Assembly: GCA_947476325.1 (NCBI GenBank)
Contig: CANJPZ010000006.1
Location: 1-64,000, forward strand
Reading direction: 5' to 3'
Source of the DNA: Caulobacteraceae bacterium
GTDB taxonomy: Bacteria > Pseudomonadota > Alphaproteobacteria > Caulobacterales > Caulobacteraceae
DNA: 64,000 bases
Position numbers and translations under genes: made by a program
Part shown: positions 1 to 64,000 of the stretch, in pieces
How the letters are laid out: every line of letters begins with the position of its first letter
How positions within the stretch are numbered: the first letter of the stretch is position 1
The notes under the pieces: generated by a model
Databases searched by the model: none
What the model was told of the DNA's origin: nothing
What the model saw: only the letters and a program-made list of their open reading frames with translations

Positions 1-98
1 CGGACCGCCTCCGATATCGACTTGCCTTGCCCGGTCAGAACATCGACCTGCCGCAGCTTGGCGACGATCTCTTCCGGCTTGTAACGAACCCTTGCCAT
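1..98 (-). CDS. IS3-family transposase OrfA, N-terminal fragment
   Basis: Thirty-two codons are visible before the window edge, beginning MARVRYKPEEIVAKLRQ. This is the typical N-terminus of an IS3-family OrfA (Transposase_8-type helix-turn-helix). OrfA binds the element ends, and with OrfB, normally made by frameshifting, it forms the active transposase. The leader between the putative IS end and the ATG is about 36 bp, as expected for these small elements. Whether the element is intact cannot be judged here. Confidence 0.75.
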   Translation of the reverse strand, partial: MARVRYKPEEIVAKLRQVDVLTGQGKSISEAV

Positions 99-134
99 CT
101 CTCCATCCTCATAAAAGTGGCCCTAAGACCAACA
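1..134 (-). mobile_element. IS3-family insertion sequence, one end only
   Basis: The left edge of the window contains one end of an insertion sequence that runs out of the window. Its transposase OrfA begins at 98 on the minus strand. Upstream of it the minus strand starts TGTTGGTCTTAGGG at 134, and TG...CA ends are usual for IS3-type elements. I place the outer boundary at 134 because the neighbouring reading frame changes into a short tail plus stop exactly there. The boundary is an inference: the other end, the inverted repeat partner and the target duplication lie outside the window. Confidence 0.6.
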
Positions 135-698
135 TTGCGGGTGGATCACCTCTCGGGGGCTGGCCAAGTCCAGGGTGTCTGGCTCCAGGCGGATGCTGAC
201 AAACGTTGTGTCACAATCCTTGGCGTGACTAATGCCGTTCAGGTAACCGCGCCGAACCATGCCTGCAAGCAAGGCCCGGCGGTGGATCTGGTCCTGGCTA
301 TAGGCGCCCGTCAGGCGGCGGATGATCCCGCTGAACGGCAGTTCAACAACACTGCTGACCGCGCCGGCCGCGAGATCGCCGGCTCCGTACCTTGAATGGC
401 CGCGCGCGGCGTCAACGTCCGGACCGAGCACGACGTCCAGGCGGCGGATTTCATCGGACAGCAAGGCGCAGTCGTCCAGACCAAAGGTATTGTAAGAATC
501 TGTGGCGGCGCGCGTCAGGATGTCAGCGGTATCGCGGCGCATCACATTCAGGTCGCGGAGCGGCTGGCTGAGTGCATCGCCAAGATTGGTCCGGGGCTCG
601 GCAAGCCCTTGGGCGAGCACCGGGCCAGCCATGGCGATCATGGCGGATATCAGCAGAGTCGCGCTGTACGCCTGCCATTGCTTTGATCGCCTGACCAT
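123..698 (-). CDS. Secreted protein of unknown function, probably 3'-truncated by the IS
   Basis: This frame encodes 191 residues. Residues 1-30 look like a Sec signal peptide: positively charged MVRRSK, a hydrophobic stretch, then VLAQG as the cleavage region. The mature part is helical and charged and matches no family I recognise. It follows ugd on the same strand with a 70-bp gap, so it may be co-transcribed with it. The last three codons, Cys-Trp-Ser, and the TAG stop lie inside the presumed IS end (134-123), so the native C-terminus was probably lost by the insertion. The ATG at 698 is chosen because it places the signal peptide at the N-terminus; a longer frame upstream overlaps ugd. 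Confidence 0.6.
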   Translation of the reverse strand: MVRRSKQWQAYSATLLISAMIAMAGPVLAQGLAEPRTNLGDALSQPLRDLNVMRRDTADILTRAATDSYNTFGLDDCALLSDEIRRLDVVLGPDVDAARGHSRYGAGDLAAGAVSSVVELPFSGIIRRLTGAYSQDQIHRRALLAGMVRRGYLNGISHAKDCDTTFVSIRLEPDTLDLASPREVIHPQCWS

Positions 699-768
699 AG
701 TCGACTCCCGGGAACTGCTCGCAGAGTCAACGCCGCGCTGCGAACGAAGTTGCCTGTATCGGCCCCCG

Positions 769-2076
769 CTATCCCTTCGGCCGCCCGATCCCCTGATAGT
801 CCATGCCCTGCTCCGCCATGTCCGCAGGCTTGTAGATATTGCGCAGGTCGACCACCACATTGCCGCGCATGGCCTGGCCGATGCGGGTGAAATCGAGGGC
901 CCGGAACTGGTCCCACTCGGTCAGGAACACCAGGGCGTCGGCGCCTTGAGCCACCTCATAGGGGCCGGCGCGCATCTCGACGCCGGGCAACAGCTTGATG
1001 GCTTCATGGCCTTCCGGATCAAAGGCCTGGATCTTCGCGCCTTTTGCCTGCAGGGCAGGGACGATATCCAGCGACGGGGCATCGCGCATATCGTCGGTGT
1101 TGGGCTTGAACGTCAGCCCCAGTATGCCGATGGTCTTGCCGGAAACATCGCCGCCCATGGCTGCGGCTATACGCTCGGCCATGGCCTTCTTGCGGGCGGC
1201 GTTGACCGCGACGGTGGTTTCGATCAGCCGCAGCGGCGCGCCCGCATCGCTGGCGGTGCGGACTAGGGCGTTGGTGTCCTTGGGAAAGCAGGAGCCTCCG
1301 TAACCGGGCCCTGCATTGAGGAACTTGCCGCCGATGCGCCCGTCCAGGCCTATGCCTCGCGCCACCTGCTGCACATCGGCGCCGACGGCCTCGCACAGGT
1401 CAGCGACCTCGTTGATGAAGGTGATCTTCATGGCCAGGAAGGCGTTGGCTGCGTACTTGATCAGCTCGCTGGTCCGCCGGCCCGTGAACACCATCGGGGT
1501 CTCATTCAGCGACAGGGGACGGTATAGCTCGCGCATCACTTCGCGGGCCCGCTCGTCGTCTAGGCCGACGACCACGCGGTCGGGTCGTTTGAAGTCCTCG
1601 ATCGCAGCGCCCTCGCGCAGGAACTCCGGGTTGGAGACCACGGCGTAGTCCGCGTCAGGGCGGACCTTGCGGATGATGGCGTCGATCTCATCGCCGGTGC
1701 CCACCGGAACGGTGGACTTGGTGACGATCACCGTGAAGCCGTCGATCAGGCCGGCAATTTCTTCGGCGGCGGTGTAGACATAAGACAGGTCCGCATGGCC
1801 ATCGCCACGGCGAGACGGGGTGCCGACAGCGATGAACACCGCGTCGGCGCCGGAAATGGCTTCGGCGGCGTCGACCGAGAACGTGAGGCGGCCGGCCTTG
1901 ACGTTGGAGGCGACGATGGGTTCCAGCCCGGGCTCAAAGATCGGAATCTCGCCAGACTTGAGACGCGCGATCTTTGTAGCGTCCTTGTCGATGCAGCAAA
2001 CGATGTGGCCGAAGTCCGCGAAACAGGCGCCGGAAACCAGGCCGACGTAACCGGTTCCGATCATTGCGATCCGCAT
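769..2076 (-). CDS. ugd: UDP-glucose 6-dehydrogenase
   Basis: This enzyme oxidises UDP-glucose to UDP-glucuronate with two NAD+ in the cytoplasm. The 435-residue length is normal. The N-terminal Rossmann motif GTGYVG is at residues 7-12, the family motif NPEFLREGAA at 149-158, and the catalytic cysteine (Cys263) sits in GYGGSCFPKD. The C-terminal UDP-binding domain is complete. It stands at the left end of the polysaccharide locus and is divergent from the FkbM methyltransferase at 2258. Its product is a precursor for uronic acid residues and, through the decarboxylase at 28701, for UDP-xylose. Confidence 0.95.
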   Translation of the reverse strand: MRIAMIGTGYVGLVSGACFADFGHIVCCIDKDATKIARLKSGEIPIFEPGLEPIVASNVKAGRLTFSVDAAEAISGADAVFIAVGTPSRRGDGHADLSYVYTAAEEIAGLIDGFTVIVTKSTVPVGTGDEIDAIIRKVRPDADYAVVSNPEFLREGAAIEDFKRPDRVVVGLDDERAREVMRELYRPLSLNETPMVFTGRRTSELIKYAANAFLAMKITFINEVADLCEAVGADVQQVARGIGLDGRIGGKFLNAGPGYGGSCFPKDTNALVRTASDAGAPLRLIETTVAVNAARKKAMAERIAAAMGGDVSGKTIGILGLTFKPNTDDMRDAPSLDIVPALQAKGAKIQAFDPEGHEAIKLLPGVEMRAGPYEVAQGADALVFLTEWDQFRALDFTRIGQAMRGNVVVDLRNIYKPADMAEQGMDYQGIGRPKG

Positions 2077-2257
2077 GGAAATATCCCCTGGCGCCGAAGG
2101 CTCGTCCGTTGGGCGCTGTCTATCAGCGCGGGCGTGAATCGCAATCGAACGATGTCATTTATCGCCCGCACGATCGACCGTTGCGCGATGGACGGGCCGG
2201 AGCCAGACCGCTAGACGTCATGGCGTTGTGCCGCGCCGGTGCGGATATGGACGTACG

Positions 2258-3109
2258 ATGTCACTGTCTTCGACGCTTGCCTTCGTAACCTCCCATCCCC
2301 TGTCGCGCCACCGGCCGATGGCGGCCGTGGCGCGGTTTGCAGGCTGGCAGCTGCGCTCGCGCCTGGCCGGTGAAATCGTCGTCGACTGGATCGACGGCGC
2401 AAAGCTTGTGGTGCGCCGCGGCATGACGGGTGCGACCGGCAACATCTATTGCGGCCTGCATGAATTTGTCGAAATGGCCTTTGTGCTGCACGTGTTGCGA
2501 CCGGGAGACCTGCTGCTCGATATCGGCGCCAACATCGGCAGCTATACCGTGCTCGCCTCACGGCTGTGCGGCGCCCGCACGATCGCCTTTGAACCTGATC
2601 CCGGCACGGTGTCGGCGCTCAAAAAGAACATCGCGGCAAATGGGCTTGAAGGCCTTGCCCGTGTCGAGGAATGCGCTCTGGGCGATCGCAACGGGGAAAT
2701 CCAGTTCACGGTCGGCCTGGATACCGTAAACCGGGTCGCTGAGGGCACGGATCTGCCGTCGCGAACCGTCGCCGTGCGCCGGCTGGACGACGTGTGCCGC
2801 GACGAAAACCCAGCTCTCATCAAGATGGACGTCGAGGGCTTTGAAGACCAGGTGCTGACCGGCGCCGAACGTGTCCTGGCAAAACCGTCGCTGCTTGCGG
2901 TGCAGTCCGAGTTCGGCGGGCCGATCCTGATTCAGACCCTGTCGCGCCACGGCTTTGAGCCTCGGTACTACGACCCCTTCACCCGCGCCCTGTCGGTGGG
3001 GCCAGTGGGCCATAACCTGGCCGAATTGATCTTTGTCCGCGACAGCGCCGAACTCATCGGGCGGCTGACCTCCGCGCCACAACGAACCATTCATGGAGTG
3101 ACCTTCTAG
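2258..3109 (+). CDS. FkbM-family SAM-dependent methyltransferase
   Basis: A 283-residue protein with the class I methyltransferase motif LLLDIGANIGSYT (DIGANIG at residues 88-94), the acidic motif FEPDP after the second strand, and KMDVEGFE further on, as in the FkbM family. FkbM enzymes usually O-methylate sugars or polyketides; the sugar acceptor here is inferred from context. A GTG/ATG start 10 codons upstream (2228) is possible, but the ATG at 2258 fits the family better. It is the first rightward gene of the locus, ending 2 bp before galE. The acceptor cannot be predicted. Confidence 0.85.
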   Translation: MSLSSTLAFVTSHPLSRHRPMAAVARFAGWQLRSRLAGEIVVDWIDGAKLVVRRGMTGATGNIYCGLHEFVEMAFVLHVLRPGDLLLDIGANIGSYTVLASRLCGARTIAFEPDPGTVSALKKNIAANGLEGLARVEECALGDRNGEIQFTVGLDTVNRVAEGTDLPSRTVAVRRLDDVCRDENPALIKMDVEGFEDQVLTGAERVLAKPSLLAVQSEFGGPILIQTLSRHGFEPRYYDPFTRALSVGPVGHNLAELIFVRDSAELIGRLTSAPQRTIHGVTF

Positions 3110-3111
3110 AC

Positions 3112-4089
3112 ATGGCCAGGACGCTCTTTGTCACCGGCGGCGCCGGCTATGTCGGCAGCCATTGTTGCAAGGCCTTCGCCGCCGCCGGCTGGCGGATCGT
3201 GGTCTTCGACAATCTGTCCCGCGGATGGCGCGAACACGTGAAGTGGGGCGAGCTGGTCGAGGGCGATATTCTTGACGCCGCCGCCCTGAACGCGGCGATG
3301 AGCGCGACAAAGCCTGACGCCGTCGCTCACTTCGCCGCCCTGGCCTATGTCGGCGAGTCCTTTGAAACGCCGGCTGAGTACTACCGCACCAACACCACAG
3401 GCATGTTGAACCTGCTGGACGCCATGCGCGGCGCCGGGGTGGGCAGGATCCTGTTTTCCTCCAGCTGTGCGACCTATGGCGCGCCCGACCGGCTGCCGAT
3501 CGACGAAATGACCGCCCAGGCGCCGATCAATCCCTATGGCTGGTCCAAATTGATCTCCGAGAAGATGCTTGAGGCCTATGGCCATGCCTATGGGCTGCGC
3601 TCGGTCGCCTTGCGCTATTTCAACGCCGCAGGCGACGACGGCGAGATGGAGATCGGCGAAAAGCATGAGCCGGAAACCCATATGATCCCGCTGGCGATAA
3701 TGGCGGCCCAGTCGGGCGGAGTGTTCCGTATCAATGGCGACGACTTTGACACCCGCGACGGGACCGCAGTGCGCGACTACATCCATGTCACGGACCTGGC
3801 TGACGCCCACTGCCGGGCCGTGGCCTATCTGATGGACGGTGGGACCAGCGACGTTTTCAACCTGGGCACCGGCGGCGGCATGAGTGTCGCGGAAATTCTC
3901 GACGCCATCGAACGGGTTTCCGGCGCGAAGATCGCCCGCGAATTCGTTGCGCGGCGTCCCGGCGACCCGCCGGCCCTGGTCGCCTCTGCGGACAAGGCAA
4001 GGCGTGTGCTGGGTTGGGAGCCCAAACACTCCGACATCGACGAAATCATCACCAGCGCCTGGCGCTGGCATGGCCGCAACAGCAGCTGA
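3112..4089 (+). CDS. galE: UDP-glucose 4-epimerase
   Basis: An extended short-chain dehydrogenase of 325 residues that interconverts UDP-glucose and UDP-galactose. The NAD-binding motif TGGAGYVGSH is at residues 8-17. The catalytic set is the SSSCATYG serine cluster (116-123) with Tyr142 and Lys146 in NPYGWSK. The RDYIHVTDLADAH motif typical of GalE/ExoB is present. It starts 2 bp after the FkbM gene, so it lies in the same transcript, and would provide UDP-galactose for the downstream glycosyltransferases. Epimerisation of another UDP-hexose remains possible. Confidence 0.9.
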   Translation: MARTLFVTGGAGYVGSHCCKAFAAAGWRIVVFDNLSRGWREHVKWGELVEGDILDAAALNAAMSATKPDAVAHFAALAYVGESFETPAEYYRTNTTGMLNLLDAMRGAGVGRILFSSSCATYGAPDRLPIDEMTAQAPINPYGWSKLISEKMLEAYGHAYGLRSVALRYFNAAGDDGEMEIGEKHEPETHMIPLAIMAAQSGGVFRINGDDFDTRDGTAVRDYIHVTDLADAHCRAVAYLMDGGTSDVFNLGTGGGMSVAEILDAIERVSGAKIAREFVARRPGDPPALVASADKARRVLGWEPKHSDIDEIITSAWRWHGRNSS

Positions 4090-4105
4090 GGCCGCGCGCG
4101 ACGCC

Positions 4106-5341
4106 ATGAAGCACATCTGTATCGTCAGCGGCGATCACCTCTGGCTCAATCCGCGGGTCGTCAAGGAAGCCGACGCCCTGAGTGCGGCGGGATTCCAAGT
4201 GACGGTCATTGGCCCGACCCTGACGGAATTTGATCAGGCGCGAGACGAGACCATCCTGGCGACCCGCTCGTGGCGCCGGATCGCAGCGCCGAATCTGCTG
4301 GCCCCGGATCAGAGGGGTCCCAAGCGCTTTTTGACCCGCTTGTCGCGCCGGGCCCAGATGATCGCGGTTCGACGCCTGGGTCTGCAGCTGCCAGGGGCTC
4401 TGGGCTATGGCGTCGGCGAGACGATAACTGCAGCTGAGCGGGTTACGGCGGATATCTACTCATGCCATCTGGAGGTCGGGATGCTGGCCTTCCGGCGTCT
4501 GTCGCGACTGGGTCGCCGCTGCGTGGTCGATCTGGAAGACTGGCATTCGCGCGACCTTGGCGCAGCCGCCCAACGCGAACGGCCGAACAGGTTGATCGTC
4601 GGTCTGGAACGTCAGGTTTTGAACCAGGCCGAATTCACAACAACGACCTCAGGCGCGCTGGCCGACGCCCTGGTGGCCGCCTACGGTGGATCAAGGCCTC
4701 TGGTGGTCTTCAATGCTTTCGAAAAATCAGGAGACGTCCGGCCAGCCGTGTTCGCTGATCGCCGCTCGGTCGAGCGGCCCAGCCTGCACTGGTATTCGCT
4801 GAACGTCGGACGGGGCAGGGGGCTTGAGCTGTTGTTCGACGCGGTCAACCGGCTCGACCTGGATTTCGAACTGCATATTCGCGGCGAGGGACCTCAATCC
4901 TACAAGGACGAACTGCTGGCGCGGCTGAAGCTGGAAAACGCTGGCCGGGTGTTTTTTCACGCCACGACCGATCCCGCTGTCCTGCCGCTGCGTATCGCCG
5001 AGCATGACATCGGTTTTGCGATGGAACTGCGCACCCCCCCCAGTCGCGACCTAACGATAACCAACAAGGTCTTCCAGTTCCTGCAGTGTGGATGCGCCGT
5101 AATCGCATCGCGCACCTCAGGTCAGGAGGAGGCCGCCGCGCTGTTCCCTGAAGCGATCTTCCTCTCGGAGCCTGAGCCGGCCGCCCTTGCCGCCACACTG
5201 TCGCAATTGATCAGGACGCCTGGCGCCCTGACCGCCGCCCGCGCCGCCGCCCGCAAGGCCGGCGATGGCGCGGCCTCCTGGGAAGAGGCATCAAGGGTTT
5301 TGGTCCGGCGCTATATCGAGGCTGTGGGCGCGCCCGGATGA
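4106..5341 (+). CDS. Glycosyltransferase, GT-B fold
   Basis: The protein has 411 residues. It begins MKHICIVSGDHLWLNPRVVKEADALS, a GT4-like N-terminal domain. The C-terminal half has a nucleotide-sugar site resembling the GT4 pattern (LNVGRGRGLELL, then HIRGEGP and a Gln-Glu-Glu stretch near residue 350). It should transfer a sugar from a nucleotide donor to the growing repeat unit at the inner membrane. The frame is open about 74 codons further upstream, but that part overlaps galE out of frame, so the ATG at 4106 is the better start. It overlaps the next gene by 4 bp. Donor and linkage cannot be read from the sequence. Confidence 0.75.
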   Translation: MKHICIVSGDHLWLNPRVVKEADALSAAGFQVTVIGPTLTEFDQARDETILATRSWRRIAAPNLLAPDQRGPKRFLTRLSRRAQMIAVRRLGLQLPGALGYGVGETITAAERVTADIYSCHLEVGMLAFRRLSRLGRRCVVDLEDWHSRDLGAAAQRERPNRLIVGLERQVLNQAEFTTTTSGALADALVAAYGGSRPLVVFNAFEKSGDVRPAVFADRRSVERPSLHWYSLNVGRGRGLELLFDAVNRLDLDFELHIRGEGPQSYKDELLARLKLENAGRVFFHATTDPAVLPLRIAEHDIGFAMELRTPPSRDLTITNKVFQFLQCGCAVIASRTSGQEEAAALFPEAIFLSEPEPAALAATLSQLIRTPGALTAARAAARKAGDGAASWEEASRVLVRRYIEAVGAPG

Positions 5342-6633
5342 CCTCCAAGCGCGTCCTGATCGTGGCTCCCCATTTCCCGCCGGCCGACACCGTCGACATG
5401 CATCGGGTGCGCATGACCGTCGGACACTATCGTGCCTGTGGCTGGGAGCCGGTGGTGCTGTGCGCGAGGGCCGAGGATACTGGCCGCCTGCTGGATTCGT
5501 CGCTCGTTGAAACCGTGCCCGGCGATGTGCGGATCGTCACTGTCCGGGCGCCGCAAAGCACGATGTCCCGCGCGTTGAAGATCAACGCCCTGGGCCTTCG
5601 CGCCGGCAAGGCGTTCGAGCGCGCTGGCGCCAGGCTGCTGTCCGCCGAGCCCTTCGATCTGGTATTCATCTCGACGACGAGCTTTCCGCTCATGCGGCTT
5701 GGCGCGGTCTGGAAGGCCCGATTTGGTGTTCCGTTCGTGCTCGACTTTCAGGACCCCTGGGCGACCTATCCGGAAAGCGGCAAGGCGTTTTTTCGCCGGG
5801 GACTTCGTCACGCTGCGATGCGCGCGGTTCATCGATTTCTGGAGGCGCGCTCGGTCCCGGCCTCCAGTGGCCTGATGGCGGTCAGTCAGGACTATCTCGA
5901 CCTGCTGGAGAAGACCTACCCGGCAATCGGGGGTCATCCTGTGCTCGTGTCGCCGTTCGGTTATTCGAACGCGGATTTCCAGATCGCCGAACGGGTCGGC
6001 AAGGTCGCGCCCGCCCTGATCGCCGCGCGCCGTCACGCAGGCCCGGTTTGTCTGTTTGCCGGCCGGGTCGCGCCGTCAATGGAGCGGACGCTTGCGGCCC
6101 TGTTTTCCGTGGTTGCAAACGCCCGCGCTTCAGGGCGGTCTGCGCTGGGAGACATGCGGTTTGTGTTCATCGGAACAGGCTATGCCGACGGCGCCAGCGA
6201 ACGGCTGGCGAGCCGGCTGGCGCAAGAGGCCGGAATCGAGGACCAGGTGACCGAAAGTCCTGACCGGATATCACTGCTGGACGCCTGGAAGACGACGCTG
6301 GCTTCAGATGTGCTGCTGGTCATGGGATCTGACGATGCCGGCTATGCGCCGTCCAAGCTGAATGCGCTCCTGTCGCTGCCCAAACCACTGATCTGCGCCG
6401 GACCTCAGGGCGGGGCCGTGGTGCGACAGACCGAAGGGTTCGAGACCGTGCTCACTGTTGCCGCCGGTGCCCCGCTCGATGTTGCCGCGCTTGCGGATCG
6501 TCTTCAGGCGCTGCTGGCGAGCGAAGGCGACTATACTGACCGTGTCGTCCGCACCGCGCCGTATGAGGCGAAGGTCTGCGCGGCGCGCGATTGTGAACTG
6601 TTTGATCGAGTGCTTGCGGCGGAGGCCGCGTGA
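5338..6633 (+). CDS. Glycosyltransferase, GT4-like
   Basis: A 431-residue protein starting MTSKRVLIVAPHFPPADTVD, a GT-B N-terminal glycine-poor loop typical of GT4-like capsule enzymes. VLDFQDPWA near residue 138 and the C-terminal MGSDDAGYAPSKL and KPLICAGPQGG segments are also characteristic. The ATG overlaps the preceding stop by 4 bp, implying translational coupling. It most likely adds one sugar to the lipid-linked repeat unit; the substrate is unknown. Confidence 0.75.
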   Translation: MTSKRVLIVAPHFPPADTVDMHRVRMTVGHYRACGWEPVVLCARAEDTGRLLDSSLVETVPGDVRIVTVRAPQSTMSRALKINALGLRAGKAFERAGARLLSAEPFDLVFISTTSFPLMRLGAVWKARFGVPFVLDFQDPWATYPESGKAFFRRGLRHAAMRAVHRFLEARSVPASSGLMAVSQDYLDLLEKTYPAIGGHPVLVSPFGYSNADFQIAERVGKVAPALIAARRHAGPVCLFAGRVAPSMERTLAALFSVVANARASGRSALGDMRFVFIGTGYADGASERLASRLAQEAGIEDQVTESPDRISLLDAWKTTLASDVLLVMGSDDAGYAPSKLNALLSLPKPLICAGPQGGAVVRQTEGFETVLTVAAGAPLDVAALADRLQALLASEGDYTDRVVRTAPYEAKVCAARDCELFDRVLAAEAA

Positions 6634-7799
6634 TGGCGAACATGCCCGTTTCGGAAATGCGCATCCTGGCGCTGATGGGCTCGGTGCTGGCTTACGGCTC
6701 GGAGCGCGCCAACCTGGAAACCCTGGCCGCCCTGCGCGATCAGGGCGCGCAGGTTTTGCTGCTGGTCTCGGACGCCGAATATGCCTTCGAGTTTCGGGAC
6801 TATGCCGTATCCCGGGGCTTTGACATCTGTCCTGCGCCCTGCATCAGCCCGCCCCGGTCCTATAGCAAGACGCGTCCAATCATCGATTTGCCGGTCGGAA
6901 TCGCCCGGGCGAGCATCGCCTTCCTCAAGGTTCACAAGGCGTTCAAGCCAACGCACATTCACGCCGCCAATCAGCTGTTCATTCTCAACGTCATGCCGGC
7001 TCTGGCGATGGTGAAGACGCCCCTGGTCTATCGCTGTGGTGATGCGCCCATCCAGCACAATGCAGTCTGGCGGGCGACCTGGCGATTCATCAACCGGCGG
7101 GCCGCAAGGTTTGGCGCGGTCAGTCGCTATATCGCCGAGCGGATGGTCGACGCCGGCACGCCTCGCGAGAAGATCACGGTCGTCTACAGCCGCCCGCCTC
7201 GCCGCAATGTCGCGCCGGCGCGCGCCAGGCGCGAGGCGACCTTTAACATCGGCTTTGTCGGCCAGGTCATTGCTGAAAAGGGCGTCGGTCTGCTGGTTGA
7301 GGCGTTCGAACCTATCGCCCGGGCGTTTCCAGAGGCTCGCCTGCTGATCGCAGGCCGTATCTGGGAGGACTGGGACGGCGAGCCATGGGGGAAAGCGCTC
7401 AGGGATTTGACGCTGGCCAACCCTGCCCTGGTGGATCGGGTAGAATTCCTCGGCTTTGTTGAAGACATCCCTGGCTTCCTCGCGAGATGCGCCGTTCTCG
7501 TCGCCCCGACCCTGAAGGAAGAGCCGATGGGCAATGTGGTGATGGAAGCCAAACAGGCGGGCGTGCCTTCGATCATCTTCCGGTCCGGCGGCTTTCCGGA
7601 GGTGATCCAGCATGGCGTGACGGGCTATGTCTGCGCCGAGAAATCAGCCGCCGCCCTGACCGAGGCCATGGCCACATATCTGCGCGATCCCGCCGCCGCC
7701 AAACGGCAAGGCAAAGCGGCCAGGCAATCGCTGAAGAAGTTTGGCGTTGATGACTTCGATGCGCACTGGGCGGCGATCTACCAGCAGGCCGCCGCATGA
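6633..7799 (+). CDS. Glycosyltransferase family 4
   Basis: A GT4 protein of 388 residues from the ATG at 6633; a GTG at 6630 directly in front is an alternative. The Glycos_transf_1 region is clear: IGFVGQVIAEKGVGLLVEAF near residue 206, LLIAGRIWED, then APTLKEEPMGNVVMEAKQAG, where the EX7E-type motif lies, and a GG followed by PEVIQHGVTGY. The start overlaps the previous stop (tgATG), and the 3' end overlaps the sulfotransferase gene by 4 bp. Retaining sugar transfer is expected; the donor is unknown. Confidence 0.85.
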   Translation: MANMPVSEMRILALMGSVLAYGSERANLETLAALRDQGAQVLLLVSDAEYAFEFRDYAVSRGFDICPAPCISPPRSYSKTRPIIDLPVGIARASIAFLKVHKAFKPTHIHAANQLFILNVMPALAMVKTPLVYRCGDAPIQHNAVWRATWRFINRRAARFGAVSRYIAERMVDAGTPREKITVVYSRPPRRNVAPARARREATFNIGFVGQVIAEKGVGLLVEAFEPIARAFPEARLLIAGRIWEDWDGEPWGKALRDLTLANPALVDRVEFLGFVEDIPGFLARCAVLVAPTLKEEPMGNVVMEAKQAGVPSIIFRSGGFPEVIQHGVTGYVCAEKSAAALTEAMATYLRDPAAAKRQGKAARQSLKKFGVDDFDAHWAAIYQQAAA

Positions 7800-8713
7800 C
7801 CGCGACCTTGCCGAAGGATCGCCGGCCCAATCTCATCGGAATCGGTGCGGCCAAGTGCGGCACGACATGGCTGGCCGAGGTGCTGTCACGACACCCTGAT
7901 ATTTTTGTCCATCCCCAGAAGGAGCTGAACGCCCTGGTCTACAACGACCTGGATGCGCGCCTGGATGAATACGCCGCCTATTTTGATGAAGGGCGGGATG
8001 CGAAAATCCGCTGTGATTTTTCGGTGCGCTATCTGTCCTGGCCATCGACTCCGGCCGCCGCTGCGCGGCTTGCGCCCGACGCCAAGCTTTTGCTGGTTGT
8101 GCGTAATCCGGTGGATCAGGTGCAGTCTCATTACTGGCATCTGCGCCGGCAGAACTTTCACCAGTATGAAGCCGTCAGTCCGGCTCCGGACCTGTTCGAG
8201 GCGCTGGAGCGGTTTCCGGGGTTGCTGCTGGAGCCGGCGCTTTACGGCAAGCATGTCCACCGATGGCTGGAGAAGTTTCCCCGCGAGCGCCTGCTGATCC
8301 TCGACAGTCGTGAGCTGCGTTCCAACCTTGCCGGCGCCCTGGCGCGCATCTGCGATTTCCTCGAGATTGAGGCCTTTGACTTCACAGAGGCGGCCCAGGC
8401 CACCTCGGCTCAGGACGGGCGGGCTGGGGTCTCGCCCCGCGGCGGCCTGACCGAGAGGTTGTTTTCGAGCCTGTACGTTTCAGTGGCCCGCGGGCCTTAC
8501 ATGTGGCTGAAACGCACGGTTGGGGTGGAAGGCGCCGAACGGGTGAAACGGGTCCTTCGCTTGCGTCAAACGGCGGAAGCTGTGTTCTTCAAGTCCGGCT
8601 ATCCGAAGCTGTCGCCCGCCGATCGGGCGCGGCTGTTCGAGGTCTTCCGCGAGGATATCGCGCGTTTCGTCCTGCTCGCGCCGTTCGCGGCCGACTGGAG
8701 CGCCGCGCCATGA
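7796..8713 (+). CDS. Sulfotransferase family protein
   Basis: A 305-residue PAPS-dependent sulfotransferase. The 5'-phosphosulfate-binding loop GIGAAKCGTTWLAEVL is at about residues 15-30. The 3'-phosphate-binding segment follows as LLLVVRNPVDQVQSHYWH, with the conserved Arg and Ser. The family transfers sulfate from PAPS to a hydroxyl. Its position inside a chain of 4-bp overlapping glycosyltransferase genes suggests that a sugar of the polysaccharide is sulfated, but no PAPS synthesis genes lie in the window. Other acceptors cannot be excluded. Confidence 0.82.
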   Translation: MTATLPKDRRPNLIGIGAAKCGTTWLAEVLSRHPDIFVHPQKELNALVYNDLDARLDEYAAYFDEGRDAKIRCDFSVRYLSWPSTPAAAARLAPDAKLLLVVRNPVDQVQSHYWHLRRQNFHQYEAVSPAPDLFEALERFPGLLLEPALYGKHVHRWLEKFPRERLLILDSRELRSNLAGALARICDFLEIEAFDFTEAAQATSAQDGRAGVSPRGGLTERLFSSLYVSVARGPYMWLKRTVGVEGAERVKRVLRLRQTAEAVFFKSGYPKLSPADRARLFEVFREDIARFVLLAPFAADWSAAP

Positions 8714-9933
8714 CCTTGAAAATCGGCGCCCTGCTCACCCACCCGGTGCAATACTACAGTCCCTGGCTGGCCGAGCTGGCCGGATCCTGCAACCTGACGG
8801 TCTATTACGCTCACCAGCAGACTGCCGAGGGTCAGGGCAAGGCAGGTTTTGGCGCGGGCTTTGAATGGGATGTTCCCCTGCTGGAGGGCTATGACTGGCG
8901 CTGGCTCAAGAACGTCGCCAGGTCTCCCGGCCTGACCCGCTTTGGCGGGTGCGATACCCCGGAAATCGGCGACATAATCCGGTGCGAGAAGTTTGACGCC
9001 TTCCTCATCTTCGGCTGGAATCGCAAATGCTTTATCCAGGCCGCGTGGGCCGCCCTGCGAAGCAGGACGCCCCTGCTGATCCGGCTTGATTCGGAACTCA
9101 ACACACCGCGATCGAAACTGGCCCTGCTGCTCAAGAAGCTGGCCTATTCCGTTGTGCTTCCGAAGCTGGGCGACTACCTGTCGCCCGGCGTTCGCACCGA
9201 CGCCTATCTGCGCCACTATGGCGTGCAGCCGGACCGCATCCATAGACTGCCGCACATGATCGACACCGTCCGGTTCGCTACCGGCGCCCAGGCTGCGCGC
9301 CAGGACGGGTCCGCAGCAGCTCTGCGCGCCCGCCATGGCGCGGCTGAGAACGACTTTGCTCTGCTGTTTGCCGGTAAACTGATCCCTCTGAAGCGCGTGG
9401 ATCTCGTTCTTGAGGCCCTTGCCGTCCTGAAGCGGCAGCGACCGGAACTTGCCGCACGGACACGGCTGTGGATCGCTGGCGACGGCCCTCTCCGCGCCGA
9501 ACTGGAAGCCAGGGCCGCCGCTGAGGGGCTCAATGTCTCGTTCCTGGGCTTCGTCAATCAATCGGCGCTGCCGGCGGTTTACGCCGCCGCCGACTGCCTG
9601 GTCCTGCCCTCGCAGTGGGAGACCTGGGGCCTTGTCGTGAACGAGGCCTTTGCCTGCGGCTTGCCGGCCATTGTTTCGGAACGCGCCGGTTGCGCGCCAG
9701 AACTAATCGAGGAGGGCGTCACGGGCTGGACGATGCGCAGCTTTGAGCCGGGTCATCTGGCCGACCTGATCGCAACAGCCGCCACTGCGGTTCCTACCCT
9801 CGCCACAGCGCGTATCGGTATGTTAAGCGATGACGCCAGCTTTGCCCCTGGCGTTCGTCGCGTGCTGAACGTTGTCCAGTCGATCCGCCAACGGGCGGCT
9901 TCCGGTCGGGCGGCGTCCAAAGAGGAAGTGTAA
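8710..9933 (+). CDS. Glycosyltransferase family 4
   Basis: A 407-residue GT4 enzyme. The ATG at 8710 overlaps the sulfotransferase stop (ATGA); the longer open frame from 8503 lies inside that gene and is rejected. The N-terminus MTLKIGALLTHPVQYYSP is typical of capsule GTs. The C-terminal domain shows LLFAGKLIPLKRVDLVLEAL, IAGDGPLRAELEA, and a serine-tryptophan-glutamate segment followed by GLVVNEAFACGLPAIVS with the EX7E-like acidic pair. It is probably a repeat-unit assembly enzyme. Confidence 0.87.
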   Translation: MTLKIGALLTHPVQYYSPWLAELAGSCNLTVYYAHQQTAEGQGKAGFGAGFEWDVPLLEGYDWRWLKNVARSPGLTRFGGCDTPEIGDIIRCEKFDAFLIFGWNRKCFIQAAWAALRSRTPLLIRLDSELNTPRSKLALLLKKLAYSVVLPKLGDYLSPGVRTDAYLRHYGVQPDRIHRLPHMIDTVRFATGAQAARQDGSAAALRARHGAAENDFALLFAGKLIPLKRVDLVLEALAVLKRQRPELAARTRLWIAGDGPLRAELEARAAAEGLNVSFLGFVNQSALPAVYAAADCLVLPSQWETWGLVVNEAFACGLPAIVSERAGCAPELIEEGVTGWTMRSFEPGHLADLIATAATAVPTLATARIGMLSDDASFAPGVRRVLNVVQSIRQRAASGRAASKEEV

Positions 9934-11453
9934 TGCGGTCCCCAGTCGCCCTTCAACGTCGGCAATCCCAAGGGGCTGTCGAAGGCAAGGCAAGGGTGGC
10001 CAAAGGCTACGGCTCGCTCGTCTGGCTACCCTTTGCGGTCATCATCGTGGCCATGGCCGCCCTGTCTCACAGCGCAGTGCTGTTTGGGTCGTCGCTGGTT
10101 TGGGCCTCCTGCATGGCCTTCATGGGCGCGCGCATTCCCATGATGGTTTTCGCCTGTTTTCTGCAGGTCACCAGCGCGATCACCGGTTGCGCCTATCTTG
10201 GCGCGTACGGCCATTATCCCAGTGGCGTTGCCGACACCCAACTGGCGCCATGGGCTGTTGCGGCGCTGGAGCTGGGATTACTGGTTGTGGCCGCGGTCTA
10301 TTGGGGCGTCGTGCGATATGAGCGTCCAGGCGATCCCAGGCTCGGCGAGAGCAATCGTATGCTCAAGCTGGGACCGACCCATCTGTTCATTCTGCTGCTG
10401 ATCGTATTTTCGCCAGAGTGGCTGCGCCTGCCTTTGCAGCCGTCAAGCACCGGTGGCTTTCGTCAGATCGTCCAGCACATCGTCAATTTCCGCATGGTTC
10501 TGTATTGCATCTTTCTGATCAACTGCATTCGGGCCAACAGGAAAAAAGCCTATTATAAACTGATATTTATCTCCATTTACATCGCGCTTCCGATGTCGGT
10601 GACGGGCCACGCTGGCTGGTCGAGTATTGTCATTCTGGCGCTTATGGTTTTTGCCAGCAGTCTGGTGTTTCCGATCGCGAGAGGCGGCGCGCGACTGTCG
10701 GCGGCAGGCATTTCTGTGGCTATGGCCGCCGTTGTATTCCTTGCCGGTTTCGGCCTGATCTGGGAGGGCGGCTTGAAGGGCGCCTGGCGTTCCACCCTGT
10801 CTGAAGGGTCAGGCGACATGTCCATGACTGCCAGCCTCTCGGCCTTTGCCGACCAGGCCACCACGGTCATGCAGCAATTCAATCTGTCTCAAAGTCTGGA
10901 GGTCCTCACCAGCCGTATGTCATCGGGCGAAGGCTTTTCGTCTCTCGTGCTGAGAAACGTCCCCCGGGCGATCCCCTACGCCAATGGTGAACGCTCCATG
11001 GGGGCCATCGGCAATCTGCTGCCAAGGGTAATTTTCCGCAACAAGGCCGACCTTGGCGGCGACTCCTGGCTGGTGCGCAAATACGCCCAGGTGGATGCGG
11101 CAGGCGATGAAGAAGGCGCCTCGATCGGGCTGGGATATGTGTCCGAATTCTACATCGACTACGGCGTGATCGGGATTGTGGCCGGATCAGCGGCGCTGGG
11201 CCTTCTGTTTGCGAGCGGAATCGTCGCTTTCCGGATGATGGGCGGGCGGGGCGATCTGGCCAACGCAGCCATGGCGGTAATTTTCTACACCACCTTCACG
11301 ACGCCGGATGCGAGCCTGACCAAGATGGTCGGAGCCCTGGCCTCGGAAATCATTGTGTTTGCGGGCGTCATCTATTTTGTGAACCGCTATCTTTATGTTC
11401 GGTTCAGAACCCCGACTTCGGCGGAACCGGCCCTGTCGCCCCGTATGGCTTGA
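9933..11453 (+). CDS. Wzy-like polysaccharide polymerase (membrane protein)
   Basis: A 506-residue integral membrane protein with roughly ten hydrophobic segments, for example near residues 29-49, 64-84, 108-128, 145-162, 231-250, 261-280, 415-437 and 460-485, and a large soluble loop around residues 285-400. Wzy polymerases have low sequence conservation, so the call rests on size, topology and position between glycosyltransferases and a methyltransferase in a Wzx/Wzc locus. Its start overlaps the preceding stop (TAATG). A short stretch near 10530-10590 is markedly AT-rich compared with the neighbours, which may mark recent acquisition. An unrelated O-acyl or other membrane enzyme is possible. 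Confidence 0.6.
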   Translation: MRSPVALQRRQSQGAVEGKARVAKGYGSLVWLPFAVIIVAMAALSHSAVLFGSSLVWASCMAFMGARIPMMVFACFLQVTSAITGCAYLGAYGHYPSGVADTQLAPWAVAALELGLLVVAAVYWGVVRYERPGDPRLGESNRMLKLGPTHLFILLLIVFSPEWLRLPLQPSSTGGFRQIVQHIVNFRMVLYCIFLINCIRANRKKAYYKLIFISIYIALPMSVTGHAGWSSIVILALMVFASSLVFPIARGGARLSAAGISVAMAAVVFLAGFGLIWEGGLKGAWRSTLSEGSGDMSMTASLSAFADQATTVMQQFNLSQSLEVLTSRMSSGEGFSSLVLRNVPRAIPYANGERSMGAIGNLLPRVIFRNKADLGGDSWLVRKYAQVDAAGDEEGASIGLGYVSEFYIDYGVIGIVAGSAALGLLFASGIVAFRMMGGRGDLANAAMAVIFYTTFTTPDASLTKMVGALASEIIVFAGVIYFVNRYLYVRFRTPTSAEPALSPRMA

Positions 11454-11464
11454 GCAAGATCCAA

Positions 11465-12241
11465 ATGTCCGCAGACGTCTCTACGCCAGCAAAGGCCATC
11501 GCCCGTCCGGGCGGCCTTGTCCGCCTCGCCAAAAAGGTCATTCGAAAGCCGGGCTATGCCGTCAAGGCCCTGGGACGGACCCTTGCATCTCGCCAGTTTC
11601 CGGCGCCGGAGGGACGGGACTTCATCGCCGAGCGTATCGGCGTGGTCAGCGGTGTCTTCACCCAGGTGTCTGGCCAGACCCGGGGCAAGGGATTTGGGCA
11701 CGGCGCCATTCTTGCGCCCCACGCCGAACTGCTCTGGAGTCTGGTGCGAGACCGCAAGCCTGCGCGGGTTGTGGAGACCGGTGTCTGCAACGGTCTGTCT
11801 TCAGCGGTCATTCTGGCGGCCATGGATCGCAACGGCTTCGGCGAACTGATCTCTGTCGACCTGCCCGAGTTTACCGACCCGGCTCTGAACACCGAAGCGT
11901 TTTGGGAAGGCAAGGGTGGCGCGGTCGTTCCCGCCGGTCGGGAAGTGGGCTGGCTGGTGCCTGCCGAGCTGCGCGGCCGCTGGACGCTGCAACTGGGTCG
12001 CTCAAGCGTTCTGTTACCCGCCGCCCTGGCCGGTGGATGCGACATCTTCATCCATGATTCCGAGCACTCCTACGAAAACCAGATGTTTGAGTTCAGGCTG
12101 GGCTGGGACGCGTTGCGGCCTGGCGGCGTGCTGGTGGCGACCGATATCAACTGGTCCAACGCCTTCGACGACTTCTGCCGTCAGGTCCGTCCACGCCGGC
12201 AGTTCGTTGATCACTCCTGCTGCCTGATGTTCAAGCGCTGA
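11465..12241 (+). CDS. Class I SAM-dependent methyltransferase
   Basis: A protein of 258 residues from the ATG at 11465; a TTG at 11450 overlapping the previous stop would add five residues. Motif I is RVVETGVCNGLSSAVILAAM, followed by ISVDLPEF and later DIFIHDSEHSYENQMFEF, as in Methyltransf_24/CmcI-type enzymes. It probably O-methylates a sugar of the polymer. It ends 9 bp from the end of the oppositely oriented flippase gene. The acceptor is unknown. Confidence 0.75.
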   Translation: MSADVSTPAKAIARPGGLVRLAKKVIRKPGYAVKALGRTLASRQFPAPEGRDFIAERIGVVSGVFTQVSGQTRGKGFGHGAILAPHAELLWSLVRDRKPARVVETGVCNGLSSAVILAAMDRNGFGELISVDLPEFTDPALNTEAFWEGKGGAVVPAGREVGWLVPAELRGRWTLQLGRSSVLLPAALAGGCDIFIHDSEHSYENQMFEFRLGWDALRPGGVLVATDINWSNAFDDFCRQVRPRRQFVDHSCCLMFKR

Positions 12242-12250
12242 AGCCGACGG

Positions 12251-13819
12251 CTATGAGGCGCCACGGCGCATCATCAGTCTCGTGATGGTGTCCCTGGCAT
12301 AGCGCAGCAGTCCGCTGCGCTGCGATTTCGAAAATATCCCGAACCAGATCCACAGCATCAGACCAGGCGGGCCGATGGCCAGGGCGACAGCCAACGTCAT
12401 CTGCGGCGGTCCAACGGTTGTCCCGGTCAGGGCGTTGGCGCCGCGGATCAGTCCGTAAATTGCGGCGGCCATGACGGCCGTCATAAGCTGGACCGGCGCC
12501 ACGACTGTGAAGAACCCGATGCCAAGCCGTCGCTGGGCATGCATGGCCGAGACCCAGCCGGTGGTCAGCGCGACGGCGATCGAGGTGCTGAGCGCAATCC
12601 CGATCAGGCCAAACATCTTGCCAAGGACATAGGTGATGATGACGTTCAGCAGACCGCAGATGATCACCACCTTGCCGTAGACTTCATGTTCGGTGGATCG
12701 GTCAGCGTCCATCAGCACGCTGGTCTGGGCGTTGAGCAGGGTTGATAGTGCAAAAGCCATCATCAGCCCGTAGCCAACGAAGGCGCCGTTGAGCCAAAGG
12801 GTGAAGAACGGCGAGCCGATCGCCATGAGGGTCGCAATGCCGAACCACAGTATCGCCAGGCAGATTCTGAGCGACAGGCCTACGGTGGTGCGGAACGCTT
12901 CGACCTTGCCGGCCGCCCAGGAGTGACTGAGGAAAACGCCCGCGGCGCCGCCCGTCAGCAACGCAAGCTGGGACAGTGAGGCGAAGACCTGCAGCGTGCC
13001 CTGGTAGGCGGGCAGTTCCTTTGGATCCAGCAGGCCGACGATGAAGTACTGGTCGGTGCGCAAGATGAGAAAGCTGCCCAGGCCGATCAGCCAGGCGCTG
13101 AACATGGGCCGCGCCAGCGAGGCGACCATGGTCTTCGAAAACCCTTCCTTGCCTTCGACCCAGCGCGGTAACCGTCGGCGGGCGAACCAGGCGCTGAGCA
13201 ACCGGCGGGCAATGACGAACACCGCGGTGACGATCGCCAGTCCGATGATGCCGCCGCCAAGAGCGACCACCACGAACCGCAGGGCCAGATCGAGAGTCGA
13301 GGTGATGATGGTCAGGGCGACGTCCAGAGCCGCGTTTCCGGTCGAAAGCAGGAACACCGACCAGATCGAGCCCCTGATCTGGATCGCCTGACTGACCGCA
13401 ACAACGGCCCAGCCGATCATGATTTCGTTCTGGACGCCGGGGGTCAGTCTGATGGTGTGGATATAGAACCAGCCGCCAATGATGCTGATGAAGAAGGCGA
13501 AGATGCTGCGAACCTCGAACAGCCGTTTTCCGGTGGCGAACATCTGGCGCATTCGCCGCTCAAGATAGGTGATCCGCCGCTGGTTTTTGGCGACCGCAAG
13601 CCGGCCATAGATCAGCGACACCCGCCGCCACAGGGTCGGCGTCAGGCCGAAATCCAGCAGGCCCAGAAACGGTATGTTGTTGATGATCAGGAACCAGCCG
13701 GTCAGCTCTTCGCGTCCCATCATGCGGAAGAGCAAGGGCGTCAGCATGATGCCGAGGAACATGTTGATGAAGCGGAGAATGAAATTCATCCCCACGGCAT
13801 CAATGATCTTCCGGTTCAT
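12251..13819 (-). CDS. Wzx-like lipid-linked oligosaccharide flippase
   Basis: A membrane protein of 522 residues from the ATG at 13819, with a MATE/MOP-type architecture of about twelve to fourteen hydrophobic segments. The N-terminal part MNFILRFINMFLGIMLTPLL and the repeated hydrophobic blocks resemble the Polysacc_synt family. It would move the undecaprenyl-linked repeat unit across the inner membrane before polymerisation. It is the only leftward gene within the rightward part of the locus, so it has its own promoter, in the 257-bp region shared with the divergent methyltransferase. An ATG further upstream (13987) would add a charged, non-conserved leader and is not favoured. Confidence 0.75.
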   Translation of the reverse strand: MNRKIIDAVGMNFILRFINMFLGIMLTPLLFRMMGREELTGWFLIINNIPFLGLLDFGLTPTLWRRVSLIYGRLAVAKNQRRITYLERRMRQMFATGKRLFEVRSIFAFFISIIGGWFYIHTIRLTPGVQNEIMIGWAVVAVSQAIQIRGSIWSVFLLSTGNAALDVALTIITSTLDLALRFVVVALGGGIIGLAIVTAVFVIARRLLSAWFARRRLPRWVEGKEGFSKTMVASLARPMFSAWLIGLGSFLILRTDQYFIVGLLDPKELPAYQGTLQVFASLSQLALLTGGAAGVFLSHSWAAGKVEAFRTTVGLSLRICLAILWFGIATLMAIGSPFFTLWLNGAFVGYGLMMAFALSTLLNAQTSVLMDADRSTEHEVYGKVVIICGLLNVIITYVLGKMFGLIGIALSTSIAVALTTGWVSAMHAQRRLGIGFFTVVAPVQLMTAVMAAAIYGLIRGANALTGTTVGPPQMTLAVALAIGPPGLMLWIWFGIFSKSQRSGLLRYARDTITRLMMRRGAS

Positions 13820-14076
13820 CGCGTCTGGTCTCGTGGGCGCCGGTTTCAGGGAACCGGCATGGTGCCTCTTTAACGCCGATTCAGGCGGCGCCGACAGGGA
13901 AGGGCGCCGGAATTCGGACGACGGGTCCTGGCAAGCCATCTTTCTCTTGACGATGAACGCGGGGACCGCCGAGAACGGCTGTCTCAACGATGGCGAGAGA
14001 CCCTCTCAGCGTCGGCGTGGAGTTCGCCCGTCCCGGTCTTCGGCAAGGACTCAGGGCGGCAGCTTAGGGACGGGTG

Positions 14077-14781
14077 ATGTTCGACAAGTACGAAACGATG
14101 GGCGCCTATCACTGGCGCGAATGCGATCGCGGTTCGAACCAGTACAATCCGCCGCTGGCGGCCCGCTATGAGGCTGTGATCAAGCGCGCGCCCAAGGGTC
14201 GTATTCTGGATGTCGGCGCCGGTGACGGATACCTGTCGGGCCGTCTGGCCGCTGTCGCGCGCCAGGTCGATTCCATCGAGTATGAGGAGTCCGGCGTTGA
14301 GCTGGCCCGCAAGATGCTGGAAGGCCGGACCAACGTCACGGTCCATCAGGGCGACAGCTATGCCTTGCCGTTCGAGAACGGCGTCTTTGACGGCGTAGTC
14401 ATGGCCGACGTCATCGAGCACCTCGAAACGCCCGAGCAGGCCGTCCGCGAGATGGCGCGCGTCTCGACGAAGGACGGCGTGACCCTGGTCAGCACGCCCC
14501 ACTGGCGGCCGGACCGGGTGTGGGACACCCGCCACGTAAAGGAATTCACGGCGGAAGAACTGCGCGAGCTTTTGTCCGTCGGGTTCGATTCTGTGGAGAT
14601 GGTGTTTTGCTGGCCCCGGTTCTGGTCGGACTTTTATCGCACCCCGATTGGCTGGCGGGGCCTTCGCCTGCTGGGCCGCATGGGGCTGAACCCTTTTACC
14701 CGCGAAAGCCAGACTGCCGACGGCTTTTGCCAGATCATCGCCATATGCCGACAGCCAAAGCCCGCAAGCCGGGCCCGATAA
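14077..14781 (+). CDS. Class I SAM-dependent methyltransferase
   Basis: A protein of 234 residues (ATG at 14077; a GTG at 14074 is adjacent). The Methyltransf_11-type motifs are RILDVGAGDGYLSGRLA, an acidic end of strand two (SIEYEESG), and VVMADVIEHLETPEQAVREM. It begins a new rightward transcription unit after the divergent flippase gene. The likely role is methylation of a sugar or of a lipid-linked intermediate; the latter could end chain growth. There is no direct evidence for the acceptor. Confidence 0.8.
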   Translation: MFDKYETMGAYHWRECDRGSNQYNPPLAARYEAVIKRAPKGRILDVGAGDGYLSGRLAAVARQVDSIEYEESGVELARKMLEGRTNVTVHQGDSYALPFENGVFDGVVMADVIEHLETPEQAVREMARVSTKDGVTLVSTPHWRPDRVWDTRHVKEFTAEELRELLSVGFDSVEMVFCWPRFWSDFYRTPIGWRGLRLLGRMGLNPFTRESQTADGFCQIIAICRQPKPASRAR

Positions 14782-14790
14782 CGGTTGGCC

Positions 14791-15921
14791 ATGGGCTCGC
14801 CCCGCATCCTGTTCTGCACGACCGGAGTGTTCGACACGGTTGGCGGCATAGCTTCAGCCAACCGTAACGTACTGGCGGCTCTGCAAGGCCTTGCGGCAGA
14901 AACAGGCGGCACGGTCGAAACCCTGGCGCTCGGCGAAGCGGGGCCAGGCAAGCCTGGCTACCGGACATTTCGTGGTGACAAGATCAGGTTCGCTCTGGCG
15001 AGCGTCCTGAACGGTCTGCGCAGCGATCTGGTCGTCTTCGACCATGTTCAGCTGTCCCGGCCGATCTTTTTCCTGCCCCGGTTCCTGAGGCCAAAAGTGG
15101 TTCTGCTGGCCCACGGATCGGAAGCCACCTGGCGCCTGCGCCCCGCCAGCGCGACCGCTTTCCGGCACGCCGATCTGGTGCTGACCAACTCGCATTACAC
15201 CTTGCGGCGTATGGGCGATTACCTGACCCGCTTCAACGGCGCAGCGTGCCCCCTGGGTCTGCCGCCGCAGTTCGAAATCCAGCCGGCCCCGCCGCCAACT
15301 TCCACTGAGCCCATTGTTCTGGAAGCTGCCGATGGCGTCAGCCGGGCGCTGGGCGACAAGGTCCTGCTTCTGGTCTCACGCCTTGATGCAACCGAGCGGG
15401 AAAAAGGTCATCGCGAGTTGCTGTCCGTTTTCCCCAGGGTGTTGAAGGCGTTTCCGAACGCTCAGCTTGTCTTCGTAGGAGCCGGCAGTGACCTGGAACC
15501 GCTCAAGACCATAGCCCGTGCGTCGGGCTTGGGGGCCAGCGTATTTCTGCCCGGCCGCTTGCTGGCCGGCGCTCTTGAGGCCATGTACCACAAGGCGTTT
15601 GCCTATGTGATGCCCAGCCGGCAGGAGGGCTTTGGCCTGGTCTATCTGGAGGCCATGAACTACGCCAAGCCGTGTCTGGCCTGTCATGACGATGGCGGCG
15701 CCGATGTGGTGGCAGATGGTGAGACCGGCGTGCTGGTCGCCCACGATATCGACGAGGCCGAACTGCTCAGGGCCCTGACAGGCCTTCTGGCCGATCCTGC
15801 ACGGGCCCGACGCCTGGGTGAAGCGGGCTGGCGACGGTTGCTCGACCAGTTCACCTCAGCCGCCCATCAGGCGCGGGTGACCGGTCTGATCCGTCCCTTG
15901 CTCAAGGGCCGGGCGCCATGA
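14791..15921 (+). CDS. Glycosyltransferase family 4
   Basis: A GT4 protein of 376 residues. It begins MGSPRILFCTTGVFDTVGG at the ATG 14791; a TTG at 14785 is less likely. The C-terminal donor domain shows LLVSRLDATEREKGHRELL, VFVGAGSDLEPLK and a SRQEGFGLVYLEAMNYAKP segment with the EX7E motif. It overlaps the downstream CapK-like gene by 4 bp. It should add a sugar to the repeat unit. Confidence 0.87.
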   Translation: MGSPRILFCTTGVFDTVGGIASANRNVLAALQGLAAETGGTVETLALGEAGPGKPGYRTFRGDKIRFALASVLNGLRSDLVVFDHVQLSRPIFFLPRFLRPKVVLLAHGSEATWRLRPASATAFRHADLVLTNSHYTLRRMGDYLTRFNGAACPLGLPPQFEIQPAPPPTSTEPIVLEAADGVSRALGDKVLLLVSRLDATEREKGHRELLSVFPRVLKAFPNAQLVFVGAGSDLEPLKTIARASGLGASVFLPGRLLAGALEAMYHKAFAYVMPSRQEGFGLVYLEAMNYAKPCLACHDDGGADVVADGETGVLVAHDIDEAELLRALTGLLADPARARRLGEAGWRRLLDQFTSAAHQARVTGLIRPLLKGRAP

Positions 15922-17213
15922 CCCTGATCGCGACCTTGCGCGGTATAGGCCTGGCCCGCGATATCAACCAGGAAGCGGCCATCTACGCCGCGCCACCGGC
16001 GGACATGGCGACTTTTCAGCTCGCCCGGTTCAATGCCGGCTGGACCGACAGCCTTGCTCGCTCGCCCTGGGCGCGGGCCATGGCCGCCCGGCTTGCATTG
16101 CCGCAGTCCTTTGCCAGCTGGGATGATCTCGCAACGCGCGTCCCGGTCCAGACCAAGGCCGACCTTCGTCTCGACCTCGCGGACCCCGCCACTGCCAACG
16201 AGCCGGTTTCCTGGCGCGCGACAGGCGGCACCACAGCCGAGCCGCTGCGCTTTCCGGTCTTCAGGTCCGAAGCGCGGGAGGCAGGGATCGACCAGTGGTT
16301 GGGTCGGGGGCGGCTCGGCATCACGCCCTCCGACCGCCTCTTCATGATCTGGGGCCATGCCCACATGTTCGGAACCGGCCTGAAGGGGACGATCAATCGC
16401 CTCAAGCGCCAGCTGTCGGACGCGGTGATCGGCTACACACGCTGGAGCGCCTATAGCATGTCACCCGCCGACCTTCGTCTGGCTGGCGATGCCCTGGCGG
16501 AGAGCGGCGCGCGTTATGTCATTGGTTATTCCTCCGCCCTTGACCGGTTCGCGCGAGCCAATGCCGACCGGTCATCGGCGTTTCGGGGCCTGAACCTCAA
16601 GGCGGTGATCGCCACAGCGGAAGGCTTTCCGCGCGAAGACAGCCGGGCGGTCATCGAGGCCTGTTTCGGTTGCCCGGTGGTCATGGAGTACGGCAGCGTC
16701 GAGACCGGTGCGATCGCCTACGAGCGTCCGGCTGGCGGCTACGACGTCTTCTGGGCCCGCCACCGCATTGAGCTGGGCGAGGCTACGCCAGCGGGTCGGA
16801 CCCTGATCGTCACCAGCCTGAACGCCCGGGCGCTTCCCTTGCTGCGCTATGCGATTGGGGACGTGGCCAATGCTGGGGGGACAGACGGCGTCACCGGATT
16901 TGACGCGGTCGGCGGGCGGGTGAACGATGCGATCACCTTGCCGAACGGTACGCCGATCCACTCTGAGGCTTTCACCCACGTGATGCGAGACTTGCCCGGC
17001 GTTCGCGTCTATCAGATCGTCGGCCGAAAGGGCGGGGGCGTCCCCACCATACGCTACGAGGCCGAAGCGCCGCTTGCCGAAGCCAGCCTGTCGCTCCTGA
17101 AAAAGCGGCTGGCCCTGATTGATGAGGTTCTGCGGGACACGCCCGTGGAGCGGGTTGAGGAAATTCCCCTGTCCGGCGCCGGAAAGCACCGGATGGTGAT
17201 CGAGGAGAGCTGA
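15918..17213 (+). CDS. CapK/PaaK-like adenylate-forming enzyme
   Basis: A 431-residue member of the phenylacetate-CoA ligase/CapK branch of the ANL superfamily. The ATP-binding loop is WRATGGTTAEPLRFPV near residues 95-110. EYGSVETGAIAYE near residue 255 and LRYAIGDV near 312 are the second and third adenylation motifs, and the C-terminal SGAGKHRM carries the conserved lysine. Such enzymes activate a carboxylic acid as an acyl-adenylate. CapK homologues occur in capsule loci, where their acid substrate is unknown. It starts at an ATGA overlap with the GT4 gene, so it is translated together with the sugar-transfer genes. Confidence 0.8.
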   Translation: MTLIATLRGIGLARDINQEAAIYAAPPADMATFQLARFNAGWTDSLARSPWARAMAARLALPQSFASWDDLATRVPVQTKADLRLDLADPATANEPVSWRATGGTTAEPLRFPVFRSEAREAGIDQWLGRGRLGITPSDRLFMIWGHAHMFGTGLKGTINRLKRQLSDAVIGYTRWSAYSMSPADLRLAGDALAESGARYVIGYSSALDRFARANADRSSAFRGLNLKAVIATAEGFPREDSRAVIEACFGCPVVMEYGSVETGAIAYERPAGGYDVFWARHRIELGEATPAGRTLIVTSLNARALPLLRYAIGDVANAGGTDGVTGFDAVGGRVNDAITLPNGTPIHSEAFTHVMRDLPGVRVYQIVGRKGGGVPTIRYEAEAPLAEASLSLLKKRLALIDEVLRDTPVERVEEIPLSGAGKHRMVIEES

Positions 17214-17216
17214 CGG

Positions 17217-18053
17217 ATGACGCTACGGGTCAATGGCGAGGTCATGGCCATCGAACGCTACGCGCAGTTCCATGCGCGCCGCTTCGACCAGACCCTCGAT
17301 CTGATCCGCCGTCACGGCGGCGGCAGCCTGATCGAAGTGGGCGGTCATCCCTGGGCCATGACCGCGCGCCTGATGCAGGAGCCCGGCGTTGACCTGAAGG
17401 CGACGGTCAGCGCCGAGGAAATCTCCAACTGGTCCGATGAACTGCCGGTCACCCGCAACCGCTATGACATGGACCTCGGCGATGGCGTGCCGCGGTCGTT
17501 CCAGAACTACTCGGCCAATATCGAGCGCACGGCCTTTCCGGTCGAAGAGGCGGTCGACATGGTGCTGGCCTGCGAGATAATCGAGCACGTCACCCGTGCG
17601 CCGCACGCGGTGATGCTGAACATCAACAGCTGGCTCAAACCCGGGGGCATCGTCATCCTGACCACGCCGAACGGCACCCAGGTCGAAAACCCCTTTCGCG
17701 TGAAGGCCAAGATGCCGGCCTACCGGCCCAGCGTCTATTCGCGCCACAACTACTGCTTCATCATGGATGGTCTGACCGATCTGGTGGAGACCTGCGGCTT
17801 TGAGATCGTCGAAGCCAATTTCTGGTCGCCCTATGTGCGCAAGGGCGGCTCAAACCTGTACCGGGCGCTCTACAATCTCGGACCCCGCTATCTGAAGAAC
17901 AAGTTCGCCCAGACCCTCTGTGTTGTCGCTCGCAAGGTCGAGGATCGTGATTCGGCCTCGCGCCTGCCTCGCTGTTATGCGCGGGAAGCTGGATGGGAAC
18001 GGATCGATGGCGCCGATACCATCGGCGATCCTTCCGCCATCGACATTCACTAG
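17217..18053 (+). CDS. SAM-dependent methyltransferase domain protein
   Basis: A 278-residue protein. SLIEVGGHPWAMTARLM near residue 38 stands at the position of methyltransferase motif I, which is degenerate (only one of the usual glycines). MVLACEIIEHVTRAPHAVML and KPGGIVILTTPN match the post-I region of Methyltransf_11-type enzymes. It begins 4 bp after the CapK-like stop. It may O-methylate a sugar; the weak motif I makes loss of activity conceivable. A TTG/GTG start is not needed because the ATG at 17217 has a suitable upstream context. Confidence 0.7.
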   Translation: MTLRVNGEVMAIERYAQFHARRFDQTLDLIRRHGGGSLIEVGGHPWAMTARLMQEPGVDLKATVSAEEISNWSDELPVTRNRYDMDLGDGVPRSFQNYSANIERTAFPVEEAVDMVLACEIIEHVTRAPHAVMLNINSWLKPGGIVILTTPNGTQVENPFRVKAKMPAYRPSVYSRHNYCFIMDGLTDLVETCGFEIVEANFWSPYVRKGGSNLYRALYNLGPRYLKNKFAQTLCVVARKVEDRDSASRLPRCYAREAGWERIDGADTIGDPSAIDIH

Positions 18054-18065
18054 GTTCCCGTCCCG

Positions 18066-19208
18066 GTGAAGATCATCGAAATCGTCGCCTCGGTCGCCAA
18101 CCTCTCGCACGGGCCGTCCTATTCGGTGCCGCGGCTGGCTGAGGGTGTGGCGGCGGCGGGCGGTGATGTTGAGCTGTTCACAGTAGGCGCTCCAGGTCAC
18201 GAGACCCGCAAAGGGGTCCTGCGCCGCACCTTTGCTCACGATCTGGCGGGTCTGCCGCGTATCGGCCATCTGCGGCTGTCGGGCGCCATGAGGCGCGCCC
18301 TGAGCGATCAGGCCGCCGCAGGCGCGGTGCTGCACACCCATGGCCTGTGGCTGGCTCCTAACCTCTATCCGGCCGATGCGGCGCGAAAGGCCGGAGGGCC
18401 GTTTGTCATTTCTCCCAGAGGCATGCTGGGTGAGGCGGCCATGTCGTTTTCATCTCTGCAAAAGCGGCTGTTCTGGGCGGCCTTTCAGCACCGGGCCATG
18501 GCCAGCGCCGACTTCATTCACGCGACCAGTACGGGCGAGCTGGCCGAGATCCGCGCCATGGGACTGTCCAACCCGGTGGCGGTCATCCCCAACGGCGTCG
18601 ACATCCCGCCGGCCGCGCAACCACCACAAGGCGCGGTGCGTATCGCTCTGTCCCTTGGCCGCATTCACCCCAAGAAGGGCCTTGACCGTCTGGTGCGGGC
18701 CTGGGCCCTGGCGGGCGCGGCCACCGAAGGCTGGCGACTGAAAATCATCGGTCCCAGTGAAATGGGACATGCCGACGCGCTCAAGGCGCTGGCCGGCGAA
18801 CTGGGGCTGACCAACGTCGAGGTGTCCGGCCCACTGTTCGATGACGCCAAGCTTGCCGCGTACCGCGAAGCCTCGCTGTTTGTCCTGCCGACCCTGAACG
18901 AGAATTTCGCCATGACGGTGGCCGAGGCCCTTGCGGCGGGCACGCCGGTGATCTCGACCAGGGGCGCGCCGTGGTCGGGCCTCGAGGTCGAAGGCTGCGG
19001 CTGGTGGATCGATCATGGCCAGGAGGCCATGGCGGCGACCTTGGCGACCGCCCTGACGAGTCCCGCCGGCGCCCTGACTGCCATGGGACAACGTGGCAGG
19101 GCCTGGATGCAGCGGGACTTTTCGTGGGATCACATCGGCAGGCGTATGCTGGCGGCTTATGAATGGGCTGTGGCCGGCGGTGCGCCCCCTTCGGAGATAG
19201 TCCTGTGA
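18066..19208 (+). CDS. Glycosyltransferase family 4
   Basis: A 380-residue GT4 enzyme starting at GTG 18066 (MKIIEIVASVANLSHGPSYS). HTHGLWLAPNLYPADAAR and VISPRGML are typical N-domain features of WbpY/WcaI-like GTs. The C domain shows ALSLGRIHPKKGLDRLVRAW and a NENFAMTVAEALAAGTPVIS segment with the EX7E motif. The stop overlaps the GTG of the next gene by 4 bp. The substrate is unknown. Confidence 0.87.
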   Translation: MKIIEIVASVANLSHGPSYSVPRLAEGVAAAGGDVELFTVGAPGHETRKGVLRRTFAHDLAGLPRIGHLRLSGAMRRALSDQAAAGAVLHTHGLWLAPNLYPADAARKAGGPFVISPRGMLGEAAMSFSSLQKRLFWAAFQHRAMASADFIHATSTGELAEIRAMGLSNPVAVIPNGVDIPPAAQPPQGAVRIALSLGRIHPKKGLDRLVRAWALAGAATEGWRLKIIGPSEMGHADALKALAGELGLTNVEVSGPLFDDAKLAAYREASLFVLPTLNENFAMTVAEALAAGTPVISTRGAPWSGLEVEGCGWWIDHGQEAMAATLATALTSPAGALTAMGQRGRAWMQRDFSWDHIGRRMLAAYEWAVAGGAPPSEIVL

Positions 19209-19978
19209 CCCGTCTGGCCGACCAGATCACCGCCATCCTCCTGACCTATAACGAGGAAGACAATATCGCCCGCACCCTGGGTCAGCTGGCCTGGGCCCGG
19301 CAGGTGCTGGTTGTCGATTCCGGCAGCACTGACGCCACGCTGAAGATCGTCTCCGGGTTTCCCAATACGCGCGTCGTGACCCGGCCGTTCGACACCTTCG
19401 CCGGCCAGTGCAACTTCGCCCTGACCATGGCCGATACGCCCTGGGTTCTGTCCATGGACGCAGACTATGTGGTCAGCGATGCGCTCATCGCCGAGATCTC
19501 GGCGCTGGAAGTTGATCCCGGGGTGGCCGGTTATCGCGCGGGGTTCATCTACCAGATCTACGAGACCCGCCTGCGCGGTACGCTCTATCCGCCGCGCACT
19601 GTCCTCTATCGCAGGGACCTCGCCCGCTATCAGGACTTCGGTCATGGCCACGCCGTGCAGATCGACGGCGTCGTTCGGGACTTCAAAAGCAAAATCTACC
19701 ACGACGACCGCAAGCCATTGTCCCGCTGGTTCAGCTCACAGCAAAAATACGCGCGCCAGGAAGCCGACTATCTGTTGTTGACGCCGCGAGAGCGGCTGGG
19801 ATTCGCCGACAAGGTCAGGCTGGGCATGTTCCTGGCGCCGATCCTGGTGCCGATCCATGCGCTTCTTGTGAAGGGTTGCATCCTCGATGGTCGCGGCGGC
19901 TGGCTGTATGTGCTGCAACGGCTGCTGGCCGAGACGATGATCGCCATCGAACTGCTGGATCGGCGGCTGAGGCGCTGA
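19205..19978 (+). CDS. Glycosyltransferase family 2, WaaE/KdtX-like
   Basis: A 257-residue GT-A enzyme starting at GTG 19205, which overlaps the upstream stop (GTGA). It shows AILLTYNEEDNIARTL, then VVDSGSTDATLKI, and the metal-binding SMDADYVVSD (a DxD equivalent) near residue 90. The length and the C-terminal amphipathic segments match the LPS core/WaaE-type branch. It is likely an inverting transferase that adds a sugar or branch at the membrane surface. Confidence 0.85.
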   Translation: MTRLADQITAILLTYNEEDNIARTLGQLAWARQVLVVDSGSTDATLKIVSGFPNTRVVTRPFDTFAGQCNFALTMADTPWVLSMDADYVVSDALIAEISALEVDPGVAGYRAGFIYQIYETRLRGTLYPPRTVLYRRDLARYQDFGHGHAVQIDGVVRDFKSKIYHDDRKPLSRWFSSQQKYARQEADYLLLTPRERLGFADKVRLGMFLAPILVPIHALLVKGCILDGRGGWLYVLQRLLAETMIAIELLDRRLRR

Positions 19979-20070
19979 TTTCTGACAGCCAAAAGGTCGA
20001 CGCGAGCGTTTGGCCTGTGCGATAGAGCAAGGACGCGGGGCGGCCCCGGGTTCGCAAGTGGGGGCTAGGT

Positions 20071-21819
20071 TTGATTATTCTCGGGCTCAACGCATTCCAC
20101 GGCGATGCTTCGGCTGCCCTGGTGCGCGATGGCGTCCTGATCGCCGCCGCCGAGGAAGAGCGTTTCCGTCGCATAAAACACTGGGCCGGCTTTCCCGACC
20201 AGGCCATCGCCTATTGCCTGGAAGAAGCTGGCCTGACGCTGGCCGATATCGACTATGTCGCCGTCAACTCCGACAGCCGCGCCCATCGATGGGCCAAGGC
20301 GCTTTATGTCCTGGGCTCGCGGCCTGACCCGCGCCTGATCCTCGACCGCCTGAAGAACCGCAAAGCCCGAAAGGGCGTGCCCGAACATCTGGCCGAAGCC
20401 TTCCCGGGAGCCGCCTTCAAGGGGCAGGTGGTTCCGGTCGAACACCACATGAGCCACCTGTCCTCTGCCTTCCATGTCTCGCCGTTCGAAGAGGCGGCGG
20501 TGGTTTCGGTCGATGGCTTTGGCGATTTTTCCAGCGCCGCCTGGGGCCTGGGAAAAGGCGGCAAGATCGAGGTTGATGGGCGGGTGCTGTTTCCGCATTC
20601 GCTGGGCGCCTTCTATCAGGCAATCACCCAGTACCTGGGCTTTCCGCATTATGGCGACGAGTACAAGGTCATGGGCCTGGCGCCCTACGGCCAGCCGACC
20701 CGGCTGGACGAGATGCGCAAGATCGTCAGGTTGCAGGACGATGGGTCCTTTCGCCTCGACCTGACCTACTTCCGGCATCACCGCGAAAAGATCGATTACA
20801 CTTGGACCGGCGGCTCGCCCGAGGTGGGCGACCTGTTCTCGCCTGCGCTGGAAGCTCTTCTGGGGCCCCGCCGCGACCCGGCCGTGCCCTTGACCCAGGG
20901 CGACAAGGATCTCGCCCGCTCGGCCCAGGCCATGTACGAGGAGGCCTTCTTCCATCTGCTCGGCGCCATGCACAAACGCCACCCGGTGGACGCGATCTGT
21001 ATCGCCGGCGGCTGCGGCAACAACTCGGTCGCCAACGGCAAGGTTCGCCGCCTGACGCCCTACAAGCATGTCTATGTCCAGTCCGCGGCGGGTGACGCCG
21101 GCGGCGCGGTCGGTGCGGCCTTCGCGCTGTGGCACGACAAGGGCGGCAAGCGCGGCTTTGTCATGGACCACGCCTATTGGGGCCCCTCGTTCGGTCCGGA
21201 GCCCATCGCCGGCCTGGTCGCCGAAAAGAAGCAGGACCTCAAGGCGGCGGGATGCACGGTCAAGGTGATGACCGACGAGGACGCCCTGTGCGCCCGCACG
21301 GCAAAGGCCGCCTCGGACGGCCTTGTGGTCGGCTGGTTTCAGGGGCGGATGGAATGGGGCCCGCGCGCCCTCGGCGCCCGCTCAATCGTCGGCGATCCGC
21401 GCCGGGCCGACATGAAGGACATCCTCAACGCCAAGATCAAGCGCCGCGAAAGCTTCCGCCCCTTTGCGCCTTCGGTGCTCGAAGAGTCGGTGATCGACTG
21501 GTTCGAGGAAGAAGACGCCGTGCCCTTCATGATGCAGGTCTTCCAGATCCGCGAAGAACGCCGGCCTCAGATTCCCGCCGTGACCCACGTCGACGGCTCG
21601 GGACGCCTGCAGACGGTGAGCGCAAAGACCAACCCACGCTATCACAAGCTGATCTCCGCCTTCCGCGACATCACCGGCGTGCCCATGGTGCTCAACACCT
21701 CGTTCAATGAGAATGAGCCGGTGGTCTGCACGCCGGCCCAGGCGCTGGACTGTTTCCTGCGCACCAAAATGGATGTGCTCGTGCTGGGTGACACCTTCAT
21801 CGAGCGTAAAGCCGGATGA
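20071..21819 (+). CDS. NodU/CmcH-family carbamoyltransferase
   Basis: This 582-residue protein matches O-carbamoyltransferases, which transfer a carbamoyl group from carbamoyl phosphate, through carbamoyl-adenylate, to a hydroxyl. The N-terminal kinase-like domain begins MIILGLNAFHGDASAALVRD. The metal-binding EHHMSHLSSAF lies near residues 124-134, and the C-terminal YrdC-like domain carries GRMEWGPRALGARSI near residues 425-440. The start is TTG at 20071, preceded by a purine-rich stretch; no ATG is available nearby. In this locus it probably carbamoylates a sugar, as NodU does on Nod factor. Confidence 0.88.
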   Translation: MIILGLNAFHGDASAALVRDGVLIAAAEEERFRRIKHWAGFPDQAIAYCLEEAGLTLADIDYVAVNSDSRAHRWAKALYVLGSRPDPRLILDRLKNRKARKGVPEHLAEAFPGAAFKGQVVPVEHHMSHLSSAFHVSPFEEAAVVSVDGFGDFSSAAWGLGKGGKIEVDGRVLFPHSLGAFYQAITQYLGFPHYGDEYKVMGLAPYGQPTRLDEMRKIVRLQDDGSFRLDLTYFRHHREKIDYTWTGGSPEVGDLFSPALEALLGPRRDPAVPLTQGDKDLARSAQAMYEEAFFHLLGAMHKRHPVDAICIAGGCGNNSVANGKVRRLTPYKHVYVQSAAGDAGGAVGAAFALWHDKGGKRGFVMDHAYWGPSFGPEPIAGLVAEKKQDLKAAGCTVKVMTDEDALCARTAKAASDGLVVGWFQGRMEWGPRALGARSIVGDPRRADMKDILNAKIKRRESFRPFAPSVLEESVIDWFEEEDAVPFMMQVFQIREERRPQIPAVTHVDGSGRLQTVSAKTNPRYHKLISAFRDITGVPMVLNTSFNENEPVVCTPAQALDCFLRTKMDVLVLGDTFIERKAG

Positions 21820-22613
21820 TCCGCGCCCTCTACAAACTGGTGCTTGGCCTGCCGTCGTTCCGCGGCCGCCACCGGCTGGACGGCGCCCTGCGCGGCCTGC
21901 TGCAGCCGCCGGTCGACATGGTCGATGGCTTGAAGATGGAGCTCGATCCTCTCGAATGGACTCAAATAGAGTTCCTGTCTGGCAAGCTGCCGGAAACCCA
22001 AACCCTGGCCCTGATCCGCAACCTGCTGAATCCGGGCGACGTCTGTATCGATATCGGCGCCCACGTGGGGCTGCACGCCCTTGTCGCGGCTCAGGCCGTG
22101 GGGCCGACCGGTCAGGTCCTGGCGCTTGACCCCCAGCCCTACAATTGCGACCGGCTGCTCAACAACGCGGCCCTGAATGGCTTCAACCACATCCTGGTTC
22201 TGGCGGCGGCGGCTGGTGACCAGGACGGCTTTGTGGTGCTGCACAACCAGAAGCGCAACGACAAGACCCGGCTCACGCTGGCCGGCGCAGGGGTCAGTGA
22301 CGCAGCGACGCGGTTCGAGACGCCGGTTATGAAGCTCGACACCCTGGCGGCGCGTCATAACATCCATGCTGTCGACCTGATCAAGATCGACGTCGAAGGC
22401 TATGAGCACGAGGTTCTGCGCGGAGGTGCAGGCGTCCTGGCTGTGACCCGGAATGTCATCTTCGAAAGCCTGCCTGAAACCGGCAAATCCATGGTTCAGG
22501 AAACCGCGGGGGTTCTGATAGGTTTGGGCTTCACGCTGCGGCAAATCGATGGTTCGCCCTGGGAGCCGGGGCAAACTTCCATCGACAACAATGTGTGGGC
22601 GGCGCGGGACTGA
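21816..22613 (+). CDS. FkbM-family SAM-dependent methyltransferase
   Basis: The second FkbM protein of the locus, 265 residues, coupled to the carbamoyltransferase by an ATGA overlap. Motif I is VCIDIGAHVGLHALVAA near residue 71, followed by ALDPQPYN and LIKIDVEGYEHEVLRGG near residue 188, all typical of FkbM. Probable role: O-methylation of a sugar hydroxyl. It differs enough from the protein at 2258 that the two probably have different acceptors. Confidence 0.85.
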   Translation: MIRALYKLVLGLPSFRGRHRLDGALRGLLQPPVDMVDGLKMELDPLEWTQIEFLSGKLPETQTLALIRNLLNPGDVCIDIGAHVGLHALVAAQAVGPTGQVLALDPQPYNCDRLLNNAALNGFNHILVLAAAAGDQDGFVVLHNQKRNDKTRLTLAGAGVSDAATRFETPVMKLDTLAARHNIHAVDLIKIDVEGYEHEVLRGGAGVLAVTRNVIFESLPETGKSMVQETAGVLIGLGFTLRQIDGSPWEPGQTSIDNNVWAARD

Positions 22614-22662
22614 CCTTGCGGGTCACCCGGCGCGGCGAGTCAGAAGCTAGGGGACGGTCACG

Positions 22663-23517
22663 ATGGTGTTCAGCACCAGGATCAAGGACACGCTGAACGG
22701 CCTGCTTTCGCCGCTGAATCTGCGTCTGGATTCCCTGACCGCCGAAAAGTCGGAGGAACGGCGACTTGCCGGACTGATCGCGGGCGGTCACTTCGACAAG
22801 GCGCCCTATGCCTTGTCGCCCGGCATGAAGACGTTCGATCCGTCCCTGATCGCCGGCGCCTATGCGGAATATGCGCCTCGGATCGAGCGCCTGAAACGGC
22901 CGGAAACCAATGACGTCGGCTATGTCTATCCAGGCAACACCTTCTACCGCAGTCCGGATATGGAGGTGCTCTATTGTCTCGTCCGCAAGCTCGCGCCCAA
23001 ACGCGTCATTGAGGTCGGCTGCGGCAGCAGTACGCGCATCTGCCGCCAGGCGATCATGGACGGCGACCTTGCGACGCGGATCATTGCGATCGATCCATGG
23101 CCGCGCGTCGATATCGCCCCCCACGTCGATCAGTTCATCCAGAAACGCCTCGAAGAGGTCGATGCCGACGTCTTTGCCGCGCTGGAGGCGGGCGACGTCC
23201 TGTTCATCGACTCCAGCCATCTGGTGAGCGTCGGAAACGACTGCGCGCGTCTGTTCTGCGACATCATTCCCGCCCTGAAAAAGGGGGTCATCGTTCATGT
23301 GCACGACGTATTCCTCCCCTTCGACTATCCAAGGCATCAACTGGTCGAGATGAAGACCTGGGGGGAACAGTACCTGTTGCACGCACTGCTCCAGGGCGCG
23401 CGCCATGAGCTGATCTGGCCGGGGTACTATGTGCAGAAGATGCGGCCGGACCTGCATGCGCAATTGCCATTTCTCCAGGGGAATGATGCGCAAAGCTTCT
23501 GGTTCAGGATCGCCTGA
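22663..23517 (+). CDS. Class I SAM-dependent methyltransferase
   Basis: A 284-residue protein with RVIEVGCGSSTRICRQAIMD near residue 110 as motif I, IAIDPWPRVD, and DVLFIDSSHLVSVGND, then a VHDVFLPFDYPR segment as found in Methyltransf_24-like enzymes of capsule loci. The ATG at 22663 follows a 49-bp gap, and the 3' end lies 2 bp before the next gene. The acceptor is not predictable. Confidence 0.75.
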   Translation: MVFSTRIKDTLNGLLSPLNLRLDSLTAEKSEERRLAGLIAGGHFDKAPYALSPGMKTFDPSLIAGAYAEYAPRIERLKRPETNDVGYVYPGNTFYRSPDMEVLYCLVRKLAPKRVIEVGCGSSTRICRQAIMDGDLATRIIAIDPWPRVDIAPHVDQFIQKRLEEVDADVFAALEAGDVLFIDSSHLVSVGNDCARLFCDIIPALKKGVIVHVHDVFLPFDYPRHQLVEMKTWGEQYLLHALLQGARHELIWPGYYVQKMRPDLHAQLPFLQGNDAQSFWFRIA

Positions 23518-23519
23518 CC

Positions 23520-24626
23520 GTGCCAACCGTCATTGTCTGCGACTGGATTCCCCCCGAGTTCGGCGCTGTCGGACAGTACATGCACCGGCGCGCCCTTGGC
23601 CTGGCCGCCGCCGGCCAGCAGGTGGTCCTGATCGGCCTGGGCCAGGTGGGCCAGATCGAGCATCACGGCCTTCTGACCATCGTCCGCCTGGCCGCGCCCA
23701 AGCTTGCCAAGACCGCCTCGATTCCGCGCCGGGCGCTCTGGGCCTTTAACAACAGCCGGCGGCTGCTCGGCGAGGTTGGCCGCGCGCTGCGGGATTTTCC
23801 CGAAGGCGAGGGCGAAATCGTGGTGACCGGCTCGCCGCCGTTCCTGTCCTATCTGATGATCCTGGCCAATCTCTTCGCCTGGCGCAGGACTCTGGTTTAC
23901 CGGATCACCGACTTCTATCCCGAGACTCTGTTCGCGGCCGGGCACTTCCGCGCCCTGAAATGGCTGGAAGGGCCCTTTCACGCGTTGCGGCGCGGCGCCG
24001 ACCGCATCGAAGCTCTGGGCGAGGACCAGAAGCGGCGCCTGGTCGAGTCCGGCTTTCCCGCAGAGCGTATCGTCATTGTGCGCGACGACTCGCCGATCAG
24101 TGACTGGTCACGCCGGGCGCCCATCCAGCGCCCCTTCAGCGACGACAAGGTCACCTTGCTGTACTCGGGCAATCTGGGCGTCGCTCACGATCTACCGACC
24201 CTTTGCGCGGCCTATGAGCATCACGTGCGCAAGGGCTCGGATCGGGTCCGCATCTGGATGAACGGACAGGGGACCCGTGTTGCTGAACTGCAGGCTTTTT
24301 GCGAAGCCCGGGACTTGCCTCTGCACCTGACACCGCCCGCCGCGCTTGAAGACCTGCCCGAGGTGTTGCGGACAGGGGACGCCCAGCTGGTGCTGCTCAA
24401 GGATGATTTCTGGGGCTATGTCCTGCCCTCGAAAATCTACGCCTGCCTCGAACTGGACCAGCCGATATTGTATGTCGGTCCCTCTGAATCCGACCTGTAT
24501 CTCCTGCTGGCCGAACGTCCTTCTCCCTGGTTTCACGCCCGGCCGGGTGAGGTCGAGGCTTGCGCTGGGGCGCTGGAATCCCTGGCTGACAGCGTCCTGG
24601 CCGGGCGGGACAAGGCAAGGCGATGA
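23520..24626 (+). CDS. Glycosyltransferase, GT4-like
   Basis: A 368-residue protein from the GTG at 23520. IVCDWIPPEFGAVGQYMHRRAL matches the N-domain of GT4-like enzymes that resemble WbuB. The C-domain has LLYSGNLGVAHDLPTLCAAY and VLPSKIYACLELDQPILYVG, where the usual glutamate pair is reduced. The stop overlaps the following EEP gene (ATGA). Function in repeat-unit assembly is inferred from fold and location. Confidence 0.75.
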   Translation: MPTVIVCDWIPPEFGAVGQYMHRRALGLAAAGQQVVLIGLGQVGQIEHHGLLTIVRLAAPKLAKTASIPRRALWAFNNSRRLLGEVGRALRDFPEGEGEIVVTGSPPFLSYLMILANLFAWRRTLVYRITDFYPETLFAAGHFRALKWLEGPFHALRRGADRIEALGEDQKRRLVESGFPAERIVIVRDDSPISDWSRRAPIQRPFSDDKVTLLYSGNLGVAHDLPTLCAAYEHHVRKGSDRVRIWMNGQGTRVAELQAFCEARDLPLHLTPPAALEDLPEVLRTGDAQLVLLKDDFWGYVLPSKIYACLELDQPILYVGPSESDLYLLLAERPSPWFHARPGEVEACAGALESLADSVLAGRDKARR

Positions 24627-25648
24627 ATGGCGGCAAGGGCCGACTGATCGCCGGACTTTCAGCGCTTCCGCTGGACCTGATCCGCGCGGCCGTTTTGCTG
24701 TCTGTGTTCGGTTCGGCCCTGGTCGGCGTGCTGGCCATCGGCGGCCGGTTCAGTCGCCTGCTCGATGCGCCGGCGCACCTGGCTCTGGCGGGTCTTGCCC
24801 TGTCCCTGGTGATGCTGCTGGCCGCGCTCCTGACCTCAACCGGACATAGCCGGACGCCTGTTGTTCTGGGTTTGGTCGGGGTGGTGGCGTGGTCGGTGCT
24901 GGTCAATCCCGAGTACGCATCCGCCCTGTCAGCCAAAATGGCGGCGCCGGGCGGCGACAGCATCAAGGTGGTGCAATTCAACCTTTGGTCCAGCAATGCC
25001 GACCACGCCGTCACCGCTGACTGGATCCTGAAGCAGGACGCCGACGTCGTGGCGGTCGAGGAGGTCTCGGTCAATTCCTACGGTGTCCTGCGGCGGCTCA
25101 AGGCGCAGTACCCGTTCATGGTCGGCTGCAGCGATCCCAGTCCCTGCTCGACCATGATTTTGACGAAGACCGCGCCAATTGCCTCAGGCGGACAGACCAG
25201 CCCGTTCGGGCCCGCCAATCTGGTCTGGGTGAAGATGGCCGGGTCCGGCGGCGAATTCACCCTGGTCGGCGCTCACCATTCCTGGCCCTATCCTGCGGCC
25301 GACCAACCCTCCCAGGTCAGCTGGACGGCCGATGTGCTGAAGACCTTCGACCGCGACAGCCTGATCGTGGCCGGAGATTTCAACTCTACCCCCTGGTCGG
25401 CGTCCCTGCGGCGGCAGGACAAGCTGTTTGATCTGCATCGTGTGACGCGCGCCCTGCCGACCTTTCCCGCGCGGACGTTTGCGCGCCGCCCGATCGCTTT
25501 TCCTGTCCCGTTCCTGCCCCTCGACCATGTCTACACAGGCAAGGCCTGGCAGGCAGTCAGCGTCAAGCGCGGTCCCCGGCTGGGCTCGGACCACTATCCG
25601 GTGGTTGTCGTCCTGCGGCGCATTGAAGTTGCCGCCCAATCCCGGTAA
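24623..25648 (+). CDS. Membrane-anchored endonuclease/exonuclease/phosphatase-family protein
   Basis: A 341-residue protein with two to three hydrophobic N-terminal segments (about residues 18-40, 50-72 and 75-92), then an EEP domain likely facing the periplasm. The domain motifs are VVQFNLWSSN near residue 113, VVAVEEV with the metal-binding Glu, VAGDFNSTPW near 250, and GSDHYPVVV at the end. EEP enzymes cleave phosphodiesters in nucleic acids or lipids. It is coupled by 4 bp to a glycosyltransferase gene, so a role on a lipid or sugar phosphate is plausible, but this is inference. Confidence 0.8.
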   Translation: MNGGKGRLIAGLSALPLDLIRAAVLLSVFGSALVGVLAIGGRFSRLLDAPAHLALAGLALSLVMLLAALLTSTGHSRTPVVLGLVGVVAWSVLVNPEYASALSAKMAAPGGDSIKVVQFNLWSSNADHAVTADWILKQDADVVAVEEVSVNSYGVLRRLKAQYPFMVGCSDPSPCSTMILTKTAPIASGGQTSPFGPANLVWVKMAGSGGEFTLVGAHHSWPYPAADQPSQVSWTADVLKTFDRDSLIVAGDFNSTPWSASLRRQDKLFDLHRVTRALPTFPARTFARRPIAFPVPFLPLDHVYTGKAWQAVSVKRGPRLGSDHYPVVVVLRRIEVAAQSR

Positions 25649-25692
25649 TCGACGCCCTTCCTTTGAAGTCGCGTCAGTAACAGGGGCTCCAC

Positions 25693-26664
25693 ATGACCAA
25701 ATCCGCACTGGTGCTCGGCGCCGGAGGATTCATCGGCGGGCATCTGGTCAGGCGCCTGAAGGGCGAAGGCTTCTGGGTGCGCGGCGTTGATCTCAAGTTC
25801 AACGAATACGCCGAGACCGAGGCCGACGATTTCGTCATTGGCGACCTTCGCGAGCAGGACGTGGTCCGGGCGGTCATCGACCGGCGCTTCGACGAGATCT
25901 ATCAACTGGCGGCCGATATGGGCGGGGCTGGCTATATCTTCACCGGCGAGCACGACGCCGACATCATGCACAATTCGGCGACCATCAACCTCAACGTCGC
26001 TGACGCCGCACACAAGCGTAACATCAAGCGGGTGTTCTATTCCTCATCGGCCTGCATGTACCCGGCCCACAATCAGGAAGATCCCGACAATCCCAACTGC
26101 GCCGAGGATTCCGCCTATCCGGCCGCGCCGGACAGCGAGTACGGCTGGGAGAAGCTGTTCTCCGAGCGCCTGTTCCTGGCTTACAATCGCAACCACGGCG
26201 CCCAGAACCGTGTCGCGCGCTATCACAACATCTTCGGCCCCCAGGGCACCTGGGACGGCGGCAAGGAAAAGGCCCCCGCCGCGGTTTGCCGCAAGGTCGC
26301 CCAGGCCCGCTCGGGCGGCTCGATCGAAATCTGGGGCGATGGCTTGCAGACCCGATCCTTCCTCTATGTCGACGAATGCCTCGAAGGCTCGACCCGGCTG
26401 CTGCGTTCGGACATCGATTTTCCGGTCAATATCGGCTCGGACGAGATGGTCAGCATCAACCAGCTGGCCATGATGGTCGCCGAAATCGCCGGCAAGTCCC
26501 TGACGCTCGAACATATTCCGGGGCCCCTGGGCGTGCGCGGCCGCAACTCGGACAACCGTCTGATCCAGAAGGCCCTTGGCTGGTCGCCCAGCCAGCCTCT
26601 GGTCAAGGGGCTTGAGAAGACTTACGCGTGGATTGAACAGCAGGTCCACCGGAACGCGGCCTGA
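25693..26664 (+). CDS. GDP-mannose 3,5-epimerase-like protein
   Basis: A 323-residue extended SDR. It closely follows the plant GDP-D-mannose 3',5'-epimerase pattern: [10 protein letters not shown] at 9-18, AADMGG at 73-78, SSSACMYP with Cys121, SEYGWEK with Tyr150 and Lys154, [13 protein letters not shown] with Lys193, and GVRGRNSDN at 280-288 with the arginines that bind the phosphates. The presence of both the Cys and the Lys acid-base residues favours conversion of GDP-mannose to GDP-L-galactose or GDP-L-gulose. It lies directly before gmd. The closest alternative is a general NAD-dependent epimerase of unknown product. Confidence 0.85.
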
Positions 26665-26675
26665 GCAGGGGGCGG

Positions 26676-27728
26676 ATGGCCAAGACAGCGCTCATAACCG
26701 GGGTAACGGGCCAGGACGGCGCCTATCTGGCCGAGCTCCTGCTCGCCAAGGGCTACGTGGTCCACGGCATCAAGCGCCGCTCGTCCTCGTTGAACACCGG
26801 CCGCATCGATCACATCTATCTCGACCCCCACATCGAGAACGCCCGGTTCTCGCTGCACTACGGCGACATGACCGATGCGGCGAACCTGATCCGCGTGGTG
26901 CAGGAAACCCAGCCTGACGAGATCTACAATCTCGCCGCCCAGTCCCACGTCCACGTCAGTTTCGAGACTGCCGAATATACCGCCAACGCTGACGGCGTCG
27001 GCGCGCTGCGTCTGCTCGAGGCCGTCCGGCTGCTGGGCCTGGCGGGCAAGACCCGCTTCTATCAGGCCTCGACCTCGGAACTGTACGGCAAGGTCCGCGA
27101 GACGCCCCAGACCGAGCTGACTCCCTTTTATCCGCGCAGTCCCTACGCTGTAGCCAAGCTCTACGCCTACTGGATGACGGTGAACTACCGCGAGGCCTAT
27201 GGCATCCACGCCTCGAACGGAATCCTGTTCAACCACGAAAGCCCGATCCGCGGCGAGACGTTCGTCACCCGCAAGATTACCCGCGCCGTGGCCGCCATCG
27301 AGCTGGGCCTGCAGGAAAAGCTCTATCTGGGTAATCTCGACGCCGAACGCGACTGGGGCCACGCGAAGGACTACGTCGAGGGCATGTGGCGCATCGTCCA
27401 GCAGGACGAGGCTGACGACTATGTGTTGGCCACCGGCGAGACACGCTCGGTGCGGGAATTTGTCGAACGCGCCTTCGCCCAGGTCGGGCGCACTATCGAA
27501 TGGCGGGGCCAGAGCGTGGACGAGCGCGGCCATGATGCTCGTACCGGCCAGATGCTGATCGAAATCGACCCGGCCTATTTCCGCCCCACCGAAGTTGATC
27601 GGCTGATCGGCGATGCGTCCAAGGCGCGCGCAAAACTGGGCTGGGCGCCGACAATCGGGTTCGAACAACTGGTCGCCGAAATGGTCGCCGGCGATCTCGA
27701 GGTCATGGCCAGGGAGCGCCGGACCTGA
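26676..27728 (+). CDS. gmd: GDP-mannose 4,6-dehydratase
   Basis: A 350-residue enzyme that converts GDP-D-mannose to GDP-4-keto-6-deoxy-D-mannose. The N-terminal [30 protein letters not shown], the STSELYG active-site stretch, [15 protein letters not shown] with the Tyr-x3-Lys pair, and [15 protein letters not shown] are all signature elements. It starts 11 bp after the epimerase stop. Its stop overlaps the first codons of fcl, forming a gmd-fcl pair for GDP-L-fucose. Confidence 0.95.
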
Positions 27729-28717
27729 GCGGCTTTGACCTTACCGGCAAGCGGGTCTTTGTCGCCGGCCACTCAGGCATGGTCGGACGCGCCATCGTGC
27801 GCCGCCTGGCCAGTGAACCCGTCACACTTGTCACGCCCAAGGATCGCATCGACTTCCGCCGTCAGGCTGAGACCGAGGCGTGGATGGCCGCGCAGAAGCC
27901 TCACGTCGTCTTTCTGGCCGCAGCCAGGGTCGGCGGCATCCTGGCCAACGACAATGCGCCGGCCCAGTTTCTCTATGACAACCTGATGATCGAGGCCAAC
28001 CTCATCGAGGCCGCGCGCCGCACTGGCGTCGAGAAGCTGGTGTTCGTCGGCTCGTCCTGCATCTATCCAAAGGACGCCGCCCAGCCGATCACCGAAGACG
28101 CCCTGCTGTCTGGTCCTCTGGAGCCGACCAACCAGTGGTACGCCGTCGCCAAGATCGCGGGCATCAAGCTGGCCCAGGCCTATCGCCGGGAATACGGCTG
28201 CGACTTCATCAGCGCCCAGCCGACCAACCTCTACGGGCCGTTCGATAACTTCGACCTGACTGCCAGTCATGTGATCCCCGCCCTTATGCGCAAGGCCCAC
28301 GAGGCCGCGCAAAGCGGCGAGCCCCTCGTCGTCTGGGGTTCGGGCCGGCCTTTTCGCGAGTTCATGCACGTCGATGATCTGGCAGACGCCCTGGTTTTCC
28401 TGGCGCAGACCTGGAGCGGCGAGGACATCGTCAATGTCGGCAGCGGCGAGGAAGTTTCCATAGCTGATCTGGCCGGGATGATTGCCAGGATCGCGGGGCT
28501 TTCCGGCGCGCCAGTGTTCGACGCCTCCAAACCCGACGGCACGCCGCGCAAGCTGGTGGACGTTTCAAGACTGAAGGCGATGGGCTGGAATCGCGCAAGA
28601 GCGCTGGCGCCGGGCCTGCAGGACACCTACGAATGGTTCCTGAACCATCGCCAAAGCGTGCGGGGCTACGCCGACGCGCCTTCAACAAGACAGAAGCAAG
28701 ATGACCAGCAACTATAA
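27725..28717 (+). CDS. fcl: GDP-L-fucose synthase, probable CTG start
   Basis: Epimerase-reductase that makes GDP-L-fucose from the Gmd product. The first in-frame ATG is at 27779, but the conserved N-terminus [14 protein letters not shown] is encoded in frame upstream of it, so that ATG lies inside the dinucleotide-binding loop and cannot be the true start. No ATG, GTG or TTG is in frame between it and the gmd stop. CTG at 27725 (then SGFDLTGKR) overlaps the gmd stop as CTGA and is the likely start, giving 330 residues. The active site SSCIYP and YAVAK with Tyr and Lys are intact. It overlaps the next gene by 17 bp. Confidence 0.88.
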
Positions 28718-29663
28718 CAGCCACAAACGCATTCTGGTCACCGGCGGCGCCGGGTTCATCGGCTCACACCTGTGCGAGCGCCTGATCGACCAGGGCCATG
28801 AGGTGCTTTGCGTCGACAACTTTTTCACCGGCACGCGCACGAATGTCCGGCACCTGATCGGCAACCCGATGTTCGAGCTGATGCGTCACGACGTGACCTT
28901 CCCGCTCTATGTTGAGGTTGACCAGATCTACAATCTGGCCTGCCCGGCCAGCCCGGTTCACTACCAGCACGATCCGGTCCAGACGACCAAGACCTCGGTC
29001 CACGGGGCCATCAACATGCTTGGCCTGGCCAAGCGCGTGAAGGCGACCATTCTGCAGGCCTCGACGTCGGAAGTTTACGGCGATCCGTCCGTTCACCCCC
29101 AGACCGAGGACTACTGGGGCAACGTCAATCCGATCGGCCCCCGGTCCTGCTACGACGAAGGCAAGCGTTGCGCCGAGACCCTGTTCTTTGACTACTGGCG
29201 CCAGCATGCCCTGAACATCAAGGTCGCCCGCATCTTCAACACCTACGGACCGCGCATGCATCCGAACGACGGCCGGGTGGTGTCCAATTTCGTGGTCCAG
29301 GCGCTCAAGGGCGAGGCGATCACCCTGTTCGGCGACGGAACCCAGACCCGCTCGTTCTGCTATGTCGATGACCTTGTCGAAGGCCTGATCCGGCTGATGA
29401 ACACGCCGGTTGGCGTCACCGGTCCGATCAACCTGGGCAATCCCAATGAGTTCACCATGCGCCAGCTGGCCGAGCTGGTTATCGAGATGACGGGCTCGGG
29501 TTCAAAAATCGAACTTCGCCCTCTGCCCGTCGATGATCCGCGCCAGCGTCAGCCCAATATCGAACAGGCGGCCCGCCATCTCGACTGGAAGCCCGACACC
29601 CAGCTGCGTGAGGGCCTGGCGAAAACTATCGCCTACTTCGATGGTCTGCTTCGTCAGACCTGA
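28701..29663 (+). CDS. uxs: UDP-glucuronate decarboxylase (UDP-xylose synthase)
   Basis: A 320-residue SDR that converts UDP-glucuronate to UDP-xylose. [16 protein letters not shown] at about 13-28, [40 protein letters not shown] (Tyr and Lys of the active site) and [15 protein letters not shown] are characteristic of the UXS clade rather than dTDP-glucose dehydratases. Its substrate comes from ugd at the other end of the locus. The 3' end overlaps the opposite ligase-family gene by 38 bp. Confidence 0.92.
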
Positions 29664-31011
29664 CCATCAGGGCGCAGGCAAAGGCGAAGATCACCGCCAT
29701 CGACAGGGTCCGCAACGGATAGTCGATCGTCGAGTGCAGCAGCAGCAGCGCCACGACGATGCTGCCGGCGCAGGCCAGATTGGCGCGCTTCGACGATGGC
29801 TCGGCCCAGGCGGAAAGGCCGCGCCGAACCACCCAGACCAGGAACCCGACCAGGGCCAGCAGGCCCAGCAGGCCTGTCTCCAGGAAGATTTCCAGAAATT
29901 CGTTGTGGGCGTGGTTCCAGAATTTGGGGCCCATCTGGTCGATGTTTTCGTGGCCGGCGAACACCGGGACGAAGGTGCCCGAGCCTGATCCGAAAGGCAG
30001 ATACTCCAGCGCCGTGCGGGCCGTAGTTATGGCGGTGGGCAGGCGCCCGCCAGACTCGATGTCGCTGGCTCCGGCGAAGCGGTCCAGAACCGGACCGATG
30101 CCGAAAGCCACGGCCACCAGGGCAACCACGGCGATGACTCCGGCCAGCAAGGTGGTGCCCCGCCGGCCTTCACCGCGTTCATTGCGCCAGACCAGAAGCA
30201 GGCTGGCGACCAGAGCGGGCAACATCAGCAGTACGCCCGCCCGGGACTTGACGACGACCAGCGCGACGATTTCCATGGTGAAGATGCCGATGACAAAGGC
30301 GACCGGGACCAGGGTCTTGCGCCGCTGATGGCGATCGAGGTTGAGCCACAGGGCGGCCAGCGGCAACGATGTGACCAGCAGCGCGGCCTGGTGGTTGCGA
30401 TTGACGAACAGTCCGACTGCCGAGTCGGTGTTGGAGTTCTCGACAAAATAGAGGTTGCTGTCCGGACCGGCCGCGACCTGGGCCATGCCGAGCATGATGC
30501 TGACGACTGCAAGCGCCAGGGGAATGACCGTCAGCCAGCGCTTCCTGTCGGAGGGCAGCATGGCGACGGCGATAAAGACAGCGGCCGGCGGCAGCAGGGC
30601 AAGAAGATGCGACAGGGTTTCAGCCGGCAACAGGCTGATCGGCGACCAGCCTGAAGCAACGCCGGCCAGACGGCGCACCTCGGCGGCGGGTGCATGCCCG
30701 GGAAGTCTGGCCCACAGGCCATCCGGAAGCGGGATCAACTGAATGACGAGAATCGCAAAGGCGCCCGCCAGCAGGATCAACGGATAGCGCATGCCCGCCG
30801 GCAGCGTCCGCGATGTCAGGCGCCAGATTGAATAGGCCAGCAGTGGCAGGCTGACCAATTCGATGATGATCATCTGGTTGAGGTTGTAGCGCGTGGCCCC
30901 GCCCAGCAGGATCGCTACCGTCATCACCACGACGATCAGGACGGTCAGAATGGTCTCGCCGCTGATCCGGCCCATGGGCCGCCGCTTCGGAGGTTGCCAG
31001 GGCATGTTCAT
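29626..31011 (-). CDS. O-antigen ligase family membrane protein
   Basis: A 461-residue polytopic membrane protein from the ATG at 31011, which overlaps the upstream stop as ATGA. It has about eleven or twelve hydrophobic segments and a Wzy_C/WaaL-type signature: [15 protein letters not shown], then [13 protein letters not shown], and the periplasmic loop with [10 protein letters not shown] and [16 protein letters not shown]. This family contains ligases and Wzy-type polymerases; in an EPS operon it may act on the lipid-linked polymer. It shares 38 bp with uxs on the other strand. Confidence 0.85.
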
Positions 31012-32255
31012 TGGGCGGCCCCGGCGGGCACGACATTCAGCTTGTCGTACCAAAGATTGATATCGGCCCTGCGATCACCAGTGATCCCTTTCAGGACCAG
31101 GCGCTGGCCCGGGCAGCCGGCCGGCACCACAAAATCGGTCGAGAACTTGCGCCACTGGCCGCCTGTCGCGGGCGCAGGCGCCGTGGCCAGCACAACAGGC
31201 TGGCCCTCGCACTGAACAATCCAGGCCATACGCCCGGCCGAGGTGGGGGTCTCGCTCTTCACCTCGCCGATTAGGGAATATCGCCCGGGCGGGATCACCA
31301 TCAACTGGCTTGGGAACTGGCGAGCGACCATGCCGTCATAGAGCACATGCAGGGCGGGATCGTTGCGGTCTTCGGGCGGCTCGACCAGACCCGAGGCGCC
31401 ATCGGTGAAATTCCAGCCAAAGGGCTTTGAATCCGGCATGCCGTCGAAGTCGCCGTCGTAGACATTTGACAGCTTGGACGTGACCCCGTCCGGCAGGAAC
31501 AGGATCCAGTCCAGATAGGCCTCATCGAAGCGCCCGAGGGCGACAAGCCGGGTCAACAGACCCGTCAGTTCCTCAGGCGAGATTGTGCCCTTGGCGTCTT
31601 TGATCGATGAAAACAGCTTGAACAGGACACCGGGATCCGGCTGGGACTGGATGACCTTTTCCGTGAAGACGTTCCGCCAGGCCGGTCCCTTGGCCAGGCG
31701 TTTGGCCAGCGGGGCAGCGGCCTCCGGGTCGTTCAGGCTGCTGGCCAGACGGGGGAAGAGCTGGGTCGTGAACTCGGCTTCCCGTCGCAGCAGGGAATCG
31801 GCCCGGACAAAGGCCGGCTCATACCGGCGCTGGGCCAGCAGGTGATCGAACAACCAGAGGTCGGCGATGTTTTCGCGGTGATTGATGCTCACTGCGGCGT
31901 TCATCAGAGCCTCAGCGTTCTTGGCGCCGCCTTCACGGTCCTTGATGGTTCCGATCAGGCTCATGGCCACGGAATTGAGCGGCTCGCGGTGCAGGGTCAT
32001 GTGAGCCTGGCGGGCTGCGGCGTCCAGCTTTGCGGTGTCGGCGGACTGATCCTTGACCGTATCCCAGAGCGCATTCAGGGACGCGTTGGCGTTGGCCGGA
32101 CCACGCGTGACGATGCTTGAGTCGTTGGAAAGCACCAGGGCGGCGAGCCCGAGGCTCGCCAGGGCAAGTCCGATCGCCAGCGCCAGTCTCACGGGAGATC
32201 CGCCCCCGGGCAATCCCGATGGGCGGTTCGTCCTCGGCGAGACGGCGTTACTCAA
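31008..32255 (-). CDS. Membrane-anchored protein of unknown function in the export operon
   Basis: A 415-residue protein. Residues 1-20 are a short cytoplasmic part, and 21-43 form one hydrophobic segment. The periplasmic part consists of a helical region (about 60-250) that looks TPR-like and a C-terminal half (about 265-410) rich in beta strands, with FGWNFTDGAS, PGRYSLIGEVKSETP and KGITGDRRADINLWYD, which suggests a carbohydrate-binding-like sandwich. I do not recognise the family. It overlaps the autokinase and ligase-family genes by 4 bp on each side, so it is co-translated with export machinery. Confidence 0.75.
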   Translation of the reverse strand: MSNAVSPRTNRPSGLPGGGSPVRLALAIGLALASLGLAALVLSNDSSIVTRGPANANASLNALWDTVKDQSADTAKLDAAARQAHMTLHREPLNSVAMSLIGTIKDREGGAKNAEALMNAAVSINHRENIADLWLFDHLLAQRRYEPAFVRADSLLRREAEFTTQLFPRLASSLNDPEAAAPLAKRLAKGPAWRNVFTEKVIQSQPDPGVLFKLFSSIKDAKGTISPEELTGLLTRLVALGRFDEAYLDWILFLPDGVTSKLSNVYDGDFDGMPDSKPFGWNFTDGASGLVEPPEDRNDPALHVLYDGMVARQFPSQLMVIPPGRYSLIGEVKSETPTSAGRMAWIVQCEGQPVVLATAPAPATGGQWRKFSTDFVVPAGCPGQRLVLKGITGDRRADINLWYDKLNVVPAGAAQ

Positions 32256-34534
32256 TTGCCGCTCTTGATCTGGGGCTTGTTCCCGTAGGCGTAGTCATAG
32301 GCATAGCCGTAGCCGTAGCCGTAGCCATAGGACGATTTCTTGGCGTCGAACTTGGTCAGCAGAACACCCAGGATGCGCGGCGCGCCGACGTTCAGACGGC
32401 GCAGGGCGATGCGAGCGAGGTTGCGCCCGGTTCCGCCGGCCTCGATGACAATCATGGTGCCGGCGACGACCGACGCCAGCAGAGGCGCATCGGCCAGTCC
32501 CATGATCGGCGGGCCATCGACCACCACGATGTCATAGGCGCCGCGCGCTTCACGCAAAAGCATCTCCACCCGCGAGCCGGCCAGCAGTTCGGCCGGATTG
32601 GGCGGCAGGGGGCCGCAAGGCACGAAGGACAGGCATGGCGTGTCAGTGGGCTGCACGATGCGCGAAAGCGGCATGCCGCCGGTCAGGAAGTTGCTCAGGC
32701 CGGCGCTGTTTTCCATTTGCATGGCCCGGTGCAGGGACGGATTGCGCAGGTCGCCGTCGATCAGCAGAACCCTCAGGCCCAGGCGGGCAAAGTTCTGGGC
32801 GACCGAGACGGCGCTGGTGGACTTGCCTTCAGAGGGCCTTGCGCTGGTGACCAGCAGACTGGCCGGCACGCCCTCATCCGTCGAGAACTGCAGCGCCGTT
32901 CGGACGGAGTAATAGGATTCCGAGAAGGCCGATCTGACATCCTGCATGGCCTCGCGGGGTGTAACGCCGCGATCGAGTTTCGGGATGGTGCCGAGCAGCG
33001 GCAGGCCCAGCTTCTTTTCGACGTCTTCCGGCATGCGGATCGACTCGTCCAGGTACTCAAACAGGAAGGCCAGGGCGATGCCGAGGAACAGGCCGATCAG
33101 GGCGGCGGTAATGACCGTTTTCTTCGGCTGTGGCTTGGACGGGAAGCGCGGCGGCTGGGCCTCGTCGACGATCGAGATGTTGTTGGCGGTGATGGCGCCG
33201 GCCGTGCTGACCTGCTTGTACTGATCGAGCAGGCTTTCGTACTGGGCCTTGCTGGTGTCGGCGGCCATCTGCTTGATGCCGAATTCGATACCTTGCGAAT
33301 TCTGGTTCAGGAACGAACCGGTCAGGGCCTGGACCTGGGCTTCCTGCTGCTGTTCGAGCGCCAGGGCGGCCTGGTACTGGGTCTTCAGCGAGTCTTTCAC
33401 CGAATTGGTTTCGACCTGGATCTGGTTGCGCAGTGCGGTGATCCGCGATTGCAGGCCAATCATCCGGTCTTCGTTGGGCAGGAAGACCTGGCGCTTTTCC
33501 TGGTATTCCTGCTCGCGCGCCGACAGTTCCTGCTTCAAGCTCTGGATGGTCAGGTTTCCCAGGACTTCGGGTAGGTCGGTGGTTGTCTGTTGAGCCTGAT
33601 TGTAACGCGCTTCGGCCCGAAAGCGGGCATCCTTCGCCGCGCTCAGCGCCGCGTTGGCGGCCATCAGGCTGGTGCCCACCAGGGTCGTGCCGGTGCCGGC
33701 GCTGGATGACTTCTCGCCCACCGTAGGGGTGGTGATGTTGATGATCTTGTTCTTGGTCGCGTAGTCGGCCAGCTCGCGCTGGGTGCTCTCCAGCTTGACC
33801 TTCTCCTCGTCGATTCGCGTCTTTAGGAAGTCGCGGGCATAGCCGGACGCGTCGTACCGGCGGTCAAGATTCCACGCGATGAACGTGGTGGCCACCGCAT
33901 TGGCGACCTTGGCCGAGGTCTGCGGACTGGGGCTGTCGAACGTCAGCCGGACCAGGCGCGAGCGTTGCACCGGCAGGACCGAAAGATTGTTCTGCAGGGC
34001 CGCAATGAGCTGGGTGCGGATTGTCGAGGCCGCCGGGCGCTTGCCGTCAGGGCCCGGCTGACCCAGACCAAGGCCGCGGATCAGCGCCTGGTCGTTGATC
34101 AGGTCGTTGTTGTCCACGGTCTTGACGGCCAGTTCGCGGCTCTTCAGCAGGCCGTGCTGGGTCTCGAAGAACTCATCCCCCGCGCCCACTTCACGCGGCT
34201 CATTGGTTTGCAGGTCGCCGACCTTCGGCGCCTCGCGGTCGATCTGCATGGTGACGGCCGCCGTGTAGATCGGCGTGGTCAAAAGGGTCTTGGCCACACC
34301 GGCGGCCACGGCCAGGATCATTACCGCCGCGATCACCAGCCAGTGCTTGGCCAGGATACGCAGATATTTCTGGATATCGATGCCGCCTTCCTGGTGGGGC
34401 TCATCGCCAAACCACTCATAAGCGCCATAGCCACGTCCGCGCTCTGGCGCCATGACGACGGCGCCGCGGCCGGGGCCGGCGGGAATGCGGTCCGGAGCGT
34501 TACGGTCCGCAATCTCCTCGTTGTCACCCAGCAT
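32252..34534 (-). CDS. Polysaccharide co-polymerase / tyrosine autokinase, Wzc/ExoP type
   Basis: A 760-residue inner-membrane protein that controls chain length and couples polymerisation to export. Transmembrane segments lie at about 65-85 and 474-492, with a long periplasmic coiled-coil domain (about 230-460) between them and a Pro-rich PPRFPSKPQP before TM2. The cytoplasmic BY-kinase has Walker A SARPSEGKST (564-573), Walker A' LLIDGDLRN (590-598) and Walker B VVVDGPP (670-676). The C-terminus has eight tyrosines in YGYGYGYGYAYDYAYG, the usual autophosphorylation cluster. It pairs with the phosphatase at 35307. Confidence 0.93.
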   Translation of the reverse strand: MLGDNEEIADRNAPDRIPAGPGRGAVVMAPERGRGYGAYEWFGDEPHQEGGIDIQKYLRILAKHWLVIAAVMILAVAAGVAKTLLTTPIYTAAVTMQIDREAPKVGDLQTNEPREVGAGDEFFETQHGLLKSRELAVKTVDNNDLINDQALIRGLGLGQPGPDGKRPAASTIRTQLIAALQNNLSVLPVQRSRLVRLTFDSPSPQTSAKVANAVATTFIAWNLDRRYDASGYARDFLKTRIDEEKVKLESTQRELADYATKNKIINITTPTVGEKSSSAGTGTTLVGTSLMAANAALSAAKDARFRAEARYNQAQQTTTDLPEVLGNLTIQSLKQELSAREQEYQEKRQVFLPNEDRMIGLQSRITALRNQIQVETNSVKDSLKTQYQAALALEQQQEAQVQALTGSFLNQNSQGIEFGIKQMAADTSKAQYESLLDQYKQVSTAGAITANNISIVDEAQPPRFPSKPQPKKTVITAALIGLFLGIALAFLFEYLDESIRMPEDVEKKLGLPLLGTIPKLDRGVTPREAMQDVRSAFSESYYSVRTALQFSTDEGVPASLLVTSARPSEGKSTSAVSVAQNFARLGLRVLLIDGDLRNPSLHRAMQMENSAGLSNFLTGGMPLSRIVQPTDTPCLSFVPCGPLPPNPAELLAGSRVEMLLREARGAYDIVVVDGPPIMGLADAPLLASVVAGTMIVIEAGGTGRNLARIALRRLNVGAPRILGVLLTKFDAKKSSYGYGYGYGYAYDYAYGNKPQIKSGN
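32287..32328 (+). repeat. Seven degenerate hexanucleotides encoding the Tyr tail
   Basis: Seven six-base units follow one another on the plus strand (aggcgt, agtcat, aggcat, agccgt three times, agccat). They encode the alternating Tyr-Gly/Ala/Asp tail of the autokinase on the minus strand. Three consecutive units are identical, so the array could expand or contract without a frameshift. Confidence 0.85.
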
Positions 34535-34549
34535 TGTCGGATCAGTCCT

Positions 34550-34559
34550 CTTTCGAAAG
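34550..34559. promoter_or_regulatory. Palindrome next to the autokinase ribosome binding site
   Basis: The 10-bp perfect palindrome CTTTCGAAAG lies 16-25 bp upstream of the autokinase ATG (34534). Reading leftward, its last bases run into the purine-rich GAAAGAGGA that should serve as ribosome binding site. It could be a weak hairpin or an operator; there is no further evidence. Confidence 0.3.
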
Positions 34560-34581
34560 TAAAGTCACGCGTCGTCAGCGA

Positions 34582-35286
34582 TCAGAATAGCGTAAAAATG
34601 CCGACAAGCGGAATCGCTTGCAGAACATTCCTGAAGGTTGACTTGGTCCCGGAGGCATCGACCACGATCGTATCGCCCGCAAGTACCTCGGGATCAGCGG
34701 CTATGCCTTTGCTGATGTCCTCGAGATTGAATTTCGCGCCCATGCGCTGGCCATTGGTAGTGCGAATGACCGCCACTGATTTCATGTCGGCAATCGCGGG
34801 GTCTGCGCCTCCCGCCATGGCGATCACCTGTTGCAGAGTGGCGCGGCCACGCAAGGAAATCACGCCCTGTGCCTTCACGGCGCCTGTAACAGTGACCTGT
34901 TGACTGACCGCTTCGCGCAGCGTGACGATGACCTGCGGATTGACGAGGCAACACTGGGCAAGCTTCGTCGCAATATCGAAGGCGACTTCACTCGTTGTCT
35001 TGCCCAATACGGGCATCGAGCCGACCTGGGGCAGAACGATTTGGCCGTTTGCGCTAACCTGCAGTTCGGGGAAGCTCAGGTCAGGCATCTGGTAGACACT
35101 GACGCTGATCTTGTCGAAGGAGCCGAGGCGGTATTCTGCTGGCGCGACGCTGACGGGCCGGATGGCGGAAAGGTCCTGTCCAACGGCCTGAAAGTTTCCA
35201 TTGGTGCGCGCTGCAGGTGGAGCGGGCGTCGCGCAGGCGGCGGTAAACAGGCACAGGAGCGCAGCCGCTAAGGATCTTTTGAACAT
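34582..35286 (-). CDS. Wza-like polysaccharide export lipoprotein
   Basis: A 234-residue protein from the ATG at 35286. The signal MFKRSLAAALLCLFTAAC ends in a lipobox cysteine at residue 18. The Poly_export domain follows (YRLGSFDKISVSVYQMPDLS, VSANGQIVLPQVG), then an SLBB domain (VTVTGAVKAQGVISLRGRATL). It would form the outer-membrane channel with the Wzc-like protein downstream. It is shorter than E. coli Wza and lacks a clear long C-terminal amphipathic helix, ending at a hydrophobic VLQAIPLVGIFTLF. A frame extension to 35310 would move the signal peptide inwards and is not favoured. Confidence 0.9.
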   Translation of the reverse strand: MFKRSLAAALLCLFTAACATPAPPAARTNGNFQAVGQDLSAIRPVSVAPAEYRLGSFDKISVSVYQMPDLSFPELQVSANGQIVLPQVGSMPVLGKTTSEVAFDIATKLAQCCLVNPQVIVTLREAVSQQVTVTGAVKAQGVISLRGRATLQQVIAMAGGADPAIADMKSVAVIRTTNGQRMGAKFNLEDISKGIAADPEVLAGDTIVVDASGTKSTFRNVLQAIPLVGIFTLF

Positions 35287-35306
35287 GTACACCCCTGTCT
35301 TGCCAG

Positions 35307-36206
35307 TCATGCGCCTGCGAACAGGCGCCTAAAGAAGCCGAAACCGCTCGCCTGTCGAGTCACGCCGGCCGCGGGCGGCAGGCTTGTCGGCGAGGCGTTC
35401 TCAAGTATCCCGATAGGCCTCGTCAACACCATATCAATTGCGGCCTGCTCGCCAAGGCGTTGTGCGACCATATCACGGGCTTCCGCCATCAATGGGGAAC
35501 GATTGCGAAGGTTATGTGCGTCCGTCGCCAGAATGTGGACCAGACCTTCATCGACCATGCGCTCGGCCCAGTAGCGGGGCCGGCGGCCGAACCGGCCCGT
35601 CAACGACCCGCAGGTGATCTGCATCCAGACGCCCCGGTGGGCGAGATTGCGCATGGTGTCGTAGTGGGTTTCGATCCAGGTCAACCGCTCGGGATGGGTC
35701 AGCACGGGTTGGAAACCGCCAGCCATGACGTCAAAGGCGGCCTCTTCGAGCCGGGGCGGGGCGGTATGATGCGGCGGCTCGAACAGGAAGTAGCGCGAGT
35801 CATTCAGCGCCAGCAGGCTGCCCTGTTTCAGTTTCGCCGAAAGATCCGACTGAAGATGGATGTCTGCGCCCGGCACCAGCCGCAGGGCGATTTCCGCTTC
35901 ATCCAGCGCCTTCTGCAGCACCGCTATGTGCTCACGCACCCGCGGTCCGGTGTTGTCATAGACGCCCGGCATCATGTGCGGCGTGCAGGCGGTGATCCTG
36001 ATCCCTTCGGCCACGGCGACGCGGGCCATCTCGAGCGAATTTTCGAGATCGACCGCGCCATCGTCGATGCCCGGGAGAATATGGCAGTGCAGGTCGATCA
36101 AGGCGCCCTCAAGGCTTTCGTTCACGGCTGCCCGGAACGGTTGGGGATTATAGGTCTGTTGTGGCGCGAGGGGGAGAGGGATGCCTGAAATTCCTGTCAC
36201 CCGCAT
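35307..36206 (-). CDS. PHP-type protein-tyrosine phosphatase, CpsB/YwqE-like
   Basis: A 299-residue protein from the ATG at 36206; a GTG at 36125 would remove a 27-residue leader and is a real alternative, since the PHP domain begins IDLHCHILPGIDDGA. The metal-binding histidines are in that motif (His40, His42), with others in TPHMMPG, THPERLTW and LATDAHNLRNR. The family removes phosphate from tyrosines of BY-kinases, here presumably the Tyr tail of the Wzc-like protein two genes downstream. It is the first gene of the leftward export operon. Confidence 0.88.
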   Translation of the reverse strand: MRVTGISGIPLPLAPQQTYNPQPFRAAVNESLEGALIDLHCHILPGIDDGAVDLENSLEMARVAVAEGIRITACTPHMMPGVYDNTGPRVREHIAVLQKALDEAEIALRLVPGADIHLQSDLSAKLKQGSLLALNDSRYFLFEPPHHTAPPRLEEAAFDVMAGGFQPVLTHPERLTWIETHYDTMRNLAHRGVWMQITCGSLTGRFGRRPRYWAERMVDEGLVHILATDAHNLRNRSPLMAEARDMVAQRLGEQAAIDMVLTRPIGILENASPTSLPPAAGVTRQASGFGFFRRLFAGA

Positions 36207-36307
36207 CCCCCATTTGAGAAAAAGTCGCGCCGCTTTCGCAAGTTTGTTCGGCCAGGGTGACACATCGCGTTGACGTGCGACCGCATTCGCGCCGACATAC
36301 CTGCGCC

Positions 36308-37353
36308 ATGCCCACAACGCCCAAGCCATCCAAAGGTTCATCCAGTCCCCCGGAGGGACAGGTTGGCCGCAATGCGCTTGTGGTGCTTGCGGTGGTTGTC
36401 GCAGGCGCGGCGCTGCACTGGATGGGCGATATCGTCACCCCGCTGGCCCTGGCGATCTTCCTGATGGTGATGATCGAAAGCTTCACCCGCTTTCTGCGCA
36501 ACCGTTTCAAATTCCTGCCCCCCTGGGCGACCCTGGCCATGGCGCCGGCGCTGCTGGTGGCCGCCTTTCTGATCAGCGCCATCATCATCTATGAGAACGC
36601 GGCCGGTTTTGGCGACCAGCTCAAGGGCTATGCCCCGCGCCTCAACGGTCTGATCTCCAGCCTGTTCTCCATGGCAGGACGGCGGCACCCGCCAACCGTG
36701 GATCAGCTGCTGAACCAGATGCATCCGGTCCAGTATCTCGGCCTTGCGGCCGTGGGATTTCGGGGCTTTGCCGCCAGCGCGGCTTTTGTGCTGATCTACC
36801 TGGGATTTCTGATCGCGGCGCGTGTGGTCTTCCAGCGCAAATGGGTGATCCTGTTTCCCAACCACGACGAACGCCGCCACGCCATGCTGGTGTTCGAGCA
36901 CATGCGGTTCGGCGTCGAGCGCTATTTGTGGACCCAGACTGTCGCCGGTCTGCTCATCGCCCTGGGCGGCTGGGCGGCTGGGCCGTCATGGCCCTGGTCG
37001 GCGCGGCCATGCCGCCGATCTTCGCTCTCGGTCAGTTCGAGAGCTACGCGCCGGCCATAGTGCTTCTGATCGCGCTCAATGCGATCCATTCGGCGGTCGG
37101 GACCCTGATCCTGCCGCGCATGCAGGGAAAGAGCCTCAACCTCGATCCCGTCGTTGTCCTGTTGTCCCTGGCCTTCTGGGGCAAGGTCTGGGGCCTGGCG
37201 GGGATGTTCCTGGCCACGCCTCTGACGGTTGCAGCCATGGTGGTGCTGGCCCAGTTCAAGGGCAGCCACTGGATTTCGGTGCTTTTATCAGGCGACGGCA
37301 ATCCGCTGAACGCAACCAAAGCCCAACAAAAACAGGCAATTAAGGAAAATTAG
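36308..37353 (+). pseudogene. AI-2E/PerM-type permease gene, disrupted
   Basis: The first part (ATG at 36308) encodes MPTTPKPSKG, then several hydrophobic segments typical of the AI-2E transporter family (NALVVLAVVVAGAALHW, LALAIFLMVMIE, the VLIYLGFLIAA region). The frame breaks after TQTVAGLLIALGGW and stops at 37060. The family C-terminus continues in another frame (WAVMALVG, IHSAVGTLILPRMQG, LAFWGKVWGLAGMFLATPLT). An 8-bp tandem duplication, GGGCGGCT twice at 36964-36979, exactly explains the shift. Between MALVG and PPIFAL about 30-40 residues usual for the family also seem to be missing. It is probably non-functional. Confidence 0.8.
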
Positions 37354-37524
37354 ACTCTTCGATCCAAAAAATTGTCTCGCCCCCTCTGGACAGCGGCGAA
37401 TGAGTTCCCATCTGTAATTCATCCGGGAAATGTCCCCCCGCTTCCCGGACCCCTCAGGGCGGCCCCTCTCTCTTTGCAGCCGCCCAATTTGGTCCCGCCT
37501 TACCTCCCCCCAAGGTGCGGGCCC

Positions 37525-37566
37525 GGCGCCGCCGGACACTCCCCCGTCCGGTGGTGCCTTTATTTT
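37525..37566 (+). terminator. Intrinsic terminator
   Basis: A 13-bp stem (37525-37537 with 37546-37558, two G-U pairs, all others Watson-Crick) has an 8-nt loop ACTCCCCC and is followed by TTTATTTT. In the plus direction it would end transcription coming from the broken permease gene. On the minus strand two A-C mismatches appear and no T tract follows, so it is directional. Confidence 0.75.
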
Positions 37567-38345
37567 GCGATCGCTTCCAGAGCCCTGCCGTACCAGTCGA
37601 CCGCCTGCTCGCGCAGGTCGGGCCGGAAGACGGCGCGCGGGTCATTTGCGCCATGATCATCGAAGGCGTGGGTGGCGTCCGGCAGGATCAGCCGGTCGAC
37701 GACAAGGCCTTGGTGTTCCAGATGGTCAAAGGCCGCCGGCGGGTGACGGGTCCCCACGACCTGGTCCTTGCCGCTCAGCAGGGCGAAGACCGGCAGATCG
37801 TGGTCCGGCCATCCGCGCCGGCGCGTCAGGGACGGAAAGCTGGCGTAAGGATAGATCAGGATCGCTCCGGCCAGTCCGTCCAGCGGCCGGGGCGGCAGGT
37901 CCGTCAGGCCGGTGTAGGCGGCCGCGTCGGTGCCCATGGCCAGGGCGTCCATGATCGTCCAGCCGCCGTGGCTCCAGCCGCAGGCCACGATGTGGCGGTG
38001 GTCCACCCAGCTCTGGTGACGCGCCCAGTCATAAAGCGCGAACAGGTCGGCGGCCCGTTCGGCGCCATGCAGCGCCAGCCCTGTGCAGACCGTCAGGCTG
38101 GCCGTGACCCGGCTCAGGCCGCGGGGCTTGAAGGAATCGATGGTCATGACCGCATAACCGGCCTGGACTGCCCGTTCGGCATAGACCGCCTGCAATGGAC
38201 GAAGGCCGCCACAACCGTGCATCTGCAGAACCAGCGGCCAGGGCCCGTCCCCTTCCGGCCGGCGAATGGTCGCGGCCGGCAACAGCCGTTCAGCCCACTG
38301 GCCTCGCGAGACGCGCGGCTTGATCCAGGGCGTCACAATCCTCAA
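37560..38345 (-). CDS. Dienelactone hydrolase-like alpha/beta hydrolase
   Basis: A 261-residue alpha/beta hydrolase. [10 protein letters not shown] gives the oxyanion region, CGWSHGG the nucleophile elbow with Ser, [10 protein letters not shown] the acid Asp, and [10 protein letters not shown] the catalytic His; together they form a full triad. The DLH-like class hydrolyses esters or lactones; the substrate is unknown. It overlaps the purH stop by 4 bp (ATGA) and so is translated with it. No signal peptide is evident, so it is cytoplasmic. Confidence 0.8.
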
Positions 38346-39934
38346 TGGCGGAACACGCGCACGCCGGTGAAGGCCATGGCGATGCCGGCCGCATCGGCGG
38401 CGGCGATAACTTCGTCGTCGCGGATTGAGCCGCCGGGCTGAATCACTGCCGTTGCTCCGGCTTCCGCCGCCTGGATCAGGCCGTCGACGAAGGGAAAGAA
38501 GGCCTCCGACGCACAGGCGCAGCCGGTCAGGTCCAGTTCAAAGTCTTTGGCGCGCAGGGCCGCAATCCGGGCCGAATCCTTGCGGTTCATCTGTCCCGCG
38601 CCGACGCCCAGGGTCTGGCCCGCCTTCGCATAGACGATGGCGTTGGACTTGACGTGTTTGGCGATGGTGAAGGCGAACAGCATATCGCGCACTTCTTCAT
38701 CGGTGGGCGCCCGTTTGGTGACGATTTTCAGATCGGCGGCAGTCAGGCGCGCATCGTCCCGGCTCTGCACCAGAAACCCGCCGGAGACCGACTTGAACGT
38801 CCAGCCCGGCGCCATCGGATCAGGCAAGCCGTCGGTAAGCAGCAGGCGCACATTTTTCTTGGCCGCGAACTGGGCGATGGCGTCATCGTCGGCGCCGGGG
38901 GCGATCACCACCTCGGTAAAGACCTTGAGGATTTCGCCTGCCGTCGCGGCATCCAGCCGCCGGTTGACCGCCACGATACCGCCAAACGCCGAGGTTGGAT
39001 CACAGGCCAGGGCCCGCGCGTAGGCGGTCTTCAGATCGCCGGCGAGGGCGACGCCGCAAGGATTGGCGTGCTTGATGATGGCGCAGGCCGGACCGGCCGC
39101 CGGATCGAACTCGGCGATCAGCTCAAAGGCTGCGTCGGTGTCGTTGATGTTGTTGTAGGACAATTCCTTGCCCTGCACCTGGTGGGCGGTGGCTACGCCG
39201 GTGCGCGGGTTTTCAAAGCGGTAGAACGCCGCCTTCTGGTGCGGGTTCTCGCCATAGCGCATGGTTTGGACCAGCGATCCGGCGATAGCCTTGCGGTCCG
39301 GGAAATCCTCGCCCAGGGTCTGGGCGAACCAGCCTGAAATCGCTGCGTCATAGGACGCCGTGCGAGCATAGGCCCGGGCGGCCAGGTCCTTGCGCAGGGA
39401 AAGATCGGTGCAACCGTCGACCTGGGCGGCGGCCAGCACCCGTTCGATGTCTTCAGGTCCCGTGCAAACACAGACATAGGCGTGGTTCTTGGCCGCCGAG
39501 CGGATCATGGCCGGTCCGCCGATGTCGATGTTCTCGACGCATTCATCGAAGCCCGCGCCCTTGGCGACCGTCGCCTCGAACGGATAGAGATTGACGTAAA
39601 CCAGATCGATCCCGCCGATGCCGTGTTCGGCCATCGCCGCCGCGTGATCGGGCGCGTCCCGATAGCCCAGGATGCCGCCGTGCACGGTGGGGTGCAGGGT
39701 CTTGACCCGTCCGTCCATCATCTCGGGAAAGCCCGTCAGGTCAGAGACATCCTTCACCGGCAGGCCGGCGTCGGCGATGGCCTTGCGGGTGCCGCCTGTC
39801 GAGACCAGCTCCACGCCCAGACCCACCAGGGTGCGGGCCGCCTCGATCAGGCCGGTCTTGTCCGAGACCGAGATCAGCGCGCGCTTCAGGGCAACGCGGT
39901 TCGGGGCGGCGGGGAACTGGGGCGCGGCGGGCAT
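38342..39934 (-). CDS. purH: Bifunctional AICAR transformylase / IMP cyclohydrolase
   Basis: A 530-residue enzyme that catalyses the last two steps of IMP synthesis. The N-terminal IMP cyclohydrolase (MGS-like) domain begins [18 protein letters not shown] and has [13 protein letters not shown] and [13 protein letters not shown]. The C-terminal AICAR transformylase has [13 protein letters not shown], the NPCGVA region and the final [10 protein letters not shown] with [12 protein letters not shown]. All parts are present. It is followed by a hydrolase at a 4-bp overlap. Confidence 0.96.
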
Positions 39935-40090
39935 GGCGGTCTCCTGACAGGTTCGGGAAAATCGCCCAGGCGCGCGGCAAATCGGGCCCGCGCTCCCCGG
40001 TGGTTCGCCACCTCAGCGCCAGTTACGCGGACGGGCCGTGAATACGGCGCGGGCCAAGAGCGAGTCAACGGCAAGACCGGCGCCCGGCGA

Positions 40091-41056
40091 TCAGCCCTGG
40101 ACCGGCCCAGACGGTGGGGCGTTGGCGGGCAAGGGTTTGCGGGCCTTCAAGCCCGAGCGGACCAGCAAGGCTCCGGCCAGGACCAGGGGCGCAATGTAAT
40201 AGATCAGCCGGAAGCCTACGAAGGCCGCAGCCAGGGTCGGCCGAGACAGATTCGGCAACAGGGTCAGGACAACGCCCTCGAACACCCCGGCGCCGCCCGG
40301 CACGTGTGAAATGACACCCACGATCGCGCCGACCACATAGGTATTGGCAAAGGCCGCAGCGCCCACAAAGCCGGTGGGCAGCAGCACCCAGATGACCATT
40401 GCCGTGACGGCGTTGTCGACCAGCCCCAGTGCAATCTGGGCCAGGGCATAGCCGGGCGGCGGCAGGGAATAGAGCCGGCCCAGCAGCGTAACCTGTCCCC
40501 GCAGCCACAGGCAGGCGGCGATATAGACGACCGGCGTCGCCAGCAGCAGCATCGCCAGCCAGCGGATCAGTCCGGGGCTGAGATCAGCGCCGAATGAGCC
40601 GATGCTGGGTGAGACCAGAAGGGACAATCCCGCCAGGGTAACGATGCCCAGACCGAACGATACGCCGGCGAACAGACTGGTCTGGGCGATCTGCATCAGC
40701 GATGCGCCATGTGGATTGTACAGCCGCGCGCGAACCGCGCTGCCGGTCAGCAGGGAAAAGCCGACCGCATGGGCGAAGGCGTTGGCGCAGAACGCGCCAA
40801 GCAGAACCACGCGCAGCGGGACCTTTGCCCCGGCCCACAACAGTCCCATCCAGTCCATGGCCGCGAGCAGTCCGAAACTGAAAATCGTCAGGGCGCTCGC
40901 CGCCGCGATGCGCCATGCCCCCCAGGCCTGGATTTCGGCCATCACCACAGCCGGGCTCAGGTTGCGGAATTCGCGCCACAGCACCCACCCGGCCAGACCC
41001 AGCAAGACTATGGGCAGCAGGCGCGACGTCCATCGCCTCGCTGTCTCGATCATCAC
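40091..41056 (-). CDS. Flippase-like membrane protein (LPG_synthase_TM/UPF0104 family)
   Basis: A 321-residue integral membrane protein with about eight hydrophobic segments. It shows the family features NAFAHAVGFSLLTGSAVRARLY and VGVISHVPGGAGVFEGVVL. The family includes the membrane half of lysylphosphatidylglycerol synthase (MprF) and probable lipid or glycolipid flippases. The soluble aminoacyl-transfer domain of MprF is absent. It begins directly after the heparinase-like gene and precedes purH on the same strand. The substrate is unknown. Confidence 0.78.
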   Translation of the reverse strand: MMIETARRWTSRLLPIVLLGLAGWVLWREFRNLSPAVVMAEIQAWGAWRIAAASALTIFSFGLLAAMDWMGLLWAGAKVPLRVVLLGAFCANAFAHAVGFSLLTGSAVRARLYNPHGASLMQIAQTSLFAGVSFGLGIVTLAGLSLLVSPSIGSFGADLSPGLIRWLAMLLLATPVVYIAACLWLRGQVTLLGRLYSLPPPGYALAQIALGLVDNAVTAMVIWVLLPTGFVGAAAFANTYVVGAIVGVISHVPGGAGVFEGVVLTLLPNLSRPTLAAAFVGFRLIYYIAPLVLAGALLVRSGLKARKPLPANAPPSGPVQG

Positions 41057-42790
41057 CTAGTCGCCCCGCGTCATGGCGGCCAGTTTCCAGCGGATCTTGC
41101 CGCCTTCGCCGCACGGGATGTGGCTGCGCAGCACGACCTGGGTCGAGCGTTTCGGCTGGCCGTTCTCATAGTGCACCGAGTGCTCGATGGAGACGTCCTG
41201 GGCGTCGTTCCTCAGCCACCAGCCGGACGTCGTCGGTCCCTGCAGCAGCACGCTCTTGCGGTCCCGCGCCAGGGACGCCTTAACGCTGGGGTGCAGGTGG
41301 AAGCGCACCGCCACCGGGGCCATGCGCGTCGAGGCTGACGGAACCGGCGGGACAAGGCGGTCTTCGCCGCGCAATTCGTCCGAGCCGCGATCCAGATATA
41401 ACAGCCGCTCGTGCCGCACGCCCCAGGCCGCTTCCCAGCCGTCGTGGGCGAGCTCCAGCCAGGCGCCTTGCGGGTTTTCCTGACGTCGCGCCGTCACCCG
41501 GGTCGGGCCGCCCTTCAGGCGGGCGCCGAACTGCTTGCCGATCTTGCCCCGCGCCAGCACGCCGCACGAGCCTTCGCCGACGCTCAAGGTCGAGCCGGCG
41601 CTGGTCAGGCGCATGGCCTCCGGACCATTGCCCCCCGGCGACCAGCCGCAGTTGGTGATCAGACGGTCGCGGCCGCAGAACACCTCGATCGCCGCCGGCT
41701 GGGCGCAGGCCGCTTCGCTCCAGGCGCCGGCCGCAGGGGCCGCGGCGTCAACCATGACGGTCAGCATGGCGCCGGTCAGTTTTTCGTACCCCGCATGAGG
41801 CAGCGAGATCTGCTGGCTGATGCTCACCAGATCACTGGCCTCGCGCGCAGCGGCCACGTGCGCCGGATCGCCCGCCTCGCCGCCCTGGAAACAGGCCAGC
41901 CGCCCGTCCGGCAGGCCCAGCACCCGCAGACTGGCGCCTAGCCGGTCCAGCGCCCGGCTCATCTCTTCGGGCGCAGGCCGGCCGCGCTTGGACAGTCCGT
42001 CTTCCAGCGTCAGCAGATCAAGCAACAGAGACAGGCCCGCCTCGGGTGATCGCGTCGCGTGGCCGCCGTCGGCCAGCACCGTGTGGGGCAGGGCCGCGTT
42101 CAGCCGGGCAAGGCTCGCATCCATCAGCCTGTCGCCGGCCTGTCCGGCCAGGGCCGTGCCGGCGCAGGCCGCCGCACAGGCGTGTTCGGCCGCATGGGCC
42201 GGGCCGTCGGCGATAGTCAACAGGTGCCGGGCCTGCCGCGCCACGACGTCCAGCAGGCGGGCTTTCTCCAGGTCCGAGGCGTGAGCAGCCAGGGTGCGCA
42301 GGGCGCAGGCCAGGTTGATCACCCGCCGCTCCAGGAGGGGAGCGTTCCACGAAAAGCTGTTCCAGCCGCCGAACACGCGCGCCCAGCTCAGCACATGGCG
42401 CAGCGCCTCGCGCTCGCCGGTCTCGCCGGTGGCCATCAGGTCGCCCAGCCAGTTCATGCGGTGCAGGGCCTCGGCGAACGGGCGGCTGGGATTGGGCTGA
42501 TCGAACGGCTCGCCGCCTGCGCCCACCGGCAGCGTATTGTCGGCCAGGGAAAACACCCCGCCGGCGATGGCCTGTCCGCGTTTCAGGTCGGCGGGTCGGG
42601 GATTGCGCGGCGCGGCGGCGACATCGTCCGGCTTTTTGCCGCGCAACATGAACAGGTGAAACGGCGAGCCGAACCATTCGGCCTGGCCATAGCGGTGCAG
42701 AACCCGGCCCAGATCTTCAAGTCGCGTGCGAAAGGCTTCGGCCGCGGCGCGCGAGTTTTCGGGCGGTCCCGCCTTGGGCGCCTGCATCAC
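41057..42790 (-). CDS. Heparinase II/III-family protein
   Basis: A 577-residue protein with an N-terminal alpha-helical toroid-like part ([11 protein letters not shown] near 130, [21 protein letters not shown] near 165) and a C-terminal heparinase II/III-like beta domain (about 360-560, with [18 protein letters not shown] and [14 protein letters not shown]). The family are polysaccharide lyases acting on uronic acid polymers. No clear signal peptide is visible, so location is uncertain. The order rsmB, rpe, heparinase, purH is compact, and the gene overlaps rpe by 4 bp. Confidence 0.8.
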
Positions 42791-43449
42791 GCGCCTCGCA
42801 GGGCGCGGATATTCTGAGCGTAAGCGGCCTCTCCGCCGCGGAAAACCGCCGTGCCGGCGACCAGGGCGGTCGCGCCTGCCGAGATGCAGGACGCTGAATT
42901 GCCGGGCGTCACCCCGCCGTCGACTTCCAGAACGATGTCACGTCCGCTGGCGTCGATGCGCTTGCGCAAAGCCTCGATCTTCTTCAGCTGCGAGGTGATG
43001 AAGCTTTGGCCGCCAAAGCCCGGATTGACCGACATCACCAGGATCAGGTCGATGTCGTCGATGACGTGATCAACCAAATCAACAGGCGTGGCGGGGTTCA
43101 GAACCACGCCCGGTTTGCAGCCCAGCTCGCGGATCCGCGAGAGCGTGCGATGCAGGTGCGGCCCGGCCTCGGGGTGAACGCTGATCCAGTTGGCCCCGGC
43201 GGCGGCGAAGGCCTCCAGATGCAGGTCGACCGGCGAGATCATCAGGTGCACGTCGAAGGGCAGGGTGGTGTGCGGCCTCAGGGCTTTGACCACATCGGGC
43301 CCGATGGTGATGTTCGGCACAAAGTGGCCGTCCATGACGTCGATATGCACCCAGTCGGCCCCGGCCTTCTGGAGCGCGCGCACTTCCTCGCCAAGCCGGG
43401 AAAAGTCCGACGCCAGGATCGACGGGGCGATGATCGTGGGCTTGCTCAT
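42787..43449 (-). CDS. rpe: Ribulose-phosphate 3-epimerase
   Basis: A 220-residue TIM-barrel enzyme that interconverts ribulose 5-phosphate and xylulose 5-phosphate. The ATG at 43449 gives the family start [20 protein letters not shown]. Motifs are [14 protein letters not shown] (metal His/Asp), [19 protein letters not shown] and [11 protein letters not shown]. The 396-bp region upstream is non-coding and contains the CTGAC array. Confidence 0.95.
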
Positions 43450-43609
43450 CCGTCCATGGCTTACCCGTTCGACTCGGGGGCGCGCAAGCGTCAGGGGCAA
43501 ATTCAATCCAGTCGAGCTCGCCCGTATGACCAAACCCTGCTTGCCGCCGGCGCCTTGCCGGGGTCAGGCTTTTCCGGCCATGCCCCTGCCATTTCCCATC
43601 CGACTCGCG

Positions 43610-43708
43610 CTGACAGCGCGGCACGCAAATCTGACCCGGGCGTCATGGGGCCTGACTCGTGCTGACGGCGAACTGACAGATGCTGTCAGGGCCTGTCTTG
43701 AATCTGAC
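43610..43708 (+). repeat. Six helically phased CTGAC pentamers
   Basis: CTGAC occurs on the plus strand at 43610, 43631, 43652, 43662, 43673 and 43704. The spacings are 21, 21, 10, 11 and 31 bp, all close to multiples of one DNA turn, so the copies lie on one face of the helix. A 13-mer GACTCGYGCTGAC is repeated at 43602 and 43654. This looks like a protein-binding array upstream of rpe; the binding protein is unknown. Confidence 0.6.
43673..43689. promoter_or_regulatory. Interrupted palindrome in the rpe upstream region
   Basis: CTGACAG and CTGTCAG flank the three bases ATG, a perfect 7-bp inverted repeat. It coincides with one of the phased CTGAC copies, as expected for a dimeric repressor or activator site. 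No regulator can be named. Confidence 0.5.
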
Positions 43709-43820
43709 GTTGTCCGATTTCGCGAAAATTCTCTATTATCAATTAAAACAAAAGATTACGCATATTCCGGCGCAACAGGCCTGCGCTCAAACGCGAAAAA
43801 AGCTGTTATTGCTGTCAAAT

Positions 43821-43839
43821 CGCCGGACAGGGGCCGGCG
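43821..43839 (-). terminator. Weak terminator-like hairpin after rsmB
   Basis: A perfect 6-bp stem CGCCGG/CCGGCG with a 7-nt loop lies 7-25 bp beyond the rsmB stop. In the minus direction it is followed by ATTT and about 20 bases later by a run of six T. It is a plausible but weak terminator. Confidence 0.4.
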
Positions 43840-43845
43840 GCCAGA

Positions 43846-45126
43846 TCAACCCTGGCTACGCTTGAAACGTACGACAAAAAATCCATCCATGCCGCCCTCC
43901 ATGTGGTGGGGCAGGATTCGCAAGGATCCGTCGGGGCGCACACTGGCCGCCGGCGCGCCGCCTTCGCTGGGGGATACAGGCTCAAGCTGGAAGTCCGGAT
44001 GGTATTTCAGGAAGTTTTCGACATGGGCCTCGCCCTCTTCAGGCTCCAGCGAACAGACGCAATAGACCAGCCTGCCGCCGGGTGCGGCCCGGCGGGCGGC
44101 GGCGTGCAGCATGCGGGCCTGGACCATGGCCAGCTTGGCGATCTCGGGCGGGCGGACCAGCCACAGAACCTCGGGCTGGCGGCGGAAGGTGCCGGTCGCC
44201 GAACAGGGCGCGTCCAGCAGCAAGGCGTCGAACGTGCGCTCATCGGCCCAGGTCTCGGCGGGCTCGGCGATGACCTCGGCGTGCAGTTGCGTCCGCGCCA
44301 GGTTCTCCCTCAGCCGGCGCAGGCGCGACGCCGAGCGGTCAAGGGCGGTCACCGTTCCGCCCATGGCGGCCAGTTGCAGGGTCTTGCCGCCGGGCGCGGC
44401 GCACAGATCGAGCGCCGTCTGGCCGGGCTTGATGTTCAACAGCCGCGCGGGGATGGCGGCGGCGGCGTCCTGCACCCACCACTGGCCCTCGGGATAGCCG
44501 GGCCAAAGCGTTATGTCGCCGCGCAGCTGGCTGCGCAGGGTTCCGCCCGGCAGGGCGCCCGCCTCCAGCGTCTGCGCCAGGGCGGCGGCATCAGCGGAGT
44601 CTTTCAGGCTGAGATCGGTCAGGGCCTCATCGGCGATGGCGCCGGCGATCGCGGCGGCGTCGGCCGCGCCAAAGGCCGCGCGCCAGCGGGCCAGCAACCA
44701 GTCGGGGGCCAGGTCCTCGTCGCGCAGCACCGGGGGCTCGCGCAGCAGGCCGCGCAGCACGGCGTTGATCAGACCCTTGAAGGGCCGGGTGGGTTGTTCG
44801 GCCTGAGCCAGATCGAGGGTGGTGGCGACGGCGGCGTGGTCGGCGACGTCCGTGAACAGGGCCTGGGCCAGACCAATCCGCATCAGGGCCATGACGGGCG
44901 CCGGCGGCGGCGAGGCCAGCCGCGAGGCCAGGACCCGCTCGATCTGCCCCCAATGGCGCAAGGTGGTCATGGCCAGATTGCGGGCAAAGGCGCGGTCACG
45001 CCCCTCAAGGCCGGCAAGGGCGCCGCCCATGGTCTCATCCAGTCCCCCGCGGCGGGCCATTGCGCCCTCGATCAGGGTCAGGGCGCCGCGCCGGGCGGCC
45101 AGGCCATCGTCGGAAGCTGCGGTCAT
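43846..45126 (-). CDS. rsmB: 16S rRNA (cytosine-967-C5)-methyltransferase
   Basis: A 426-residue protein from the ATG at 45126. A NusB-like N-terminal domain comes first, then a Fmu-type SAM domain with LDLCAAPGGKTLQLA, LLLDAPCSATGTFRR (catalytic Cys) and VYCVCSLEPEEGEAH (second Cys). It methylates C967 of 16S rRNA. The frame is open 48 codons further, but that leader is Arg/His-rich and non-conserved. It is divergent from the hybrid kinase gene. Confidence 0.92.
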   Translation of the reverse strand: MTAASDDGLAARRGALTLIEGAMARRGGLDETMGGALAGLEGRDRAFARNLAMTTLRHWGQIERVLASRLASPPPAPVMALMRIGLAQALFTDVADHAAVATTLDLAQAEQPTRPFKGLINAVLRGLLREPPVLRDEDLAPDWLLARWRAAFGAADAAAIAGAIADEALTDLSLKDSADAAALAQTLEAGALPGGTLRSQLRGDITLWPGYPEGQWWVQDAAAAIPARLLNIKPGQTALDLCAAPGGKTLQLAAMGGTVTALDRSASRLRRLRENLARTQLHAEVIAEPAETWADERTFDALLLDAPCSATGTFRRQPEVLWLVRPPEIAKLAMVQARMLHAAARRAAPGGRLVYCVCSLEPEEGEAHVENFLKYHPDFQLEPVSPSEGGAPAASVRPDGSLRILPHHMEGGMDGFFVVRFKRSQG

Positions 45127-45238
45127 GACATGGCCGTGCCTGTCCCGTCCGGCAAAGGCAAGACCCAAGGATGGGTGAGCCGATGGCTGGACACACCTCC
45201 GCCGCGACATATGGTGGCGCCTGCGCCGAGGTATTGCA

Positions 45239-47779
45239 TTGGTTAGATCCGCCCTTTCAAGACGCGCCATCTTCGCGCCCCTGGCTCTGCTGGGGTTGCT
45301 CGCGGTCAGTACCGGCTCGCTGGCCCTCTATCAGATCACCGCCTCACGGCAGAGCCGGGAGTGGATTGTTCACAGCTATCGGGTGATCGAAGCCGTCCAC
45401 ACCATGTTCTCGCGGGTTAAGGACGTCGAATCCGGAACCCGTGGCTTTATGGTCAACGGGAACACCTCGCCGCTGGACGACTATGACGACGGACTGGCGG
45501 CCTTTCCCGCCGCCGCCGACCAGCTGCAGGCGCTGGTGCGGGACAATCCCGCCCAGGCCCAAAGGGTGCGGCAGCTTCGCCAAGAGCTCGAACTGCGCAT
45601 CAGTCTGGCCCGTGAGCGGGTCGAGCTGGGACGGGCGGGCAAGCTTGAGAAAGCGCGAACCACCAACTCCGGCACGGGCAAGGCCGCCATGGACCAGGCG
45701 CGCGACATCATGGCCCGCGTCATCGCCAGCGAACAGCAATTGCTGGCCGACCGAACAAAGCGATCGGACAGCATTGAGACCACCGGCGTGCTTCTCGCCC
45801 TGATCGCCGGCGCCTTGGCGATCATTGGCCTAGTCTACCTGTTCATAACCATGGTTCGCGTCAATCGCGGCCTCGGCAACGAGATCGTGGCGCGCGAAGC
45901 TGCGGAAAAGGCTCGCGTGGCGGCCGATCAACTTTCCAGCGCCGTCTTCAAAAATGCCGGGGATTACCTGTTCGTCGTCGCCGCTGACGAAGGTGGCGAC
46001 TTTTCCCTCGTGGACGGCAATCGGGCTTTTGCCGAAGCCACAGGATTTCCCATCGAGAGGTTGCGGGGACGCAAGGTTAGCGAACTTCAGCCCGGTCCGC
46101 TGGGAGACTTGCTGACGACGCGTTACGCCGCCGTTGTGGCGTCAGGAAAACCGACTCAGACCCGCACTGAAATGTCGCCGCCCGGCGGAACGAGGGTCTG
46201 GGAATCGACCATGGTGCCTATCGCCGGCGCATCCGGGCGCATTGACCGGATCGTCGAGGTGGCCCGCGATGTCACTGAACGCGAGCGCATGGAAGCCCAG
46301 CGCATCAGCGCTCAGAAAATGGAGGCCGTCAGCCACCTGACCGGCGGCGTGGCTCACGACTTCAACAACCTGCTGCAGGTCATCCATGGCAATCTCGAGC
46401 TTCTCGAACCCTTGCTCCGGCACAGCGACGCCGGATCCCAGCGGCTCAAGAATGCCTTGCGGGGCGCCGAGCGCGCCGCCTCCCTGACCCGGCAGTTGCT
46501 GGCCTTCGCGCGCCGCCAGCCGCTGGAGCCACGCGTCGTCAGCCTTGGAAGGCTGGTCGGTGAAATGGGCGAAATGCTGGCCCGCACCCTGGGGGAAGGG
46601 ATCGCGGTTGAAACCGTGGTCGCCGGCGGGCTGTGGAACACCCTGGTTGATCCGGCCCAGGTGGAGAGCGCCATCCTCAATCTGGCGATCAATGCCCGTG
46701 ACGCCATGAATTCCGAGGGCAAGCTGACGATCGAGCTGGCCAATGCCACCATCGATGAGGCCTACACGGACCGCGTAGGTGTCGAAGCCGAGCCAGGGCA
46801 ATACGTCCTGCTGGCCATTTCCGACACGGGCCACGGCATGTCGCCCGAGGTCATGGCGCGCGTGTTTGAACCCTTCTTCACCACCAAGGCCGCCGACAAG
46901 GGCACCGGACTTGGCCTGTCGATGGTCTATGGCTTCGTCAAACAGTCCAGGGGCCACATCCAGATCTACAGCGAGCAGGGCGAAGGCACGACGGTCAAGC
47001 TCTACCTGCCGCGCTCCCGCAAGGCCGAGGATGTCCAGGCCGCCGCGCCCATAGTTCATCTGGGCCAGAACGAGATCATTCTGGTGGTCGAGGATGAGGA
47101 CCTTGTGAGATCCGCGGCCGTGGGGGCCCTGCGCGATCTGGGCTATGTCTGCCTGCATGCCAGCGACGCGGCCGAAGCCCTGAAAATTCTGGAATCCGGC
47201 GCCCACATCGACCTGTTGTTCACCGACGTGATCATGCCCGGCGATATCAAGGCCAGGGACCTGGCGGCGCGCGCCCAGGTGCTGATCCCGGGCCTGCCGG
47301 TTCTGTTCACCTCAGGTTACACCGAAAACGCCATCGTCCATCATGGCCGGCTGGATGAAGGTGTCAGCCTGATCTCCAAGCCCTACAACAGGGATTCCCT
47401 GGCCCGCCGGATCCGGACGATGCTGGAAGGCGCCCGGCCCACCGTCCTCGTCGTCGAGGACGAACCGCTGGTGCGCATGGCCGCGGTCGACATGATCCGC
47501 GACCTGGGTCTTGCGGTCATTGAGGCGGCCGACGCCGAGCAGGCCCTGGGCATTCTCGAAAGCGCCGCCAGGATCGACATCCTGTTTACGGACGTCGGGC
47601 TGCCCCTGATGCGGGGGCCTGAGCTTGCGGCCCGGGCAAAGGCCATGCGGCCCGGCATCAAGGTGGTCTTTGCCTCCGGCTACGGCGAGGGCGGGCGAGG
47701 GGCGCCCGCCGGCGCCGAGAACCTGTCCAAACCCTATGACCAGGGCGATCTGGCCCGGGTCCTGAGGGTCGCTAGTTGA
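45239..47779 (+). CDS. CHASE3-PAS hybrid histidine kinase with two receiver domains
   Basis: An 846-residue membrane sensor. TM1 spans about 10-31 and TM2 about 182-204. The periplasmic CHASE3 domain between them contains VKDVESGTRGFMVNG. PAS follows at about 230-345 and HisKA with the phospho-accepting His373 in GGVAHDFNNLLQ. HATPase_c has a DTGHGM segment and GTGLGLSMVYG near 560. Two receivers follow, from about 612 with Asp in LLFTDVIMPG and from about 735 with Asp in ILFTDVGLP. The start is TTG at 45239, as no ATG precedes the TM segment. The ligand is unknown. It overlaps the next gene by 8 bp, tail to tail. Confidence 0.9.
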   Translation: MVRSALSRRAIFAPLALLGLLAVSTGSLALYQITASRQSREWIVHSYRVIEAVHTMFSRVKDVESGTRGFMVNGNTSPLDDYDDGLAAFPAAADQLQALVRDNPAQAQRVRQLRQELELRISLARERVELGRAGKLEKARTTNSGTGKAAMDQARDIMARVIASEQQLLADRTKRSDSIETTGVLLALIAGALAIIGLVYLFITMVRVNRGLGNEIVAREAAEKARVAADQLSSAVFKNAGDYLFVVAADEGGDFSLVDGNRAFAEATGFPIERLRGRKVSELQPGPLGDLLTTRYAAVVASGKPTQTRTEMSPPGGTRVWESTMVPIAGASGRIDRIVEVARDVTERERMEAQRISAQKMEAVSHLTGGVAHDFNNLLQVIHGNLELLEPLLRHSDAGSQRLKNALRGAERAASLTRQLLAFARRQPLEPRVVSLGRLVGEMGEMLARTLGEGIAVETVVAGGLWNTLVDPAQVESAILNLAINARDAMNSEGKLTIELANATIDEAYTDRVGVEAEPGQYVLLAISDTGHGMSPEVMARVFEPFFTTKAADKGTGLGLSMVYGFVKQSRGHIQIYSEQGEGTTVKLYLPRSRKAEDVQAAAPIVHLGQNEIILVVEDEDLVRSAAVGALRDLGYVCLHASDAAEALKILESGAHIDLLFTDVIMPGDIKARDLAARAQVLIPGLPVLFTSGYTENAIVHHGRLDEGVSLISKPYNRDSLARRIRTMLEGARPTVLVVEDEPLVRMAAVDMIRDLGLAVIEAADAEQALGILESAARIDILFTDVGLPLMRGPELAARAKAMRPGIKVVFASGYGEGGRGAPAGAENLSKPYDQGDLARVLRVAS

Positions 47780-49031
47780 GCTTCAGCCGGACAAAGGCCA
47801 TTCCCGACAGGGGGGATCCATAGAGCCCTTTCAGGCCCGCGGGGATGTCGTAGGCGCTGACCAGGCCGCCCAGGCCGATCTTGGTCCGCGGCGAGACGGC
47901 AAAGTCCCTGACCGCGCCCACCGAAGCCTTGCCGACCCGATAGACCGCGCCCGACGGCGTCAGTTCGTTTTCCTCGACCCGTTCGGCCCGTCCAAACACG
48001 GTCCAGTCGGCGTCGGGCCAGTAGGAGGCCTCAAGGACCAGGGCGTCGGTTCGTGGCCCGGTGGTGTTCTTCTTGGTCCCCCAGGCCAGGGTCGCAGCGC
48101 CCCAGTCGGCGGCGTAGATCACACTGGCGCTGGCCCGGGTCTGATCCTGCAGCGGCTCCAGTTGCTCAGGGCTGGTCAGGTTCGCATAGCTGACCTGTGC
48201 GGCCCAGCGAGGCGAGGGGTTGAACGAGATGCGGCCGGACCAGGAATCCAGCGTCGGCGTCTCGATATTGTACCGGTTCTGGTCAGGCTCGCGCCCCCGG
48301 AACGACGAGGCCTCAACCTTCCAGCCGGCTTGAGAATAGCCGGCGGTCAGAACGCCAAAGGTGACGTGGGTGGAGTCCAGCCAGTGGTGGCTGATCGGCG
48401 CCTCGGGATCATCCATCGCCGCCTGCCGGTGCATGAACGCCGGCGGACCGAAGGCCGGCTCGCCAGGCAGACCGGCATAGACAAACACCGCGCTGTCGGC
48501 TCCGACCTTGCGGCTGTAACTGGCCGACAGTTCCATGAACAGGTCATGGGGATGCTGGCGGTCGACAAGGTGGGTCACGCCGTCAGCCGTCTCGCCCGAC
48601 TGGAACAGCAGCGGGTATCCACGCTTGCCGATCAGGGGGTCGGGGCTGAGCATGGCGTGAAACCCCAGAACGCCGCCCCCGAACGGGCCCTGAGCCATGC
48701 CCATGACCATGCCGGCGACAAAGGTCTTCTGGTCGCCGCGCGGCCCGCCCTGGGAGTCATAGATCAGGTTGAAATCGGCATGACTCATGGTCATCCAGTC
48801 GCCGTGCATCTTGTGCTCGCCCATCGGCGCGGAAGCGTCCGGTTGCCAGCTTGTGCCGCTGGCCTCCCGGTTCATGGGATAGGGTCCGAGAGCCGATGTC
48901 ATGGACTTGCCCATGTCCATCTGGCTGTGATCCATGCTTGGCATGGAAGCGTCCTGGGCGATTGCGTTCGAGGCCCACACAGCGGCCAACGCGGCGCAGA
49001 CCGACGCGGTGGCAAGGTAATTGGTTTTCAT
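47772..49031 (-). CDS. Met-rich outer-membrane protein, probably metal-related
   Basis: A 419-residue protein from the ATG at 49031. MKTNYLATASVCAALAAVWA up to NAIAQDA is a signal peptide. A His/Met-rich segment follows (MPSMDHSQMDMGKSM, MGEHKMHGDWMTMSHADF). The rest has alternating amphipathic strands ending in FVRLKLN, consistent with a beta-barrel. VDRQHPHDLFMELSASYS and GLPGEPAFGPPAFMHRQ recur in proteins found beside copper-resistance genes. Copper-related function is inferred from family context; no CopA or CopB is in the window. Confidence 0.75.
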   Translation of the reverse strand: MKTNYLATASVCAALAAVWASNAIAQDASMPSMDHSQMDMGKSMTSALGPYPMNREASGTSWQPDASAPMGEHKMHGDWMTMSHADFNLIYDSQGGPRGDQKTFVAGMVMGMAQGPFGGGVLGFHAMLSPDPLIGKRGYPLLFQSGETADGVTHLVDRQHPHDLFMELSASYSRKVGADSAVFVYAGLPGEPAFGPPAFMHRQAAMDDPEAPISHHWLDSTHVTFGVLTAGYSQAGWKVEASSFRGREPDQNRYNIETPTLDSWSGRISFNPSPRWAAQVSYANLTSPEQLEPLQDQTRASASVIYAADWGAATLAWGTKKNTTGPRTDALVLEASYWPDADWTVFGRAERVEENELTPSGAVYRVGKASVGAVRDFAVSPRTKIGLGGLVSAYDIPAGLKGLYGSPLSGMAFVRLKLN

Positions 49032-49092
49032 GGTGATTTCTCTGGATCGATCAATTTGAATGTGCCGCCGGGGATCGGCTGGCGCGGATCGT

Positions 49093-49416
49093 TCAGAGGC
49101 CCGGTCTGGGCGGGGTGGGATCGGGGGCGAATGAGAGTCCGGCCCGCAGAGGCCAAACCACAGGCCATAGTTCGAAGGGCTGCGAAACAGGATCAACGGC
49201 GATGGAAACAGATGCTGCTTCACCAGGCGTGGGCGCGCATCCGATGCAGGACTTGCATTGGTGGGCCGGACTCTTGGTCGGGGCGTGACGCTCGACATCC
49301 GACACATGCATTGGACAGGGCGCGATGCGGGTTTCAGAAGCCTGAGCGCCCATCACGGGCCCGACAAGAAACGTCAGGGCAAAGACGAAAGCCAAAAGGG
49401 AATGAATAATCCGCAT
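49093..49416 (-). CDS. Small Cys-containing periplasmic protein, DUF2946-like
   Basis: A 107-residue protein whose residues 1-25 form a signal peptide (MRIIHSLLAFVFALTFLVGP, then VMGAQA). The mature part is rich in Cys and His: CPMHV, and HQCKSCIGCAP near residue 55, which look like metal-binding motifs. It is 61 bp upstream of the Met-rich outer-membrane gene on the same strand, so the two probably form an operon. I assign it to DUF2946-like copper-associated proteins with moderate certainty. Confidence 0.65.
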   Translation of the reverse strand: MRIIHSLLAFVFALTFLVGPVMGAQASETRIAPCPMHVSDVERHAPTKSPAHQCKSCIGCAPTPGEAASVSIAVDPVSQPFELWPVVWPLRAGLSFAPDPTPPRPGL

Positions 49417-49442
49417 TGAACGAAAGCCTACGCCCCGGCTGT

Positions 49443-49979
49443 CTACAGCGCCAGCCCTGGCCAGTCAGGCGTTCCCTGGTCGCCACCGTTGAGCGCCTTT
49501 TGCATAAAAACAACGTCCAAAAACCGGTTCTGCTTGAAGCCGAGTCCAGGTGCAGTTCCGATCATTTCAAAGCCCAGAGAGCGATGGACGCCGATGGACC
49601 CAGTGTTGGTAGAGTCGCCGATGACCGCCAGGATTTGCCGCAAGCCCATGGCCCCGCACAGGGTCAAAACCTCCCGCAACGCCGCCTTGCCAACCCCGCG
49701 GTTCTGAGCGTCGGGCGCCACATAAACTGAATCTTCCGCAGTGTAGCGATAGGCGGAGCGAAGCCGGAACGGAGAGGCATAGGCGTATCCGAGCAGGCGC
49801 TGCTGTTCCTCGACGATGATCCAGGGCAAGCCATGACGAGCGACGTCTGCCATGCGCTGGCTCATTTGCTCAACAGTTGGCGCGGTCTCTTCGAAAGTGC
49901 CCGTCCCGTATGCGACGTGGTGGGCATAGATCGCCTGAACTGCTGCGGCGTCGTCTGATGTTGCGGCGCGAATGATCAT
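49443..49979 (-). CDS. GNAT N-acetyltransferase, phosphinothricin acetyltransferase-like
   Basis: A 178-residue GNAT of the PAT/Bar type. IRAATSDDAAAVQAIYAHHV at the start, GTFEETAPTVEQM, SVYVAPDAQNRGVGKAAL (the acetyl-CoA pyrophosphate loop), and GSIGVHRSLGFEMIG near the end are family features. The family acetylates amino groups of phosphinothricin, methionine derivatives or similar. The ATG overlaps the oligopeptidase stop by 4 bp. The natural substrate is unknown. Confidence 0.88.
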   Translation of the reverse strand: MIIRAATSDDAAAVQAIYAHHVAYGTGTFEETAPTVEQMSQRMADVARHGLPWIIVEEQQRLLGYAYASPFRLRSAYRYTAEDSVYVAPDAQNRGVGKAALREVLTLCGAMGLRQILAVIGDSTNTGSIGVHRSLGFEMIGTAPGLGFKQNRFLDVVFMQKALNGGDQGTPDWPGLAL

Positions 49980-52069
49980 TCCGACCTCTCCCAGCCCCGG
50001 TCGACCGACCAGATCGCGAAAGCGTAATCGAGCGCGATTTCCTTGAGGAAATCAAATCTTCCCGATGCGCCGCCATGGCCCGCGTCCATGTTGATCTTGA
50101 GCAAAATCGGCGCCTCGCCGGTGGTGTTCTCGCGCAGCCGGGCGATCCACTTCTCGGGCTCCCAATAAGTTACCCGCGGATCGGACAGGCCGCCCGTAGC
50201 CAGAACCGCCGGATAAGGCCTGGCCGCGATATTGTCGTAGGGGCTGTAGGCGGCGATGTAATCGTACGCCGCCGGATCCTCCAGCGGATTGCCCCACTCG
50301 GGCCACTCGGGCGGGGTCAGGGGCAAGGTGACGTCGCTCATGGTGTTGAGCACGTCAACGAAAGGAACCGCGCCGATAATGCCGGCCCACAGATCCGTCC
50401 GCATGTTGGCGATGGCGCCCATTAGCATGCCGCCGGCCGATCCGCCATACGCAACAGTGCGGGCCGGCGCGCCGTACCCGCCCGCATGCAAATGTTCGGC
50501 GCAGGCGATGAAGTCTGTGAATGTATTGGTCTTCTTGAACTTGCGACCGTCCAAGAACCAGCCCCAGCCCTTTTCGGATCCGCCACGGACATGAGCGGTC
50601 GCCCAGATCCATCCGCGATCAACCAGGCTGAGCGTGCGGATTGAAAAGGTCGGCTCCATCGGCATGCCGTATGAGCCGTAGCCGTAAAGCATCAACGGCG
50701 CCGAGCTGTTGAGCGGAGTTCCCGCCTTCATCAGCACAGTAATGGGAACCTGTGCGCCGTCGGCTGCGGTGGCGAACAACCGGCGGGTGACATAGCGGGC
50801 CGGATCATGTCCCGACGGAATTTCTTGGGTCTTGCGCAGGGTTTGCGTCCGGCTGGTCATATCGTAGTCGAACCACTGCTTGGGCGTAGTGGGACTCTCA
50901 TAGACAAAGCGGATGACGGGCGGATCGAATTCGTAGCCGCCCGAGAGTGACAGGGCGAAGGCCTCCTCGTCGAAGGCCACCTCATGCTCGCGCCCGTCCC
51001 GTCCGGTGATGAGCAGACGATTGGCGGCGTTCTCGCGCACCAGCTGGATGAGATAATCGCGGCGCACGGTCATGGCGACGACGAACCGGCCAGGTGTGTG
51101 GACCGCCCAGTCACGCCAGTTGCCGCGCGACGGGTCGTTTTCCGGCGCTTCCATGATCTTAAAGTCGATGGCGCCGTCGGCATTGGTGCGGATCACGAAC
51201 CGATCGCCCCAATGTTCCAGCCCGTACTGCACACCATCCTGGCGTGGCGCCACGACGAGTGGCCGCGCCGTCGGATCGGCCGCCGGGATAATCGAAGCTT
51301 CGCTGGTTTCGTGGTTTCCAGCCCCAATAACGATGAAGGCGCGAGACTGGGTCACAGAAACCGACAGGAAAAACCCTTCGTCGGGTTCATCGTAGACCAG
51401 GACATCATCGGTAGCCCCGCCTCGCGCCGGGCGGCGATAGATCTTGTCCGAGCGCCCGTTTTCGTCCCGATGCGTCCAGAACAACCAGGCTGAGTCCGGC
51501 GACCAGCAGAAATCACCGGTGCTGCTCTGCACAGGGCCAGGCAGAAGCTGGTCCGTCTCGAGGTCTTTCACATAGATTGAATAAGCCTCCGATCCCTGTT
51601 CATCGGCGGCGTAGGCGTAGAGTTTGTGGTCGGGACTGTGGTCCGCCGCGCCGACGAGGAAATAGGCCTTGCCGTGCGCCAGGGCGTCGGCGTCCAGCAG
51701 AACGGACTCGCCGGCGCCCGTGCGCGGCTTTCGACAGTGCTTGGGATGCTGGGTGCCGGTTTCGTACCGGCTGTAATATTCCCAGGCGCCGTCTGCGGCT
51801 GGAACCGAAGAGTCGTCCTGCTTTATCCGGCCTTTCATTTCAGCAAAGATCGCCGCTTGCAGTGGATCAGTCGAGGCCAGCATTGCACGGGTGTAGGCGT
51901 TCTCCTCAGTCAGGTGCGCCTTGACGTCGGCCTTGATAAGGCCTGGATCACGCAGGACCTTTTGCCAGTTATCATCCTTCATCCACGCGTAGTCGTCGCC
52001 GCGCGTGCGGCCCAGCTGTGTGATGGTAAGGGGGATTTTCTTCGGAACGGGCGCGTGTGGTCGAGACAT
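49976..52069 (-). CDS. ptrB: Oligopeptidase B
   Basis: A 697-residue S9-family serine peptidase that cleaves after basic residues in short peptides. The beta-propeller domain begins DDYAWMKDDNWQKVLRDP. The catalytic domain has LYGYGSYG, AHVRGGSEKGW, YGGSAGGML (Ser near residue 544), SDPRVTYWEP (Asp) and NMDAGHGGASGRF (His). The ATG at 52069 is preferred to a TTG at 52081. No signal peptide is present, so it is cytoplasmic. It overlaps the acetyltransferase by 4 bp. Confidence 0.93.
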   Translation of the reverse strand: MSRPHAPVPKKIPLTITQLGRTRGDDYAWMKDDNWQKVLRDPGLIKADVKAHLTEENAYTRAMLASTDPLQAAIFAEMKGRIKQDDSSVPAADGAWEYYSRYETGTQHPKHCRKPRTGAGESVLLDADALAHGKAYFLVGAADHSPDHKLYAYAADEQGSEAYSIYVKDLETDQLLPGPVQSSTGDFCWSPDSAWLFWTHRDENGRSDKIYRRPARGGATDDVLVYDEPDEGFFLSVSVTQSRAFIVIGAGNHETSEASIIPAADPTARPLVVAPRQDGVQYGLEHWGDRFVIRTNADGAIDFKIMEAPENDPSRGNWRDWAVHTPGRFVVAMTVRRDYLIQLVRENAANRLLITGRDGREHEVAFDEEAFALSLSGGYEFDPPVIRFVYESPTTPKQWFDYDMTSRTQTLRKTQEIPSGHDPARYVTRRLFATAADGAQVPITVLMKAGTPLNSSAPLMLYGYGSYGMPMEPTFSIRTLSLVDRGWIWATAHVRGGSEKGWGWFLDGRKFKKTNTFTDFIACAEHLHAGGYGAPARTVAYGGSAGGMLMGAIANMRTDLWAGIIGAVPFVDVLNTMSDVTLPLTPPEWPEWGNPLEDPAAYDYIAAYSPYDNIAARPYPAVLATGGLSDPRVTYWEPEKWIARLRENTTGEAPILLKINMDAGHGGASGRFDFLKEIALDYAFAIWSVDRGWERSE

Positions 52070-52176
52070 TTGCGAAAACAACCTGTGACGGTAGGCCGCG
52101 CCTTGAAGCAGCTAATTCTTTGGAGTCAAATAGCTTATATAAGAAATCGGGCGGTCATCGAGAGTAAAGCTTAGCA

Positions 52177-53001
52177 ATGGCGATTGATCTTGCAGTGGAG
52201 TTGATCCAGGCAACGGTTCAGCTGGAAGCGCCTTACGGCGACGGTGCGCGCAATGTGGGCACGGGGTTCCTCGTCGAGGCCCCGGGGCCGGACGGGCGGC
52301 CGCGTGTCGTGCTGGTGACCGCCGAGCACGTTCTGATGCTGATGCCGGGCCAGATCATGACCATCGGCTATCGCGCTGTAAACATCGATGGCGCGTGGAA
52401 GTTTCAGCCGCAGAGTGTTGAGATTCGAAATGGCGCCACTGCGCTGTGGGTCACGGCGGCCAGGCCGCGATGTGGCCGCAATCGAAGTCACCGCCAATGC
52501 CACGGTGAGCAGTGATGCTGTGCCCGTCAGCTGGCTGATGCAGCGGCGTTCCAGGCCAACGACATTGGTCCAGGTCAGGAGATGCTGGCCCTGGGCTATC
52601 CGTGGGGCATGTCCGCGAATACGGCCGGCTTTCCGATTTTGAGGGCGGGCAAGGTTGCGTCCTATCCCATCGCGCCGACGCGTGAATTTCCCACCTTCCT
52701 GCTCGATTTTTCCGTGTTCCCGGGCAATTCCGGCGGCCCGGTGTTCGTCAAGAAGGGCGAGGGTGATGCGGCGCACCTGTTGATCACCGGCGTGATGACC
52801 CAGCAACTGGAAATGAACGACAGATCCCTCGAAATCGGAGTCGTTACCCAGGCTGAGTACATCCGCCAGGCCATAACTCAACTTGACCGGCCTTCGCAGG
52901 TTCGCCATCTGGCCCGAAACGTCGATACGCCCATGCGAGACTTTGCGCCGCGGCCGGAGGCCTTTTCAGCCTCGTCGGCCGCGGCGCAGGTTTCGAACTA
53001 G
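52177..53001 (+). pseudogene. Trypsin-like serine protease gene with two compensating frameshifts
   Basis: Frame 1 begins MAIDLAVELIQATVQLE and includes VLVTAEHVLML with the catalytic His, but reaches a stop at 52513. The Asp segment RDVAAIEVTANATVSSDAV lies in another frame (near 52462-52530). Frame 1 then resumes before 52582 as AFQANDIGPGQEMLALGYPW and carries VFPGNSGGPVF with the catalytic Ser. A one-base excess near 52450 and a one-base loss near 52530 would account for both shifts. The triad is thus present but split. Sequencing error, pseudogene or, less likely, programmed shifts are possible. Confidence 0.75.
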
Positions 53002-53002
53002 A

Positions 53003-53455
53003 TCAGGCGCCAAAGACCAGGCTCAGGGTCTCGGCTATGCAGGCTGGCTTGTCCGAGCCTTCAAGTTCGATGGTGATTTCGCTGCGCAGTTGAAAGCCGC
53101 CAGACTTGGGCTCGGCCGCCAACAGTTTCTGGCGCACGCGAACGCGCTTTCCGACGTGCACCATGGTGATGAAGCGAACCTTGTCGCTGCCATAGTTGAT
53201 GCCGTGGGTCACCCCGTTCACCTTGAGAAGGCCGCCGGCCAGATACGGGATCAGCGACAGGGTCAGATAGCCGTGAGCGATGGTGCCGCCCAGGAAGGGC
53301 GTGGCTTTGGCCCGCTCAACATCGACGTGAATCCACTGATGATCGCCCGTCGCGTCAGCGAACATGTTGACGCGGTCTTGGTCGATTAGCAGCCAGTCCG
53401 AAACGCCGATTTCCTTGCCGGCCAGGCTCGGCAGGTCTTTGAAATTCACTTCCAT
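53003..53455 (-). CDS. MaoC-like dehydratase, R-specific enoyl-CoA hydratase type
   Basis: A 150-residue hot-dog-fold protein. ADATGDHQWIHVD carries the Asp38/His43 catalytic pair of R-specific hydratases, followed by GGTIAHGYLTLSLIP and NYGSDKVRF. The family hydrates trans-2-enoyl-CoA to (R)-3-hydroxyacyl-CoA, in fatty acid or PHA metabolism. It ends 1 bp from the protease gene, tail to tail. A longer open frame upstream is a non-conserved shadow of the DUF2336 gene. Confidence 0.9.
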   Translation of the reverse strand: MEVNFKDLPSLAGKEIGVSDWLLIDQDRVNMFADATGDHQWIHVDVERAKATPFLGGTIAHGYLTLSLIPYLAGGLLKVNGVTHGINYGSDKVRFITMVHVGKRVRVRQKLLAAEPKSGGFQLRSEITIELEGSDKPACIAETLSLVFGA

Positions 53456-53536
53456 GGATAGTTCCCTTTTTCGTTTGGCGGCTTCTAGCATCAATAGACG
53501 CCCGGTTAACCCAAAGCCCACCATAATTTGCGGGTT

Positions 53537-54751
53537 ATGAGCAAGCCCGCCCTCGAGCTGACCGAGCCGGTCGCCGCGCCGCCGTCGCGCGCGCGCCAGG
53601 CCCTGCTCCGACGTCTGGCGGATGTTGTTTGCCTGCCGTCCAGCCGGGTCAATGCCTTTGAGCGGGCCATGACCGCCGACCTGCTGGTTGACATGTTGCG
53701 CGAGGCGGCGCCCGAAGAGCGGGCCAGGGTGGCCAAGCGGGTTGCGCCGCTGGGTGAAATTCCAACGATGCTCTGCCGGCTGTTGCTCCGCGACATCATC
53801 GATGTTTCCCGCGCGCTCCTTGAGGACTGCCACAGTTTGAGCGACAGCGATCTGATCGATTGCGTCCGCTACGCCACGGTTGAGCATCGCCGCCTGATTG
53901 CCCGGCGGCGCGATCTGCATGAGACGGTCACCGAGGTCCTGGCTGAAGGGCGCGAGCCCATCGTCGTCGAGACCCTGCTCAAGAATGACCTGGCCAGTCT
54001 CTCTGCGACGGCGATCGAGACGATCGTGGCGGCGACGCGCGAAAATCCAAAGTTCGTGACTGGGCTTTTGCGCAGGCGAGAGCTGCGGCCCAGTCACGCC
54101 TACGCGATGTTCTGGTGGGCGGACGCTGAGGCCCGCCGCACCATCCTTCAGCGGTTCGCAGTCTCGCGCGAGGTGCTTCAAGACGCTGCAAGCGATGTTT
54201 TTTCCCTCGCGATGGAGGAAGGTTGGCAGGATCCGATGAGCCGCAAGGCGCTGCAGTTCATTGAGCGCAGGCAGCGTAACCGTGCGGCGCTCGACCGCAG
54301 CCGGTTCGATTCCCTGGAGTCGGCCGTCGAGGAGGCTAGCCTTGGACTGACGCGGGATCTGGCCGAGGAGATCGCCTACCTTTCGGGTATCAAGCCGATG
54401 ACGGGGGCCAAGATTTTCACCGATCCGGGCGGCGAGGGCCTGGCGATCCTCTGCAAGGCCACGGGCCTGCACCGGAGTTATATCGCTCATCTGTGGAGGG
54501 GCTTGCGACGACCTGAAACTGACGAGGCTGGCGATGTGGCACCGGCTCTCGAGCGGGTGACGACTATCTACAATATCATTGCGGTGGACCGGGCTCAGAC
54601 CGTTTTGAGGTACTGGAACTGGTCGTTATCGTCGGCCCTGACGCCGGCATTGATCAAGGCTATCCGTGAGGGTGATGAGAAAGTGCTCGACGAGTTCTCG
54701 GTGCCCGAGCGCACAGCAATTCTGACTCTCTCCAAGGATTTCGCCCATTAA
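53537..54751 (+). CDS. DUF2336-domain protein
   Basis: A 404-residue soluble protein made of alpha helices, from the ATG at 53537. The central part (about 40-350), with ADLLVDMLREAAPEERARVA, DLIDCVRYATVEHRRLIARR and GLHRSYIAHLWRGL, matches the DUF2336 family found in Alphaproteobacteria. Members resemble helical-repeat scaffolds; the biochemical role is unknown. It is divergent from the MaoC gene with an 81-bp gap. Confidence 0.8.
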   Translation: MSKPALELTEPVAAPPSRARQALLRRLADVVCLPSSRVNAFERAMTADLLVDMLREAAPEERARVAKRVAPLGEIPTMLCRLLLRDIIDVSRALLEDCHSLSDSDLIDCVRYATVEHRRLIARRRDLHETVTEVLAEGREPIVVETLLKNDLASLSATAIETIVAATRENPKFVTGLLRRRELRPSHAYAMFWWADAEARRTILQRFAVSREVLQDAASDVFSLAMEEGWQDPMSRKALQFIERRQRNRAALDRSRFDSLESAVEEASLGLTRDLAEEIAYLSGIKPMTGAKIFTDPGGEGLAILCKATGLHRSYIAHLWRGLRRPETDEAGDVAPALERVTTIYNIIAVDRAQTVLRYWNWSLSSALTPALIKAIREGDEKVLDEFSVPERTAILTLSKDFAH

Positions 54752-54783
54752 ATTACCCATTCCGGGCCGATGACAGTCTCGCC

Positions 54784-54896
54784 GACATGTTGTCTCAATG
54801 TCATCGCCGCGCGGAGCCGCCTTGCTGTATTATCCAGACAGGCAAAACGGCAGGCGGACCATGCCGAAAAGCTCAACCACTATCCGAGACATGTCT
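54784..54896. promoter_or_regulatory. Repeated GACATGT sites upstream of mucR
   Basis: GACATGTTGTC at 54784-54794 and the perfect palindrome AGACATGTCT at 54887-54896 share GACATGT and lie about 104 bp apart. Both are in the 257-bp upstream region of mucR and might be binding sites, perhaps for autoregulation. This is suggestive only. Confidence 0.3.
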
Positions 54897-55008
54897 TATT
54901 GGCTGTTCATGTGGTTTCTATTGTAAGGCGCGTGAAATCTAGTTATGCGGAAGCGCGCTTGAAAGAAATCGCCGCAACTCTCAGGAGGCGGCCTCTCGTG
55001 GTGGACCA

Positions 55009-55431
55009 ATGGACGACAAAGCCGAAATCACCGAAATGACTGCTGAGATCGTTTCAGCCTATGTCAGCAACAACGCCATCGCGACGGCGGACATCCCGAA
55101 CCTGATCCAGAGCGTCTATCGTGCTCTGTCCAGCGTCACGACCAGCGCTGAGGCCGTTGAGGCTGCGCCGCGCGAACCGGCGGTTCCAGTGCGTCGCTCG
55201 ATCACGCCTGATTTCCTGATCTGTCTTGAGGACGGCCGCAAGTTCAAGTCGCTGAAGCGTCACCTGCGCACCAAGTACAACATGAGCCCCGACGAATACC
55301 GGGCCAAGTGGGGCTTGGCCAAAGATTATCCCATGGTCGCGCCGAACTACGCCAAGGCCCGTTCGGATCTGGCCAAGCAAATGGGCCTGGGCCAGGGCGG
55401 TCGCAAAACGGCCCGCGTCAAGCGCCGCTAG
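55009..55431 (+). CDS. mucR: MucR/Ros-family transcriptional regulator
   Basis: A 140-residue DNA-binding protein. The N-terminal helical part mediates oligomerisation. The zinc-finger-like domain spans about 68-100 (DFLICLEDGRKFKSLKRHL, then YNMSPDEYRAKWGL). The Cys and Asp ligands and the first His are present, but the second His of Ros is replaced by Lys/Tyr. MucR proteins regulate exopolysaccharide and, in Caulobacter, cell-cycle genes. AGGAGG lies at 54983-54988, 20 nt from the ATG, an unusually long distance, with no in-frame start between. Confidence 0.92.
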   Translation: MDDKAEITEMTAEIVSAYVSNNAIATADIPNLIQSVYRALSSVTTSAEAVEAAPREPAVPVRRSITPDFLICLEDGRKFKSLKRHLRTKYNMSPDEYRAKWGLAKDYPMVAPNYAKARSDLAKQMGLGQGGRKTARVKRR

Positions 55432-55449
55432 ACGGATCACCGCAATGTC

Positions 55450-55488
55450 GCAAGGGCCGCTTCGCCATGGTGTCGGAGCGGCCCTTGC
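55450..55488 (+). terminator. Hairpin downstream of mucR
   Basis: A 12-bp perfect inverted repeat, 55450-55461 with 55477-55488 (arms containing AAGGGCCGCT and AGCGGCCCTT), with a 15-nt loop, starts 18 bp after the mucR stop. No long T tract follows, so it may act as a weak or factor-assisted terminator or as an mRNA-stabilising hairpin. Confidence 0.5.
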
Positions 55489-55638
55489 CTTGCCTGGTGT
55501 CCAACGCGGGGCCGCTGTCCTCTGCCGTATGGCGCGTTCGCAGGGAACCGGGATGGTCCGGCGGCGGCAAGGCAAAATTAGGAAATCGAGTCGCAGGTGA
55601 ATTTTTCGCTTGCTAGTGATTCGCGACGCACTGTTTAA

Positions 55639-56181
55639 GTGAATCGTCGAGATTCCAAGGGGTTGTTAAGGAATCTGAGCATGGCGGTGAATATGGGGGC
55701 TCCCGCGACAGCGGTTCGTGCGCACGAGGAATTGTTCGCCTACTGGGCGTCCAGGCGCCTGGGCGGACGTCTGCCCGGGCGCACCCAGATCCACCCGGAT
55801 GACTTCAAGCGCCACTTGCCCACCGTCAGCCTCATCGATGCGACTCGTGATCCGGTCACCGGCGAACGCTGCTATCGGCAAAGGCTTGCAGGAACAGGGT
55901 TGTACAGCGTCTACGGCCGGGAAATCACCGGACGCACGCTGGACGAGGTCTATAACACCGAGGCCGCCGATTACTGGCGCAAGGAGCTGGACAAGGTCGT
56001 TGACACCTGCCGGCCGGGCGTCGGTTTCCACAATCTGGCCTGGCGAGGCGCCGCCCACATGTCGATCCTTTGGCTGCGGTTACCGCTCGCAACCAACGGC
56101 GCCGAAGTTGACATGATCCTAGGATATGACGCCCTGGTGGGTGGCCAGACGGAAAAGTTCAGCGGCATACGCGCCGCTTGA
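55639..56181 (+). CDS. PAS_5-type PAS domain protein
   Basis: A 180-residue protein from GTG 55639; ATG 55681 is an alternative that drops 14 residues. LFAYWASRRLGGRLPGRTQI, then HLPTVSLID, CYRQRLAGTGLYSVYGREITG and the terminal LPLATNGAEVDMILGYDALV match the PF07310-type PAS family common in Alphaproteobacteria. No output domain is present. The function is unknown; such proteins may sense a small ligand or act as partners. Confidence 0.75.
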   Translation: MNRRDSKGLLRNLSMAVNMGAPATAVRAHEELFAYWASRRLGGRLPGRTQIHPDDFKRHLPTVSLIDATRDPVTGERCYRQRLAGTGLYSVYGREITGRTLDEVYNTEAADYWRKELDKVVDTCRPGVGFHNLAWRGAAHMSILWLRLPLATNGAEVDMILGYDALVGGQTEKFSGIRAA

Positions 56182-56188
56182 TTTCACT

Positions 56189-56608
56189 TTAGAGTCCGGC
56201 GGCATCCTTCCGGATTCGTTCCACCATTGAGAACAGACCATTTGATCTTTGGGTCGACAAGGCGCTGGCCAGACCTAGCTGGTCGAAAGCCGCGCGGGCG
56301 TCAAACGCCAGAATCTCCGGCCGGGTCCTGCCGGAGTACAATTTCAGAAGAATGGCGATAAGGCCGCGCACGATGTGGGCGTCAGAATCGCCGCGAAACG
56401 TCAGCCGGTCGGGATCAACGCACTCGGTCACAAGCCAGACCTGGCTGGCGCAGCCCCGAACCTTGTTGTCATCTGACCGCTCATCATCGTTCAGGGGCGC
56501 CAGTTCGCGTCCCAGGTCGATGACGTAGCGATATCGCTCTTCCCAGTCTCCGAGCAGTTCAAATTCGGCCGAAAGTTCAGCAAGAGCAGCGTCTATGGCG
56601 AAAGTCAT
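56189..56608 (-). CDS. sufE: SufE-family cysteine desulfurase sulfur acceptor
   Basis: A 139-residue protein. The acceptor Cys53 lies in NKVRGCASQVWLV, and the segment GRELAPLNDDERSDDNKV plus DAHIVRGLIAILLKLYSGRT are typical. SufE receives persulfide sulfur from SufS for iron-sulfur cluster assembly. It ends close to the PAS_5 gene, tail to tail. No suf operon is nearby; it could be a stand-alone SufE/CsdE-like protein. Confidence 0.92.
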   Translation of the reverse strand: MTFAIDAALAELSAEFELLGDWEERYRYVIDLGRELAPLNDDERSDDNKVRGCASQVWLVTECVDPDRLTFRGDSDAHIVRGLIAILLKLYSGRTRPEILAFDARAAFDQLGLASALSTQRSNGLFSMVERIRKDAAGL

Positions 56609-56715
56609 AGGGCGAATTTAGGGGGCGCGGCGTGATCCGTCCACAGATCATCCAATGGACTCTGGTCGCCCCGCGCGCGAGCAGCCTCGCGCCGACCATT
56701 TTTCGACGCTAACCT

Positions 56716-58431
56716 TTGTCTGAAGGGGATCGTCCGCTGTCGACACCGCTACCCGATGATCACGTGACCTCAGCAGGCGCGCCCGCGTCTGTACCGCCCC
56801 TTGCGCGCCTGGCCGGCTGGCATCTGATGTGGGCGCTGGTGGTTGTTATCGGTGGATTGGCGGTCAACGCGGTTTCCGGCGGGCTGACGATCAATTTTGC
56901 CCTGGCGCTTGCCTGCGGTTTGCTGCCTGGCTTGTTTGTTCTGATCATGAAGCCGTTCGATGGCGACAAGGCTCGGCTCGTCCTGCTCGGGCTGTGGGCC
57001 ATTTGTGGCGCGGCGGCTGCTGCCGCTGTCGGCGGCATGGGTGGACCCATGGCCTCGTGGTGTCTTGCGCCCCTGGCGATGACCGGGGTTCTGGGACGCC
57101 CGAAGGCGGTCGGCGTGGCCGCGGGGTTCAGCGTCCTGGCGGCCATCGCCGTGGTTTTCATACAGTTCATGGGTCTGGCGCCATCGGCGCCCGAGGGGCT
57201 CACAGGATTTGCGCTGGGCGTTTTGGCCGTTACCGCGCTGTCGCTGGGCGTAGGTGCAAGCCTGATGGCGATGCGGCATTCAGCGGTGTCACATCTGGCT
57301 CCTGTCGTGGCCTTGCCTGACGCCTCGGAATTTCATTCCAATCCGCTCGGCGACTATCCGGGCAAGGTGCTGATCATCGAGGCCGACGGCGCGATCCGGG
57401 ACGCGTACGGTCGCCTCGAAATGGCCGCCTCAGCGCCCGGCGAGACCTTCACCATGATTGCCCGGCCCGAAGACCGGCAGGCTATGGCCGACGCCGCCGG
57501 CGCTGCCCGCGAGGGCCCGGTGCAGACCGTGGCTTTTGTTTCGGCAACCGACCCGTCTCGTAGTCTGACTCTTGACCTGAATGCGGCGGAAGGAGGCCGT
57601 CTGGTCGGTGTGGTGCGCGACGCGACCGCCGACCGGTTGCGCGAGGAGGGCCTGGAACTTGCCAGAGCAGACGCTGAAAATCTTGCCGCTGGCCGGGCGC
57701 GCTTTCTCGCGGGCATGAGCCACGAGCTGCGAACGCCGCTTAACGCAATCATGGGTTTTTCGGACATCATGCGTAACAAAATGTTTGGGGAACTATCGGA
57801 AAAATATACAGAATATGCCCAGTTAATCCACGAGTCCGGCGCCCATCTTCTGGATCTGATCAACGATGTCCTCGATATGTCAAAGATCGAAGCTCATCGC
57901 TATGAATTGAATAAGGAATTTATGGATGTTCGAGAGCCGGTGTCGGCCGCGCTGCGAATTCTGCGTGTCCAGGCCGACGACGCCGGCGTAAAGCTTCGTG
58001 CGACCCTGCCTTCGCAGCCGCTGGAGGTTGAGGCTGATCGCCGGGCGATCAAACAGGTCGTCATCAATCTGGTTTCAAATGCGCTGAAGTTCACTCCCAG
58101 GGACGGCTCGGTCATTGTCGGACTGACCAATCGCGGCCGCGATCTGGAGTTGACGGTGGCCGACACGGGCGTCGGTATCGCACCTGGTGACCTCGATCGG
58201 ATTGGCAAGCCCTACGAGCAGGCGGGCGATGCTGGCCGGCGTGGTCTGGGTACCGGACTGGGCCTGTCTCTGGTCAGGTCTTTTGCCGAGCTACATGGCG
58301 GCCAGATGGTCATGGAAAGCCGACTGGGCGAAGGTACGGCGGTGACCGTCACCATGCCTGTGGTGGTGGTCGATGAAGCGACCGGTCACCCCAGCAATGC
58401 CAACGTGGTGGCTTTCAAGCCTCAGCGCTGA
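56716..58431 (+). CDS. Membrane histidine kinase, DivJ-like
   Basis: A 571-residue kinase from TTG 56716; GTG 56764 is an alternative. Residues about 33-190 contain five or six hydrophobic segments, then a PAS-like region at about 210-300. HisKA has RFLAGMSHELRTPLNAIMGF (His336) with IHESGAHLLDLINDVLDMSK. HATPase_c has VINLVSNALKF, DTGVGI and GTGLGLSLVRSF. The membrane block plus PleC/DivJ-type HisKA suggests a DivJ homologue, which in Caulobacter phosphorylates DivK and PleD. The assignment is inferred from architecture. Confidence 0.8.
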   Translation: MSEGDRPLSTPLPDDHVTSAGAPASVPPLARLAGWHLMWALVVVIGGLAVNAVSGGLTINFALALACGLLPGLFVLIMKPFDGDKARLVLLGLWAICGAAAAAAVGGMGGPMASWCLAPLAMTGVLGRPKAVGVAAGFSVLAAIAVVFIQFMGLAPSAPEGLTGFALGVLAVTALSLGVGASLMAMRHSAVSHLAPVVALPDASEFHSNPLGDYPGKVLIIEADGAIRDAYGRLEMAASAPGETFTMIARPEDRQAMADAAGAAREGPVQTVAFVSATDPSRSLTLDLNAAEGGRLVGVVRDATADRLREEGLELARADAENLAAGRARFLAGMSHELRTPLNAIMGFSDIMRNKMFGELSEKYTEYAQLIHESGAHLLDLINDVLDMSKIEAHRYELNKEFMDVREPVSAALRILRVQADDAGVKLRATLPSQPLEVEADRRAIKQVVINLVSNALKFTPRDGSVIVGLTNRGRDLELTVADTGVGIAPGDLDRIGKPYEQAGDAGRRGLGTGLGLSLVRSFAELHGGQMVMESRLGEGTAVTVTMPVVVVDEATGHPSNANVVAFKPQR

Positions 58432-59339
58432 GCAACAACCAGAAATGCCCGGCCGGCGGCAAAGTCGCCCACTTCGATATAGGCCTTGCGCACCTGATAG
58501 TTCCCCCCAGATGAAAAGATGAATTCGATCTCGATCGCTTCGCGCGGGTCGAGGGAGGCTATGGCGCGCGCCGCAGCAGGCGGAAAGCGGTAGCCAATCG
58601 CGGCGTTCTTGTTGGCTGGCCGGATCAGGGGGTCGGGGGCGAATTTTGCCTCGGCGAGAAACGCTTCGGTTGCGCCGCGGGGAGTGACCCGCCCGCTGAG
58701 TGGAATCTTGCCTCCTGGCCGCGCGGTGCGCTGATCAAGATAGGGACGCGCCGCCCTGGTCTTGTCGCGTATCACCAGCCGTACGACGTAGGGGGTGGCT
58801 CCGTCCGCGAACTGGGCAACGGTGATCAGCTCGCTCACGCCGCTGGAGCCGGCGATCCCGAAGGTCAGGGCGTCGGACCCGAACTCGGCTGGCTGGTAGA
58901 GATTCCACACGCGGCCTGACGCAGAGCTCTGACGTTTTACCCACCATGTCCGGAAGTCGCCCTTGTAGGAAACCGCCTGGAGTCTGGAGAAGACTTCAAA
59001 GCCGCTCTTCTCGCGGTCCGCAACGGTGGCCAGATCGGCGGAATTGCAGGGCTCAATAGCGGCTCTTCGCTCAGCTCTCGCCCCGGTGTCGGCCAGCACC
59101 TGCTCGTCGATCCCGGATCGAAGGGCGGCGCCGCGCGACAAGGCTTTGGCGACGTTCAGGGCGGTGCTGAGTTGTGGGGCGAACAAGTGACAACGCGCAT
59201 CGGCTGCGCTCATCAACGTGTGTTCATAGTAGGTGTCGACCGCTGAGGCCTGGACGGACGCAGGCGTGAGCGCGAACAAGACGCACAGCCCAAGAACAAT
59301 CCGCTCGGCCGCCGATCGTGTTCGGCTCGCCATATCCAT
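58422..59339 (-). CDS. Secreted protein of unknown function
   Basis: A 305-residue protein from ATG 59339 (ATG 59333 is also possible). The signal peptide covers about 1-33 (IVLGLCVLFALTPASVQASA). An N-terminal helical part has two cysteines (CHLFAP, PCNSADL) that may pair. The C-terminal half has strand-rich segments (FRTWWVKRQSSASGR, TPYVVRLVIRDKTRAARPYL). I do not recognise the family. It overlaps the kinase gene by 10 bp, tail to tail. Confidence 0.7.
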   Translation of the reverse strand: MDMASRTRSAAERIVLGLCVLFALTPASVQASAVDTYYEHTLMSAADARCHLFAPQLSTALNVAKALSRGAALRSGIDEQVLADTGARAERRAAIEPCNSADLATVADREKSGFEVFSRLQAVSYKGDFRTWWVKRQSSASGRVWNLYQPAEFGSDALTFGIAGSSGVSELITVAQFADGATPYVVRLVIRDKTRAARPYLDQRTARPGGKIPLSGRVTPRGATEAFLAEAKFAPDPLIRPANKNAAIGYRFPPAAARAIASLDPREAIEIEFIFSSGGNYQVRKAYIEVGDFAAGRAFLVVAQR

Positions 59340-59420
59340 CGTTAATCTCGTATGCTTCGAGCTCGATGATACGCTAACCGCCAAGCCTTTCGCGTCCGTT
59401 AGCACCAGAGGGTCAGACAC

Positions 59421-59753
59421 TTGGAAATTGCCACTGACGTTTGGGTGGGCGCCCTCATTCGCCGGGCACAGCTCGGCGGGGCCTTTGCCACAGTCGTGCG
59501 CAAAGGTGACGCCCGCGCTGGCGCTGTGCTGGTCAAGCTTTTCAACCCCCGGACCCGCCAGGCGGCTCTGTTCGCCAGCGCATGGCAAGGGGAGGGGGAG
59601 CGGGTGTGGATGCAACCGGTGGCTTCCGAGGCTGAGGCGGACCTGGATGACTATGTCGAGCGGACCCGCCGATATGATCCGGATCTGTGGGTTGTGGAAA
59701 TTGAGGACGGCGAGGGACGGCATTTTCTGACGGAGCCGGTCGAACCGCGTTAA
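59421..59753 (+). CDS. DUF1491 family protein
   Basis: A 110-residue protein from TTG 59421 (MEIATDVWVGALIRRAQ). GGAFATVVRKGDARAGAVLVK and RRYDPDLWVVEIED match the DUF1491 family, restricted mainly to Alphaproteobacteria and of unknown function. It starts a short rightward run with the gene at 59801 and prfC. Confidence 0.8.
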   Translation: MEIATDVWVGALIRRAQLGGAFATVVRKGDARAGAVLVKLFNPRTRQAALFASAWQGEGERVWMQPVASEAEADLDDYVERTRRYDPDLWVVEIEDGEGRHFLTEPVEPR

Positions 59754-59800
59754 CCGCGTTCCTAAACCACGTTGAAACGGCGTGTCGCTAGTCTGGCGCT

Positions 59801-60181
59801 ATGCTCTTTCTCCTCAACGATGTTGTTCTCAAAATAAGGCTCGACGAGGTCAGGACACCGGTCGGCGAAAATGCGCTTGCGGGGCTCAGTCTGGACACGA
59901 TAACCCAGCTCGGAGCCGAGCTTTTCGCCGCCAATCCAACCCTGCATCGATCCGATCCTGCGCGCGCAGCGAAATTGGCTCTCTTGATTCATTCGCGTTA
60001 CCCCTCGGTCAACGGTGCGCTGTTCGTCGCCCGCGTTCCGGGATGCCACCCATCCCAAGTCACGTCGCGGGTCGCGGATATTGCTCTCGATGTAATTGGA
60101 GGCCTTCACCGGCGGCAGGAGCAGGGCTCTCTGAGCACGGCGATTGTGGATGAGACGGTCTGGAGACTGCTGGCGGCCTGA
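59801..60181 (+). CDS. Hypothetical protein
   Basis: A 126-residue protein starting MLFLLNDVVLKIRLDEV. It is mostly helical, ends with STAIVDETVWRLLAA, and has neither a signal peptide nor membrane segments. The tight fit between DUF1491 and prfC on the same strand supports a real gene. I do not recognise the family. Confidence 0.6.
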   Translation: MLFLLNDVVLKIRLDEVRTPVGENALAGLSLDTITQLGAELFAANPTLHRSDPARAAKLALLIHSRYPSVNGALFVARVPGCHPSQVTSRVADIALDVIGGLHRRQEQGSLSTAIVDETVWRLLAA

Positions 60182-60226
60182 TGGCGGGCCTTTCCATGGG
60201 CTCAGCGCCGCGCTACCCACCGCTCC

Positions 60227-61825
60227 ATGAATTCATCATCCGCCGCGCAGGCCGCCAGACGACGCACCTTCGCCATCATCAGTCACCCCGACGCGGGCAA
60301 GACCACCCTGACGGAAAACCTGCTGCTGGCCGGCGGCGCCATCCGCGCGGCTGGCGCGGTGCGGGCGCGGGGGGAGAACCGGCGGACGCGATCTGACTGG
60401 ATGAAGATCGAGCGTGAGCGGGGGATCTCGGTCTCGGCTTCGGTGATGACCTTTGATCACGACGGGCTGATGTTCAATCTGCTCGACACGCCAGGTCACG
60501 AAGACTTTTCCGAGGACACCTATCGCACCCTGACCGCGGCCGATGCGGCGATCATGGTTCTGGATGCGGCCAAGGGCATCGAGCCCCAGACCCTCAAGCT
60601 GTTTGAGGTCTGTCGTCTGCGCGATATCCCGATCATCACCTTCATCAACAAAATGGACCGCGAAGCGCAGGATCCGTTCGAACTGCTTGATGAGATCGCC
60701 TCCAAACTGGCTCTCGATCCGGCTCCGCTATACTGGCCGGCCGGTTCCGGCGGACGCTTCAAGGGCATGCTCGACTTGCGGCGGCAGCAGTTTCTGCCAT
60801 TTCACAAGAAGGGTGCGAACGACGAGGAGGGGCATCCTGGTCCTGTCGGGGTCCAGTCCAACGCCATTTCGCGGTTCCTTGATCCGGCGGAACTGGAAGA
60901 GGTCACCGAAGGTTTGCAGCTGGTCTCGGAGGCCGCCAAACCATTCGACGTGGAATCCTTCCTTGAAGGCCACATGACGCCGATTTTCTTCGGATCGGCC
61001 TTGCGCCATTTCGGTGTGGACCAGTTGCTCGAGGGCATCGGCGCCTATGCACCACCACCGAGCCCGGCGGCGGCGACCCGCAATGATCAGCCGATCCACG
61101 TCGCCCCGGGCGAGAGCGAGGTCAGCGGCTTTGTCTTCAAGGTCCAGGCGAACATGGACCCCAACCACCGGGACCGCATCGCCTTTGTGCGCCTGGCTTC
61201 AGGGCGATTTACCCGCGGCATGAAACTGAAGGTCGCCGGCACCGGCAAGCAGTTGTCGGTCAATGCGCCGATGATGTTCTTCGCCTCCGACAGGGAGTTG
61301 GCGGAGGATGCCTTCGCCGGCGACGTCATCGGCATTCCCAACCATGGCGTCCTGCGCGTCGGCGACAGCCTGTCGGAGACCGGGACCGTCCGCTATTCCG
61401 GCCTGCCAAACTTCGCCCCTGAAATCCTGCGCCGGGTGCGGGTCAAGGACCCGCTGAAGGCCAAACACCTGAAGCGGGCGCTCGAAGGCTTGGCGGAAGA
61501 AGGCGTAACCCAGCTTTTCCGGCCCGAACTGGGTTCCGATTTCATCGTCGGGGCAGTAGGTCAGCTTCAGTTCGAGGTAATGGCTGACCGTCTGGCTGGA
61601 GAATACGCCCTGGAATGCATCTTTGAGCCGAGCCCATTTTCGGAAGCGCGGTGGCTCTCGGGCGCCGCGGCCGACCGGTTGGATTTTGAAGGCAAGCATC
61701 GAGGGTCTATGGCCCGCGACATCGATGGCTCACCCGTATTCCTCGCCAAGTCCGCCTGGGAAGTCGGCTATGTCAGCGAACGCTTTCCCAAGGTCGAATT
61801 CCTGAAGACGCGCGAACGCGGCTAG
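60227..61825 (+). CDS. prfC: Peptide chain release factor 3
   Basis: A 532-residue translational GTPase that recycles RF1/RF2. G1 is SHPDAGKTTLTE, G2 region SDWMKIERERGISVS, G3 LLDTPGHEDFSEDT, G4 FINKMDRE. Domain II (GFVFKVQANMDPNHRDRIAF) and domain III follow. All motifs are intact and the length is normal. A start at 60227 gives MNSSSAAQAARRRTFAIIS. Confidence 0.95.
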   Translation: MNSSSAAQAARRRTFAIISHPDAGKTTLTENLLLAGGAIRAAGAVRARGENRRTRSDWMKIERERGISVSASVMTFDHDGLMFNLLDTPGHEDFSEDTYRTLTAADAAIMVLDAAKGIEPQTLKLFEVCRLRDIPIITFINKMDREAQDPFELLDEIASKLALDPAPLYWPAGSGGRFKGMLDLRRQQFLPFHKKGANDEEGHPGPVGVQSNAISRFLDPAELEEVTEGLQLVSEAAKPFDVESFLEGHMTPIFFGSALRHFGVDQLLEGIGAYAPPPSPAAATRNDQPIHVAPGESEVSGFVFKVQANMDPNHRDRIAFVRLASGRFTRGMKLKVAGTGKQLSVNAPMMFFASDRELAEDAFAGDVIGIPNHGVLRVGDSLSETGTVRYSGLPNFAPEILRRVRVKDPLKAKHLKRALEGLAEEGVTQLFRPELGSDFIVGAVGQLQFEVMADRLAGEYALECIFEPSPFSEARWLSGAAADRLDFEGKHRGSMARDIDGSPVFLAKSAWEVGYVSERFPKVEFLKTRERG

Positions 61826-61908
61826 TCGTCCTTGCGGCGACATCTATGAGCTTGGCCTGCAGGATGTTATATGGACGGAATTGACCATTCTGAGCCAGGA
61901 GATATCCC

Positions 61909-63042
61909 ATGGTGAACTCAGCAATCGGTATTGCGTCGATCCTCACCCTTCAGCTCGTCGGTTCCTCCCCACTTGTCCAGCCGACGGGACCCGAAAACCA
62001 GTTCAGCGCCGGGGCCACTAACGCCAGGGGCGGCGGCCAGGCGACCGGCGACGTGCGCTTCCAGGCCACGGGCGAGCGGAATTTTGACAAGGCGCCGGAG
62101 TGGATCAGGGCGCCGCAGCCGAAGGCGGTTGGACTGGTCTACCCGACCCAGGCGCTACGCAGCGGGCGAAACGGCGCGGCCGAAATCAAGTGCATCCTGA
62201 CGGTCGATGGTGCGCTCAGCGGCTGTGCGACCATCAGCGAATCGCCAACCGGGCAAGGCTTTGGAGACGCGGCCCTCAATCTGACACCGGACCTGAACAT
62301 AAAGCCGGCCATGAAGGCGGGACGTCCAGTCGCGACCGAAGTCAGCATCAATGCCAGCTTCAGCGCCCCGGCTGCAACGATCGGCTCTTATATTCCGGGC
62401 ACCGACATTTCCGCCCTGCAGCCGGTCTTGACCAATCCGGTGTGGTCGCAAGCCCCCTCCTACGCCCAGGTGGTCGCTGCCTACCCTTCGCGCGCGCGCA
62501 CTGAATCGGTCGGCGGTCGCGTGTCCCTAGAATGCACCCTAGCAGCTGACGGTCACTTCCAGGAGTCCTGTCTTGTCCGCAATGAGGAACCTGTCGGATA
62601 TGGCTTTGGTGCGGCCGCCGTTGAACTGGCCAGGATGTTCGTGACCTCGCCGACCCTTTCTGACGGCAAGTCAGCAGTCGGCGCAAACCTGCGGCTGCCG
62701 TTCACATTTTCGACCCGCATGCTTCAGCCCGGCCAGACGGTTACCGGCTCGCCATCGCTGATGGCGATTCCAACGAACCTGGAACTGGGGGCGGCCTTCC
62801 CGCGTCCGGCCCGGCGCGCAGGCGTCGACCAAAGCCGCGCGGCCATGGATTGCACCGTGGCGCCGGGCGGCAGTCTGAGCAGTTGCACCGTCGTTCGTGA
62901 GTCGCCCACGGGCGTTGGCGTGGCCGCAGGGGCCATGCAGCTTGCGCCAAAATACAAGGTTTCGCTGTGGTCATCGGACGGACTGCCGGTTATCGGCAGC
63001 ACGGTCCGGGTGCCCGTTAGCTACGAGCTGACCGTTCGTTAG
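61909..63042 (+). CDS. Protein of three TonB-C-like repeats
   Basis: A 377-residue protein with a hydrophobic N-terminal segment (AIGIASILTLQLVGSS), probably a signal or anchor. Three repeats follow, at about 70-140, 185-255 and 290-365. Each has an AYP/VYP-type opening (VYPTQAL, AYPSRAR, AFPRPAR), then a Cys pair in the strand region (such as CILTVDGALSGC), an ESPTG or EEPVG turn, and a closing helix. The pattern resembles TonB_C domains. The Pro-rich linker of TonB is missing. A small RBS GGAG precedes the ATG. Confidence 0.75.
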   Translation: MVNSAIGIASILTLQLVGSSPLVQPTGPENQFSAGATNARGGGQATGDVRFQATGERNFDKAPEWIRAPQPKAVGLVYPTQALRSGRNGAAEIKCILTVDGALSGCATISESPTGQGFGDAALNLTPDLNIKPAMKAGRPVATEVSINASFSAPAATIGSYIPGTDISALQPVLTNPVWSQAPSYAQVVAAYPSRARTESVGGRVSLECTLAADGHFQESCLVRNEEPVGYGFGAAAVELARMFVTSPTLSDGKSAVGANLRLPFTFSTRMLQPGQTVTGSPSLMAIPTNLELGAAFPRPARRAGVDQSRAAMDCTVAPGGSLSSCTVVRESPTGVGVAAGAMQLAPKYKVSLWSSDGLPVIGSTVRVPVSYELTVR

Positions 63043-63111
63043 ACGCATGAGCCGACCGTGCGCGGTGTGATGGTGCCGGTCTTGCTCTTCAGTCCTCATG
63101 GGCACAACGTG

Positions 63112-63128
63112 CGTCCCGCGCCGGGACG
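63112..63128. other. Short hairpin between genes
   Basis: CGTCCCG and CGGGACG flank CGC, a perfect 7-bp stem 22 bp upstream of the next ATG. There is no T tract. It may be a weak RNA structure only. Confidence 0.35.
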
Positions 63129-63149
63129 TCCGGCACGAGAGGATTGCTG

Positions 63150-64000
63150 ATGTTTGAGTTCAGACGCCTGTTTCAGCCGGCGGCATCTCGCAGCCAGGGC
63201 GGCGTCGCAGCCGAAAATTCGGCGCGTCTGGAACTTCTTGATTTGCCGCTGCTGAAGCTGGAGGCCCAGGCGGCCGACCGGACGGCTGCGAGATCTGGCG
63301 CGGCGGACAAGGTTCAGGCGAGACTCTGGCAGGCCCACGTATGGCGCGATCTGGCCCGCCGGACGGGCGACGTTATCGCGCTCCGCAAGGCGGCTTCCGC
63401 CGCTCAGATGGCCGCTGACGAAAAATCCTTCTACGCGGGTGAGGCGCGCTTCGAACAGGCGCTCTGCGCCATGTTGGGTTGCGAAATGTTCGGCGATGAA
63501 GGGCTCAACGCCGCGGCTGACCGCGCCTTGACCGAAGCTGCAATCACAACGGGCCTTGTTCAGGCCGAGGCGTTGGGTCATCGGGCTCGGATCGCGGGCC
63601 TGCAGGAGCTGGCAAAGGGCGAGGCCATGTCGGCGCTCGCCGCGCTGACCGGTTATGACGCCGCAGCCAACCTGATGCGCGCGCGACCAAAGGATGCAGC
63701 GGCCCGACTGGCCCTGGCGCAGGCGCGTCTGGAGCGATCAGTTTTGACGGCCCGTTGTGGGCAGGCGCTCGGCTCCGACGCCCTGATCGCCCGCGCCGCG
63801 ACTGATCTGGGCGAAGTGCACCAGTCCCTGGACGCGGCCTATCACCCCCTGACCTGGAGCCGGGCGGCGATTGCACGCGCTCAGATCCTCACGCAACTGG
63901 GGGAAATTAATGGTGACCTGCGCGGTCTGAGCGAGGCAATCGAGACCCTGTCCCGGGTCTTTGACGTCCTGCTAAAGGATCACAGTCCTCTCGACTGGGC
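63150..64000 (+). CDS. Helical protein of unknown function, partial
   Basis: A frame open for 283 codons from ATG 63150 to the window end, beginning MFEFRRLFQPAASRSQGG. It is rich in Ala and made of repeated helix-length segments (AALTGYDAAANLMRARPKD, LGEVHQSLDAAYHPLTWSRA, LSEAIETLSRVFDVLLKD) that resemble TPR-like units. No signal peptide is evident. The C-terminus is outside the window, and the family is not recognised. Confidence 0.75.
   Translation, partial: MFEFRRLFQPAASRSQGGVAAENSARLELLDLPLLKLEAQAADRTAARSGAADKVQARLWQAHVWRDLARRTGDVIALRKAASAAQMAADEKSFYAGEARFEQALCAMLGCEMFGDEGLNAAADRALTEAAITTGLVQAEALGHRARIAGLQELAKGEAMSALAALTGYDAAANLMRARPKDAAARLALAQARLERSVLTARCGQALGSDALIARAATDLGEVHQSLDAAYHPLTWSRAAIARAQILTQLGEINGDLRGLSEAIETLSRVFDVLLKDHSPLDW

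What the first reader, a model, noticed from the sequence alone, without database searches (positions are those of the whole stretch)
25693..26664. Bacterial protein with the plant GDP-mannose 3,5-epimerase signature
The active-site Cys121, Tyr150, Lys154, Lys193 and the GVRGRNSDN phosphate loop follow the plant vitamin-C enzyme very closely, and the gene sits directly before gmd and fcl. It would give the cell GDP-L-galactose as well as GDP-L-fucose from the same GDP-mannose pool.
Basis: partly seen in the sequence, partly recalled or inferred. Interest (0 to 1): 0.55.

Follow-up and report, generated by a model that had tools for sequence, protein, structure and literature searches.

The report
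Ordinary bacterial GDP-mannose 3,5-epimerase gene
The gene most likely makes an unusual sugar building block, GDP-L-galactose, for the cell's slime or capsule, using the same chemistry as the plant vitamin C enzyme; such a bacterial enzyme is already known and this one belongs to a group found in other bacteria and in phages.

Summary
ORF 25693-26664 (+, 323 aa) is 50% identical to Arabidopsis GDP-mannose 3,5-epimerase (GM35E, GME; E 5e-97) and keeps all eight residues named in a 2022 review. The window's own fcl carries the fucose-synthase residues (His, Lys) at the two diagnostic positions, so both enzyme types stand side by side. The AlphaFold model matches solved plant GMEs best (VIA Z 39; next fold 35).

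It is not specially plant-like: it lies inside a bacterial clade (the 80 relatives kept are 72-88% identical, by title mostly Alphaproteobacteria), with related phage proteins, while two plant sequences branch outside. A bacterial GM35E was characterised in 2019, and gmd-fcl-GME was described in a cyanophage in 2022.

The gmd-fcl neighbourhood is not general: gmd lies beside GME in 2 of 81 loci (the window and L006), and 5 of 8 GME-bearing genomes of the family have no gmd. A commoner neighbour is a WcaI-like GT4 glycosyltransferase, adjacent in 33 of 81 loci; here it is 1.07 kb upstream (23520-24626). [quoted passage not shown] New member of a known kind; substrate, product and polymer untested.

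The parts
25693..26664 (+). GDP-mannose 3,5-epimerase (GM35E/GME), 323 aa; S119, C121, Y150, K154, N179, K193, R221, R284
26676..27728 (+). gmd, GDP-mannose 4,6-dehydratase (350 aa)
   Evidence: TIGR01472 593 bits, cut-off 415
27722..28717 (+). fcl/wcaG, GDP-L-fucose synthase; first ATG at 27779 but the frame with the Rossmann motif begins earlier (27722 is my reading frame start, the true start codon is unknown); Cys113, His183, Lys277 in this reading
   Evidence: NF047922 468 bits, under its 500-bit cut-off; residues; frame
28701..29663 (+). UDP-glucuronate decarboxylase (UDP-xylose synthase type)
   Evidence: PDB 2b69/4gll E about 2e-127
24623..25648 (+). endonuclease/exonuclease/phosphatase-family protein between the glycosyltransferase and GME; role unknown
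   Evidence: PF03372 E 2e-21
23520..24626 (+). WcaI-like GT4 glycosyltransferase; candidate L-galactosyltransferase (inferred from recurrent neighbourhood with GME)
   Evidence: NF007640 WcaI family 47 bits, E 1.5e-12, well under the 276-bit cut-off; neighbourhood
20071..21819 (+). NodU-type O-carbamoyltransferase
   Evidence: PF16861, PF02543; NF041651 156 bits, under its 1000-bit cut-off
29626..31053 (-). Wzy_C/O-antigen ligase-like protein
   Evidence: PF04932 E 1e-17
32252..34534 (-). Wzc-like chain-length/tyrosine autokinase
   Evidence: PF02706, PF13807
34582..35310 (-). Wza-like polysaccharide export protein
   Evidence: PF02563, PF10531
35307..36341 (-). CpsB/CapC-like protein of capsule synthesis
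   Evidence: PF19567 E 1e-55
769..2076 (-). UDP-glucose/GDP-mannose dehydrogenase family protein
   Evidence: PF03721, PF00984, PF03720

Best explanation
The protein is a bacterial GDP-mannose 3,5-epimerase. With bound NAD it oxidises GDP-D-mannose at C4 (Y150, K154, S119), inverts C5 and C3 of the 4-keto sugar with Cys121 and Lys193 as acid/base pair (Arg284 beside the Cys), and reduces C4 again, giving mainly GDP-L-galactose, with GDP-L-gulose and GDP-D-altrose as by-products (mechanism taken from PMC8787198). The GDP-L-galactose is most likely used by a WcaI-like GT4 glycosyltransferase (23520-24626) to put L-galactose into the exopolysaccharide built by the surrounding cluster, beside L-fucose from gmd and fcl. 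Shown here: sequence, residues, predicted fold, clade, neighbourhood. Inferred: substrate, product, transferase, polymer.
For: E 5.2e-97 to 2c59 and 50% identity. All eight residues of PMC8787198 are present and read SCYKNKRR in 176 of 176 rows compared: the window, two plants and 173 distinct bacterial, phage and viral-contig sequences; the rows were picked by similarity to the window, so this is not an independent test. The window's own fcl differs at exactly the two diagnostic positions, His and Lys, as the review says for GMER. Motifs shared with plants and absent from Fcl: GGx[25 protein letters not shown]. Second model pLDDT 88.6; the first 14 Foldseek rows are all GME chains, E 7e-37 to 8e-33, against 1.8e-23 for the next; VIA Z 39 to 37 for GME, 35 and less for other epimerases, 31.9 for E. 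coli Fcl (1gfs). gmd is absent from 5 of the 8 GME-bearing genomes of the family even at E 1e-20, so GME need not depend on the Gmd product. A WcaI-like GT4 enzyme is adjacent to GME in 33 of 81 loci. Substrate supply: ManC-type guanylyltransferase domain, 311 bits, under the 373-bit cut-off; two phosphohexomutase genes.
Against: I found no report of an assay of any member of this clade. The one characterised bacterial enzyme (Methylacidiphilum) could not be placed in my tree. The clade has features absent from both plants and from the eight more distant proteobacterial sequences, above all a two-residue insertion (85-86) shortly after the AADMGG motif and A79 for Met/Ile. Model residues 75-81, in that active-site region, are under pLDDT 50. 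The glycosyltransferase link is neighbourhood only; in the window and in L006 the gene is about 1.1 kb away, behind another gene; the WcaI family score is far under its cut-off, and another glycosyltransferase of the window (8503-9933) also hits that family weakly (35 bits). No curated NCBIfam model names the protein as GME.
Confidence: 0.85

Rival explanations
1. A GM35E-fold enzyme with shifted outcome: the clade mainly makes GDP-L-gulose (C5 only) or GDP-D-altrose (C3 only), or uses another GDP-hexose.
For: Clade-wide differences near the active site: the insertion residue G85 in 151 of 154 sequences, with Q71, A79, D88 and L224, against two plants and eight distant sequences. BlmG of bleomycin synthesis was hypothesised to give L-gulose (PMC6678494).
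Against: All eight named residues and the GDP-contact motifs are as in plants. The bacterial enzyme assayed so far gave the same equilibrium ratio as the plant one (PMC6678494).
Confidence: 0.1
2. It acts downstream of gmd on GDP-4-keto-6-deoxymannose, as a second epimerase or reductase.
For: Directly beside gmd and fcl here and in L006; same trio in phage S-SCSM1; gmd within the flank of 4 of 80 viral-contig loci.
Against: Lys and Arg instead of Fcl's His and Lys; 5 of 8 GME-bearing genomes in the family lack gmd, three of those five at least 98% complete (G004, G033, G115); gmd beside GME in only 2 of 81 loci; an fcl is already present.
Confidence: 0.03
3. A misread generic sugar epimerase (GalE or UDP-xylose synthase type) or an inactive relic.
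For: No NCBIfam model reaches its cut-off; the best is Fcl at 118 bits against 500. Pfam gives only the general Epimerase family.
Against: GME is by far the best sequence and fold match; complete reading frame and conserved residues across the clade.
Confidence: 0.02

Closest known systems
Arabidopsis thaliana GDP-mannose 3,5-epimerase (PDB 2c59, 2c54, 2c5a, 2c5e)
   Same: Fold, all eight named residues, GDP-binding motifs, 50% identity
   Different: GxxGxxG instead of GxxGxxA at the NAD site and a two-residue insertion after AADMGG; the sequence match ends 34 residues before the end of the 379-residue plant chain; set in a polysaccharide cluster
Methylacidiphilum fumariolicum GM35E (PMC6678494), first characterised bacterial member
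   Same: Bacterial; 50.5% identical to the Arabidopsis enzyme by the paper, much as this one; same catalytic residues as described in its text
Synechococcus phage S-SCSM1 ORF121-123 (gmd, fcl, GME; PMC9602691)
   Same: Same trio side by side with an annotated carbamoyltransferase some 3.4 kb away; GME 60% identical
   Different: Order gmd-fcl-GME instead of GME-gmd-fcl; phage-borne; other glycosyltransferases
GDP-L-fucose synthase (Fcl/WcaG/GMER)
   Same: Same superfamily, Cys acid, C3/C5 epimerisation chemistry (PMC8787198)
   Different: 28% identity to the window's own Fcl; Lys base and Arg helper instead of His and Lys

Membership tests
GDP-mannose 3,5-epimerase (GM35E) | Catalytic triad S/Y/K for C4 oxidation and reduction (At S143, Y174, K178) | tested here: met
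   S119, Y150, K154
GDP-mannose 3,5-epimerase (GM35E) | Cys acid and Lys base (At C145, K217), Lys rather than His | tested here: met
   C121, K193; the window's fcl has His
GDP-mannose 3,5-epimerase (GM35E) | Arg (At R306) rather than Lys beside the Cys; Arg for the diphosphate (R243); conserved Asn (N203) | tested here: met
   R284, R221, N179; fcl has Lys at the first
GDP-mannose 3,5-epimerase (GM35E) | NAD-binding glycine motif | tested here: met
   GAGGFIG at 9-15
GDP-mannose 3,5-epimerase (GM35E) | Full seven-wall 'heptagonal box' motif set | tested here: inconclusive
   The review shows the walls in a figure that is not held. The named residues are met, but Y-G-W-E-K replaces the plant Y-G-L-E-K in 154 of 154 clade and viral-contig sequences; 4 of 8 distant ones also have Trp
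[quoted passage not shown]
   needs an assay
GDP-L-fucose synthase (Fcl/GMER) | His base and Lys helper | tested here: not met
   K193 and R284 instead; 118 bits against a cut-off of 500
Plant GME by recent transfer | Nests with plant sequences | tested here: not met
   The two plant rows form a separate branch; the window lies in a 68-row clade of bacterial, phage and viral-contig rows, SH-aLRT 99 (quick tree, program warns that long branches meet at the base)

The most novel reading that the evidence does not exclude
The mainly alphaproteobacterial and phage clade is a distinct GM35E subfamily whose altered substrate-side loop (two-residue insertion, A79, D88) gives a different main product such as GDP-L-gulose, passed to a WcaI-like transferase, so that a rare L-hexose is a common but overlooked component of bacterial surface polymers.
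Probability: 0.1. Interest if true: 0.5.

Novelty: new member of a known kind. Interest (0 to 1): 0.2.

Why it matters
If right, these bacteria can make GDP-L-galactose; a 2020 survey (PMC7725333, Table 3, passage seen) lists D- and L-galactose together in only 33 genomes, of extremophiles. The clade also offers many enzymes of ordinary-temperature bacteria for making rare L-sugars, and a candidate L-galactosyltransferase to test. It does not change what is known about the enzyme itself.

Tried and rejected
Plant-to-bacterium transfer: not supported by the tree. gmd-fcl as necessary partner: tested and weakened. gmd (E 1e-30) lies beside GME in 2 of 81 loci, the window and L006; 66 of the 81 have at least 2.5 kb on both sides. 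In 149 genomes of the family, gmd (E 1e-60) is in 3 of the 8 with GME (G000, G015, G109) and in 51 of the other 141, so no association (my tabulation; the eight were searched again directly, same result). G068 (88%) and G109 (85%) are the least complete of the eight. Vitamin C route: the accession I recalled for a GDP-L-galactose phosphorylase family was not in the library, so this is untested. Placing the Methylacidiphilum enzyme in the tree failed: its sequence was not reached. A first gene-neighbour clustering missed GME in 24 of 81 loci, one cluster of 17 looking like antisense frames over it, and was replaced by tblastn and profile searches. The glycosyltransferase profiles were built from the neighbours they then found, so their hit counts are not independent of the seeds; 2 of the 33 adjacent genes (L010, L050) are on the other strand. 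Literature searches for L-galactose in such bacterial polymers listed nothing that I recognised as on these organisms; I looked into two of the listed papers by passages only (PMC3210612, PMC7356697) and do not conclude that nothing is in print. and passages gave nothing further on GME.

Full report
What is there. The ORF at 25693-26664 on the + strand encodes 323 aa. Its four cited residues and the GVRGRNSDN loop are at the stated positions. The closest solved proteins are the plant GDP-mannose 3,5-epimerases, 2c59 at E 5.2e-97 and 8sg0 at 1.9e-93, with 156 of 310 aligned residues identical to Arabidopsis.

Enzyme type. The 2022 review PMC8787198 (outline and sections 4, 5, 7 and 13 read) names S143, C145, Y174, K178, N203, K217, R243 and R306 of the Arabidopsis enzyme, and says that GDP-L-fucose synthase has His for the Lys base and Lys for the Arg. 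The window protein has all eight; the window's own Fcl has the His and the Lys (the residue table used a numbering off by two and is replaced). Across 176 rows (window, two plants, 173 distinct bacterial, phage and viral-contig sequences) the eight letters are identical; these rows were chosen by similarity to the window, so the invariance is expected rather than independent. The first fold model had weak active-site loops; a second with a more varied alignment reached pLDDT 88.6 but still had residues 75-81 below 50. Foldseek and VIA-align both rank GME structures first, clearly ahead of GalE-type enzymes and Fcl.

Where it belongs. One scan of bacterial and archaeal genomes, with patterns taken from the window protein itself, found 224 relatives at E 1e-3 or better; the best 80 were kept (72-88% identity), by their titles mostly Alphaproteobacteria, with some Gammaproteobacteria, Desulfobacterota, Nitrospirae and Bacteroidia bins. 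In a quick tree of 81 rows the nearest rows to the window are Caulobacterales sequences, though the smallest well-supported group that holds it has 24 rows. Phage and viral-contig proteins lie in the same 68-row clade (SH-aLRT 99). The two plant sequences and eight more distant proteobacterial ones (45-54% identical to the window) branch outside it. The program warns that long branches meet at the base, so the exact position of the plants is unsure. The gene is patchy: 8 of 149 genomes of the window's family at E 1e-80; 11 of 299 of its phylum at E 1e-60, 5 of them only in the distant group.

Neighbourhood. In the window the order is glycosyltransferase (23520), phosphatase-family protein (24623), GME, gmd, fcl, UDP-glucuronate decarboxylase (28701), then Wzy-, Wzc-, Wza- and CpsB-like genes on the other strand; I did not identify a Wzx flippase. 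The relative L006 has the same order. In L011, L041 and L057 the glycosyltransferase, GME and the decarboxylase are together with no gmd or fcl between them, so gmd-fcl looks like a unit gained or lost beside GME (inference). gmd is adjacent in 2 of 81 loci. Outside these, phage S-SCSM1 has gmd-fcl-GME, and 4 of 80 viral-contig loci have gmd (one only 40% identical) but none an fcl at the thresholds used, in short flanks. A WcaI-like GT4 enzyme is adjacent (under 600 bp) in 33 of 81 loci, 31 of the 66 with 2.5 kb on both sides; window and L006 are not among the 33, their copy being about 1.1 kb away. The two subfamilies seen match each other's profiles only weakly (E about 1e-6 to 1e-15 as a rule), which may be no more than shared GT4 ancestry. 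In E. coli wcaI lies near gmd and wcaG in the colanic acid cluster (recalled), which fits a transferase for GDP-L-sugars, but this is inference.

gmd in the genomes. Of the eight GME-bearing genomes of the family, gmd is beside GME in two (G000, G015), on another contig in one (G109), and not found in five at E 1e-20. So the enzyme's substrate in those five cannot come from Gmd, unless their assemblies miss it (completeness 98, 99, 88, 93 and 100%).

Substrate supply. A guanylyltransferase-type gene lies on the same contig outside the window (718-aa frame), and two phosphohexomutase genes are on another contig, one of them GlmM-like by its place before a GlmS-like frame (by eye).

Known before. 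PMC6678494 (parts 1-3 of 5 read) reports the first bacterial GM35E and cites BlmG and the A201A pathway. PMC9602691 (passages) describes the gmd, fcl and GME genes of a cyanophage. PMC7725333 (passages) lists D- and L-galactose together in 33 genomes of extremophiles.

What differs. The clade has a two-residue insertion after AADMGG (G85 in 151 of 154), A79 for Met/Ile, D88 for His/Lys, and L224 for Thr or Met, against both plants and the eight distant sequences. These could tune the product ratio; nothing here tests it.

Verdict. A well-supported bacterial GM35E, ordinary in kind, with a testable candidate partner glycosyltransferase.

Noticed in passing
L010, L016, L017, L024, L026, L034, L038; exception L052: Eight of the 80 loci have an Fcl-like protein (50-57% identical to the window's fcl, E 1e-45) but no gmd in the fetched flank; 7 of these 8 carry Ala in place of the catalytic Cys, L052 keeps it (its fcl lies at the edge of the fetched DNA), as do the window, L006 and phage L088, which have gmd. 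A weaker relative in L059 (37%) was not examined. A Cys-less Fcl paralogue beside GME has no role that I know of.
   Followed up: partly
   Followed up: partly
window 27722-27779: fcl appears to start with a codon other than ATG/GTG/TTG near or within the end of gmd; the first ATG would cut into the nucleotide-binding motif.
   Followed up: partly
window 20071-21819; L006, L049, L054, L088: A NodU-type carbamoyltransferase lies in the same cluster, also some 4 kb from GME in L006, within 320 bp of GME in L049 and L054 (no gmd in their flanks; L054 is a 4.5 kb contig), and one is annotated about 3.4 kb from GME in phage S-SCSM1, hinting at a carbamoylated sugar.
   Followed up: no
window 7796-8713: A sulfotransferase-family gene (PF00685) sits inside the exopolysaccharide cluster.
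   Followed up: no
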